DNA of 41,684 nucleotides from Pseudomonadota bacterium (GTDB taxonomy: Bacteria; Pseudomonadota; Gammaproteobacteria; Steroidobacterales; Woeseiaceae). Numbering within the stretch: position 1 is the stretch's first letter; every line of letters starts with the position of its first letter. The position numbers and the translations under genes were made by a program. Positions 1 to 41,684 of this stretch are shown piece after piece. The stretch lies in the NCBI GenBank assembly GCA_027621915.1, contig JAQCAD010000029.1:1-41684 (forward strand), read 5' to 3'. The notes beneath the pieces were generated by a model, which was not told the origin of the DNA, searched no databases, and worked only from the letters and a program-made list of their open reading frames with translations.

Positions 1-56
1 AAACGGAACGGGTGAGCGGGCGGATGGCACAGGACCGATGGGCGCTCGTGGCGCAG

Positions 57-84
57 TGAACCGCCCCGGTTATTCCGGAGACTC
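57..84. repeat. IS3 terminal inverted repeat (orfB side)
   Basis: These 28 bases are the exact reverse complement of 1378-1405. The outermost bases are TGAACCGC and the next inward base already mismatches. This end follows the 3' end of orfB. Confidence 0.9.
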
Positions 85-95
85 GTTAGTTTGAG

Positions 96-1355
<1,260 letters not shown>

Positions 1356-1377
1356 TACTCCATCCTCTCAAGAAATG

Positions 1378-1405
1378 GAGTCTCCGGAATAACCGGGGCG
1401 GTTCA
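1378..1405. repeat. IS3 terminal inverted repeat (orfA side)
   Basis: This is the exact reverse complement of 57-84 and ends in GGTTCA. It lies just upstream of orfA and 32 bp before the first attC site. Confidence 0.9.
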
Positions 1406-1437
1406 ATTTTTCTGTGGTTAAACAATAAATACATGCG

Positions 1438-1515
1438 CTCTAACAAAGCACACAAGTGCGCGCCTGGCGGCGCCGGACGCTCACTTCGATCGCGCCGCTT
1501 TGTGCGGCGTTAGGT
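1438..1515 (+). other. integron attC recombination site 1
   Basis: The outer boxes are CTCTAAC (1438-1444, R'') and GTTAGGT (1509-1515, R', fitting GTTRRRY). Inside, GCACACAAG pairs with CTTTGTGC with one extra C on one side, the extrahelical base expected of attC. The centre, including GCGCCTGGCGGCGCCGGAC, is nearly identical to site 2, as expected for cassettes of one chromosomal integron. The recombination point would be at 1509/1510. Confidence 0.88.
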
Positions 1516-2242
1516 GGACACGATCTCCGTTCTGCTTGTGCTCGCGATAGCTGGTGTCGTGCTCGCGCTGCTGCTGGGTGGCGCTTATAGGCATACCACC
1601 GGCATCTCCGTTCCAAGGGGTCTCAAGCTCGTCGAGTTCAGAAACGTCATCGTTCCCGATGAACGCGGCACTACTGAGATTGACGCCGTCTTTGTCGGAA
1701 ACGCTGGCGTTTTCGTCATTGAAGCCAAGGAATACAACGCTTGGATCTTTGGGGCCGAGGGCGACGAAAAGTGGACCGCGCGCTATATCGATGGGTCCAC
1801 GCATCAATTTCAGAATCCGCTTCGCCAGAACTTTCGCCATGTCATGGCGCTCGTCGCGCGGCTACGCCTTCCGAAAGATAGGTTTCATTCGTTGGTTGTG
1901 TTCTCGGGGGATTGCGAGCTGAAGACGCTCATGCCAGCGAACGTGCTTGTCGGTAGCTGCGAGAATCATGTTCGGAGGTTGGACGGAATCCGTCTTACAG
2001 ACGTCGAGGTTTCAAGAGCTTGCAAAGTGCTTCAGGCTCTCGAATCCGGGGCATCGAAGGCGGCACTCGAGAAGCATGTTGGGCACCTCCATGCCCGTTT
2101 CTCCAGTACAACAACCTGCCCGAAGTGCGGAGGTGCGTTGGTGGAACGACGGTCGACGAAGCCAACGAGCGACGGCAGGCCGTTTCTAGGGTGCCGCGCG
2201 TTTCCAAGATGCACGTATACGAGAAGAATAGATGCCACCTAA
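1514..2242 (+). CDS. NERD-domain protein with C-terminal zinc ribbon
   Basis: This is a 242-aa cassette gene. Residues 4-22 are a single hydrophobic helix, so the protein is probably anchored in the inner membrane. Residues about 35-150 resemble the nuclease-related domain (NERD), with the acidic and lysine pattern TEIDAVFVG...VFVIEAKEY typical of PD-(D/E)XK-like folds. Residues about 200-240 form a topoisomerase-type zinc ribbon (CPKCGG ... GCRAFPRC). The family is thought to act on DNA, but substrates are unknown. The GTG start lies inside the attC R' box, so the cassette joint supplies the start codon and no normal ribosome-binding site precedes it. The next in-frame alternative start would remove the membrane helix. 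Confidence 0.8.
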   Translation: MDTISVLLVLAIAGVVLALLLGGAYRHTTGISVPRGLKLVEFRNVIVPDERGTTEIDAVFVGNAGVFVIEAKEYNAWIFGAEGDEKWTARYIDGSTHQFQNPLRQNFRHVMALVARLRLPKDRFHSLVVFSGDCELKTLMPANVLVGSCENHVRRLDGIRLTDVEVSRACKVLQALESGASKAALEKHVGHLHARFSSTTTCPKCGGALVERRSTKPTSDGRPFLGCRAFPRCTYTRRIDAT

Positions 2243-2274
2243 GAACTGTTATGCCGCGTCCTTGAACTGATCAC

Positions 2275-2302
2275 TTGACATACTAATAATGGTATATATA
2301 CT
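2275..2302 (+). promoter_or_regulatory. sigma70-like promoter of first toxin-antitoxin pair
   Basis: TTGACA (2275-2280) and TATACT (2297-2302) are separated by 16 bp. The perfect palindrome GTATATATAC (2292-2301) overlaps the -10 box and is a likely operator for the antitoxin. The toxin ATG follows 9 nt after the -10 box, leaving almost no room for a leader. Confidence 0.7.
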
Positions 2303-2311
2303 AAATAACGT

Positions 2312-2593
2312 ATGTGGCAAATCTACGAGCATCGCAGTCTTCAGCGGCGCCTCAAAAGGCTTCCTTCAGACATTTTGAAGCGATATGAGAAGTGGAAGGA
2401 TATTGTTGAATTCTCTGGTCCGGCCGGCCTAAAGCTAATTCGAGGCTTCAATGATGAATCCCTGATGGGCGAATGGAAAGGTCATCGTTCGTCCAGACTG
2501 GGTGGACAGTACAGGGTTATATACCGGCTTGAGAAGTCAGAGTTTCTCGTGATGGTTGTTGATCTGACAGCTCATGATTATCGAAGGAAATAG
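2312..2593 (+). CDS. RelE/HigB-type toxin
   Basis: This 93-aa basic protein has the RelE/ParE superfamily pattern: an N-terminal helix with RSLQRRLKRLP, then strands with GEWKGHRSSRLGGQYRVIYR and a final VVDLTAHDYRRK. Family members are ribosome-dependent or free mRNA endonucleases. The toxin-first order, with the antitoxin 2 nt downstream, is the HigBA-like order. The promoter immediately upstream makes the cassette independent of the integron promoter. The alternative reading as a YoeB-like toxin cannot be excluded from sequence alone. Confidence 0.85.
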   Translation: MWQIYEHRSLQRRLKRLPSDILKRYEKWKDIVEFSGPAGLKLIRGFNDESLMGEWKGHRSSRLGGQYRVIYRLEKSEFLVMVVDLTAHDYRRK

Positions 2594-2595
2594 AG

Positions 2596-2856
2596 ATGAA
2601 AGAGTTTAAGCGCGCGAAAAGACTTATCGAGGTATCACCGGGAGAGTCGGTGCGAATTCTTCGTGAGTTGCAGGAATTGAGTCAGAACGAGTTGGCGGAG
2701 CTTTGTGGAATTCCTCAGTCGACGATTTCGGCGATAGAGAACGATCGAGTTCAACTCGGTGTTGAAAGGGCTAAGGTTTTGGCTAGGGCATTGAAGTGTC
2801 ATCCGGCCGTGTTGTTGTTTCCTGGATGGGATGTCGAGATTGAATCAGCGGCATAA
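2596..2856 (+). CDS. XRE-family antitoxin (HigA-like)
   Basis: This 86-aa protein contains a Cro/C1-type helix-turn-helix at about residues 20-75 (ILRELQELSQNELAELCGIP followed by QSTISAIENDR). It starts 2 nt after the toxin stop, so the two are almost certainly co-translated. In such pairs the antitoxin binds the toxin and represses the operon, probably here at the GTATATATAC palindrome over the promoter. The C-terminal tail (HPAVLLFPGWDVEIESAA) may be the toxin-binding part. Confidence 0.85.
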   Translation: MKEFKRAKRLIEVSPGESVRILRELQELSQNELAELCGIPQSTISAIENDRVQLGVERAKVLARALKCHPAVLLFPGWDVEIESAA

Positions 2857-2898
2857 TAACTGTTATACGACTAATCCACTATCGAGGTAGATTCAAAG

Positions 2899-3141
2899 AT
2901 GGAAGAAGAATTTGAACTTGAGATGAGCCCACTTTGCCAGGACATTTCTGATAGCGGCAAGACGGTTCGCGTTGAGATATATCGTGGTGGCGGGAGCGAT
3001 TGGCATCTCGAAGTCGTGGACGAATTCAACAACTCTACAGTTTGGGATGATCAGTTCCCAACTGATGTGGAAGCATTAGAAGAGGTTAAATCTACAATCA
3101 GGGACGAAGGTATTGGTGAACTAATTGGTATACCTTCATGA
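2899..3141 (+). CDS. small acidic cassette protein, unknown function
   Basis: This is an 80-aa, strongly acidic protein with no signal peptide or membrane helix. I recognise no domain. The stretch VRVEIYRGGGSDWHLEVVDE followed by STVWDDQFPTDVEALEEV suggests a small alpha/beta fold. It begins 42 nt after the antitoxin stop, behind a purine-rich segment (atcgaggtagattc), and ends 6 nt before the R'' box of attC site 2. That position supports its being a real cassette gene. It has no obvious promoter of its own and is probably read from the toxin-antitoxin promoter. Confidence 0.65.
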   Translation: MEEEFELEMSPLCQDISDSGKTVRVEIYRGGGSDWHLEVVDEFNNSTVWDDQFPTDVEALEEVKSTIRDEGIGELIGIPS

Positions 3142-3147
3142 ATTCTT

Positions 3148-3235
3148 GGTTAACGTCGCAAAACAAGAGCAAGCAATACGCGCCTGGCGGCGCCGGACAC
3201 TCGCTTCGCTCGCGCCGTTGTTGCTGGCGTTAGGC
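3148..3235 (+). other. integron attC recombination site 2
   Basis: The outer boxes are GGTTAAC (3148-3154) and GTTAGGC (3229-3235). AGCAAGCAA on the left pairs with TTGTTGCT on the right with one bulged G, the extrahelical base. The inner block GCGCCTGGCGGCGCCGGAC is shared with site 1. The cut would fall between 3229 and 3230. Confidence 0.88.
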
Positions 3236-3282
3236 TGCCAGCACTCGTGGGTGTCGCTGCAATCTGAATATGTATACCACAG

Positions 3283-3315
3283 TTGACACTGTAGCCCTTG
3301 TCAACTATAGTTGAC
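3283..3315 (+). promoter_or_regulatory. promoter and operator of second toxin-antitoxin pair
   Basis: TTGACA (3283-3288) and TATAGT (3306-3311) are spaced 17 bp apart. The perfect 16-bp palindrome GTCAACTATAGTTGAC (3300-3315) covers the -10 box, and a further GTTGAC half-site overlaps the -35 box. The ATG at 3318 lies where transcription would be expected to start, so the message is probably leaderless. Confidence 0.78.
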
Positions 3316-3317
3316 GC

Positions 3318-3614
3318 ATGGTCGAGATCATAAAAAGCGCAACCTTCGACAGATGGCTGAAGAAGTTGCGCGACCGTCAGGCCAAAGCGCGTATTGAGAT
3401 GCGTGTTCGTCGTCTTGGCCTTGGCAATCCCGGCGACGTCCAGCCGATAGGTAAAGGCCTGAGCGAGATGAGAGTCGACTATGGTCCCGGTTATCGGGTG
3501 TATTACATGCAGCAAAACTCAGTTGTAATCGTATTGCTTTGTGGTGGCGACAAGCGCTCCCAGAAGAAAGACATCACGAAAGCTAAAGAGTTGGCTGCCG
3601 AGTGGAAGGGTTGA
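3318..3614 (+). CDS. HigB/Gp49-type toxin of addiction module
   Basis: This 98-aa basic protein matches the phage Gp49/HigB-like killer family: FDRWLKKLRDRQAKARIEMR at the N-terminus, then GLSEMRVDYGPGYRVYY and the closing LCGGDKRSQKKDI. These toxins cleave mRNA. It is followed 3 nt after its stop codon by its antitoxin. The gene is the first in the cassette after attC site 2 and has its own tightly controlled promoter. There is no room for a Shine-Dalgarno site between the predicted transcription start and the ATG. Confidence 0.88.
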   Translation: MVEIIKSATFDRWLKKLRDRQAKARIEMRVRRLGLGNPGDVQPIGKGLSEMRVDYGPGYRVYYMQQNSVVIVLLCGGDKRSQKKDITKAKELAAEWKG

Positions 3615-3617
3615 GAT

Positions 3618-3902
3618 ATGGCTGAGAAATTTAGCCGCTACGACACGGCTGATTATCTGGAAACAGAAGAAGACATTCGACTGTATTTAGAAGCGTGCCA
3701 GGAAGACGGTGATCCTGCACTGATTGCTGCTGCTCTCGGAGATATTGCCAGAGCACGCAATATGACCCAACTTGCAAAAGAGGCAGGGCTCACTCGTGCA
3801 GGGTTGTACAAAGCATTATCCGCAGAAGGCAATCCGAGCTTCGCTACAGTGTCCAAAGTAGCTAAAGCGCTCGGTTTGAAAATAACCGTTCACCCCGCGT
3901 AG
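3618..3902 (+). CDS. addiction module antidote protein, HTH type
   Basis: This 94-aa protein is the usual partner of Gp49/HigB-like toxins. Its N-terminus SRYDTADYLETEEDIRLYLE is typical of this antidote family. An HTH follows at about residues 45-92 (IARARNMTQLAKEAGLTRAG ... KVAKALGLKI). It should neutralise the upstream toxin and repress the promoter through the 16-bp palindrome at 3300-3315. Its stop is followed 27 nt later by GCCTAAC, the start of an attC site that is cut off. Confidence 0.88.
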   Translation: MAEKFSRYDTADYLETEEDIRLYLEACQEDGDPALIAAALGDIARARNMTQLAKEAGLTRAGLYKALSAEGNPSFATVSKVAKALGLKITVHPA

Positions 3903-3986
3903 ATCTAGAATAATGCGCTCACATTCGCAGCCTAACCAGCGCGACCCCGGCGAAGAAGTATTTGAAGCAATCTTAAATCGTGCCTG

Positions 3987-4166
3987 ATGGCACGGTATCG
4001 CCTATTTTCCGAGGCGAAAGACGAGCTTGAAGCCGCAGTTTCGTTCTATGAATCTGAATATCCTGGGCTCGGGCAGGACTTTGCGGTCGAGGTTCGGATA
4101 CTGATTCGCGTGATAGTCGGGTCGCCCTGGTCCGAAGTTCGAGAACGAATCATTTACGAGCTATGA
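3987..4166 (+). pseudogene. ParE/RelE-like toxin, truncated
   Basis: This 59-aa frame starts MARYRLFSEAKDELEAAVSF and continues YESEYPGLGQDFAVEV, the classic N-terminal helix hairpin of ParE-like toxins. The expected C-terminal strands (a R-R-x-L-x-x-x-F-P-Y type region) are missing; the frame degenerates after RVIVGSPW and stops. The ATG overlaps the stop of an upstream antitoxin-like tail (TGATG), as in real parDE-type operons. It is a remnant rather than an active toxin. Confidence 0.6.
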
Positions 4167-4260
4167 GCCACCGCTCATTGTTCGACCGAAAGCCGAGAAA
4201 GACATTCGTCGTGCGTACCGATACAGTAAGGTCGTGATCCGAGCACGAATCGTCGATAAC
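4159..4260 (+). pseudogene. second toxin N-terminal fragment
   Basis: In this frame the sequence reads SYEPPLIVRPKAEKDIRRAY followed by RYSK, which resembles the first 25 residues of another RelE/ParE subfamily (PLIVRPEAE-DI-A pattern). It lacks an ATG, overlaps the previous fragment and then loses similarity. I take it as the 5' stub of a second toxin gene fused by deletion to other DNA. Confidence 0.45.
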
Positions 4261-4326
4261 TGCCTGATTCTCATTATCGAAACGACTGCGATAATAGTTA
4301 ATAAAACTATGAAAAATAAAATATTT

Positions 4327-4352
4327 ATTGCCCCAATGATGAATTGGGCGGA
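4327..4352 (+). other. dusA-like attachment site (distal island end, putative)
   Basis: These 26 bases match 10918-10943 inside dusA at 23 positions. Both copies read IAPMM(N/D)W in the same frame downstream of a nearby ATG (4309 here, 10885 in dusA). The small frame from 4309 to 4452 begins MKNKIFIAPMMNWAE and then diverges from DusA. This is what a displaced 5' end of dusA would look like after island insertion. Which copy is the original cannot be told without an empty-site relative. Confidence 0.65.
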
Positions 4353-4468
4353 AGTTTTCGAAAAGTACTTTGTCTATCAGTTATTTATGCGCGTCGAAGA
4401 TTTCATGTCGCACCGAGTCGCACTGGCAAAATACGTCCAATTCCCGCAATGAGCGACAGTAGGAAACG

Positions 4469-4723
4469 CTAATTCATGTTCGCCCATTGCTTCGAAGCAA
4501 TATGACGTTGCTGGTCAATGTGCTTTGCGAGATCAATCGCACTGATAAGCCACGGAGACTTTTGGGAACCAGTTCGGTACGCAGGAACGGGTAGTTGTTG
4601 CAGGCACGCACGCCGTTTCGCTTTTGGAACTGATAATCCGAAGTACTTCTCACTAACACGATCCAACGGGATCTCCGATTCTCCGAATTCGGCAAGAAGG
4701 CCAAAGTAAGTCGGCGTCATCAT
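4469..4723 (-). CDS. PrtN-like (pyocin activator family) protein
   Basis: This 84-aa protein resembles the pyocin activator PrtN family. It has a hydrophobic start TYFGLLAEFGESEIPLDRV, then a wing-like SEKYFGLSVPKAKRRA segment, PVPAYRTGSQKSPWLISAID and a terminal LAKHIDQQR helix. In Pseudomonas PrtN activates pyocin genes; many relatives in islands look like small excisionase-type or regulatory DNA-binding proteins. The start at 4723 overlaps the stop of the preceding gene (ATGA), making it the last gene of a four-gene coupled operon headed by a recombinase. I infer a role in controlling or directing recombination; pyocin regulation is unlikely because no pyocin genes are present. Confidence 0.72.
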   Translation of the reverse strand: MMTPTYFGLLAEFGESEIPLDRVSEKYFGLSVPKAKRRACLQQLPVPAYRTGSQKSPWLISAIDLAKHIDQQRHIASKQWANMN

Positions 4724-4923
4724 GCGGTTTTTCTCCCACTTTCTTTGATGGTGCAGGCGTGCCCGTAGCTGCAATAGCGAACAGCAAATTGCCGATGCGA
4801 AAGTATGTCCGAATCAAACCCGTTGTGGTCCATGCTGAGGTAAAAGAGCGTGTCCCGTCGGCGGACGATCCGCGCCGGCAAGGTTGCCGCTCTTACTGGC
4901 GGAGTGGGTTGGTAGTCGGACAT
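4720..4923 (-). CDS. 67-aa protein of recombinase module, unknown
   Basis: This small basic protein begins MSDYQPTPPVRAATLPARIV and contains RRRDTLFYLSMDHNGFDSD. I recognise no domain, but the ATG overlaps the TAA of the upstream gene by one base (TAATG) and its own stop overlaps the ATG of the PrtN-like gene. This tight packing argues strongly that it is translated. A longer in-frame extension upstream to 5157 exists but would overlap the 131-aa gene out of frame by more than 200 nt, so I rejected it. The single histidines and cysteine do not form an obvious metal site. Confidence 0.6.
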   Translation of the reverse strand: MSDYQPTPPVRAATLPARIVRRRDTLFYLSMDHNGFDSDILSHRQFAVRYCSYGHACTIKESGRKTA

Positions 4924-5318
4924 TAGTAATCCCTCCAGCGTGCCGACGATGTCGGTTCGAGAACCGGCCGTCCGGCCTTGAGCGGACCGCGCACACCGCT
5001 CGGACGAACCCAGGGCCCATCGAGCCGTTCGATCCAGCCGTCGTGTTCCAGGCTGATGATTAAGAGACGCACCGTCAGCCAGTGTCGATAGCGCGTGCCG
5101 TTTGAGTATTGCCCAGTGCGCTCGATCACATACCAGCGCATATGCTTTAGCCGCCACTGGTCAGGACCGATGTGCCAGCGCTGCCAGATGCTCGTCGCAA
5201 TGTGCCCGGCACGAACCAGGTGATGCCGGACGGTGCCGCGTCTTGACCCAGGTAATCGCTTCGCTAGTAGCGCTTTGGCTTGCCGCGCGGCCGCCCATTG
5301 ATTGGCCGCCCGGTTCAT
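4923..5318 (-). CDS. 131-aa basic protein of recombinase module
   Basis: The protein is rich in Arg, Trp and His. Notable segments are ARQAKALLAKRLPGSRRGTV, HIATSIWQRWHIGPDQWRLK and the helix-like HWLTVRLLIISLEHDGW. I do not recognise a named domain, although the charge and the pairing with an integrase suggest DNA binding. The ATG at 5318 overlaps the integrase stop as ATGA, which fixes the start; the open frame continues upstream to 5858 but that part lies antiparallel in phase to the integrase and is not real. It may be an accessory factor for the recombinase encoded immediately upstream. Confidence 0.65.
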   Translation of the reverse strand: MNRAANQWAAARQAKALLAKRLPGSRRGTVRHHLVRAGHIATSIWQRWHIGPDQWRLKHMRWYVIERTGQYSNGTRYRHWLTVRLLIISLEHDGWIERLDGPWVRPSGVRGPLKAGRPVLEPTSSARWRDY

Positions 5319-6271
5319 CGGACTCCGCCAATGTAGGCCGAAACGACATCGCTGCGGGAGTGCCCCAGTTCCTGGGCGATGGTTTGCCGTGCGGCTCGAT
5401 CGGCATCGCGACCCGCGATCCTTCCACCGGCAATCACCGGTGCAACGGATCCGGTGAGCGTGCGATATCGCTCGCAGGCGTAAGCGGCGCGAAGATCGTG
5501 CAGCTTCTTCAAGTTGTAGTCCTCCCGAACCCGGGCCCAGACATGATGCACTCGCGTATTCCACTGCCGCCAGGAAAGCTCGGTGGGTATCAGATTCCGG
5601 CCGGTGCCTTGCGCTTTTGCGGCTCGAACCAGGCAACCCATGCCAATTCTTGAGACAGGCACCCAGCGATCCACACGATGACCCCGACCGCCCTTTGTGC
5701 CGGCGGTGATGTTGACAGCGCCGTGCTTTGATGCCTGACGCAATGCCGCCCTGGCGTCGAGCATGGACGCCTCGCGAAGACGAAGGCCCAGCGCACGAGC
5801 GATTTCGACCACTGACGCAATGCGCTCGTGGCCGTTCATACGTAGTTGATCTGCACACTGGCGCACGGCCTGCCGGTCGAAACCGGCAGGTGGTTCGACT
5901 CGTACGTGATTCCGTTTTCCAACGAGGGCCGCTGGCGCAACCCGAATGCGTCGATCGCCACGGAGTGACTCCAGCACCACGTTGACACTTGAAAGCAGGT
6001 TTTGTGCGTACGATACGGACATGGATTTCTCGGTCACTTTGTCCGCCAAATGCGTTCCGTATGCGTTCACCGTACTTCGATCGACCTTTCGTGCGTCGCG
6101 CATGCCGTGCTCACTTCGACACCACGCGACAAATTGTCGCCAGCGCTCGGTGTGTCCGGCGACGGTCGCGTAACGCCCGTTGCCGAAGCTTTCTCTCAGT
6201 GCCTGCTTGCCTGCCCAGTCCATCTGTTTGCCGTAACCAAAATTACGGCGTCCTGTTGTCTTCATCCTCAT
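5315..6271 (-). CDS. tyrosine recombinase, Integrase_1 family
   Basis: This 318-aa protein has an N-terminal SAM-like core-binding region (about residues 15-125) and a C-terminal catalytic domain with all expected residues: Arg in GLRLREAS, Lys in AGTKGGRGHRVDRWVPV, HxxR in LHDLRAAYACERY, the second His in ELGHSRSD, and Tyr in VVSAYIGG near the end. It fits the Phage_int_SAM_2/Integrase_1 type found in integrative elements. It is not an integron integrase, because the IntI-specific extra segment is absent. The start at 6271 is preceded by GGAGT 5 nt upstream. It heads a four-gene operon with overlapping start and stop codons. Confidence 0.88.
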   Translation of the reverse strand: MRMKTTGRRNFGYGKQMDWAGKQALRESFGNGRYATVAGHTERWRQFVAWCRSEHGMRDARKVDRSTVNAYGTHLADKVTEKSMSVSYAQNLLSSVNVVLESLRGDRRIRVAPAALVGKRNHVRVEPPAGFDRQAVRQCADQLRMNGHERIASVVEIARALGLRLREASMLDARAALRQASKHGAVNITAGTKGGRGHRVDRWVPVSRIGMGCLVRAAKAQGTGRNLIPTELSWRQWNTRVHHVWARVREDYNLKKLHDLRAAYACERYRTLTGSVAPVIAGGRIAGRDADRAARQTIAQELGHSRSDVVSAYIGGVR

Positions 6272-7147
6272 TCCGTACTCCTTCGGTTTCCTATTGCTGT
6301 TGAGTGATGAACCGCGGTTTGGCTGGCGGTCACAGCGTGTGGGTCCTCATTGCGAGGCCGAGTGGGTGGCGGTGTATGCCACTGGAGTCAATCACCGAAC
6401 CACGACACCCGATGACGACCGACAAACGGCCGCGGAATGGGTGGGGCTGCGCCAGTCAGTCCGTCGACTGGCCGCCGGGCAGGGTGTTCAATAGCTTTTG
6501 CAGCGTGCAGATAACGGCAAAAGCCCAGGCTCGACACGGGATTGCGCCAGCTTTCGGTCGCCCGTCTCTGTGCAGCGCTTTGGCGCTCACAAAGACGGGC
6601 GTGACTGATTGCAACAAAATGTCGGTCCGACCAATTGCTGCGTCATGCATCCGGCATAACGGTGGCAACGTTGGCTTAACGACGGTTGCAGTGCCTAAGA
6701 GTTGCACCAGGAACTGGCGCAAGGGCCAGAGGGTTGACGCAAGGGCTGCCGATCTAGAGAGATTCTGACAGCTGGAAGCAGAAGATGAGATCGACGGCTT
6801 TCACCGCGGCGCTAGTCCTGTGATCCCTGTTAGCGCTGGGTGCTCCAAAAGATCAGAGCGGGTTGTCGCTGATAGTCCGCAACGACGACGGTGTTGATGC
6901 GGACAAAGTATCGCTGATCCGGGCGATAGGCCAGTGGAAACGGGGGCAAAATATGTGCCCCCCTTTTTTCTATTGATACGATACGCCGGATACGGCACCA
7001 GCACCGATGCGCCAGTCCCCTTGTCTTGACCGCGTGCTACGAAGAATTCACGCCCGCATCAGCGAATTGTGACCGACCGCGTCATTGGCGATCTGGATAA
7101 TTGCAAGATCATGGGTTCTACCCCGTTACCACGGACGGTTGAGTTAA
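6272..7147. other. gene-poor 876-bp stretch inside the island
   Basis: I find no gene I can support here. Open frames at 6304-6768 (plus) and 6456-6722 (minus) overlap each other, have no family resemblance and no convincing ribosome-binding site. The stretch contains a strong 43-nt hairpin (6559-6601), a weaker CCAGTC/GACTGG stem (6452-6471) and presumably the promoter of the recombinase operon near 6280-6330. It could hold an attachment or replication site or an RNA, but nothing shows which. Confidence 0.5.
6559..6601. repeat. long hairpin with one bulged base
   Basis: The arms CGCCCGTCTCTGTG (6559-6572) and CACAAAGACGGGCG (6588-6601) pair with one mismatch. The inner arms AGCGC and GCGCT extend the stem around a tttg loop, and C6573 is left unpaired. 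That gives about 19 paired positions in 43 nt. There is no T-run on either strand, so it is not an ordinary intrinsic terminator. Confidence 0.75.
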
Positions 7148-7633
7148 CTAACGTCCTAGGGCCAGATACAAGGACTGCGGCTTGTCAGCAAAGGCAACGA
7201 ATCCGAAATATTCGTAGAACGATTTCGCGTCTGCATCCTTGGCGTCAACAATTAGGGCATAGGCGGCGACCTCCCTCCGGGCATGCAAACAGCGATCTAC
7301 AGCGCAACCCAGCAGCCGTTTCCCGAGTCCCTGTCCTTGAATAGTTTGCTCAACGGCGAATCGGCCCATCCGAAAACACGGAATGGGGTACCGGGGCAAT
7401 CGTCGCCGTTCTTGCTCTGATATCTGATCCGCTTCAACTTGGGCGGCACTCAGCGTGTAGTAGCCGAGCACTCGCGTCGGCTCATCAGCATCCACTAACA
7501 CGTAGACCTGGGATAGATTGCGCCGACGATCTTGGGTCGCGCGACGGGTCAGATAGTCGTTTAGCTCAGGCGTACCACTGTCGAACGCGGCGCAATTGTG
7601 GATTTTGGAGTTAAGCCGCTGTTCTTCAAGCAC
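7148..7633 (-). CDS. GNAT-family acetyltransferase toxin (TacT-like)
   Basis: This is a 161-aa GCN5-related acetyltransferase. TacT-type signatures are visible: AAFDSGTPELNDYLTRRATQ near the N-terminus, VLGYYTLSAAQV, the acetyl-CoA-binding loop TIQGQGLGKRLL and DADAKSFYEYFGFVAF. In this toxin family the enzyme acetylates the amino group of charged tRNAs and blocks translation. It directly follows a DUF1778 antitoxin. The GTG start at 7633 overlaps the antitoxin stop by 8 nt; longer open sequence upstream is the antitoxin in another frame. No catalytic or binding segment is obviously missing. Confidence 0.88.
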   Translation of the reverse strand: MLEEQRLNSKIHNCAAFDSGTPELNDYLTRRATQDRRRNLSQVYVLVDADEPTRVLGYYTLSAAQVEADQISEQERRRLPRYPIPCFRMGRFAVEQTIQGQGLGKRLLGCAVDRCLHARREVAAYALIVDAKDADAKSFYEYFGFVAFADKPQSLYLALGR

Positions 7634-7898
7634 GGCGCACGGTTTGGCGAGCGCTGTCCAGTGCTTCCTGAAGGGGCTCGTTGGGGGCAAAAGCTTGGTC
7701 CAGCGCTGCACTGAACGAACGAAAATCGCGCCGGGACAGCGTGACTCTGGATTCCTGATCAATGACTGAGCGTGCTTTTTCCTTTGCTGCGGCACGCACA
7801 AAACCCGCCATGGTCGTCCCCATCAGAGACGCAGCCTCGGAAAACAATTCCTTATCGTCTTTATCAAGCTTCAAATCGAAGCGGGCGGCCGTCGCCAT
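7626..7898 (-). CDS. DUF1778 antitoxin (TacA-like)
   Basis: This 90-aa protein has an N-terminal ribbon-helix-helix (residues 1-45: ATAARFDLKLDKDDKELFSE then AASLMGTTMAGFVRAAA) and a C-terminal toxin-wrapping tail with the typical VTLSRRDFRSFSAALDQ and final acidic/basic stretch. It pairs with the GNAT toxin downstream and should repress the operon. The start at 7898 is chosen because GGAGG sits 7-8 nt upstream and the family begins with this sequence; an upstream in-frame ATG at 7994 would add 32 atypical residues. Confidence 0.9.
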   Translation of the reverse strand: MATAARFDLKLDKDDKELFSEAASLMGTTMAGFVRAAAKEKARSVIDQESRVTLSRRDFRSFSAALDQAFAPNEPLQEALDSARQTVRRA

Positions 7899-7952
7899 CA
7901 CCGTATCCTCCGGGCCCAGGCCCATATTTTCTCTGGGGTTCAGTATCTGTAG

Positions 7953-7971
7953 GTACGGCATTTTACCGTAC
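7953..7971. promoter_or_regulatory. palindromic operator of the DUF1778/GNAT operon
   Basis: GTACGG (7953-7958) and CCGTAC (7966-7971) form an inverted repeat centred about 65 bp upstream of the antitoxin start. Ribbon-helix-helix antitoxins bind such sites. It also lies about 50-60 bp upstream of the divergent gene at 8018 and could influence both. Confidence 0.55.
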
Positions 7972-8017
7972 TTTCGGCGCATGTCAACACTCACTGACTT
8001 AATAGAGGAGAGGAGTC

Positions 8018-8323
8018 ATGAGCGAACACCTTTGTACAAATTGTGGGCATCAGTTCCAACACCGGCCTGTGGGCGCGCGGCTCGTACTTGGCGCCGCCGG
8101 CGCGGCGCTGGGTAGGGCGAATCCGTATGCTGGCATTGTCGGAATCATTCTTGGTGTCGTGTTTGGAAGCGAGATTGACAGGTTGATTGAGAAGCGAATT
8201 GATCAGGCCTGCCACAGAATGTGGCTTTGTGATACGCGCTTTCGCGAGGACGCTTTAGATCGCAGCAACGTCAAAGTGCTCAAATCTGACGGAGATCACG
8301 CGGTCAGCGCGATACTGGAATGA
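8018..8323 (+). CDS. small CxxC protein with glycine-rich hydrophobic segment
   Basis: This 101-aa protein begins MSEHLCTNCGHQF, a CxxC half zinc finger, and continues with two hydrophobic glycine/alanine-rich stretches (about residues 19-33 and 38-51, ARLVLGAAGAALG and AGIVGIILGVVFG). It ends in a charged tail with two more Cys (QACHRMWLCD), which could complete a metal site. The ribosome-binding site is strong (GAGGAGAGGAG, 5-7 nt before ATG). It is divergent from the toxin-antitoxin operon. I know no function; a membrane-associated zinc-ribbon protein is a fair description. Confidence 0.7.
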   Translation: MSEHLCTNCGHQFQHRPVGARLVLGAAGAALGRANPYAGIVGIILGVVFGSEIDRLIEKRIDQACHRMWLCDTRFREDALDRSNVKVLKSDGDHAVSAILE

Positions 8324-8366
8324 ACGTCGCGATGCGTCTGCGCCTCAAAGGAGTAAAGTCTGGTCG

Positions 8367-8435
8367 ATGACCACACCAATCACCGCCTCAATGCTTTACG
8401 AACTGGTTGCGTGTCCCCATCGCGTTATTCAATAG
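8367..8435 (+). pseudogene. N-terminal stub of RecB-like (TM0106-type) nuclease
   Basis: Only 22 codons remain before a TAG, but they read TPITASMLYELVACPHRV, which closely resembles the opening of TM0106-type RecB-like putative nucleases (S-M-L-Y-x-x-V-x-C-P-H-R-V). AAGGAG lies upstream of the ATG. After the stop another frame reads FRHPKDGDLQE, possibly a scrambled continuation. The rest of the gene is gone, and the next recognisable sequence is the 3' end of a helicase on the other strand. Confidence 0.55.
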
Positions 8436-8553
8436 CGTGTTTCGACACCCTAAAGATGGTGACCTACAAGAGTGAGCGTCGTCGGAGGCCGTCGACTGTC
8501 CGAATAACGGGGATGAGATCAAGCTGGCGATCGATAGGAGGCGGATTTTTCAC

Positions 8554-9267
8554 TTACTGAAGTGTTTCGACGTACTGTCTCGCCGACTCAAGATCTAACA
8601 TATCGACGGCGATGGCATGCTTCAGCAGGTCCGGCGACAAGGCTCCATCGAATTTCCCAAGCGGTTTCGCTTGTACAAGGTCGAGGAGATCATCTGATTC
8701 GAGACGGTTCACCGCCGCCGCAACTCGACCCAGGACAGAATTGGCATCCGATGTATTATCCACCAACAACACGGGCCCTATCGCGCCGGTTCGAAGGCCC
8801 ATGTCATTCAGAAGTAGTGCCAGCGTATTTATGACCGCGTCACTGTGCCAAACAAACCAATACAGCGAGTCCGAAGTTGATATCAATGGTGATGACTGAA
8901 GTTCAGCGTCACAATAGTATTGGCGTGCATGTTGCAAGGCATTGACCGAGCGTGAATCACAAAACGCCGGCTGGTCGGAACCGGCCAGGACATCGCGCAT
9001 TTTGTAGCGAACAATCGCATCCACAGGTGCCGCTTCGCCGTCAAATTTCGGTATCTTTCCTCTTCGCGCTGGTTGTAACTCAATAGTATTTCTTTGCGGG
9101 TCGATTGCTTTCACGATCCATCGACGACCAGCAAAGATCAATAAATGGCCCGGCAAGTACGGCACGATTGCTGGCAGAGTCCCGGTGGCGGATCGGGTTG
9201 GCAGACGTACTATAGGTTTGAGTTTAATCCGATCTCGGGCAACCCGAGTGACATTGCGAAGTGGATT
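8554..9267 (-). pseudogene. C-terminal remnant of Lhr-like DEAD/DEAH helicase
   Basis: The open stretch (GTG at 9165, in-frame sequence back to 9267) encodes about 200-235 residues matching the C-terminal region of Lhr-like helicases. Diagnostic segments are GHLLIFAGRRWIVKAID, KIPKFDGEAAPVDAIVRYKM, YWFVWHSDAVINTLALLLND and the ending KFDGALSPDLLKHAIAVDML followed by DLESARQYV. No ATP-binding or DEAH motif is present, so the helicase core is lost. An in-frame TGA at 9268-9270 and IS21 debris lie just beyond. Full-length relatives are roughly 700 aa or more. It is almost certainly non-functional. Confidence 0.75.
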
Positions 9268-9293
9268 TCAAAGACTGGGCGCCGACTCGATGC

Positions 9294-9362
9294 GTATTCC
9301 GGCCAAGCAGGCCACTGATTCCGGCTGAAGCCGGCCACCGATTCCGATCCATGCCGGGCCGG
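9294..9362. repeat. IS21-type terminal repeats, three copies
   Basis: ATTCC occurs at 9296, 9318 and 9341, each followed by a GCCGG/GGCC-rich block (for example TGATTCCGGCTGAAGCCGG), giving a 22-23 bp period. IS21-family ends carry such multiple repeats. Together with the istB tail at 9411-9518 they mark the end of a lost element. Confidence 0.55.
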
Positions 9363-9410
9363 TGTGACGCGGTAATCGGACTATCGTAGAGGACATTGTT
9401 GTCGTCAACT

Positions 9411-9518
9411 TTATTTGGTTTTTCCTGTTGGTTTGTTGATGGCGGTGGTGCGTCGTTTTCGCATGGACTCGCCCTTCAACACCAGTCGGTAACTGTTGTG
9501 TACGAGCCGATTGCAGAA
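9411..9518 (-). pseudogene. istB 3' fragment (IS21-family)
   Basis: Read on the minus strand, the segment encodes CNRLVHNSYRLVLKGESMRK followed by a basic tail and TAA. This is the highly conserved C-terminus of the IS21 helper ATPase IstB (R-L-V-H-x-S-Y-R-x-x-L-K-G-E-S-M-R-K). Upstream of the Cys, at about 9518, similarity stops abruptly, so all of the ATPase core is missing. Confidence 0.75.
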
Positions 9519-9665
9519 TTGATTTGTAATCAGTGTACTTGCGATTCGATTCCGTATGCTGGCACCAATTTTTCCCGGCACATTCTAACGAAATGAACTC
9601 CCTCCAACCGTTTATTGAAAATTGGCTTCGCCAGTACAGCGGTGCCTTTCATGAATTTGCCCGAC

Positions 9666-10730
9666 TTACCTTTTTCCGGTACGAATCGCGACAGATTCTG
9701 GTCGTAAATGCGTGTAGCGACTCAGCGTTCCCCAGCTGTCATGCAAAGTGAACTGTTGGACTTCCACAATCGAGTATCCTGCTTCAAAAAGCCTGCTGGT
9801 TGCCTCGTGTCGCAAGTCATGAAAGTGCAAATCGTCTATCCCGAGCACTCGGCACGCTCGAGTAAAAGCAGCACCTATCGTCTTGGGTTCAAATGGGAAT
9901 ACTCGATCCTGATCGTGATTTTGTCGATGTACAATTTCCCATGCTTCATCTGAATATTTGAATCGTCGAAATAATTCTCTGTCTGACGGATGTTTGATAT
10001 TTCGAACAATACCCGTTCGGGCTTTTTGATCATTGTCGTCGATCAATAGACCTGTGATTTCACTTTGTCGGCGCGCCGAATGAATTGCGAACCACATGAT
10101 GTCACCCATAGGAATGCTTGAGCGTCGTTTTTCCTTCTTCTGAAAATGCTCTGACAGTGCTGAAAGTTCCGACTTTGATGGCCGGCGAGACCTCGCTTTT
10201 GATTTCGCGACTAATTTCTCGGTCCTGAGAACCTCATACGCGTCGTCGATCGCCGTAAGGTCGATAGGTACATTCCATGCGGCGCGTGCATATCGCAGGA
10301 TGATCCGTAACCAGACGAGGTCGTTGTTTACGGTTGAAGCGCCGGCCCCGGACCTCCGGCGAGCTCGCACATGTTCGATCAAGTCAGAAGACTTTATATC
10401 GGCTACGTCGAAGTTTGCGAGATTCGTTTTTTCCAGAAATTTGATGTGCGCCGATTTGCTGCGACCCATCGGGCGAATATCGGAGACTTCCTTGCGATAT
10501 TTCAATAGAATTTTATGGAGTGGACCACTTAGTGTGAGTTGATTGCGTTTAGGAAGGGCATCTGCCTTGCTAAGCTTGTTCTCCCGCCGCGTTGCCCAAT
10601 CCGTAGCGAGGCGACGCTTGTCAAAGGTCCTGGATTCGCGGTGCACCAGGCGGCCATCCCGTTTGATTCGTACCTCGGCGAGGTAGGCCATGCTGCCGTC
10701 ACGACGTTGGCGTGGTCGAATTGTGGCCAT
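9666..10730 (-). CDS. dusA-associated tyrosine integrase
   Basis: This 354-aa site-specific integrase starts MATIRPRQRRDGSMAYLAEV, an arm-DNA-binding type N-terminus. A core-binding region spans about residues 55-160. The catalytic domain shows Arg in HSARRQSEITGLL, HxxR in FHDLRHEATSRLFEAG, His in FTLHDSWG and Tyr in LSRYTHLRPE. It lies 154 bp from dusA and points away from it, the position described for integrases of dusA islands. I chose the start at 10730 because GGAG precedes it by 6 nt; an upstream start at 10778 would add an unlikely Cys/Phe-rich peptide. Only short direct repeats separate it from the core site. Confidence 0.9.
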   Translation of the reverse strand: MATIRPRQRRDGSMAYLAEVRIKRDGRLVHRESRTFDKRRLATDWATRRENKLSKADALPKRNQLTLSGPLHKILLKYRKEVSDIRPMGRSKSAHIKFLEKTNLANFDVADIKSSDLIEHVRARRRSGAGASTVNNDLVWLRIILRYARAAWNVPIDLTAIDDAYEVLRTEKLVAKSKARSRRPSKSELSALSEHFQKKEKRRSSIPMGDIMWFAIHSARRQSEITGLLIDDNDQKARTGIVRNIKHPSDRELFRRFKYSDEAWEIVHRQNHDQDRVFPFEPKTIGAAFTRACRVLGIDDLHFHDLRHEATSRLFEAGYSIVEVQQFTLHDSWGTLSRYTHLRPESVAIRTGKR

Positions 10731-10755
10731 TATTACTCCAAACAGGTAAAAGAAA

Positions 10756-10792
10756 GTGCGACATGGGCAGTGCGACACGGTGCGACATGGGC
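10756..10792. repeat. three direct repeats beside the integrase (arm-site candidates)
   Basis: GTGCGACATGGGC occurs at 10756 and 10780, with a shorter copy GTGCGACAC at 10770. They lie between the integrase start and the att core in dusA. Such short repeats at this place are the usual form of integrase arm-binding sites, though no binding is shown. Confidence 0.5.
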
Positions 10793-10884
10793 GATATTTG
10801 ACACAAAATGGACGAAAATAAGTACAGAATGAGTTGAAAATAGTACAATGTAACTAGTTGAATAATCTACAGAAAGAGCGATAA

Positions 10885-11865
10885 ATGACAGACTACACAA
10901 GACCCGCGAGAGTGTCAATTGCCCCCATGATGGATTGGACGGATCGCCATTGTCGTTACTTCATGCGGCTCCTGAGTCCGTCAGTGCACTTGTATACGGA
11001 AATGGTTACCGCCGCAGCACTGAAACACGGCGATGCGCAGAAACTGCTCCAGTTTGAGTTGTGCGAACACCCGATCGCGTTGCAGATCGGCGGCAGCGAT
11101 CCAAAATTAATGGCTGAAGCAGCAAAACTTGGTGCAGATAAAGGCTATGACGAGATCAATATCAACGTCGGCTGCCCAAGTGATCGCGTGCAGAGCGGCC
11201 AGTTCGGTGCCTGCCTGATGTCACAGCCGGACCTGGTTGCGGCGTGCGTGGGTGCGATGAAATCTGTCGTCGACATTCCGGTCACCATCAAGACCCGAAT
11301 AGGTATCGATGATCATGATGATTACGGGTTCCTTCGGAATTTTGTTATCGCGAATGTTGAGGCCGGTTGCAGCACGTTCATCGTACATGCGCGCAAAGCG
11401 ATACTCGCCGGCCTGAGCCCTAAAGAAAACCGTTTGATTCCGCCACTAAATTACGATCGCGTCTATCGCCTGAAACAGGAAATGCCTGAGATCACGATCA
11501 TTCTCAATGGTGGTGTAGCTTCGATCGCCGACTGTCAGCGTCACCTTGAACAGGTCGACGGCGTAATGGTTGGCAGGCAGGCCTATCAGCAGCCCTGGTT
11601 TCTCACGGAACTGGAGCAGGCGTTCGGCAACGGCAATGCAATGCCGAGTCGCCACGCTATCGTGCGACAAATGCTGCCGTACATCGAAAAGGAAATGGCG
11701 CTCGGGGCCGAGCTCAAACACATTACCCGGCACATGCTTGGGTTGTATGCAGGGCAACCCGGTGCCAGAGCATGGCGGCGTTATCTGAGTGAGCACGCTC
11801 ATCGAATCGGTGGCGGGATCGATGTTCTCGAAACGGCGCTGACAAAATTGCCGCAAGCGGCCTGA
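10885..11865 (+). CDS. dusA: tRNA-dihydrouridine(20/20a) synthase DusA
   Basis: This 326-aa flavoenzyme reduces uridine to dihydrouridine in the D-loop of tRNA. It shows the family core: SIAPMMDWTDRHCRYFMRLL at residues 11-30, YTEMVTAAAL, ALQIGGSDP, the active-site Cys97 in NVGCPSDRVQSGQFGACLM, and VTIKTRIGIDD for FMN and tRNA binding. DusA-specific segments (HARKAILAGLSPKENR, HITRHMLGLYAGQPGAR) distinguish it from DusB and DusC. The proposed island attachment core covers codons 12-20, so the first part of the gene may have come from the island while preserving the reading frame. It appears intact. Confidence 0.95.
   Translation: MTDYTRPARVSIAPMMDWTDRHCRYFMRLLSPSVHLYTEMVTAAALKHGDAQKLLQFELCEHPIALQIGGSDPKLMAEAAKLGADKGYDEININVGCPSDRVQSGQFGACLMSQPDLVAACVGAMKSVVDIPVTIKTRIGIDDHDDYGFLRNFVIANVEAGCSTFIVHARKAILAGLSPKENRLIPPLNYDRVYRLKQEMPEITIILNGGVASIADCQRHLEQVDGVMVGRQAYQQPWFLTELEQAFGNGNAMPSRHAIVRQMLPYIEKEMALGAELKHITRHMLGLYAGQPGARAWRRYLSEHAHRIGGGIDVLETALTKLPQAA
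10918..10943 (+). other. attachment core in the 5' end of dusA (putative)
   Basis: This segment encodes IAPMMDWTD and matches 4327-4352 with three mismatches in 26 bases. It lies 188 bp from the integrase start. The dusA 5' end is a known integration hotspot for tyrosine-recombinase islands. Confidence 0.65.
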
Positions 11866-11939
11866 ATAAAATCGCCGACGGCGCAAGGCTCCTATACAAT
11901 GCCCGCTGTTTTTAATAACTCCGGAGATAAAACAGAGAA

Positions 11940-12758
11940 ATGAGCGCAAAACCTGCAACCAGCCATAAAACGATGGCTGAGCAAGCCGATCTTCACGAAC
12001 TGTACGAAAAGGCAGTGCAGAACGTTGAGCATGAAGTCGAATTCATGCAAAAAACATTTCAGGAAATTCGTGGCAGGACAGCGCACCTGTTCCGGGAAGA
12101 TTTTTGTGGAACCGCGAGCGCTTGCTGCGAGTGGGTGAGGCAGGGCGATGAGTTCAAGGCGATTGGCGTGGATATCGAGCCGTCAGTCCTGGAGTGGGGT
12201 CGTGTGAACCGGATCAGCCGACTGCCGACTGTTGATCAGGCACGCGTGCAATTAATTGAGTCGGATGTCATGACGGTCGAAACCCCGGCTGTCGATATCT
12301 TGGCAGCATTCAATTTCAGTTTTTTCATTTTTGACAAACGCGAAGTGCTTCGCGAGTACTTCAGGACGGCTTACACGTCGCTGAAGGATGACGGCGTATT
12401 TTTTATCGACCTGTTTGGCGGACCGGAAGCTCAGGAAGAGACGAAAGAAAAAACCAAGCACAAAAAATTCACGTACGTCTGGCATCAGGCGAAATTCCAC
12501 CCGGTGACCAATTTCATCCGGTGTCACATACATTTCAAGTTTCCTGACGGCTCCAGAATCAAGAAGGCATTTACGTATGAGTGGCGACTCTGGTCCGCGC
12601 CGGAACTGCGTGAAATACTGATTGAGGCTGGTTTCAGCAAGGCTACTGTTTACTGGGAAGGCGAGGACGAAGATGGCGAGGGTAATGGTGAGTTCACGCC
12701 CGCGGAGCAGGGTGAGGCGGACCTCGCATGGATAGCGTATATTGTTGCTGAAAAGTAG
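11940..12758 (+). CDS. class I SAM-dependent methyltransferase
   Basis: This 272-aa soluble protein has a Rossmann-fold methyltransferase core. The glycine-containing motif I region reads LFREDFCGTASACCEWVRQG, the acidic residue at the end of strand 2 is in FKAIGVDIEPSVLEWG, and the motif IV-like strand is VDILAAFNFSFFIFDKREVL. An acidic stretch near the C-terminus (EGEDEDGEGNGEF) is unusual. The substrate is unknown; related proteins are annotated only as methyltransferases. It lies 74 bp after dusA in the same direction and probably has its own promoter. Confidence 0.82.
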   Translation: MSAKPATSHKTMAEQADLHELYEKAVQNVEHEVEFMQKTFQEIRGRTAHLFREDFCGTASACCEWVRQGDEFKAIGVDIEPSVLEWGRVNRISRLPTVDQARVQLIESDVMTVETPAVDILAAFNFSFFIFDKREVLREYFRTAYTSLKDDGVFFIDLFGGPEAQEETKEKTKHKKFTYVWHQAKFHPVTNFIRCHIHFKFPDGSRIKKAFTYEWRLWSAPELREILIEAGFSKATVYWEGEDEDGEGNGEFTPAEQGEADLAWIAYIVAEK

Positions 12759-12920
12759 TAAGAAAATGTTGCAATTTTAATGGCTTGCTGCATTTATGCA
12801 TATTGCACATTAGCCGCATCAATAAGACTAATGTGTACCAGATGGCGGCTTAAACGCTTATGATTGCCGATCCGGCCGGTGCCGGATTTTGATCTTGGAA
12901 TGTAACTGGGTAACAACGGG

Positions 12921-13808
12921 ATGGCAAAAGACCTGGAAGTCGCAATTCTGTTTGCTGACGTGGTTGGCAGCACCCAGCTTTATGACCAGTTCGGCGATAC
13001 CAAGGCCAGTGAGACGGTGGCCCATTGCCTCGACATCATGAAGGACGCCACCCATCAGTTTAACGGCACCGTGATCAAGACGATCGGCGATGAAGTGATG
13101 GCAACGTTTCCTTCGGTTGACGATGCGATGGGCGCTGCCAGCCAGATGCAGTCCCGTATCAGCGGCGGCAAAGACGGTATCAATGTATCCATTCGAATCG
13201 GATGTCATTTTGGTCCGGTGGTTCAGGAGCAAAACGACATCTTCGGCGCGGCCGTCCATACGGCCAACCGAATGACCTCCCAGGCGAAAGCCAAACAGGT
13301 CATTATTTCCGGCACGACCGTCGCGCAGATGAGCCCCGAATGGAAAGTGCAGACGCGACAAATCGATGTTGCCACTGTGCGGGGTCGAATCGACGAGGTC
13401 GCGTTGTTTGAGTTGTTATGGCAGCCGGACGAGGCGACCAGCATGCTGCCCACGATCGATTGGGACAGCAAGAACAAAGGTCCGAGCCGCATTAGACTGA
13501 CGTTTCGCGATTCCGTGGTCGTGGTAGATGAGCGTCGGAAAAGTATCAACATGGGGCGCGCTGACGACAATGACCTGGTTGTAAAAGGCAACCTCATTTC
13601 CCGTGTTCACGCGCGGGTCGAAATGCGTCGCGGTAAGTTCATTCTGATCGACCAGAGCACTAACGGTACCTTTCTGGAGAACGCTCAGGGCGAGGAAACT
13701 TTCGTTCGGCGCGATAGCTCGGATTTAACCGGCGAAGGAATCATCGGGCTTGGACGGGTGGCGAAACCGGGAACACCGCTGGCAATTCACTATTCCTGCG
13801 AAGACTAG
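12921..13808 (+). CDS. class III adenylate/guanylate cyclase with C-terminal FHA domain
   Basis: This 295-aa protein has no signal peptide or membrane helix. Residues about 7-175 form a class III cyclase catalytic domain, with metal-binding Asp13 in LFADVVGSTQL and Asp57 in KTIGDEVMATF, and substrate-recognition segments near IRIGCHFGPVV and DIFGAAVHTANRMT. Residues about 205-290 form an FHA domain (NMGRADDNDLVV, ISRVHARVEMR, DQSTNGTFL), which binds phosphothreonine peptides. Cyclic nucleotide production may thus be tied to Ser/Thr kinase signalling. No kinase gene is adjacent. A terminator follows directly. It could be specific for ATP or GTP; the sequence alone does not settle this. Confidence 0.9.
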   Translation: MAKDLEVAILFADVVGSTQLYDQFGDTKASETVAHCLDIMKDATHQFNGTVIKTIGDEVMATFPSVDDAMGAASQMQSRISGGKDGINVSIRIGCHFGPVVQEQNDIFGAAVHTANRMTSQAKAKQVIISGTTVAQMSPEWKVQTRQIDVATVRGRIDEVALFELLWQPDEATSMLPTIDWDSKNKGPSRIRLTFRDSVVVVDERRKSINMGRADDNDLVVKGNLISRVHARVEMRRGKFILIDQSTNGTFLENAQGEETFVRRDSSDLTGEGIIGLGRVAKPGTPLAIHYSCED

Positions 13809-13813
13809 CTCAT

Positions 13814-13839
13814 AAAAAAGGGGATCCGACCCCTTTTTT
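13814..13839. terminator. bidirectional intrinsic terminator between cyclase and pckG
   Basis: AAAAAAGGGG (13814-13823) and CCCCTTTTTT (13830-13839) form a 10-bp stem around atccga. Each strand ends in a T-run, so it can serve both convergent genes. Confidence 0.88.
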
Positions 13840-13846
13840 GTTCCAA

Positions 13847-15598
13847 TCAGCTCGCTTTCTTTAATTCCTCGACGACTCTCGCGTGCTCTTTTTTTAACGC
13901 TTCGGGTAGCCGGTCACCGAAACTTTCCAGGTACTCGCCAACAGAGTCCATTTCCTCTCGCCAGGCGTCAATATTGACCGCCAGCAGTTCTTTCATCGTC
14001 TCGAATGGCATGTCCAGGCCGCTCGTATCGATATCTGCAGGATTCGGCAGATAGCCGATCGGTGTTTTGTGAGCATGGGCGCGCTCCTCACAACGCTCGA
14101 TGATCCAGCGAATGACTCGCAGGTTCTCGCCAAATCCGGGCCACAGGAATTTGCCGTTTTTGTCCTGGCGGAACCAGTTGACGTGAAAGATTTGCGGCAG
14201 CCTGTCAGAGCGATCAGAGAAGGACAGCCAATGACTCCAGTAGTCCGCGAAGTTGTATCCGCAGAACGGCTTCATCGCCATGGGATCGCGACGCACGATA
14301 CCAACTTCACCGACATTGGCTGCCGTCGTTTCTGATGCGACGCTGGCGCCAACCAGGACACCGTGATTCCAGTCTTTCGCCTCGTAAACCAGCGGGGCAA
14401 GTTCCCGGCGGCGGCCGCCGAATACAATCGCCGATATCGGCACGCCCTCCGGCGCATCCGCAAGCGATGAATAGGATGGATTGTTCCTGGCCGACACCGT
14501 AAATCGGGAATTCGGGTGTGCGGCCGGACCTGTAGCTGGATCGTATATGCGGCCTTGCCAGTCTTTAGCCGGCGAACCGGATTTCTTGTCTTCCCACCAT
14601 GGTTCGTCGTCCGCAGTGGTCGCAACATTTGTGAAGATCGTGTCGTGATGAATCATTTCGTAGGCGTTTTTGTTGGTTTTCTCGTTCGTGCCTGGCACAA
14701 CGCCAAAATATCCCGCTTCAGGATTGATCGCTCGAAGTTTGCCGCCTTCGTCCAGGTGCAACCAAGCGATGTCGTCACCGAGCGTCCAGATTCGCCAGCC
14801 CTTGTGGGACTCGGGTGGAATCAGCATTGCCAGGTTAGTTTTGCCGCATGCTGACGGAAAAGCACAGGCTACGTAGTGAACCTCACCATGCGGATTCTCG
14901 ACCCCGACGATCAGCATATGCTCGGCAAGCCAGCCTTCTTGACGGGCCTGGTAGCTTGCGATGCGAAGTGCGTGACATTTCTTTCCGAGCAAAGCGTTGC
15001 CGCCGTAACCCGAGCCGATGCTCTTGATCGAGAGTTCTTCAGGGAAATGCATGATGAAACGGCGCTCGGGATCCAGATCGCCGGTGGAATGCAATCCTCT
15101 AACAAAACTGCCTTCTTTTTCGATACGTTGCAGCGGCTCTTTACCCATTCGGGTCATCAGTCGCATGTTCGCAACGACATAGGCACTGTCAGTGATCTCG
15201 ACGCCAAGCCGGGCGTATGGAGAGTCAATCGGTCCCATGCAGTATGGGATGACATAAAGGGTTCGACCCTTCATCGCCCCTTTAAAAAGTTTGTCGATTT
15301 TTTTGTGCGCAGCGGCGGGCGACATCCAGTTGTTGTTGGGACCGGCATCTTCTTTGGACGTCGTGCAGACGAAAGTCAGATGTTCAACACGAGCGACGTC
15401 GGACGGATCGGACAGGTGCAGGTAACAATCTGGAAATGCATCCTGGTTGAGCGGTGACAAGACACCGCTTTCGCACATTTCGGCAATCATCCGATCGTAT
15501 TCGGCGTCGCTGCCGTCGCACCAGTATATGTTGTCGGGTTGTGCCAGTAAGGCAACGGATTCTACCCAATCCTGAAGAGCACCCAGTGTGGTCGTCAT
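13847..15598 (-). CDS. pckG: phosphoenolpyruvate carboxykinase (GTP)
   Basis: This 583-aa enzyme converts oxaloacetate and GTP to phosphoenolpyruvate, GDP and CO2, the first committed step of gluconeogenesis. The P-loop-like motif FPSACGKTN sits at residues 247-255. Other family signatures are IGSGYGGNALLGKKCHALRI, WTLGDDIAWLHLDEGGKLRA, RFTVSARNNPS and IVFGGRRRELAPLVYEA. The length matches GTP-type enzymes of about 600 aa rather than the ATP-dependent PckA. I chose the ATG at 15598; the frame is open to 15664 but the extra 22 residues do not look like the family. It converges on the cyclase gene at a shared terminator. Confidence 0.95.
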   Translation of the reverse strand: MTTTLGALQDWVESVALLAQPDNIYWCDGSDAEYDRMIAEMCESGVLSPLNQDAFPDCYLHLSDPSDVARVEHLTFVCTTSKEDAGPNNNWMSPAAAHKKIDKLFKGAMKGRTLYVIPYCMGPIDSPYARLGVEITDSAYVVANMRLMTRMGKEPLQRIEKEGSFVRGLHSTGDLDPERRFIMHFPEELSIKSIGSGYGGNALLGKKCHALRIASYQARQEGWLAEHMLIVGVENPHGEVHYVACAFPSACGKTNLAMLIPPESHKGWRIWTLGDDIAWLHLDEGGKLRAINPEAGYFGVVPGTNEKTNKNAYEMIHHDTIFTNVATTADDEPWWEDKKSGSPAKDWQGRIYDPATGPAAHPNSRFTVSARNNPSYSSLADAPEGVPISAIVFGGRRRELAPLVYEAKDWNHGVLVGASVASETTAANVGEVGIVRRDPMAMKPFCGYNFADYWSHWLSFSDRSDRLPQIFHVNWFRQDKNGKFLWPGFGENLRVIRWIIERCEERAHAHKTPIGYLPNPADIDTSGLDMPFETMKELLAVNIDAWREEMDSVGEYLESFGDRLPEALKKEHARVVEELKKAS

Positions 15599-15990
15599 GT
15601 TAATTCTCTGATTTATTTGAATGACTTGTTCGGGTCCGGCGGCGGCCCGGTTCAGGGTGCGCAATTATACCTGCCGACGAACAATGTGCACCCCCAATGT
15701 CAACAAACACCCAGTCTCGTCAGCGCCAAATTTCGTCACAAGGTGTTTTTTCCGGCCTGTTTTAATTGACCGGCCGTGCAATGCCCGAAAGTGCCGGGAA
15801 TTCAAGTGTGACTGACTTCACAGGCACCCTGTGAGACGGGTCTCAAAACAAACTCAAATACCGTCCTTATTATGTTAACTCCCCAGTGTTTCCGCGACAT
15901 TGAGGTCGATGCCGTTCCAGCCGGCCGGGTACGCGTGCGCGGCTGGAAATTGTGTTGGCAATGATGACAACTGATTAAGGGCAAAGCGTT
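15599..15990. other. 392-bp divergent intergenic region with palindrome
   Basis: This region separates pckG from the surface-protein locus and should hold both promoters. It includes TGAGAC (15832-15837) and GTCTCA (15840-15845), an inverted repeat spaced by 2 bp. The overlapping TGTGA-N6-TCTCA is a weak fit to a CRP site. I see no gene here. Confidence 0.5.
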
Positions 15991-17028
15991 TTGAAACAGC
16001 GGAATCTGACCGGGCGATGGAATGCCGGACTGTGTGCGCAGTTCGCGCTGGCGTCCGTCTTCTTTGCCTGCAGTGGTGCGGCGTTTGCAACAGGCACGGC
16101 CGCAGGTACCGTCGTCGACAATGTCGCGACCGTCAATTTCGATATTGGCGGTGTGAACGGCACGCTGGATTCCAACGTCGTGAGCCTGACCGTCCTCGAG
16201 CGCCTTGACGTCGTTGTCACGCTGCAAAGTCCACAAATCGTGGTCGCTTCGAATGAAGTAAACCGGTCGTTGCTATTTACAGTGACGAACAGCGGCAACG
16301 GCAACGACGAATTCGAACTTTTCATTGACAGCGCGCTGGTCGGAGACGATTTCGATCCGCTTCCAGCGACCCCTGCAATCTATTTCGATACAGATGCGAG
16401 TGGCGACTTCACCGTTGGCGATGTTGCGTACGCACCCGCCGGAAACAATCCACAACTGGCCGCCGAAAACAATCCACAACTGGCCGCCGATGAATCCATA
16501 GACATCCTGCTCGTTAACGACATGCCTTTCGGACTTGTCAGCGGCTGGCTTGGTCGCAGTCAACTGACAGCGACCTCGACATCAGGAACAGGCCTGCCCG
16601 GCGCGACTCTGCCAGGAATGGGGGATGGCGGCCTGGATGCCGTTCTTGGTGCCAGCGGCGGCACTGCATCCGTATTCGGTGAATATCTGGCCGCCGACGT
16701 CGAGATCAACATTCAAAAGTCGGTGGTCGTAAGCAATGCGACCGGCGGTACCGATCCCGTGACCGGCGCGACGCTTACCTACACCATCACGCTCGAAGTG
16801 ACCAACGGCGGAACTGCGACCACCAGCGTTTTCTCCGACCTCATTCCAGCATCCAGCACATTCGTTGCCAACAGCATCTTGCTGAATGGCGGCAACCTCA
16901 CAGATGTCATCGACGTTGACGCCGGCGAGCTCGATATGAGCGGCGCGCCAACTGTTGTTGTTCGCCTGGGAGATCTCACTCTGGCCGATGGCGTACAGAC
17001 CATCGAGTTCCAGGTAACGATCGATTGA
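15991..17028 (+). CDS. exported DUF11-type protein 1
   Basis: This 345-aa protein has a signal peptide (residues 1-33, hydrophobic core LCAQFALASVFFACSGAAFA). The mature start ATGTAAGTVVDNVATVNFDI resembles those of the third and fourth genes of this locus. The C-terminal third (about 240-345) is a DUF11-like Ig domain (VSNATGGTDPVTGATLTYTI ... SDLIPASSTFVANSILLNGG). Such domains stack to build surface stalks. A 24-bp in-frame duplication gives NNPQLAAE twice. The start is TTG, 8 nt after AAGGG; no better start is upstream. Function is unknown; I infer a cell-surface or periplasmic role with the giant protein downstream. Confidence 0.75.
   Translation: MKQRNLTGRWNAGLCAQFALASVFFACSGAAFATGTAAGTVVDNVATVNFDIGGVNGTLDSNVVSLTVLERLDVVVTLQSPQIVVASNEVNRSLLFTVTNSGNGNDEFELFIDSALVGDDFDPLPATPAIYFDTDASGDFTVGDVAYAPAGNNPQLAAENNPQLAADESIDILLVNDMPFGLVSGWLGRSQLTATSTSGTGLPGATLPGMGDGGLDAVLGASGGTASVFGEYLAADVEINIQKSVVVSNATGGTDPVTGATLTYTITLEVTNGGTATTSVFSDLIPASSTFVANSILLNGGNLTDVIDVDAGELDMSGAPTVVVRLGDLTLADGVQTIEFQVTID
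16444..16491 (+). repeat. 24-bp in-frame tandem duplication
   Basis: Two copies (16444-16467 and 16468-16491) differ only in the last base. They encode NNPQLAAE and NNPQLAAD. Such a unit can expand or contract by slippage without changing frame. Confidence 0.85.
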
Positions 17029-17074
17029 TCACATTAACAACGTTTGATTCAGAGCGATATCAAAAGGAACCGAC

Positions 17075-17560
17075 ATGAAAACACAAGTGAAATTGACATT
17101 GATAGCTTCCGGCTTTTTCGCGATTGCGGCTGTTGCACAGGATAAAGGTCACCTGAACGTGCGCACCGTCGTGCAGAAAGAGGAAGTCGTCGTAACCGAC
17201 GCAGGTGAAACAAAGCGAAGCCTCGTTCCGGCCGACACGGTGGTACCCGGTGATGACGTCGTCTACACGATTACGTTTACGAACATCAGTAGCGAAGCCG
17301 CCGACAACGTTGTCATCACCAATCCGATTTCAGAAAACCTGACATACGTCGAGGGTTCCGCATTTGGTCCCGGTACGGTCATCGAATTTTCTGTGGATAA
17401 CGGGCAAAGCTTCGCGGCACCCGAGGCGCTGATGGTTGCGGTGGATGACGAAGTGCGACCGGCCGAGCCGGAGGATTTCACCCATGTCCGCTGGACGATG
17501 CAAAGCGAACTGCAATCCGGTGCGCAGGGAATGGCGCGCTTCAAGGCACGACTGAATTGA
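17075..17560 (+). CDS. exported DUF11-type protein 2
   Basis: This 161-aa protein has a signal peptide (MKTQVKLTLIASGFFAIAAVA) followed by a single DUF11-like domain. Family features are VPADTVVPGDDVVYTITFTN, EAADNVVITNPISENLTYVE and FTHVRWTMQSELQSGAQG. AAAGGAACC provides a ribosome-binding site 6-8 nt before ATG. It follows the first DUF11 gene by 46 nt and is probably in the same operon. With only one domain it could be a subunit that associates with the larger proteins. I know no experimentally assigned function. Confidence 0.8.
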   Translation: MKTQVKLTLIASGFFAIAAVAQDKGHLNVRTVVQKEEVVVTDAGETKRSLVPADTVVPGDDVVYTITFTNISSEAADNVVITNPISENLTYVEGSAFGPGTVIEFSVDNGQSFAAPEALMVAVDDEVRPAEPEDFTHVRWTMQSELQSGAQGMARFKARLN

Positions 17561-17696
17561 CTAATCGATCGCGAAGACGATCGGCACGTACGGGGAAGGC
17601 AGAGCAAGTCGCGAGACGTGCTTTGCACTGCAACACCTGTGCCGGGCAAGCACTGCCGGTGGTTTGATATTTTTTGAAAACACATGGAGTACCGTG

Positions 17697-18840
17697 ATGA
17701 AAAACTTTAGATGGAAAAACAGCTTCCTCGCGAGGCTGGGATTGACAGCGGGAGTGTTGCTGCTAACACAGCACGCATTCGCCGCCGGAACGACTGCAGG
17801 AACCGACATCAACAATCTGGCGACGGTGAGCTATGAAGTTGGTACGGTCCTGCAGCCTGTTGTCGAATCGGCGCCTGGTGTTGGAAACGACGTCCCGGGC
17901 GTGGGCAATGGCACGATTACGACTTTCATGGTTGATAACCGCGTCGATTTTTCGCTGACGCAGGTCGGTTCAACCAACACGATCGTGACGCCGGGCCAGA
18001 CCGACGCTTATCTTGAGTTCCTGCTGACCAACGATGGTAACTTGCCGCAGGACTTCAACCTGGCACTTATTCCGCTTGCCTCCGGCGATGGTCCGGTCAA
18101 CACGACATTTACGGACACAGATGTCGAGCTGGCCAATTTGCGTATCCGGGTCGGCAATGGCGGCGGCGTGCCGGTACTCACTGATCTGCCCTACGGTGAT
18201 GAGATTGCTGTCGGCGCGACCGTGACTGTTTATGTCTTCGGTGATGCCGATCTTCTGCTGGGACTGGTTAACAACGACGTTGCCAACTATGAGTTGACGG
18301 CTACTGTTGCGGCGGCCGGTACGGCATTGACCCTGGGCACTGATCTCGTTGATGACGTTGGCAATCCGGATACAGCTGCTGTTGAAGTTGTGTTCGCGGA
18401 AGGCGGCGCTATCGGTGACGGTGTCCTCGAGGTGAGAGATGGCTTCGTTGTTTTCGGCAGCCGGGCTGACTGTCAGCAAGGCGGCCACGGTTATTTCGGA
18501 TCCGTTCAATCTCACGACGAACCCGAAAGCAATTCCGGGTGCAGTTGTCGAGTACACGATTACGATCACCAACAATGGCGGCGCTAACGCTGACAGTGTG
18601 TCGATCTCTGATGACCTTGACACGGATATTGTTTTCATAACGGACTTCTATGCCGGTCAGGATCTGCTGGTCGTCAATGATGGCGTTACGATTACACCGT
18701 GCAACGCGGATGCAGCGGATGCTGACACCGATGGTTGCGCACTGGATGGCCAGAACCTGCGAGTCGGCAATAGCAATCTCCCGATTACCGTAGTAGCCGG
18801 AAGAGTGCTGGTTGTTACATACAGGGTATCGATCCCCTAA
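17697..18840 (+). pseudogene. exported DUF11-type protein 3, frameshifted
   Basis: The first frame (17697 to about 18460) encodes a signal peptide (GLTAGVLLLTQHAFA) and AGTTAGTDINNLATVSYEVG, the N-terminal motif of this locus, then a beta-rich region. The second frame (about 18450 to 18840, shifted by one base) encodes LTVSKAATVISDPFN and a DUF11 domain (GAVVEYTITITNNGGANADS ... VAGRVLVVTYRVSIP). The two parts together are what the family predicts for one protein of about 380 aa. One surplus base, perhaps in gttgtttt at 18448-18455, would explain it. GGAG 7 nt before the ATG at 17697 supports that start. It may be a mutation, phase variation or an assembly error. Confidence 0.75.
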
Positions 18841-18888
18841 CGGAGTCGTTAGGCGACAGACCCGATCACGGCGCTAAAGAAATTGCAC

Positions 18889-21800
18889 ATGGCTTTGAGA
18901 CGAGCGTTCACCAGGTCAGGTGAACAGTCTCTTGCTCCTGTCCGGGCTGGCCCTCATGGGCCGGCCCGGCTTAGCCATGTGCGATACATATCCTGGGGGA
19001 AACATTTGTTTCCCCCGCGGTACGTATGGCATCGAGTGAGGTCACTGGTAACGGGCTCAACCGCAGCACTATTCCTGGGGCTGATTGCCCCGATATCCGT
19101 CTTCGCCAGCCCACCTGGCACGGTGATATCCAACCAGGCGCAACTTGACTACCTGAACTCGGTCGCCGTTCCGACAACGGCGCTCAGTAATGTTGTCGAT
19201 GTAGTGACAACAGTTACCCGCAGTCCGTCAATGGTCCAGTTTACGCGTGTACTCCCGGTTGCAACTGGCATTTACCAGGAATCAGTGGGTCCATCCGCCT
19301 GCCTCCAGGGCGGTGCTTTCGTCACGCTTGCAGATCCGATGATCATGGGTGGTGGTGTGATTGATCCGACACTCACCCACGAAGTCAGTGGGACGAACGC
19401 TTACAACCTGGGTGAAACGTTCTTCATTCGCCTGACGGACTCGGACCAGAACGTCGATGCGGCGGTGATCAACTATGCGGCTGTCAATATCGCTCACCCC
19501 GATTCTGGTGATTTCGAAACGATACAGTTGAGTGAAACAGGCATAAATACCGGTGTGTTCGCCGGATATGTTCCATCAGCGAACGGGCCGGCGATATCGG
19601 GCGACTGCGTATTGCAAGGAACACCGGACAGTGTGGTTGTCGTGACGTACACGGATCCCGCCGACACGACCGATGGAGCACAGTCGTCGGCATTGCTGGA
19701 TCCCGTGAGTGTGGTATTCGAATCGGCAACGGGCGCACCAATTGATGGGGTGCTGATTGAACTGGTCGATGCGATTACCGGGCTGCCGGCCACGGTGTAT
19801 GGCAACGATGGCGTCAGCATTTTTCCGTCAAGCATCACCAGCGGTGGCACTGAAACTGACAGCTCAGGTGCGACCTATGTATTTGGCACAGGTGAATACC
19901 GATTCCCTGTCATTCCGGCAGGTAACTATCAAATTGTTGTATCACCGCCAGGGTCCTATTCGGCGCCTTCCATAGTTTCAATAGCCACGCTGCAGGCGTT
20001 GCCTGGCGCGCCTTACGCTTTGGGCCCGGCGTCTTTCGGTAACACATTTACACATGCCGGGCCGCTATCTGCAGAATTCGATATTCCCGTCGACCCACGC
20101 GACGGCGCATTGTTTTTGCGAAAAACAACGATGACGACGATTGCCTCGCCGGGTGACTTCGTTCGTTATGAATTAAGCCTGGAAAATGGCGCGTCCTCTG
20201 GAGTTGCGTCAAACGCCTCCATTGTTGATCAGCTGCCAGCCGGCGTGAGGTACGTCCCTGATTCCGCAACGAGAAATGGTTCGGCAACACCAAATCCGAC
20301 GATTGGACCGGACCTGCGAACACTTGAATTTCCAATTGGTGATCTGAATGCCGGTGAGCGTGCCGTCATCACCTACGTCGTCGAAATTACGGGTGGAAAG
20401 AGGAATCAGGAACTGGTCAATACGGCAACGGCATTTGCGGATGCCGGGCTGGCGTCCAACGTTTCCGACGCGCGCATTCGCCTGACCGAAGACCTGTTCC
20501 GATCGACGAGTACCGTTATTGGCCGCGTTGTCGAAGGTCACTGCTCTGCTGCGACTTTCGCAGAAGACCTGGGTGTCGGCGGAATTCGCATGTACCTCGA
20601 AGACGGCCGTTTTGCGGTGTCGGATGAATCCGGTCGATTCCATTTCGAAGGTCTGGAGCCGGGCACACATGTCGTGCAAATCGATCCCGAATCCGTGCCG
20701 AACTATTTCGAGATTATTGGGTGCGATACGGCGCCGCAATTTTCCGGTCGTGCCGATTCGCAGTTCGCAAGGACGAGCCGTGGAAGTTTGACGCGGGCGG
20801 ACTTCTATATGCGCCGCAAACTTCCGCCTGAAGGCCTCGTCGATATTGAAATGAAAAATATGGGCACTGACAGCTCCGAAGGAGTCGGGTATGTGGTCAT
20901 TGTTAACGGCGAAGGCAATATCCGTATTCGAAACCTCAATGTTGTGGTTTTGCTGCCAGACGGTGTTGGTTATTTGCCAGGTACGTTGACCGTCGCAGGT
21001 CAAAAAGTCGGCGAGCCCCGCATCGCCGGACCGACGCTCACTATCGATATTCCGGAGCAGTTCGGCGACTGGTCGCGCGAGATTCGCTTTGAAGGGCAAA
21101 TTTCCCCTGAAACCAATGGGGAGCTGACCACGAAGGCTTTCGCGAAGTTCGACTCCCCGATCGAGGCAGGGCAGAAGACGCCGATCGTCGAGACGAAGTT
21201 GCTTCGTGAGCGAGCAGTCATCAAGAACGAAGGATACGTGCTCAACCTGAATTTCAGCGTCTTGTCCGCCGAGCTTTCACCAGATGACCAAATGCAACTG
21301 GATACGCTCGTCCGTGGCTGGGAAGGCGTCAGTGAAATCAGTATCGCTGCAATTGGTCACAGCGACAGCCAGCAAATATCTCCGGCGAATCGGGGCGTGT
21401 TCGCCGATAACTATGTCCTGTCACATTCGCGCGCGCTCGCGGCGGCGAACTACGTCGGGCGGGCACTGAGTGTCAGCGACGACAGAATTACCGTACAAGG
21501 TCGGGGCCCGGACGATCCGGTAGAGAGCAACGCAACTGCCAGCGGGCGGCAGGCGAATCGACGCGTTGAGCTGATATTGTCGGGCAAACGCCCGACGAAA
21601 CCCTCATTTCTTGAGGTGACACAGGCAGCGTCCGGCGTCGTCATTGCCCAGACACAGGGAGCTGTGCCTGGTGCCGAAGAAGAATTACTGAGAAATCAGC
21701 TGGCTAAATCCACTGACGATATTAGTGGATTGCCGTCGTCGCAGGTCGAACCCGCTTTCACCGGCCTCAAGCCGGGGCTCGAATTGCTTTTGCCAGGTGC

Positions 21801-24800
21801 GGACTACAATCCGGCAATTCCGAGTACCAAAATTTCCATCAAACACGGACTTCAGCAAGAACTTGACGTTTCATTGAACGGTCGGCCAGTGAACCCGCTG
21901 AATTATGACGGTGTCGAAGTCAGCGCCAACCAGACTTTTGCGGTATCGCGCTGGAAAGGTGTGGATCTCGTTGATGGCGCGAACGAAATCAGTGTCGAGG
22001 TCGTAAATCCTGACGGATCCGTTGCGACAATACTCAAGCGCACAATCAATTACTCGGGAACTGCTGTGCGCGGGGAAATCGTGCCGGAACTGTCTGTGCT
22101 GGTTGCTGATGGCAAGACACGTCCGGTGATTGCCGTAAGGCTTTTCGATCGCCAGGGCATGGAATCGCGGCAAGGCGCCGTCGGCGCGTTCCGGGTAGGT
22201 GCCCCTTATCGCTCGTGGTGGGAAGTCGAAGACAGTCGCAAAAACGAGATCGTTGCGGTTGGTAATCGTGAACCGATCTATCGTGTCGGCCCAGGCGGAA
22301 TCGCGCTCATCGAACTCGAGCCAACGACCCAGGCAGGAGAAGCCGAGATAACATTGAATTTTGACAACCAGCGCCAGCAGGAATTGCGTACTTGGCTCCG
22401 CTCGCAACCACGCGACTGGATACTGGTTGGATTTGCCGAGGGTACGGTTGGCTATAACACACTGAAAGAAAATATGACTGCTGCGTTGGACGCTGGTTTT
22501 GAAGACGAGTATTTCGACGAGGGCCGGGTCGCTTTTTTCGCCAAGGGTCAGGTTAAAGGTGATTATCTCCTGACGGTCGCATACGACTCGGATCGTGAGC
22601 GAAGCGAGAATCGCAACAGGTTCCAGACAGTCGTGGACCCGAATGCCTATTACCCGCTGTACGGAGACAGGAGCGAGCAACGATTTGACGCGCCAAGCCA
22701 GCGCAAGTTGTACCTGAAGCTGGAAAAGCGGCAGTTCTACGCACTCTTTGGCGACTTTGATACGGGAATGTCGGTCACCGAGCTCGCGCGTTATGAGCGT
22801 CGCTTCAATGGCCTCAAAGCCGGGTTCCAGGGCGAAAATGTTGGCTACACGGCGTTTGCGACCGAAACCAATCAGTCGTTTGTGCGCGATGAACTGCGCG
22901 GCGACGGGACGTCGGGCCTTTATCGACTAAGTCGTGCACCCATTATTGCGAACAGCGAGCAGGTCAGAATCGAGGTTCGTGATCGATTCGATACAGGAAG
23001 AATTCTGAGCAGCTCAACGTTGAGCCGGTTCCTGGATTACAACCTCGATACGCTGGACGGTACGCTTTTCTTCAAACAGCCGGTCCAAAGTCGTGACCCC
23101 GCCTTCAACCCCGTTTTCATCGTTGTCGAATACGAAAGCGAATCCAGTGCGAACGAAGAAATCATTGCCGGCGGCCGGGCATCGATGCGTACAAGTAACG
23201 ATCAGGTCGAGGTTGGCGTTAGCCATATCAATGAAGGACAACAGGGTGCGGAGTCGGACCTGACGGGAATGGACCTCCGCTGGCAGGTAAATCCCGAAAC
23301 ATTGCTGAAGGCTGAAATTGCGTCGAGCAATCGTACAACAGGCGGTGTTGATTCCAGCGGCAGCGCATATTCGGTGAGCCTGGAGCATCAGGGCGAGAAG
23401 GTCGACATCCGCGCCTACATGAAGGATGTGGATGAAGGTTTCGGCCTGGGGCAACAGAGCAATGCCGAAAAACGTATTCGAAAAGTTGGCATAGACGGCC
23501 GTGCCAGGATTTCAGAGCGTTTCTACTTCGACGGTGACGCAAGCTGGCAGCAGAACCTCGAAACAGAAGCGATACGAAATGCTGCGAGGGCTCAACTGCG
23601 CTATGAGAATGACGGGTTTACGGCATCGACCGGACTCGTTCACGCGTCCGATGAATTTTCTGACGGCGAGACACGAGAAAGTAACCTGGCGGATGTCGGA
23701 GCCAGCAAGAAACTTGGCAAGGTGACTTTGCGAGGCAACGGCAGTTTTGAACTGAGCGGCGAGGCAGATAACGTTGATTTCCCGACCACGGTCGTCATTG
23801 GCGCCGACTATAGAATCAGGCCGGGCGTGGATTTGTTTGCTGAATATGAACAGGCCAGCGGCCCGCTCATTGACACGTCGATGACCCGGGTAGGCGTCAA
23901 GGCATCTCCGTGGAGTCGCGCCCAGATAAATTCCTCGGTATCGAGCGAGGAGACCGAGTACGGGCCTCGTTTGTTCTCAAATGTCGGGCTCATCCAGGGA
24001 TTCCAGCTGAACGAGCACTGGGCGCTGGATTTCGGTCTCGATCAGACGAAAACGATGGTGGATTCTACGATCAGGCAGTTCGATCCGGCGCGAGAACTTG
24101 TCTCCGGTTCACTAAACGACGACTTTATTGCCGTATCAGTAGGTGCGGCCTATGCAGCGGATCTGTGGAGCGCCAATAGCCGCATTGAGTACCGCGATTC
24201 AGATTCTGAAGCGCGCAAGACATTGATCTCGGGCTGGTATCGCGAACCGACCATGGGTCATGGTTTGTCTGCCGGATTAACACTGTTCACATCCGAGAAT
24301 ATCAATGGAACCAGTAGCAATGCGACTGACCTCAAGTTCGGTTGGGCGTGGCGCAAGGCGGACAGCCGCTGGTCCTTTCTTGATCGCATCGACCTGGTCT
24401 TCGAAGATACGAACCTTCTGACGCAGCGGGAAGAAAGCCAGCGATTGATCAATAATTTCAACGCGAACCTTCGTGTGAGCGCGCGAACTCAGTTGTCGCT
24501 GCAGTATGCCTTCAAATATGTGAATAGCATGTTCGATAGCCAGGAATATTCGGGCTACACGGATCTTGTTGGCGTCGACTTTCGTCGCGGTTTCAAGAGT
24601 AAATGGGATTGGGGTACGCACGCGAGCGTCTATCACTCTTATGCGTCAGAAATTTTTGATTACGGCATCGGCCTCGACGTCGGCTACAACGTGCGGGAAA
24701 ATCTTTGGGTCACGGTCGGTTACAACGCCGCCGGGTTCCACGACAGCGACTTCACTTCCGCCCGGTATACGGCACAGGGGCCATATTTGCAGATTTCGAT

Positions 24801-24849
24801 GAAAGCCGATCAGCACATGCTGAAAATGGTCGCCGGGCAGAGTCGCTAG
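18889..24849 (+). CDS. giant DUF11/OmpA-like outer-membrane protein
   Basis: This protein of about 1986 aa has a delayed signal-like segment (about residues 52-73, TGSTAALFLGLIAPISVFA), then SPPGTVISNQAQLDYLNS, the N-terminal motif shared with the upstream genes. In order follow beta-rich domains, a DUF11 domain (about 410-530), an SdrD-B-like fold (about 545-600, with VSDESGRFHFEGLEPGTHVV), an OmpA-like domain (about 780-900, IAAIGHSDSQQ and ANRRVEL) that should bind peptidoglycan, Ig-like parts, and a C-terminal 750-residue region of alternating beta-strands like an outer-membrane barrel. The first 50 residues are Arg-rich, coincide with three hairpins, and may be untranslated; a GTG at 19036 is an alternative start. 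Confidence 0.8.
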   Translation: MALRRAFTRSGEQSLAPVRAGPHGPARLSHVRYISWGKHLFPPRYVWHRVRSLVTGSTAALFLGLIAPISVFASPPGTVISNQAQLDYLNSVAVPTTALSNVVDVVTTVTRSPSMVQFTRVLPVATGIYQESVGPSACLQGGAFVTLADPMIMGGGVIDPTLTHEVSGTNAYNLGETFFIRLTDSDQNVDAAVINYAAVNIAHPDSGDFETIQLSETGINTGVFAGYVPSANGPAISGDCVLQGTPDSVVVVTYTDPADTTDGAQSSALLDPVSVVFESATGAPIDGVLIELVDAITGLPATVYGNDGVSIFPSSITSGGTETDSSGATYVFGTGEYRFPVIPAGNYQIVVSPPGSYSAPSIVSIATLQALPGAPYALGPASFGNTFTHAGPLSAEFDIPVDPRDGALFLRKTTMTTIASPGDFVRYELSLENGASSGVASNASIVDQLPAGVRYVPDSATRNGSATPNPTIGPDLRTLEFPIGDLNAGERAVITYVVEITGGKRNQELVNTATAFADAGLASNVSDARIRLTEDLFRSTSTVIGRVVEGHCSAATFAEDLGVGGIRMYLEDGRFAVSDESGRFHFEGLEPGTHVVQIDPESVPNYFEIIGCDTAPQFSGRADSQFARTSRGSLTRADFYMRRKLPPEGLVDIEMKNMGTDSSEGVGYVVIVNGEGNIRIRNLNVVVLLPDGVGYLPGTLTVAGQKVGEPRIAGPTLTIDIPEQFGDWSREIRFEGQISPETNGELTTKAFAKFDSPIEAGQKTPIVETKLLRERAVIKNEGYVLNLNFSVLSAELSPDDQMQLDTLVRGWEGVSEISIAAIGHSDSQQISPANRGVFADNYVLSHSRALAAANYVGRALSVSDDRITVQGRGPDDPVESNATASGRQANRRVELILSGKRPTKPSFLEVTQAASGVVIAQTQGAVPGAEEELLRNQLAKSTDDISGLPSSQVEPAFTGLKPGLELLLPGADYNPAIPSTKISIKHGLQQELDVSLNGRPVNPLNYDGVEVSANQTFAVSRWKGVDLVDGANEISVEVVNPDGSVATILKRTINYSGTAVRGEIVPELSVLVADGKTRPVIAVRLFDRQGMESRQGAVGAFRVGAPYRSWWEVEDSRKNEIVAVGNREPIYRVGPGGIALIELEPTTQAGEAEITLNFDNQRQQELRTWLRSQPRDWILVGFAEGTVGYNTLKENMTAALDAGFEDEYFDEGRVAFFAKGQVKGDYLLTVAYDSDRERSENRNRFQTVVDPNAYYPLYGDRSEQRFDAPSQRKLYLKLEKRQFYALFGDFDTGMSVTELARYERRFNGLKAGFQGENVGYTAFATETNQSFVRDELRGDGTSGLYRLSRAPIIANSEQVRIEVRDRFDTGRILSSSTLSRFLDYNLDTLDGTLFFKQPVQSRDPAFNPVFIVVEYESESSANEEIIAGGRASMRTSNDQVEVGVSHINEGQQGAESDLTGMDLRWQVNPETLLKAEIASSNRTTGGVDSSGSAYSVSLEHQGEKVDIRAYMKDVDEGFGLGQQSNAEKRIRKVGIDGRARISERFYFDGDASWQQNLETEAIRNAARAQLRYENDGFTASTGLVHASDEFSDGETRESNLADVGASKKLGKVTLRGNGSFELSGEADNVDFPTTVVIGADYRIRPGVDLFAEYEQASGPLIDTSMTRVGVKASPWSRAQINSSVSSEETEYGPRLFSNVGLIQGFQLNEHWALDFGLDQTKTMVDSTIRQFDPARELVSGSLNDDFIAVSVGAAYAADLWSANSRIEYRDSDSEARKTLISGWYREPTMGHGLSAGLTLFTSENINGTSSNATDLKFGWAWRKADSRWSFLDRIDLVFEDTNLLTQREESQRLINNFNANLRVSARTQLSLQYAFKYVNSMFDSQEYSGYTDLVGVDFRRGFKSKWDWGTHASVYHSYASEIFDYGIGLDVGYNVRENLWVTVGYNAAGFHDSDFTSARYTAQGPYLQISMKADQHMLKMVAGQSR
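18906..19016 (+). promoter_or_regulatory. three consecutive hairpins at the 5' end of the giant gene
   Basis: Hairpin A pairs GTTCACC (18906-18912) with GGTGAAC (18919-18925). Hairpin B pairs CCGGGCTGGCCC (18942-18953) with GGGCCGGCCCGG (18958-18969), 12 pairs in RNA including one G-U. Hairpin C pairs GGGGGAAAC (18995-19003) with GTTTCCCCC (19008-19016). This fits a structured mRNA leader better than coding sequence, and is compatible with initiation at 19036. I match it to no known riboswitch class. Confidence 0.5.
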
Positions 24850-24853
24850 CAGT

Positions 24854-24891
24854 CGATAAGATATTGCGGCGCCTGTCGCCAATAATTATCG
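24854..24891. terminator. imperfect hairpin after the giant gene
   Basis: CGATAA (24854-24859) pairs with TTATCG (24886-24891), with further inner pairing TATT/AATA and GGCG/CGCC around cctgt. No T-run follows, so it may be a weak or Rho-assisted terminator, or a stability element. Confidence 0.35.
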
Positions 24892-24932
24892 GGGTTAACT
24901 TAAGTTTTACTGAACAGAAGCGGCGTGCGGCA

Positions 24933-26882
24933 ATGTATAGTCCCGCTGTGCAATCCTTATCCGAGTTTTTTGGACCCGAAAGTCCCCTGAAATCCCACCT
25001 TCCCGGTTTCCAGCCACGGGAGGGTCAGGCGTGGATGGCAGAAGCGGTAACTGAAGCCATTGACGGTTCCGACAAACTGATTGTCGAAGCCGGCACCGGC
25101 ACCGGCAAGACTTTCGCCTACCTGTTCCCCGCGCTCATGAGCGGTCGAAAAACCATTATCTCCACGGGCACCAAAGCGCTGCAGGATCAGCTTTATCACC
25201 GCGATCTGCCATTGATCGGCAAGGCGCTTGGCCGACCGGTAACGACCGCGCTTCTCAAGGGCCGGGCGAACTATCTGTGCCTGCACAGGCTCGACAATGT
25301 GGCCTCCCACGCGTCGGGGGACAATTTAAGCGATGACTTGTATGCAGTGCAGGGCTGGCGGCATCGCACGATTTCCGGGGATCGCGCTGAGCTGTTGGAC
25401 GTTGCTGAGGATTCCGGTGTATGGCCGCTCGTCACATCGACCGCGGACAACTGTCTTGGATCCCAGTGCCCGGTCTACCAGAAATGTCACGTCGTAAAGG
25501 CACGGCGTGCCGCACAGCAGGCGGACCTCGTTGTCGTCAACCATCATTTGTTGCTCGCCGATCTGGCAATGAAGGAAGAAGGTTTCATCGAGTTTCTGCC
25601 GGGTGCCGAGGCGATCATTCTCGACGAGGCACATCAGATTCCGGATCTCGCCGCACAGTTTTTTGGGATAAGCCTTGGCAGTCGCGAAATTGAACGCCTG
25701 TTCGACGAGCTGCGTGGCGCAACCTTGCCCCTGGGGCAGCCGGAATTTCAGCGCCGAATTGATACGGCCCAAACTGCATTGCGCGTGCTTCGTGCGGAGT
25801 CCCCGCGCGAAGAGGGTAGACATGAACTATCCGCGGTCATGGAGCAACTCCGTACACCGATGATTGCGTTAAGTGCGGCGCTCAAAGAATTACTGGAAGG
25901 TGTCAGCCGTTTCGCTGAAAGCGCCATTGAAATTGAAAAAATATATGAGCAGCTTTTTTCAGTGGTGGAGCGACTGGCGCATCTGTCCAGTGATGAATCG
26001 TGGGATGGGCTGCGGTGGCTCGATGTTAATCCGCGGAGCATCCGTCTCAACCTTACGCCGCTCGATGTTGCTGACACGTTGCGTGGACTGATCAATGCAG
26101 GCGACCAGGCGTGGATATTTACATCGGCCACACTGGCGCTGGGCGAGGACTTTTCGCATTTCTCTGAGCGTATGGGACTTGGGTCGGCGACCGGATTGAC
26201 TTTTCCGAGCCCCTATCCGCTGGAGCAAAATGGCCTGATCTGGCTGCCAGCAAACATGCCGGAACCCTCAGACAAAGACCACACTGCGCAAATGCTCGCG
26301 ACCGTGATGCCATTACTGGAGATGACGGCTGGCGGAATGTTCTGCCTGTTTACAAGCCACAGGGCACTGAACGCGGCTCGAACCTGGTTCAGGACCCGCA
26401 GGAAACGCCTCAAAGGTCGTCCACTCCTTATACAAGGCGACGCGCCGCGCGATGACCTGCTGCAGCGGTTCCGGGAGTATGGCAACGCAGTGTTGCTGGG
26501 AACCGGCAGTTTCTGGGAGGGCGTCGACGTTCGCGGACCGGCGCTAAGCATTGTTGCCATCGACAAGCTGCCTTTCGCATCGCCGGCTGATCCGCTGATG
26601 ATGGCGCGACTCGAATTTATCCGTCGACAAGGCGGCAACGGTTTTACCGGTCACCAGCTGCCGCTCGCAGTCCTGTCACTGAAACAGGGCGCGGGACGGC
26701 TGCTACGGGATCAGAACGATTATGGTGTCGTCGTATTGTGCGATCCGAGAATTACGACCAAGAGTTACGGGAAGATGTTCTTGAAAAGCCTGGAGCCGAT
26801 GCGAAGTACGAATTCGATTACCGAGGTCGAGCAGTTCCTCGAGGCGCATGAAGCCGCGTCCGGGAAAAGGCGTACGGGATGA
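24933..26882 (+). CDS. yoaA: DinG-family ATP-dependent DNA helicase YoaA
   Basis: This 649-aa XPD/DinG-like iron-sulfur helicase has Walker A GTGTGKT at residues 54-60, DEAH at 231-234, and four cysteines (116, 174, 179, 185) spaced as for a 4Fe-4S cluster. Motif VI is in LKQGAGRLLRDQNDYG. The length matches YoaA (about 636 aa) better than the longer DinG. YoaA unwinds damaged or stalled replication-fork DNA and in E. coli works with the clamp-loader subunit HolC. The start at 24933 gives the expected N-terminus; a GTG at 24948 is an alternative. It overlaps tsaB by 4 nt, an arrangement common in gammaproteobacteria. Confidence 0.92.
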   Translation: MYSPAVQSLSEFFGPESPLKSHLPGFQPREGQAWMAEAVTEAIDGSDKLIVEAGTGTGKTFAYLFPALMSGRKTIISTGTKALQDQLYHRDLPLIGKALGRPVTTALLKGRANYLCLHRLDNVASHASGDNLSDDLYAVQGWRHRTISGDRAELLDVAEDSGVWPLVTSTADNCLGSQCPVYQKCHVVKARRAAQQADLVVVNHHLLLADLAMKEEGFIEFLPGAEAIILDEAHQIPDLAAQFFGISLGSREIERLFDELRGATLPLGQPEFQRRIDTAQTALRVLRAESPREEGRHELSAVMEQLRTPMIALSAALKELLEGVSRFAESAIEIEKIYEQLFSVVERLAHLSSDESWDGLRWLDVNPRSIRLNLTPLDVADTLRGLINAGDQAWIFTSATLALGEDFSHFSERMGLGSATGLTFPSPYPLEQNGLIWLPANMPEPSDKDHTAQMLATVMPLLEMTAGGMFCLFTSHRALNAARTWFRTRRKRLKGRPLLIQGDAPRDDLLQRFREYGNAVLLGTGSFWEGVDVRGPALSIVAIDKLPFASPADPLMMARLEFIRRQGGNGFTGHQLPLAVLSLKQGAGRLLRDQNDYGVVVLCDPRITTKSYGKMFLKSLEPMRSTNSITEVEQFLEAHEAASGKRRTG

Positions 26883-27562
26883 AACTACTCGCGATTGATA
26901 CGTCGTCGAACGCGTGCTCCGTCGCGTTGCAGGTAGAAAATGATGTGATCGAGAAGCACGTTGTTGAACCCAGGGCGCATACCAAAATCCTGGTACCCAT
27001 GATTTCACAATTGTTGGCGGATGGCGGTGTGGCGTTGAACGAGCTTGATGCAATCGTGCTCGGAAATGGACCGGGATCATTCATAGGCATGCGGATCGGC
27101 TCATCCGTCGTGCAGGGCATGTGCTTTGGAGCAGGGATTCCGGTCGTGCCGGTTTCATCGCTGGCCGTGGTCGCGATCGAAGTGTTTGCGGAGTATCCGT
27201 TCGAACATGTCGTCGTCGCGCAGGACGCGCACATGAATGAGGTCTACATTGGTCGCTTTAAAAAAGACGGAAATGGCTTACCGGTTCCACAAGGCGATGA
27301 ATCAATAGTACCAGTCGGTGAAATCCCGGCGACCGCCCCACCCTATGCCGCAGCTGGCGCCGCTTGGGAACTTTACCCGGAATTGCTCAAGGCGAACGAC
27401 CGAAATATTGATACGCTTTTGCCGATTTTGGTTCCGCGCGCGAAGCATTTGCTGGCCCCTGGCCGCCACGCGCTCGACAAGGGCGGTGCGATTTCGCCGG
27501 ATGCGCTGATCCCGGCATACCTCAGGAACAAGGTTGCCGAGAAGTCCAGATCTTTGCGGTAG
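26879..27562 (+). CDS. tsaB: tRNA threonylcarbamoyladenosine biosynthesis protein TsaB
   Basis: This 227-aa ASKHA-fold protein partners TsaD and TsaE in making t6A at position 37 of ANN-decoding tRNAs. The N-terminal phosphate-binding loop reads LLAIDTSSNACSVAL, followed by the family signature HTKILVPMISQLL and GNGPGSFIGMRIGSSVVQGM. The usual G-P-G-S-F-T-G-x-R is slightly altered (I in place of T). The ATG overlaps the yoaA stop (ATGA), implying co-translation. TsaB has lost catalytic residues in all bacteria and acts as a scaffold. Confidence 0.93.
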   Translation: MKLLAIDTSSNACSVALQVENDVIEKHVVEPRAHTKILVPMISQLLADGGVALNELDAIVLGNGPGSFIGMRIGSSVVQGMCFGAGIPVVPVSSLAVVAIEVFAEYPFEHVVVAQDAHMNEVYIGRFKKDGNGLPVPQGDESIVPVGEIPATAPPYAAAGAAWELYPELLKANDRNIDTLLPILVPRAKHLLAPGRHALDKGGAISPDALIPAYLRNKVAEKSRSLR

Positions 27563-27614
27563 CCGGCAAGTGATGGCGACCTGGCGCGGTCAAATTTGGA
27601 TACAAGCGTTTTCT

Positions 27615-27636
27615 TCGTAACAGATCTGTAATATTT
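27615..27636 (+). promoter_or_regulatory. Pho box upstream of phoB
   Basis: Two 11-bp units, TCGTAACAGAT (27615-27625) and CTGTAATATTT (27626-27636), fit the PhoB direct-repeat pattern of a 7-bp half-site plus 4 AT-rich bases. The half-site TCGTAAC also occurs in the array before pstS. This implies phoB autoregulation. Confidence 0.6.
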
Positions 27637-27714
27637 CGTTGCTGTAATATAGCGCTTCTTATCGGCTTGACGTTTTTATCGCGGTCGCAAACCGCAATCC
27701 CGATCGATTTCTGC

Positions 27715-28419
27715 ATGGACCAGGCAGTGAGCAACGAAAAAATCCTCATAGTTGAAGACGAACAGCCAATTCGCGAGATGATCGCATTCCACCTTTCACG
27801 GGCGGGTTACGCGACGCTTGAAGCGGAAGACTGCCGACAGGCTCGTCAGCTCCTGGTCGACGAGAGACCGGCGCTGGCCCTGATCGACTGGATGTTACCC
27901 GACATGAGCGGGCTCGAATTGACCCGGCTGTTGAAGCGAGACGAGGAATATGACGACCTTTCGATCATCATGCTGACCGCCCGGGCGGACGAGCATGACA
28001 AAGTCGTCGGGCTGGAGGGAGGCGCCGACGATTACATCACGAAGCCTTTCTCGCCAAGAGAACTGATCGCCAGAATCCAGGCGGTTCTGCGACGATCAGG
28101 AGCCTCGGGCGAAGCTACGACGGCGGCAGGCGACATCGTGCTCGATGCAGCAGCCCATCGCGTCACGGTCAATGGCGATGTTGTCCGCCTTGGGCCCACC
28201 GAGTACCGTCTGCTCCAATACCTGATGACGCATGCGGACAGGGTGTACAGCCGCAGCCAGTTGCTTGATCGTGTCTGGGGCGCGAACGTCTACGTTGAGG
28301 AAAGGACCGTTGACGTGCATGTGCGAAGATTGCGAAAAGCGCTGACGCCGTACGGTGTTGAGCGTCACGTTCAGACCGTTCGTGGCGCCGGCTACCGCTT
28401 CTCGACCAAAGAAGCCTAG
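27715..28419 (+). CDS. phoB: phosphate regulon response regulator PhoB
   Basis: This 234-aa OmpR/PhoB-family regulator has a receiver domain at residues 8-125, with acidic pair Glu14-Asp15, phosphoacceptor Asp58 in LIDWMLPDMSG and conserved Lys109 in YITKPFSPREL. The C-terminal winged helix (about 135-232) ends VDVHVRRLRKALTPYGVERH and VRGAGYRF. When phosphorylated by PhoR it binds Pho boxes and activates phosphate-starvation genes. A longer TTG start at 27667 exists, but the ATG at 27715 gives the standard length. It is followed by phoR 40 nt downstream. Confidence 0.95.
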   Translation: MDQAVSNEKILIVEDEQPIREMIAFHLSRAGYATLEAEDCRQARQLLVDERPALALIDWMLPDMSGLELTRLLKRDEEYDDLSIIMLTARADEHDKVVGLEGGADDYITKPFSPRELIARIQAVLRRSGASGEATTAAGDIVLDAAAHRVTVNGDVVRLGPTEYRLLQYLMTHADRVYSRSQLLDRVWGANVYVEERTVDVHVRRLRKALTPYGVERHVQTVRGAGYRFSTKEA

Positions 28420-28459
28420 GAACCAGATTGTCGATTCTTGAGATGACCGAGGCCTGACT

Positions 28460-29779
28460 TTGCAAAAACTTCGGCAAAAAGTGATTCTTGGCCACCTGGC
28501 GCTGCTCGCTGGCGGTGCCCTGGTCGGCTCGCTCTACGACCAGGTCCTGATCGGGCTGCTCGTCGCAGCATTGCTGGGACTTGGCTGGCATGTCCGGCAG
28601 CTGCTGAGATTCGAACAGGCATTGAGAGACAGGCATTTCGGCAGCCTCCGCTACGGCGACGGCATCTGGTCACAACTCTATTCCCGCTTCAACTACCAGC
28701 GATCGCAAAGCAAGCAATATAAGAAGAGCTATCGTCAACTGTTGAAAGAAGTTCGCAAATCGACGAACGCAATGCCCGACGGCGGCATTATCCTGAATCG
28801 CGATTTCGAGATCGTCCTTTGTAACAAGGCCGCGCAACGCCTCGCGGGCTTCAGGCGTCATCAGGACAGAGGCCATCGCGTTGACAACATCCTGCGCGAC
28901 CCGGCGTTCGGCAATTACCTGAACGCAGGTGTATTCGATAAAGGCATCGAAATCCGGTCCCCAACAAGGGAAGGAGGATGGTTGCTCTGCAGAATCGTTC
29001 CCTACGGTGCGGACCAATTGCTTTTATTGATTCAGGACATCACGGAACGCCGTCGTTTGGCGGCGATGCGGCGTGACTTCGTGGCAAACGCTTCCCACGA
29101 ATTACGTTCGCCGCTGACCGTGGTGAGTGGCTACCTGGATACGCTGGCCGAAGAAGAGGATATCCCTGCGCATTGGCAAAAACCGTTGATGCAGATGAAG
29201 ACGCAGGCGAGCCGCATGAATAAAATTGTGGCCGAGTTACTGGAATTATCCCGCCTTGAGGGCGCGGGTGCGGCACCAACGGATGAAATTGTCGATATCT
29301 GCGGACTCCTTGCAGCAGCGAAAAAATCGCTGGCTGGCCGAAACGATATCCCGAAAATTGATATCCAGTGCAATTCTCGGGCGCAGCTACACGGCAGCAC
29401 GGCCGAAATCGAATCCGTTATCGTGAACCTGATGTCAAACGCCATTCGGCATACACCCGTCGAAGGCCAGGTCACTATGACCTGGGCAAGTGACAGGGAT
29501 GGCGCGAATTTGTCTGTAACAGATACCGGCATTGGCATTGAACCGGAGCACATTCCGCGTTTGACTGAGCGGTTCTTTCGCGTCGATCCAGGGCGGAGTC
29601 GTGATGATGGCGGTGTGGGACTGGGGCTGGCTATCGTCAAGCATGTGCTCGAAAGACATGAAGCGAAGCTCCAGATCGAGAGTGTTCCCGGCAGCGGCAG
29701 CCGTTTCGCTTGTCATTTCCCGCCCGGGCGAATTGTTGCCGCGGAGCCCGTTCCAATCGCTGGCAGCAGCAGCATCTAA
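28460..29779 (+). CDS. phoR: phosphate regulon sensor histidine kinase PhoR
   Basis: This 439-aa kinase has two N-terminal membrane helices (about residues 9-43), a linker and PAS domain (about 100-195, GGIILNRDFEIVLCNKAAQR), HisKA with phospho-acceptor His213 in FVANASHELRSPLTVVSGYL, and HATPase_c with NLMSNAIRHTP, DTGIGIEPEHIPRLTERFF and GGVGLGLAIVK. It lacks a large periplasmic sensor, as in E. coli PhoR, which senses through the Pst transporter and PhoU. The start is TTG with GAGG about 8 nt upstream; it gives the expected hydrophobic N-terminus. Confidence 0.94.
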   Translation: MQKLRQKVILGHLALLAGGALVGSLYDQVLIGLLVAALLGLGWHVRQLLRFEQALRDRHFGSLRYGDGIWSQLYSRFNYQRSQSKQYKKSYRQLLKEVRKSTNAMPDGGIILNRDFEIVLCNKAAQRLAGFRRHQDRGHRVDNILRDPAFGNYLNAGVFDKGIEIRSPTREGGWLLCRIVPYGADQLLLLIQDITERRRLAAMRRDFVANASHELRSPLTVVSGYLDTLAEEEDIPAHWQKPLMQMKTQASRMNKIVAELLELSRLEGAGAAPTDEIVDICGLLAAAKKSLAGRNDIPKIDIQCNSRAQLHGSTAEIESVIVNLMSNAIRHTPVEGQVTMTWASDRDGANLSVTDTGIGIEPEHIPRLTERFFRVDPGRSRDDGGVGLGLAIVKHVLERHEAKLQIESVPGSGSRFACHFPPGRIVAAEPVPIAGSSSI

Positions 29780-29861
29780 ACTCCAGGCATTGCAGTATCC
29801 GCATTCAGAAGCGTTGCTCGCTGCGCTGGTTGCTCCTGTGTCGAATGCCTGTCGATTCGGT

Positions 29862-29894
29862 TTGTCACATAACTGCAATAAAAGCGTCACTATG
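29862..29894 (+). promoter_or_regulatory. Pho box upstream of the porin gene
   Basis: Three consecutive 11-bp units are TTGTCACATAA, CTGCAATAAAA and GCGTCACTATG. Exact 11-bp spacing and AT-rich 4-bp ends fit PhoB binding. The porin ATG is about 110 bp downstream. Confidence 0.68.
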
Positions 29895-30001
29895 ATGCAA
29901 CATGTGGTTTGTAACGTGCGCGACAAATAAACGTCATGCGTCTGCAACAAATAGGTCATGTGAACGATTTGTTTCGGCGAACCGGTTCAAAGGAGAAGTT
30001 A

Positions 30002-31090
30002 ATGAAAACAGATAGATATGCGCTTGCGATCGTCATTCTGACCTGCGCATGCGCGGGTCCTGGTTCCGCGACCGCCATTGCCCAGGAGAGTTGGACCGAT
30101 TCGATTACGGTCAACGGAGATTTAAGGCTTCGTTATGACGGGATTCGTGAAGAGGGTGATCCGGATCGGGATCGCGCGCGCTTTCGCGCACGGTTCGGCC
30201 TGTCAGCAGATGTCAATGAAAACGTCGAAGCCGTGATCCAACTGGCCTCCGGCGGTGACAACCCTGTGTCTACTAACCAATCGTTCGACGATGGGTTTGA
30301 TCGCAAGGACATCGGCCTGGACCTGGCGTATCTTGACTGGACGCCGAATGAAAATACTCACGTTTACGGCGGCAAAATAAAGAACCCGTTTCATCGTGTG
30401 GGCGGTCACGCACTGGTGTGGGACAGCGACCTGAATCCAGAAGGCGTTGCCGTGAAATATGCATCCGGAGGATTCTTCGGTACTGCGGGTCTCATGTTTG
30501 TTGAAGAGCGGTCCTCGACCGACGACTCGCTGCTAATGGCGCAGCAGGGCGGTTACGAATTTGAAGTTTCCGATGGAGTAAAACTGAAGTCCGGCATCGG
30601 CTATTTCAGCTACACAGATACGATCGGCAACGAACCTTTTTACGACGGTCAGGCACGAGGCAATAGCGTTGACGCTAATGGAGACCTGATTCTTGAGTAC
30701 ACGGAACTCGAATTCTTCGCCGAGCTTGACATGAAACTTGGTAACCTGCCTTTCAAAGTTTTTGCAGAATTCGTGCAAAATACCGACGCCAACGTTGAAG
30801 ATAGTGGATACGCGTTCGGCGCAGCCATCGGCAAAGCCGGCGATCCGGGCACGTGGCAGGCGTCCTGGACGTACCAGGATCTCGAGGCTGATGCGGTCAT
30901 TTCAACTTTCACTGACTCCGACTTTGGCGGCGGTGGTACGGACAACAAAGGTCATGTCCTCAAGGGAAGATATGCGCTTCAGGATAACTGGGCGCTGGCT
31001 GGCCAACTCTATATCAATGAAGTCGACCATTTCGCCGGCAATCCGCACGACTATGATCGTGTTTTGCTTGACCTCGAATTCAAGTTCTAG
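30002..31090 (+). CDS. putative outer-membrane porin, phosphate-regulated
   Basis: This 362-aa protein has a signal peptide (MKTDRYALAIVILTCACAGP ... AIAQ) and alternating beta-strands rich in aromatic residues. It opens with TVNGDLRLRYDGIREEGDPD and RARFRARFGLSADVNEN, and ends LLDLEFKF with a C-terminal Phe as outer-membrane barrels do. It resembles the putative porin families in Pho regulons of marine bacteria. AAAGGAG precedes the ATG at 30002. The Pho box array upstream and the position between phoR and phoU suggest it admits phosphate or phosphorylated compounds. Specificity is inferred only from context. Confidence 0.82.
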   Translation: MKTDRYALAIVILTCACAGPGSATAIAQESWTDSITVNGDLRLRYDGIREEGDPDRDRARFRARFGLSADVNENVEAVIQLASGGDNPVSTNQSFDDGFDRKDIGLDLAYLDWTPNENTHVYGGKIKNPFHRVGGHALVWDSDLNPEGVAVKYASGGFFGTAGLMFVEERSSTDDSLLMAQQGGYEFEVSDGVKLKSGIGYFSYTDTIGNEPFYDGQARGNSVDANGDLILEYTELEFFAELDMKLGNLPFKVFAEFVQNTDANVEDSGYAFGAAIGKAGDPGTWQASWTYQDLEADAVISTFTDSDFGGGGTDNKGHVLKGRYALQDNWALAGQLYINEVDHFAGNPHDYDRVLLDLEFKF

Positions 31091-31110
31091 AATTTATCTG
31101 TGGTCTCTGA

Positions 31111-31132
31111 CGTTCATGGTATCGTCACAATA
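31111..31132 (+). promoter_or_regulatory. possible Pho box upstream of phoU
   Basis: Two 11-bp units, CGTTCATGGTA and TCGTCACAATA, lie 45-66 bp before the phoU ATG. They fit the half-sites seen at the other three sites less well. Confidence 0.42.
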
Positions 31133-31176
31133 ATCAGGCATTCTCGGCCGATAGCTCGGCTGATGCGAGCGAGCAT

Positions 31177-31890
31177 ATGGAAGCAGGCGACATAACCGAT
31201 CACATTTCCAGGCGGTTCAACAAGGATCTCGAAGATCTTCGAAGCGCCGTGCTGACGATGGGTGGACTGGTCGAGACGCAGTTATCCAAGGCCATTGCTG
31301 CCATCGTAAAAGGTGACAGCGCACTTGGACTCGAAGTCGCGAACGATGACTACAAGGTCAATGCACTCGAGGTCAATATTGACGAGGAGTGCAGTCGCAT
31401 TCTGGCGACCCGCGCGCCGGCGGCCGGTGATCTGCGGCTGATCGTTGCGATAATCAAAACGATTACGGATCTTGAGCGCATTGGTGACGAGGCCGAAAAG
31501 ATCGGATTTCTGGCATCGCAACTGGCCGTAATGGATCGTCCTTCGGATTCCTATCGCGAGCTGAAGAACCTTGGCAACCATGTCCTGCAGATGCTGCACG
31601 ACACCATGAATGCGTTCGCCCGTCTGGATGTCAAAGCATCGATCGCGGTCGTCCGGGAAGATGAGGAAGTTGATGCGGAATATGACGCGATTAACCGGCA
31701 GGGAATCACGTTCATGATGGAGGATCCGCAAAACATCAAGCGCGTCATGAACGTCACCTGGGTCGCGAGAGCGCTGGAAAGAATTGGCGATCACTCCAAA
31801 AATATATGCGAATACGTCATTTATATGGTCGAAGGTCGTAATGTCAGGCACACAGACATCATAAAATCGGCGATACATTCATCGGACTAA
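31177..31890 (+). CDS. phoU: phosphate-specific transport regulator PhoU
   Basis: This 237-aa all-helical protein consists of two PhoU repeats. Each has the acidic metal-binding type motif: DLRLIVAIIKTITDLERIGD with EAEKIG in the first repeat and NVTWVARALERIGDHSKNI in the second. PhoU links the PstSCAB transporter to PhoR and shuts the regulon down when phosphate is plentiful. Here it is not last in the pst operon, as in E. coli, but sits between the porin and dsbB. The ATG at 31177 matches the usual family N-terminus (HISRRFNKDLEDLRSAVLTM). Confidence 0.95.
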   Translation: MEAGDITDHISRRFNKDLEDLRSAVLTMGGLVETQLSKAIAAIVKGDSALGLEVANDDYKVNALEVNIDEECSRILATRAPAAGDLRLIVAIIKTITDLERIGDEAEKIGFLASQLAVMDRPSDSYRELKNLGNHVLQMLHDTMNAFARLDVKASIAVVREDEEVDAEYDAINRQGITFMMEDPQNIKRVMNVTWVARALERIGDHSKNICEYVIYMVEGRNVRHTDIIKSAIHSSD

Positions 31891-31898
31891 CTCCAAAT

Positions 31899-32390
31899 AT
31901 GACGATTCCTGGCAGACGCCCGCTTAACGTGATTGGATTTTTAAGCTGCGCCGGCATGATGGGCTTTGCCCTGTATGCCGAGCACATTCTACTTTTGATG
32001 CCTTGCCCGCTATGTGTTTTTCAACGGGTTGCCGTGATTTCACTCGGCCTTATATTCCTGGTCGCCGCACTGCACAATCCACCTGCGTGGGGCAGGAATG
32101 TCTACGCAGCGCTGGTATTCACTGCCGCGGGTGCGGGTGTTGGCGTCGCCGGCTGGCACGTCTGGATCCAGAACCTGCCTGCCGACAAGGTCCCATCCTG
32201 TGGACCCGGTCTGAATTACATGCTCGATGCCTTTCCGCTGGCGGACGCATTGAAGATGGTGTTCACCGGTTCCGGTGAATGCGCGGACATTGCGTGGCAA
32301 TTTCTTGGACTCTCTATGCCTGCCTGGGTGGTGATTTCCCTGTGTGTCATCGGGACGTGCGGAATCTGGAATAACTGGCGAGAAACCTGA
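31899..32390 (+). CDS. dsbB: disulfide bond formation protein DsbB
   Basis: This 163-aa inner-membrane protein has four predicted helices. The first periplasmic loop contains CPLC (residues 36-39), the quinone-linked CxxC of DsbB. The second loop holds the other pair of cysteines (Cys in SCGPGLNYML and in GSGECADIAW). DsbB reoxidises DsbA and passes electrons to quinones. It begins 8 nt after phoU and is probably cotranscribed with it, an unexpected pairing with the phosphate regulon. All four catalytic cysteines are present. Confidence 0.92.
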   Translation: MTIPGRRPLNVIGFLSCAGMMGFALYAEHILLLMPCPLCVFQRVAVISLGLIFLVAALHNPPAWGRNVYAALVFTAAGAGVGVAGWHVWIQNLPADKVPSCGPGLNYMLDAFPLADALKMVFTGSGECADIAWQFLGLSMPAWVVISLCVIGTCGIWNNWRET

Positions 32391-32411
32391 GTTTGCAACG
32401 ACCGGCTGCGA

Positions 32412-33611
32412 TCAGGACAACAAAATTAGTTCCATGCTTCGTTCATATACGTCGCTGAGCTTTACAAGGTCTCGCATATCGACGTTTTCATTTGCCTTGT
32501 GAATCGAGGCGTTCCTTGGCCCGAATTCGATAACGTCAGCGCCGGTAGCGGCGATAAATCTTCCATCTGATGTGCCGCCGCCGGTCGAGAAGATCGGTCG
32601 TAATTCGGTTTTCTCTTTGATCGCCTGGGAAACCGCATCGGTTAGCGTTCCTTCTGAAGTCAGAAATGGCTCCCCGGACAGGATCCATTCCAGTTCGTAT
32701 TGGAACTCGTATTCATCAAGGACGTTTTCAACTTTTCTTGCCAGGGATTCGAAAGTCCATTCGGTCGAATAACGAAAGTTAAATCGAGCACTAAGTTCAG
32801 ATGGAATGACATTATCAGCGCCGACACCGCTGTGCAGATGAACGATTTCGAAACTTGTTGGCGGGAAATTAGCATTGCCGCTATCCCATTCGATTCTCAA
32901 CAACTCATCAAGCGCCGGCGCAAAGGCTCGTACTGGGTTTTTTGCGAGTTGTGGATACGCGACATGCCCCTGGATGCCGTACACCTTGAGCGATCCAGTC
33001 AATGATCCGCGTCGCCCGATTCGCACGCAATCACCCAATGCTTTGTCGCTTGAGGGCTCGCCGACGACGCAGTAGTTGATTTGTTCATCTCTGGCAGCGA
33101 GAACTTCCAGCACCTTTCGCGTCCCGTCTATGGCTGGTCCTTCTTCATCGCTGGTGATGAGGAACGCCAGACTTCCGTCGAAATCCTGATGCATTTCCAC
33201 GAATCTTTCTGCGGCCACGATCATTGCGGCGAGACTTCCTTTCATATCAGCGGAGCCACGACCAACCAGATGGCCGTCGCTGATGACGGCCTCGAAAGGG
33301 TCGGATCGCCAATTCGCCGGATCGCCGGCAGGAACCACATCAGTATGGCCGGCAAAACATAACACCGGCGGCTGATCGCCACGCCGGGCCCAAAGGTTGG
33401 ATACGTCACCGAATCGCATCGATTCGCAGTTGAAGCCAGCCTTTCTGAGGCGCGCTGCGATGACGCTCTGACAACCATTATCCTCGGGCGTTACTGATTG
33501 TCGTGCAATGAGGTCAATAGCCAGTTTGATGACCGGGTGAGAAGCAAGCTCAGATATTAATTCGGCACTCCTGTTCACCGGGTCGTCGAAGTGGAAGAAA
33601 ACGCAATACAT
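32412..33611 (-). CDS. dapE: succinyl-diaminopimelate desuccinylase DapE
   Basis: This M20-family zinc hydrolase makes LL-diaminopimelate from its N-succinyl form in lysine and peptidoglycan synthesis. Metal ligands are in FAGHTDVVPAGD, GRGSADMKGSLAAM and the catalytic TSDEEGPAIDGT, with a later ligand in NASIHKANENVDM. The substrate signature GGTSDGRFIAATGADVIEFG is intact. From the ATG at 33611 it has 399 aa, about 24 more than E. coli DapE at the N-terminus; a GTG at 33578 would shorten this by 11. It is divergent from pstS and its start lies 15 bp from the Pho box. Confidence 0.94.
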   Translation of the reverse strand: MYCVFFHFDDPVNRSAELISELASHPVIKLAIDLIARQSVTPEDNGCQSVIAARLRKAGFNCESMRFGDVSNLWARRGDQPPVLCFAGHTDVVPAGDPANWRSDPFEAVISDGHLVGRGSADMKGSLAAMIVAAERFVEMHQDFDGSLAFLITSDEEGPAIDGTRKVLEVLAARDEQINYCVVGEPSSDKALGDCVRIGRRGSLTGSLKVYGIQGHVAYPQLAKNPVRAFAPALDELLRIEWDSGNANFPPTSFEIVHLHSGVGADNVIPSELSARFNFRYSTEWTFESLARKVENVLDEYEFQYELEWILSGEPFLTSEGTLTDAVSQAIKEKTELRPIFSTGGGTSDGRFIAATGADVIEFGPRNASIHKANENVDMRDLVKLSDVYERSMELILLS

Positions 33612-33625
33612 AACAACGAGTTATG

Positions 33626-33658
33626 ATGCAGATAAACTGCAACATAATCGTAACATTT
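33626..33658 (+). promoter_or_regulatory. Pho box upstream of pstS
   Basis: Three 11-bp units are ATGCAGATAAA, CTGCAACATAA and TCGTAACATTT, lying 51-83 bp before the pstS start. The second and third are the best matches to the sites before the porin and phoB. They also face the divergent dapE start. Confidence 0.62.
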
Positions 33659-33708
33659 GGTCTTTAAGCTGTCTGCCATTGAAGCCAACTACCCAGGAGA
33701 AAACGACA

Positions 33709-34773
33709 GTGGCAAAGAGAACCATGAGACTGATGATTATTGCAAGCGCTTTGGCCAGCGCACTTGTCTGTGGTAATGCGGTGGCACAGGCAGGACGGGA
33801 TTACGTTTATATAGTCGGATCATCAACTGTCTATCCGTTTGCGACGGTGGTCGCAGAGCGATTCGGGCGCGGCAGCAATTTCAAGACGCCAAAAGTCGAG
33901 TCGACGGGATCCGGCGGCGGGTTGAAACTGTTTTGCGATGGTATCGGAGTGGACTACCCGGACGTCGCCAATTCCTCCCGTGCCATAACGAGTTCTGAGG
34001 TGAAAGCCTGCGCTGGCAATGGGGTCGATGAAATCGTTGAAGTGAAAATCGGCTATGACGGAATTGTGATCGCAAACGCAGTGTCTGGGATTGACGCGAA
34101 GTTGACGCGCAAAGATCTCTTTCTCGCATTGGCCAAAGAGGTACCTGGCGTCACTGAAGGCGAAATGATCAAGAATCCTCACAAGACCTGGCGGGACGTC
34201 AATGCAGACCTGCCGGCACAGAAGATTGAGGTACTTGGTCCGCCGCCAACTTCCGGAACACGAGACGCGTTTGTCGAATTAGCGATGGAGGGTGGCTGCT
34301 CCGCCATTCCGTGGATCAAGGCATTAAAAAGTAGTGACGGTGATCGGTTTAAAGCGATTTGTCACACGATTCGCGAAGATGGCGCATTCATTGAGGCAGG
34401 CGAGAATGACAACCTGATCGTGCAGAAGCTCGAGGCGAATCCCAGTGCGTTCGGGATCTTTGGTTTCAGCTTTCTCGACCAGAATGCGGAAAAGGTTAAA
34501 GGCGCCAGCATCGACGGTACCGAGCCCACATTTGATGCGATTGCCGATGGCAGCTATCCGGTGTCCAGACCGCTATATTTTTACGTGAAGAAAGCCCACG
34601 TTGACGTGATTCCGGGATTGAGAGCCTATCTTCGGGAGTTTACCAGCGAGAGAGCCTGGGGCGAGGAAGGCTATTTGTCCGATCGTGGCCTGATCCCGAT
34701 GCCAACTGCTGAAAGATCCAGCGTGGCCGCAGCGGTAGGATCGCTCACGCCTTTGACAATGGCAAACGAATAG
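33709..34773 (+). CDS. pstS: phosphate ABC transporter substrate-binding protein PstS
   Basis: This 354-aa periplasmic protein has a signal peptide (MRLMIIASALASALVCGNAVAQA). The mature part begins GRDYVYIVGSSTVYPFATVV, containing the Ser-Thr phosphate-binding loop, and continues VESTGSGGGLKLFC and the PPPTSGTRDAFVEL loop that completes the site. The long form with IDAKLTRKDLFLAL is typical of marine proteobacteria. The GTG at 33709 is chosen because AGGAGA lies 8 nt upstream; a TTG at 33679 is also in frame but lacks one. It is first in pstSCAB and lies downstream of a Pho box. Confidence 0.94.
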   Translation: MAKRTMRLMIIASALASALVCGNAVAQAGRDYVYIVGSSTVYPFATVVAERFGRGSNFKTPKVESTGSGGGLKLFCDGIGVDYPDVANSSRAITSSEVKACAGNGVDEIVEVKIGYDGIVIANAVSGIDAKLTRKDLFLALAKEVPGVTEGEMIKNPHKTWRDVNADLPAQKIEVLGPPPTSGTRDAFVELAMEGGCSAIPWIKALKSSDGDRFKAICHTIREDGAFIEAGENDNLIVQKLEANPSAFGIFGFSFLDQNAEKVKGASIDGTEPTFDAIADGSYPVSRPLYFYVKKAHVDVIPGLRAYLREFTSERAWGEEGYLSDRGLIPMPTAERSSVAAAVGSLTPLTMANE

Positions 34774-34790
34774 TCAATGCGGAAAAAGTG

Positions 34791-34822
34791 CACAAGGCGG
34801 CCCCTGTGGCCGCCTCTTTGTG
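34791..34822 (+). terminator. intercistronic hairpin between pstS and pstC
   Basis: GGCGGCC (34796-34802) pairs with GGCCGCC (34808-34814), with outer CACAA/TTGTG. The following T-run is short. Such stem-loops commonly stabilise the abundant binding-protein message and reduce read-through to the permease genes. Confidence 0.65.
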
Positions 34823-34857
34823 CCTGAAATCCACGACCTGAGATAACCGACCCAATT

Positions 34858-36246
34858 GTGCAAATAACGACACTGACACTCATTCTTTTTGCGATTGCTG
34901 CGAGTGCGTTCTATTTCGGACGCGAGCGATCGCTGGCAGTTGCAACGGGTCCGAAGAAGCTTCTGAGTTTGCACTCGTTACCGGGGTATTACGGCTACTA
35001 CACTGCGATCTGGGCCCTGTTGCCGGCGCTTGCGATCATATTGACCTGGATTCTGCTGGAGCCGAAAGTGATCGTGGCGCTTATCGTAAAAGGCCTGCCT
35101 GGCGCTGCACAGTCGATGTCCCCGGGTGAACTGAATTTGCTGGTAAACAATATTCAGAACCTGGCCAGCGGCGACGTTGTCGCCGTTGAAATAGATGCAG
35201 TAATTCGTGAAGCTTCCTTGCGTTACCAGGATTTGTCGTCGGTAAGCCGGCAGATGCTGGTGACATTGACGCTCGGTGTTGCCGCATTTGGCAGCGTATT
35301 CGGGTGGCGTCGAATCACACCGGATTTTCGGGCGCGAAACCGCGTAGAGTCTGTGGTTAGCGCATTCCTGATTGCTGCGTCCAGCATCGCGATCCTGACG
35401 ACGATCGGGATCGTCATGTCCGTTCTGTTTGAGGCAATACGTTTTTTTCGTGAAGTACCTGTAACAGAATTCCTGTTTGGGCTGAACTGGAGCCCGCAGA
35501 CGGCGATCCGTGCAGACCAGGTCGGATCGTCCGGGAGTTTTGGAGCTGTGCCACTTATCACGGGCACGCTGCTGATAACGAGCATCGCGATGGTGGTCGC
35601 CGTGCCTGTTGGGATAATGACCGCAATATTTCTTGCCGAGTATTCCTCCAGCCGCATACGCTCAATTACGAAACCTGCGCTGGAGATTCTTGCCGGTATA
35701 CCGACTGTGGTTTACGGATTTTTCGCTGCGCTCACTGTGGCACCGATTGTCCGAACTGCCGGTGAGTCAATGGGGTTTGAAGTTGCATCTGAAAGCGCGC
35801 TCGCCGCGGGCCTGGTGATGGGAATCATGATCATTCCGCTGGTGTCATCGCTATCGGACGACGCGATCAATGCCGTTCCGAGCGCCATGCGCGATGGTGC
35901 ACTTGCCCTCGGCTCAACTCGTTCGGAAACGGTGATCAAAGTGCTGTTGCCGGCCGCGCTACCTGGCATAGTAGGCGGCGTTTTACTGGCGATTTCACGC
36001 GCGATCGGCGAAACGATGATCGTGGTGATGGCCGCGGGCCTGGCTGCGAACCTGACCGCGAACCCGCTTGAAGCGGTAACCACGGTGACGGTGCAAATTG
36101 TAACACTGCTCGTAGGGGACCAGGAATTTGACAGCGCCAAGACACTGGCGGCCTTTGCTCTTGGCCTCATGTTGTTCCTCATTACACTTGGCCTGAACGT
36201 CCTCGGTCTGAAAGTGGTTCGCAAGTACCGGGAGCAATACGACTGA
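34858..36246 (+). CDS. pstC: phosphate ABC transporter permease PstC
   Basis: This 462-aa inner-membrane protein is longer than E. coli PstC (319 aa). Residues 1-20, 45-70 and 135-150 add membrane helices and a soluble insertion (GLPGAAQSMSPGELNLLVNN and on) before the conserved permease core. The core begins around residue 230 (SFGAVPLITGTLLITSIAMV) and has the EAA-like coupling motif AMRDGALALGSTRSETVIKV. The start is GTG at 34858. The stop overlaps the pstA ATG by one base. This long form recurs in gammaproteobacteria. Confidence 0.93.
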   Translation: MQITTLTLILFAIAASAFYFGRERSLAVATGPKKLLSLHSLPGYYGYYTAIWALLPALAIILTWILLEPKVIVALIVKGLPGAAQSMSPGELNLLVNNIQNLASGDVVAVEIDAVIREASLRYQDLSSVSRQMLVTLTLGVAAFGSVFGWRRITPDFRARNRVESVVSAFLIAASSIAILTTIGIVMSVLFEAIRFFREVPVTEFLFGLNWSPQTAIRADQVGSSGSFGAVPLITGTLLITSIAMVVAVPVGIMTAIFLAEYSSSRIRSITKPALEILAGIPTVVYGFFAALTVAPIVRTAGESMGFEVASESALAAGLVMGIMIIPLVSSLSDDAINAVPSAMRDGALALGSTRSETVIKVLLPAALPGIVGGVLLAISRAIGETMIVVMAAGLAANLTANPLEAVTTVTVQIVTLLVGDQEFDSAKTLAAFALGLMLFLITLGLNVLGLKVVRKYREQYD

Positions 36247-37526
36247 TGGTGTCGGGCAACCCATCGTCTCGCGCCCGCGTCGAGGCAGGTCTCGGAAAGC
36301 GGCGCCGCAGAGAGATTATTTTTCGATCATTCGGACTGGCTGCGACGCTGGTCGGCATATTCTTCCTGGTCGCATTTTTCTGGACGCTGATTGCAAAGGG
36401 CGCCAGTGCCTTCGCTCAGACCTTTGTGCAGCTCGACATCGAGTTTGCCGAAGAGGCACTCGCACCTGGTGGCGAATTGGACCTGGAATTTGCGGATTTT
36501 GATAGCATCGCGCGGACGGCATTGCGCACAAAATTTCCCGAAGTCACGTCACGAAACGACCGGCGCGAACTCAATCGCCTGATCAGCGTTGGTGCCGGCT
36601 ACCAGATCAGGGAAAGCATCATCCAGAATCCGGAATTGCTCGGAAAAACAGTTGCCATGCAGGTGCCAGCTGCCGCAAATGTCGATATGCTCATCAAAGG
36701 TAATATCGACCGAAACGTGCCCGCAGATCAGCGGCCCTTGTCTGACCAGCAAATACATTGGATCGATGCCCTGGTTGCTGATGGAAGTCTTGTGAAAAAA
36801 TTCAACAAGGCGCTTTTCGTCAACGGGGATTCGCGCGAACCGGAGCTTGCCGGAATCCGTGGCGCCTTGATGGGATCCTTCTACATGCTGGTGATCACGA
36901 TTGCGCTGGCGTTTCCCATCGGTGCAGCTGCGGCGGTCTACCTTGAGGAATTTGCAACCAAAAACCGCTGGGCTGACCTGATCGAAGTGAATATTAACAA
37001 TCTGGCCGCGGTTCCCTCGATCGTATTTGGCCTGCTGGGGCTGGCAGTCTTTATCAACTGGATCGGTATTCCGCGATCGGCTCCACTGGTGGGTGGCCTG
37101 GTTCTGTCTTTGCTAACGCTTCCGGTCATCATTATCGCAGCTCGTGCGGCGATCAAAGCAGTACCGCCGTCAATTCGGGAGGCTGCATTTGGCCTCGGGG
37201 CGTCTAAAATGCAGGTCATGTTTCATCATGTTCTGCCGCTTGCTCTGCCTGGCATGCTGACTGGCGCAATTATCGGGATGAGCCGCGCGCTTGGTGAATC
37301 GGCCCCTCTGCTGATGATCGGAATGGTCGCATTCATCGTGGACGTACCGGCAAGCATTTCAGATCCGGCGACGGCGTTGCCGGTACAAATCTACTTGTGG
37401 GCAGACAGCCCCGAACGTGCATTCGCTGAGCGGACTTCTGCGGCTATTATTATTCTCCTGGGCTTCCTGCTCCTCATGAATCTGGCCGCCGTAATAATGC
37501 GCAGGAAAGTGGAGCGTAGATGGTGA
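36246..37526 (+). CDS. pstA: phosphate ABC transporter permease PstA
   Basis: This 426-aa permease has an N-terminal helix (about residues 29-50), a large periplasmic insertion of about 150 residues, then the core transporter region from about 200 ([20 protein letters not shown]). The coupling motif is [21 protein letters not shown]. coli PstA is 296 aa; the longer form matches the long PstC here. The ATG shares a base with the pstC stop (TGATG), and the 3' end overlaps the pstB start by 7 nt, so pstCAB is tightly coupled. Confidence 0.93.
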
Positions 37527-38431
37527 GTTTAAGTTTGCGGGAAACCGGCGAGTATAGAAGAATGAATCAAATGACCCAGCCGAGCATAACAAACGAAGTG
37601 TCACCGAAAAAATCAGTGACTGTTGAAGAGCCAGCCGCGGACGGGTACCAAACGGTCGGCGAGGTGCGTTGCAAGAGCCCTTTCATCGTCGCAGAGAACG
37701 TAGATGTTTACTATGGTGACAATCATGCGATCAAACATGTCACGCTTGAGATCGCCAAGAATCAGGTCATCGCGCTGATAGGCCCGTCAGGGTGCGGCAA
37801 ATCTACATTCCTGCGTTGCCTGAACCGAATGAATGATTCGATCGATTCAGCAAGAGTAACAGGCAGGATCACCCTCGACGGACAGGATATCTACAGCAAG
37901 GACCTCGACCCGGTCGTATTGCGTGCCCGCGTGGGCATGGTTTTCCAGAAGCCGAATCCTTTCCCGAAAAGCATTTACGACAATGTTGCTTACGGACCTA
38001 GGATCCATGGGCTTGCGAATGATCGTGCGGAACTCGATGACATCGTGCACACGAGTCTCGAACGGGCCGGCCTGTTAAAGGAGGTCAAAAACCGCCTGGA
38101 CGAACCCGGTACCGGATTGTCCGGCGGGCAACAGCAGCGTTTGTGTATCGCCCGGACGATCGCCGTGAATCCGGAAGTGATCCTGATGGATGAACCTTGT
38201 TCTGCACTGGATCCGATTGCGACTGCAAGAATCGAGGACCTGATGGACGAGCTGTCTGAGGACTATGCGATAGTGATCGTCACGCACTCAATGCAACAGG
38301 CAGCACGCGTTTCCCGGCGCGTGGCTTACTTTCATCTCGGCCATCTGATAGAAGTGGACGAGACCAACAAGATCTTCACAAATCCCCGTCACAAGCTGAC
38401 GGAAGATTATGTGACAGGGCGGATCGGCTAA
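37520..38431 (+). CDS. pstB: phosphate ABC transporter ATPase PstB
   Basis: This 303-aa ATPase has Walker [10 protein letters not shown] at residues 88-96, signature [13 protein letters not shown] and Walker [14 protein letters not shown], with [15 protein letters not shown] typical of PstB. It powers phosphate import with PstC and PstA. The first 50 residues precede the usual family start, so an internal ATG at 37562 is possible. The ATG at 37520 has GGAG 6-7 nt upstream inside pstA, and I prefer it. The 3' end overlaps the convergent arsC-like gene by 4 nt. No phoU follows. Confidence 0.95.
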
Positions 38432-38775
38432 CTCAAATCAGCGCCGGCGTAGGCCTGGTCCGAGAAACCGACCAGAAGTTTTATCTTCAATTCCAGAATC
38501 GGGCGCTTGATAAGTGTTGGCCGCTGGAGCATCAATTCCAGGGCGCGTTTTTCACTCATCGGGTGTCGCTCGGCTTTCGGAATTTCCCGCCAGGTGGTGC
38601 TTCGCGTATTTAACAGACTCTGCCACCCGGCAATACCTGCCCAGCGAGCAAGTGTCGCCTCGGCCAGACCATCAACCCGAAAATCGTGAAATCGATGCTC
38701 CACCGAATTCGCATCCAGCCACTTGCGGGCTTTTCTGCAGCTGTCGCAATTGGGAATGCCATAAATTGTCAGCAC
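38428..38775 (-). CDS. ArsC/Spx-family thioredoxin-fold protein
   Basis: This 115-aa protein belongs to the arsenate reductase-like family, close to YffB/Spx. The N-terminal loop reads [20 protein letters not shown], with CxxC (residues 10-13) and the helix after it. The later [15 protein letters not shown] contains the cis-Pro region conserved in ArsC folds. Related proteins often lie next to dapE in other gammaproteobacteria, and dapE is only 5 kb away here. True arsenate reductase activity is unlikely; the biochemical function is unsettled. It lies 10 bp downstream of glnD. Confidence 0.85.
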
Positions 38776-38785
38776 TTCGAATCCT

Positions 38786-41458
38786 TCATGAGTTCGAATC
38801 GATTGCTCGAATCAGGCGCTCCTGCAATTTGCTGCAAGTAACGTCGCTGAGTGGGTCGCTCTTCGAATCGGTGACATAAAAAACGTCTTCGGCTCGCTCA
38901 CCGATAGTCAGAATTTTGGCGGTTTCGATATTGATACCGAACTCAACAAAAATTCGGCCGACGGTTGAAAGTATTCCTGGGCGATCTCCGGTTACCAGTT
39001 CCATCACCGTTCGGCCGTTAGTGATGTCCTGATCGAAACTGACGATCGTTTTGGTGGCGAACATGCGGACCTGGCGTGGAGCAGGTCGGGTCACAATGTC
39101 GGCATCCTCATCGCTGGATGCGAGAATTCGGGTCAGTGCACGCCGAATTCTGGCGATTCGTGGAGCGTCCACCTCATTGCGCTGGTCCAATTCCATGAAA
39201 ATGTATGTGTCGAGGCTAAAATCGTTTGTTAGCGGAACGATCCGGACGTCGACAATGGTCATGCCAAGTTCGTCGAGAAGTGCTGTCGCATGGGCAAAGG
39301 TTTGCTTGGATCGCGGTGTAACCAGAACCGCTTCGATGCCATCTCCATCAGTTCGCACACGAACGTCCTGCAGGCCGAATTCCGAACTGACGTCCGAATC
39401 GGCAAGGATTTTCGTGTGCCAGGCGATTTCGCCACTTTTGTAGCGCAGGAAATAGTCTTCGCCAAACAGTTGCCAGACCCGGTCAATGACTGTTGCGGTC
39501 GCGCCGGACTCTTTGAGCAGACGACGGGCCGCCTCTTGTGTTTCACTTATTAACAGCTCGCGATCAATGGGTTTCTCCAGACCGCGGCGAAGTGCGCGCG
39601 CCGTTAACTCATAGAGATCGCGAAACAATGTTGCTTTCCACGAATTCCAGAGTTTTGGATTCGTTCCTTTGACATCCGCAATTGTCAGCACATACAGGTA
39701 GTCAAGGTGTGTCTTGTCGCGCACCAGCGCAGCAAATTCATTGATCACGTCAGGATCGCTAAGATCCTTTTTCTGCGCGGTCATCGATAGCGCAAGATGA
39801 TGACGTACCAGCCAGGCGACAGTTCGGGCCTCGTACTTACTCAACCCGTGTTCAAGGCAGAATGATTCTGCATCGACAGCGCCCAGTTCGGAGTGATCGC
39901 CTCCACGCCCTTTGGCGATATCGTGGAACAGTCCGCCCAGGTAGACAATTTCAGGTTTCTCGAAAGACTGCATCAACGGTGAGCAGTGTGGATACTCGTG
40001 ATCAAAACGACTGAGCGCGAAGCGACGCAGGTTGTTGACAACAAACAGTGTGTGCTGATCAACGGTATAGGCGTGAAACAGATCGTATTGCATTCGGCCA
40101 ACAATTCTTCCGAAAGACGGAATGTACAATCCGAGCACTCCGTATAGATTCATGCGCCTGAGCACGTGCGTTACACCGGCAGGCGCACGAAGAATACTCA
40201 GGAAAAGCCGGTGGTTACGTGGTTTCTGGCGAAATTCTTCATCAATAAGGTGCAGGTTGCGGCGGATGAGCCCTATTGTCAGCGCGCTGACTCCACGAAT
40301 GTCATCGTGTTGCTGCAACAACAAAAAGACTTCCAGAAGGGCAGAGGGTTCGCGCGCGAAAACCTGATCGTTGGTCGTCTGCAGAAAACCGTTTTTTACC
40401 TGGAAGCGTTCGTTCACCGGATGCGGCTTGGCGTCCGGATCCATCAATATCGCTTCCTCAAAGAGTTGCAGCAGCATTTCGTTCAGCCGGCTCAGCTCCA
40501 TGACAGTTCGGTAATAACGCTGCATCAGTTGCTCAACGGCAAGCGTATAAGTCGCATCCTCGTAACCGAGCATGCTGGCGAGACGCGATTGATGATCAAA
40601 AAGCAGGCGATCTTCTCGTCGACCGGTCAGTGCGTGCAATCCGAATCGCACGCGCCAAAGAAATTCCTGACCCTGCTGCAGATTCTCGAGGTGGACTGGC
40701 GTGAGAAAATTATGCGTGACCAGTTCATCCAGTGTGTGGACACCAAAATGGCGTTTGGCGACCCAGCCAATCATTTGGATGTCCCGCAAACCGCCCGGAC
40801 TCCCTTTTACATTTGGTTCCAGTTGATAGGCCGTATCTTCATAACGCAGATGTCGTGCACGCTGTTCTTTCAGTTTTTCGGCAAAAAATTTGTCAGATGG
40901 CCAGATATCGTCCGACGTGAGTTTTTGACTCATTTCGCGAAACAGGGGAATCGATCCGTCGATGAGCCGTGCTTCAATCAGCGTTGTCGTAATCGTAATG
41001 TCTTGCGCAGACTGCTCACAGCACTCTCCAATGTTTCTGACGCTGTGGCCAATGTCCAGTCCGACGTCCCACAACGAGGCAAAAAATTCGGCAATGACCG
41101 TCGCCGCTTCGTCCGGCAGCGGGTCCGGAACCAGGACCATGATGTCCACATCCGAGTATGGGTGCAGTTCGCCCCGGCCGTAGCCGCCTACCGCAACGAG
41201 CGCCGCCTTACTTGCGAAATCGGCGACGTACTCCTGCCATAACCTGACCAGTATCTGGTCGACGATATCCGAGCGCGCGTGGACAAGTTTGACGACTGAC
41301 TCACCGGCCCTGAATCGCGCGATCAGATTTTCGCTTGCAGCAGCCAGCGCTTCGCGGCATCGACCCGCGGGTAGTGATTGGTCATTTAACTTGCGCTGCA
41401 GGATCTGAATGGCCTCGTCCGTGGCCGGGTCAGCATGAGCGGCATGTTCAGCGGTCAT
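38786..41458 (-). CDS. glnD: bifunctional uridylyltransferase/uridylyl-removing enzyme GlnD
   Basis: This 890-aa enzyme controls nitrogen assimilation by uridylylating and deuridylylating PII proteins in response to glutamine. The nucleotidyltransferase site is [20 protein letters not shown] with the catalytic Asp pair at about residues 103 and 105. The HD domain with [14 protein letters not shown] is near residue 512. Two ACT domains that sense glutamine lie in the last 190 residues (about 705-785 and 815-890, [20 protein letters not shown]). The start overlaps the map 3' end, a classic gammaproteobacterial arrangement. Length and motifs are complete. Confidence 0.96.
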
Positions 41459-41684
41459 TTGACCCGAGCGTGAGGACCTCGTAGCCGTTTTCTGTAATCA
41501 GCACCGTGTGCTCCCATTGTGCCGAGAGTTTGTGATCTTTGGTAACCACCGTCCATCCGTCCGGTAAGAGCCGAACGTGCCTTTTGCCGGCGTTAACCAT
41601 GGGTTCCACCGTCATCGTCATGCCCGCCTTTAATTCGAAGCCAGTGCCCCTCGTGCCATAGTGCAGAACCTGCGGATCTTCATG
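41448..41684 (-). CDS. map: methionine aminopeptidase, 3' end (partial)
   Basis: The last 78 codons of map run off the window edge. They begin at the conserved [10 protein letters not shown], which supplies a metal-binding His, and include Glu in [12 protein letters not shown] and Glu in [20 protein letters not shown]. These are three of the family's metal ligands. The enzyme removes the initiator methionine from nascent proteins. The stop at 41450-41448 lies inside glnD, an 11-nt overlap. Nothing looks abnormal in the visible part. Confidence 0.93.

Follow-up and report, generated by a model that had tools for sequence, protein, structure and literature searches.

The locus lies in a window of 41,684 nucleotides (the whole stretch of DNA analysed; contig JAQCAD010000029.1 of the Woeseiaceae assembly GCA_027621915.1), in which four consecutive genes, g1 to g4, form an operon on the forward strand. 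The preliminary description had reported four neighbouring genes with DUF11-type content encoding exported proteins. Both observations were confirmed, the second by signal sequences judged by eye in all four, with one correction, a frameshift in g3. The joint occurrence of the genes, proposed there as a check, was found in relatives. The order g1-g2-g3-g4 is kept in 34 of 40 Woeseiaceae loci that were fetched, some of them ending at a contig end, and among 107 genomes g1 and g2 are both present in 46, each is found without the other in one, and neither is present in 59. In genome G027, g2 stands alone with its usual flanking genes on both sides. Outside Woeseiaceae, g2, a middle gene and the giant gene g4 are present together in 14 of the 15 loci fetched from matching genomes. 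A giant match without a g2 match was obtained in four genomes (G024, G053, G057 and G096); since three of these matches begin at a contig end and that of G024 is a short broken fragment, no complete orthologous giant was found in a g2-less genome among those searched. A related paralogous giant also exists.

The first gene, g1 (15991..17028, + strand), encodes an exported protein of 345 amino acids with the make-up of a linker subunit: a putative donor hairpin after the signal peptide (16090..16200, with Asn44 at 16120-16122), a middle Ig-like domain and a C-terminal acceptor, which corresponds to a DUF11 domain minus its last two strands (16696..17025, with Lys243 at 16717-16719 and Asp283 at 16837-16839). 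Its AlphaFold2 model has a mean pLDDT of 84.7. The protein scores 15.1 bits against PF01345, below the cut-off of 24.6, and 27 against TIGR01451, for which the cut-off is 24. The second gene, g2 (17075..17560, + strand), encodes an exported single DUF11 acceptor of 161 amino acids (PF01345, 29.9 bits) that carries no donor, and in which Asn replaces the catalytic Asp (17321-17323). No other acceptor of the operon keeps the groove while lacking this Asp. Outside Woeseiaceae, Asn occupies the position in 10 of 15 homologues, Asp in two and another residue in three.

The third gene, g3 (17697..18840, + strand, the start being approximate), is a paralogue of g1 with the same succession of donor (17784..17900, Asn at 17814-17816), middle domain and truncated DUF11 acceptor (18466..18837, Lys at 18478-18480 and Asp at 18610-18612), the C-terminal part of which matches PF01345 with 30.7 bits. 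In the window a shift of one base, located at about 18440..18453 by comparison with G028 and G025, leaves it as two overlapping frames (17664-18587 and 18439-18840). A programmed frameshift was rejected, as 35 of the 36 collected family homologues consist of a single frame; the assembly of the exception, L080, also has a broken g4.

Between g3 and g4 lies a conserved structured RNA (18864..19026, + strand), the probable leader of the giant gene, for which no Rfam family was matched. It was aligned without six shorter forms and the divergent loci, and L060 was left out of the RNA model. The open frame listed for g4 starts at 18883 and comprises 1988 amino acids, but the likelier start is a GTG at 19036, from which the signal peptide looks normal, and the gene is accordingly placed at 19036..24849 (+ strand). 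The preliminary description had assigned DUF11, SdrD_B-like, OmpA-like and barrel regions to this giant outer-membrane protein. The first and third are borne out by profile matches over the cut-off, namely a complete internal DUF11 domain (20116..20472, residues 412-530, with Lys414, Asp449 and Asn513; PF01345, 43.7 bits) and an OmpA domain of the peptidoglycan-binding type (21253..21561, residues 791-893), whereas SdrD_B (563-601) stays below its cut-off, as does CarboxypepD_reg (305-362). A putative donor hairpin occupies 19108..19224 (Asn84 of the 1988-residue frame), and a C-terminal outer-membrane beta barrel of about 30 strands is predicted at 23110..24801 (pLDDT 67.6, pTM 0.43). A likeness of this barrel to SprA was at first presumed. 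However, a PDB search with the A1 profile up to E 1 did not retrieve SprA, and although Deinococcus SlpA and SprA/T9SS barrels rank high among the Foldseek hits for the C-terminal part, the TM-scores are 0.20 or less and the fold matches are general outer-membrane barrels, glycoside hydrolases and a few others. For these reasons only the term large barrel is retained; the SlpA and SprA/T9SS likeness concerns the fold of the giant's C-terminus, with no hit in sequence searches up to E 1, and no membership is claimed. A defence-system function was also rejected, the only matches being of MotB/OmpA type and coming from the giant.

The shared mature N-terminal motif of g1, g3 and g4, already seen in the preliminary description, is real, kept in relatives and absent from g2. 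Its identity had not been recognised, however, and the interpretation offered there consequently had no mechanism. The motif resembles the final pair of strands in a DUF11 (CLIPPER) domain. The mature N-termini align best to the last-strand columns of an other-family DUF11 profile (columns 92-99 of 132 for g1, 91-100 for g3 and 88-100 for g4), in short alignments of 8-13 columns with probabilities of 0.5-5%. Conversely, g1 and g2 stop as soon as the strand pattern leading up to the final two DUF11 strands is complete, and g3 stops at the same point or a few residues on, so that none of the three holds all DUF11 strands in one chain, unlike the complete internal domain of g4. Both parts are joined in natural fusions: in L073 (1681 amino acids) and L069 (1828 amino acids) the end of a DUF11 domain is followed by the hairpin and then by a g1-type middle domain, an order that is repeated in L157 and, by eye, in L155 and L153. 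Taken together, these features suggest that each subunit probably donates its two-strand hairpin to the preceding one. By a simple cleavage rule, 25 of 33 g1 and 33 of 34 g3 proteins have ten mature residues ahead of the donor Asn.

In the CLIPPER structure 9IFR, an isopeptide bond connects Lys715 to Asn806, presumably catalysed by Asp748 (PMC12617251). The corresponding residues are divided in the operon: the g1 and g3 acceptors carry Lys and Asp, and the g1, g3 and g4 donors carry Asn. In the g1 family, Lys and Asp are present in 36 of 36 members and the donor Asn in 34; in the g3 family, Lys and Asn are found in all 36 and Asp in 35 (one gap); the g4 donor Asn is kept in 33 of 34, L075 being omitted from this count because its N-terminal sequence is different, though similar in Asn pattern. 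Outside Woeseiaceae, g3 has all three residues in 11 of 11 homologues and g1 has the donor Asn in five of eight (one Ser, two gaps). The near-invariance of Lys and Asp in acceptors and of Asn in donors predicts an intermolecular covalent link, and the joints at the g1 and g3 acceptors probably become covalent spontaneously through a Lys-Asn isopeptide bond. When the two ends are joined, the Asp-to-Asn spacing of g1 is about 73, against 51-59 in the 14 intact domains, of 24, that were measured, a difference that is ascribed to a loop insertion.

It is therefore proposed that the operon codes for the secreted subunits of a surface assembly and that these would join through split DUF11/CLIPPER domains. 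The acceptor, a CnaA-type beta sandwich minus its last two strands, would be located at the C-termini of g1, g2, g3 and tip-like proteins, and the donor, a two-strand hairpin, at the mature N-termini of g1, g3 and g4. Insertion of the hairpin of the next subunit would complete the acceptor domain, and at g1 and g3 the joint would then be locked by an autocatalytic Lys-Asn bond with the help of Asp. The joint at g2 is expected to stay non-covalent, as the Asp is absent; this protein, an acceptor only, is a candidate cap or assembly factor. The giant g4, which has a donor at its N-terminal end and a large barrel and an OmpA domain towards the other, is a plausible base, and acceptor-only proteins with a binding-type domain could be the tips. 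Such tip-like proteins, unlinked to the operon, occur in 44 of the 107 genomes, 40 of which have g2; some carry H_lectin or Reelin-type (lectin-like) domains, and one starts with a DUF4347-like region. This overall reading, with covalent g1 and g3 joints, g4 as base and acceptor-only tips, is judged probable. The conserved operon, the complementary ends, the natural fusions and the conserved residues are read directly in the sequences, and from them we infer the intermolecular pairing, the bond, the subunit order, the surface location and adhesion. The multi-subunit structure anchored by the giant, as suggested in the preliminary description, gains support from the conserved operon, the complementary ends and the predicted barrel with its OmpA domain. 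Its assignment of the small proteins to stalk or tip fits g1 and g3 as linkers or stalk, since both ends are present, but not g2, the unlinked proteins being better tip candidates. A fuller version, in which a self-gluing Gram-negative appendage combines hairpin exchange, isopeptide locks, a giant base and interchangeable tips, and g2 acts as a reversible chaperone or terminator for the hairpin, is more tentative, its chances being put at somewhat under even.

The OmpA domain, which points to a periplasmic location for part of the giant, precedes the barrel, and the operon has no apparent dedicated export gene. Both points would suit an envelope bridge, in which the split-domain chain remains inside the periplasm and ties the barrel to the cell wall, with no external fibre. 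However, the H_lectin, Reelin-type and DUF4347-like regions of some acceptor-only partners argue against this, as do the giants of G106 and G369, which by an alignment gap lack the OmpA stretch, although an OmpA-like gene lies nearby in G369, on the other strand. The bridge is considered unlikely.

DUF11 proteins are common and variable, and the operon could instead encode ordinary surface proteins with a merely shortened DUF11 domain and a generic secreted N-terminus, co-inherited without physical linkage. Fully independent hairpin-profile support for strand donation is indeed weak. With a hairpin profile from external DUF11 domains, 12 of 36 g1, six of 35 g3 and 10 of 34 g4 N-termini exceed the 99th percentile of shuffles (controls, 0 of 37 and one of 36), and with one from the giant's own DUF11 domain only two of 36, none of 35 and two of 34 pass. 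A profile including the natural fusions, which is not independent, recovers 33 of 36, 25 of 35 and 30 of 34 (controls, 0 of 37 and 0 of 36). Scoring of the two ends together with the external DUF11 profile was only partly positive: g1 and g2 acceptors score higher with a donor appended, g3 acceptors do not, and the gain is smallest with g4 donors. A PDB search with the fused domain reached 9IFR only at E 0.11, antifreeze proteins scoring higher, presumably by chance. Against ordinary surface proteins stand the fusions that join both parts, the constant stop of g1, which falls 62 residues past the Asp in 29 of 33 proteins (58, 89, 90 and 90 in the remainder), and the near-invariant split triad, compared with a full triad in seven of 24 other DUF11 domains (from 29 loci; L087 and L112 were unused, and L089, L090 and L100 were dropped for a stop). 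This explanation is held to be improbable.

Finally, although g1 and g3 carry both halves, and although the confidence of residues 11-40 in the AlphaFold2 monomer (about 61-81) is compatible with it, folding of the hairpin onto the protein's own C-terminal domain by circular permutation, leaving monomers with only g2 or the tips paired to g4, is likewise held to be improbable: in the fusions the g1-type hairpin goes with the preceding DUF11 domain and not with its own later one, hairpin and acceptor lie at opposite sequence ends of the middle domain, and inter-chain pairing is required anyway for g2 and the examined tips, which lack a hairpin, and for g4, which lacks a terminal acceptor.

The proposed split-domain assembly resembles several known systems. 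In chaperone-usher pili (FimH, FimG, FimF and FimA, with FimC and FimD), an incomplete Ig-like domain is completed by the N-terminus of the next subunit, the two-domain tips have no donor and the base is in the outer membrane. The donor of the operon differs in being a two-strand hairpin and in its predicted covalent bond, and g2, as a hairpin chaperone, would mirror a PapD-type chaperone, which supplies a strand. Chaperone-usher assembly was rejected, since profile searches matched no usher or PapD-like chaperone among the operon proteins and no PapD_N in the genome, whose single usher-like match is on another contig and has an internal stop. Sortase assembly was likewise rejected, as no sorting motif was seen by eye on the subunits, whose chains run no further than the last acceptor strand or shortly beyond it, and the one sortase found in the genome is encoded on a different contig. 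SpyTag/SpyCatcher was engineered from a CnaB domain split into a Lys acceptor and a strand bearing the partner residue; the pieces of the operon are natural, of CnaA type and present at both ends of one subunit, which would make chains possible. The DUF11/CLIPPER proteins (PF01345; 9IFR; PMC12617251) share the domain family, the Lys, Asp and Asn positions and the use as stalks in surface proteins, but their published bonds are intrachain, whereas here Lys and Asp on one protein are predicted to react with Asn on the next. The archaeal thread Saci_0406, as presented in PMC9715654, combines donor strand complementation with a proposed intermolecular isopeptide bond, in which Asp24 is joined through its alpha-amino group to Asn57 two subunits away, and has a putative cap gene adjacent. 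Strand donation, the intermolecular isopeptide and a neighbouring cap would thus be shared with the operon, as predicted here. The thread differs in being archaeal, with no outer membrane, and the text on it mentions no DUF domain. Up to E 1, the g1 profile matched no PDB sequence, and Saci_0406 is absent among the fold matches listed. In the literature on DUF11/CLIPPER, donor strands, pili and intermolecular isopeptides, mostly judged by title or abstract and with subscription papers and bioRxiv preprints outside the survey, no description of the system was found.

If true, the proposal would define a type of bacterial appendage in which a single split domain brings together two known principles, donor-strand exchange and autocatalytic isopeptide bonding, and would give a function to small DUF11 proteins previously without one. 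It would also provide many natural donor/acceptor pairs for protein ligation, and both key steps are testable with purified fragments. Woeseiaceae are a marine-sediment group, described in PMC12175321 as mostly surface-attached, and the system would bear on how these bacteria may stay attached.

In the window's genome, whose nearest named relatives are Woeseiaceae MAGs, the four operon genes, g1 to g4, are co-directional; one flank is occupied by a PEP-carboxykinase-like gene and the other by a helicase-like gene (both named by eye). The g1 and g2 proteins end directly past the strand pattern that comes ahead of the final two strands in a DUF11 domain (g1: ...VVFQVTID), and g3 stops at the same point or a few residues beyond. 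The mature N-terminal motif described in the preliminary description was recovered in g1, g3 and g4, with g2 lacking such an N-terminus; it takes the form of a hairpin pattern, G-(T/A)-x-x-x-N-x-A-x-(V/L)-x-(F/Y)...SN. The giant outer-membrane protein g4 has no terminal acceptor. These ends thus amount to three donors (N-terminal two-strand hairpins; g1, g3 and g4) and three acceptors (C-terminal DUF11 domains without their last two strands; g1, g2 and g3). The g1 and g3 proteins are paralogues over their full length (probability 99.9%). In the window, a single additional base, absent from two close relatives, divides g3 between two frames; the gene is a single frame in 35 of 36 homologues from the family (Woeseiaceae), the sole split copy being that of locus L080, where g4 is broken as well.

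Natural fusions were found in two Woeseiaceae loci, L073 (1681 residues) and L069 (1828 residues, leaving the fetched stretch). The DUF11 end of the L073 fusion, ...VTFAVTVD-AGVLAGVVIDNDATANFDDSGG..., passes directly into a g1-type middle domain (the Ig-like domain between donor and acceptor), and that of L069 is likewise continuous with one. Since mature g1 proteins start with AGTPAGTVIDN and similar sequences, the fusion resembles two operon subunits joined at the operon's cut point. An 878-residue protein in L157 has the same order, with a weak but rightly placed second g1-type match, and visual inspection suggests the same for L155 and L153.

The N-terminal profiles of g1, g3 and g4 find their best alignment at one shared set of last-strand columns in a DUF11 profile, itself made from 24 domains belonging to other families, over short spans (8–13 columns) and at low probabilities (5.2, 1.2 and 0.5%, respectively). 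N-termini were also scored individually and counted when their score exceeded the 99th percentile for shuffled versions of the same sequence. A hairpin profile whose training set was the giant's internal DUF11 together with pieces of fusion and tip-like proteins (about two of the fifteen extra pieces probably not being DUF11) passed 33/36 g1, 25/35 g3 and 30/34 g4 N-termini, with 0/37 g2 N-termini and 0/36 internal g1 pieces as controls. The profile of external DUF11 domains only passed 12/36, 6/35 and 10/34 (controls 0/37 and 1/36), and that of the giant's DUF11 only 2/36, 0/35 and 2/34 (controls 0/37 and 0/36). Appending g1, g3 and g4 donors to g1 acceptors changed the DUF11 score by a median of +5.4, +4.3 and +2.3 bits, versus -1.8, -0.7 and -1.3 with shuffled donors; g2 acceptors gave +3.1, +2.9 and +0.3, and g3 acceptors no gain (-1.7, -1.2 and -3.4). 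As these scores are partly weak, the hairpin's identity is based chiefly on the fusions, on the common alignment position and on the pattern of residues; hairpin donation between subunits is judged likely.

In a 2025 survey, DUF11 (PF01345) was given the name CLIPPER and structure 9IFR was solved, with an intramolecular Lys715–Asn806 bond, Asp748 as presumed catalyst and the final strand, beta 9, following Asn806; the isopeptide residues are not universally conserved across DUF11 (PMC12617251). Whereas the 9IFR bond, as described there, lies within one chain, in the operon Lys and Asp sit on the acceptors and Asn on the donors. Within the family, the g1 triad is kept as Lys 36/36, Asp 36/36 and Asn 34/36 (Gly in one row, another truncated at a contig end), the g3 triad as Lys 36/36, Asp 35/36 (the gap being the split gene) and Asn 36/36, and the g4 donor Asn in 33/34 (one Ser; L075 left out). 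In g2, Asn replaces Asp in 37/37 and Lys is present in 30/37. Beyond the family, the full triad is present in 11/11 g3 proteins, g1 has Lys in 7/8, Asp in 8/8 and Asn in 5/8 (gaps, one Ser), and g2 has Lys in 4/15 and, at the Asp position, Asn in 10/15, Asp in 2/15 and other residues in 3/15. Among external DUF11 domains, 7/24 carry the full triad. From these residues, the g1 and g3 acceptors are predicted to form an intermolecular isopeptide bond, and g2 to pair without a covalent link; a covalent bond between subunits is somewhat favoured.

The preliminary description had proposed co-occurrence of the four genes as a check, and all four were found in the same order in 34 of 40 fetched family loci, some of them truncated by the contig end or containing a split gene. 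The other six comprise L073 and L074, fetched for fusion proteins, the partial L078, L082 and L083, and L077 (genome G027), where g2 stands alone with the usual flanking genes on both sides, which looks like gene loss. Across 107 family genomes, g1 and g2 are each matched in 47 (one g1 match, in G079, being weak and within a different long protein). The giant is matched in 72 at E up to 1e-10, many of the matches listed being a paralogue at about 30–38% identity; the orthologue, read from the matches listed, occurs in at least 49. Both g1 and g2 occur in 46 genomes, each alone in one and neither in 59; for g2 and g4 (matches listed) the counts are 45 with both, two with g2 alone, four with g4 alone and 56 with neither, and p-values from such tables take no account of shared ancestry or assembly gaps. 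The paralogous giant, seen in L074 (G079 C320) and other family genomes as open frames of about 1700 residues with about 30–38% identity, lies near DUF11 proteins of about 2200 residues.

Neighbouring genes in the 40 family loci, as far as the fetched flank reached, were helicase (27), TsaB (20), PhoB (16) and PEPCK (11); none of the four was found in 15 loci outside the family. Downstream of the window's operon, 27667–38431 holds phoB-phoR-, phoU- and pst-like phosphate genes (by eye). Of 274 gammaproteobacterial genomes, 24 gave a match to the g1 profile; two of these belong to the family, and one locus was taken from each of 15 of the remaining 22. Fourteen of these loci carry g2 and a giant together with one or more middle genes (giant in pieces in L146; g1 in two frames in L148; L156 cut), and the fifteenth, L145, runs off its contig. 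A separate g1 is missing from L149–L152, and the middle protein of L153, L155 and L157 has about 880–1030 residues.

An AF2 model of giant residues 905–1988 contains about 30 long strands at low confidence (pLDDT 67.6, pTM 0.43), and many of the 50 Foldseek matches listed are outer-membrane barrels, with low TM-scores throughout. The OmpA domain precedes the barrel, which argues that part of the giant is periplasmic; this stretch is missing by alignment gap in the giants of G106 and G369, the latter genome having an OmpA-like gene nearby on the opposite strand. Mature g1 was modelled with AF2 at pLDDT 84.7 and pTM 0.64, and its C-terminal domain (205–312) aligns with domains of RspB (Z 8.2), SpaD (7.5) and ACE (7.4), which we take to be CnaA-type; the scores are middling for the tool, and integrins and alpha-2-macroglobulins also score, as is usual for Ig-like folds.

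A search with the L073 acceptor end matched 47/107 genomes, mainly in open frames of about 480–900 residues (maximum 1681) distant from the operon. Three genomes whose sole hit was g3 itself were set aside, leaving 44 (weak in G043, G078 and G102); tip-like protein and g2 occur together in 40 genomes, g2 only in seven, tip only in four and neither in 56. All 15 tip-like proteins read have a similar terminal strand, with Lys kept in 14 (exception L180) and Asp in 13 (Glu in L180 and L183). Pfam scanning of ten found H_lectin in L178 and Reelin_subrepeat-B in L185, L177 and, weakly, L186; three gave no match. In the window's genome, contig C9 holds one such protein of 547 residues, and C27 a fragment of a different type. 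The acceptor-only architecture of the tip-like proteins suggests a tip role, and a surface chain with tips is somewhat favoured.

A conserved, covarying structured RNA lies between g3 and the giant gene (18864–19026, + strand). The folding of this region is far more favourable than that of shuffled sequences, with z of -5.8 and -6.7 in two overlapping stretches. In an alignment of 20 sequences, the window's own and those of 19 long-form relatives, 17/25 pairs show two-sided compensatory change, and 93.3% of cells pair, versus 79.9% when shuffled and 39–54% when slid. Rfam gave no matching family. The 163-position model matched 38/107 genomes, 37 at the g3–g4 junction and G027 weakly elsewhere; the remaining matches listed are opposite-strand counterparts at these positions, apart from which each matching genome has one place. 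In 19 other loci (six divergent family, 13 outside) there was one weak match, and six relatives have shorter forms (L051, L056, L057, L059, L064 and L065). As a guess, this RNA may set the subunit-to-base ratio.

Elsewhere in the window, an IS3-type transposase-like gene with overlapping frames (96–1077, - strand; by eye) contains an ALIL pseudoknot (RF01497, 961–1077). A tyrosine-recombinase-like gene directly adjoins a dusA-like gene (9666–11865; by eye), a known kind of integration site, and about 5000–10778 may be an integrated element. A GNAT-type acetyltransferase (7148–7801, - strand; by eye) resembles TacT-like toxins. This Gram-negative genome also has a sortase gene on another contig than the operon (G000:C38:2533-2880).

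Donor-strand exchange and isopeptide domains are both known already. Their combination has been proposed for an archaeal filament (PMC9715654), and our literature search found no CLIPPER domain that is split in nature and links different proteins on a barrel base. The best overall explanation, which we consider probable, is that the operon encodes a surface assembly built on the giant base through split CLIPPER domains.
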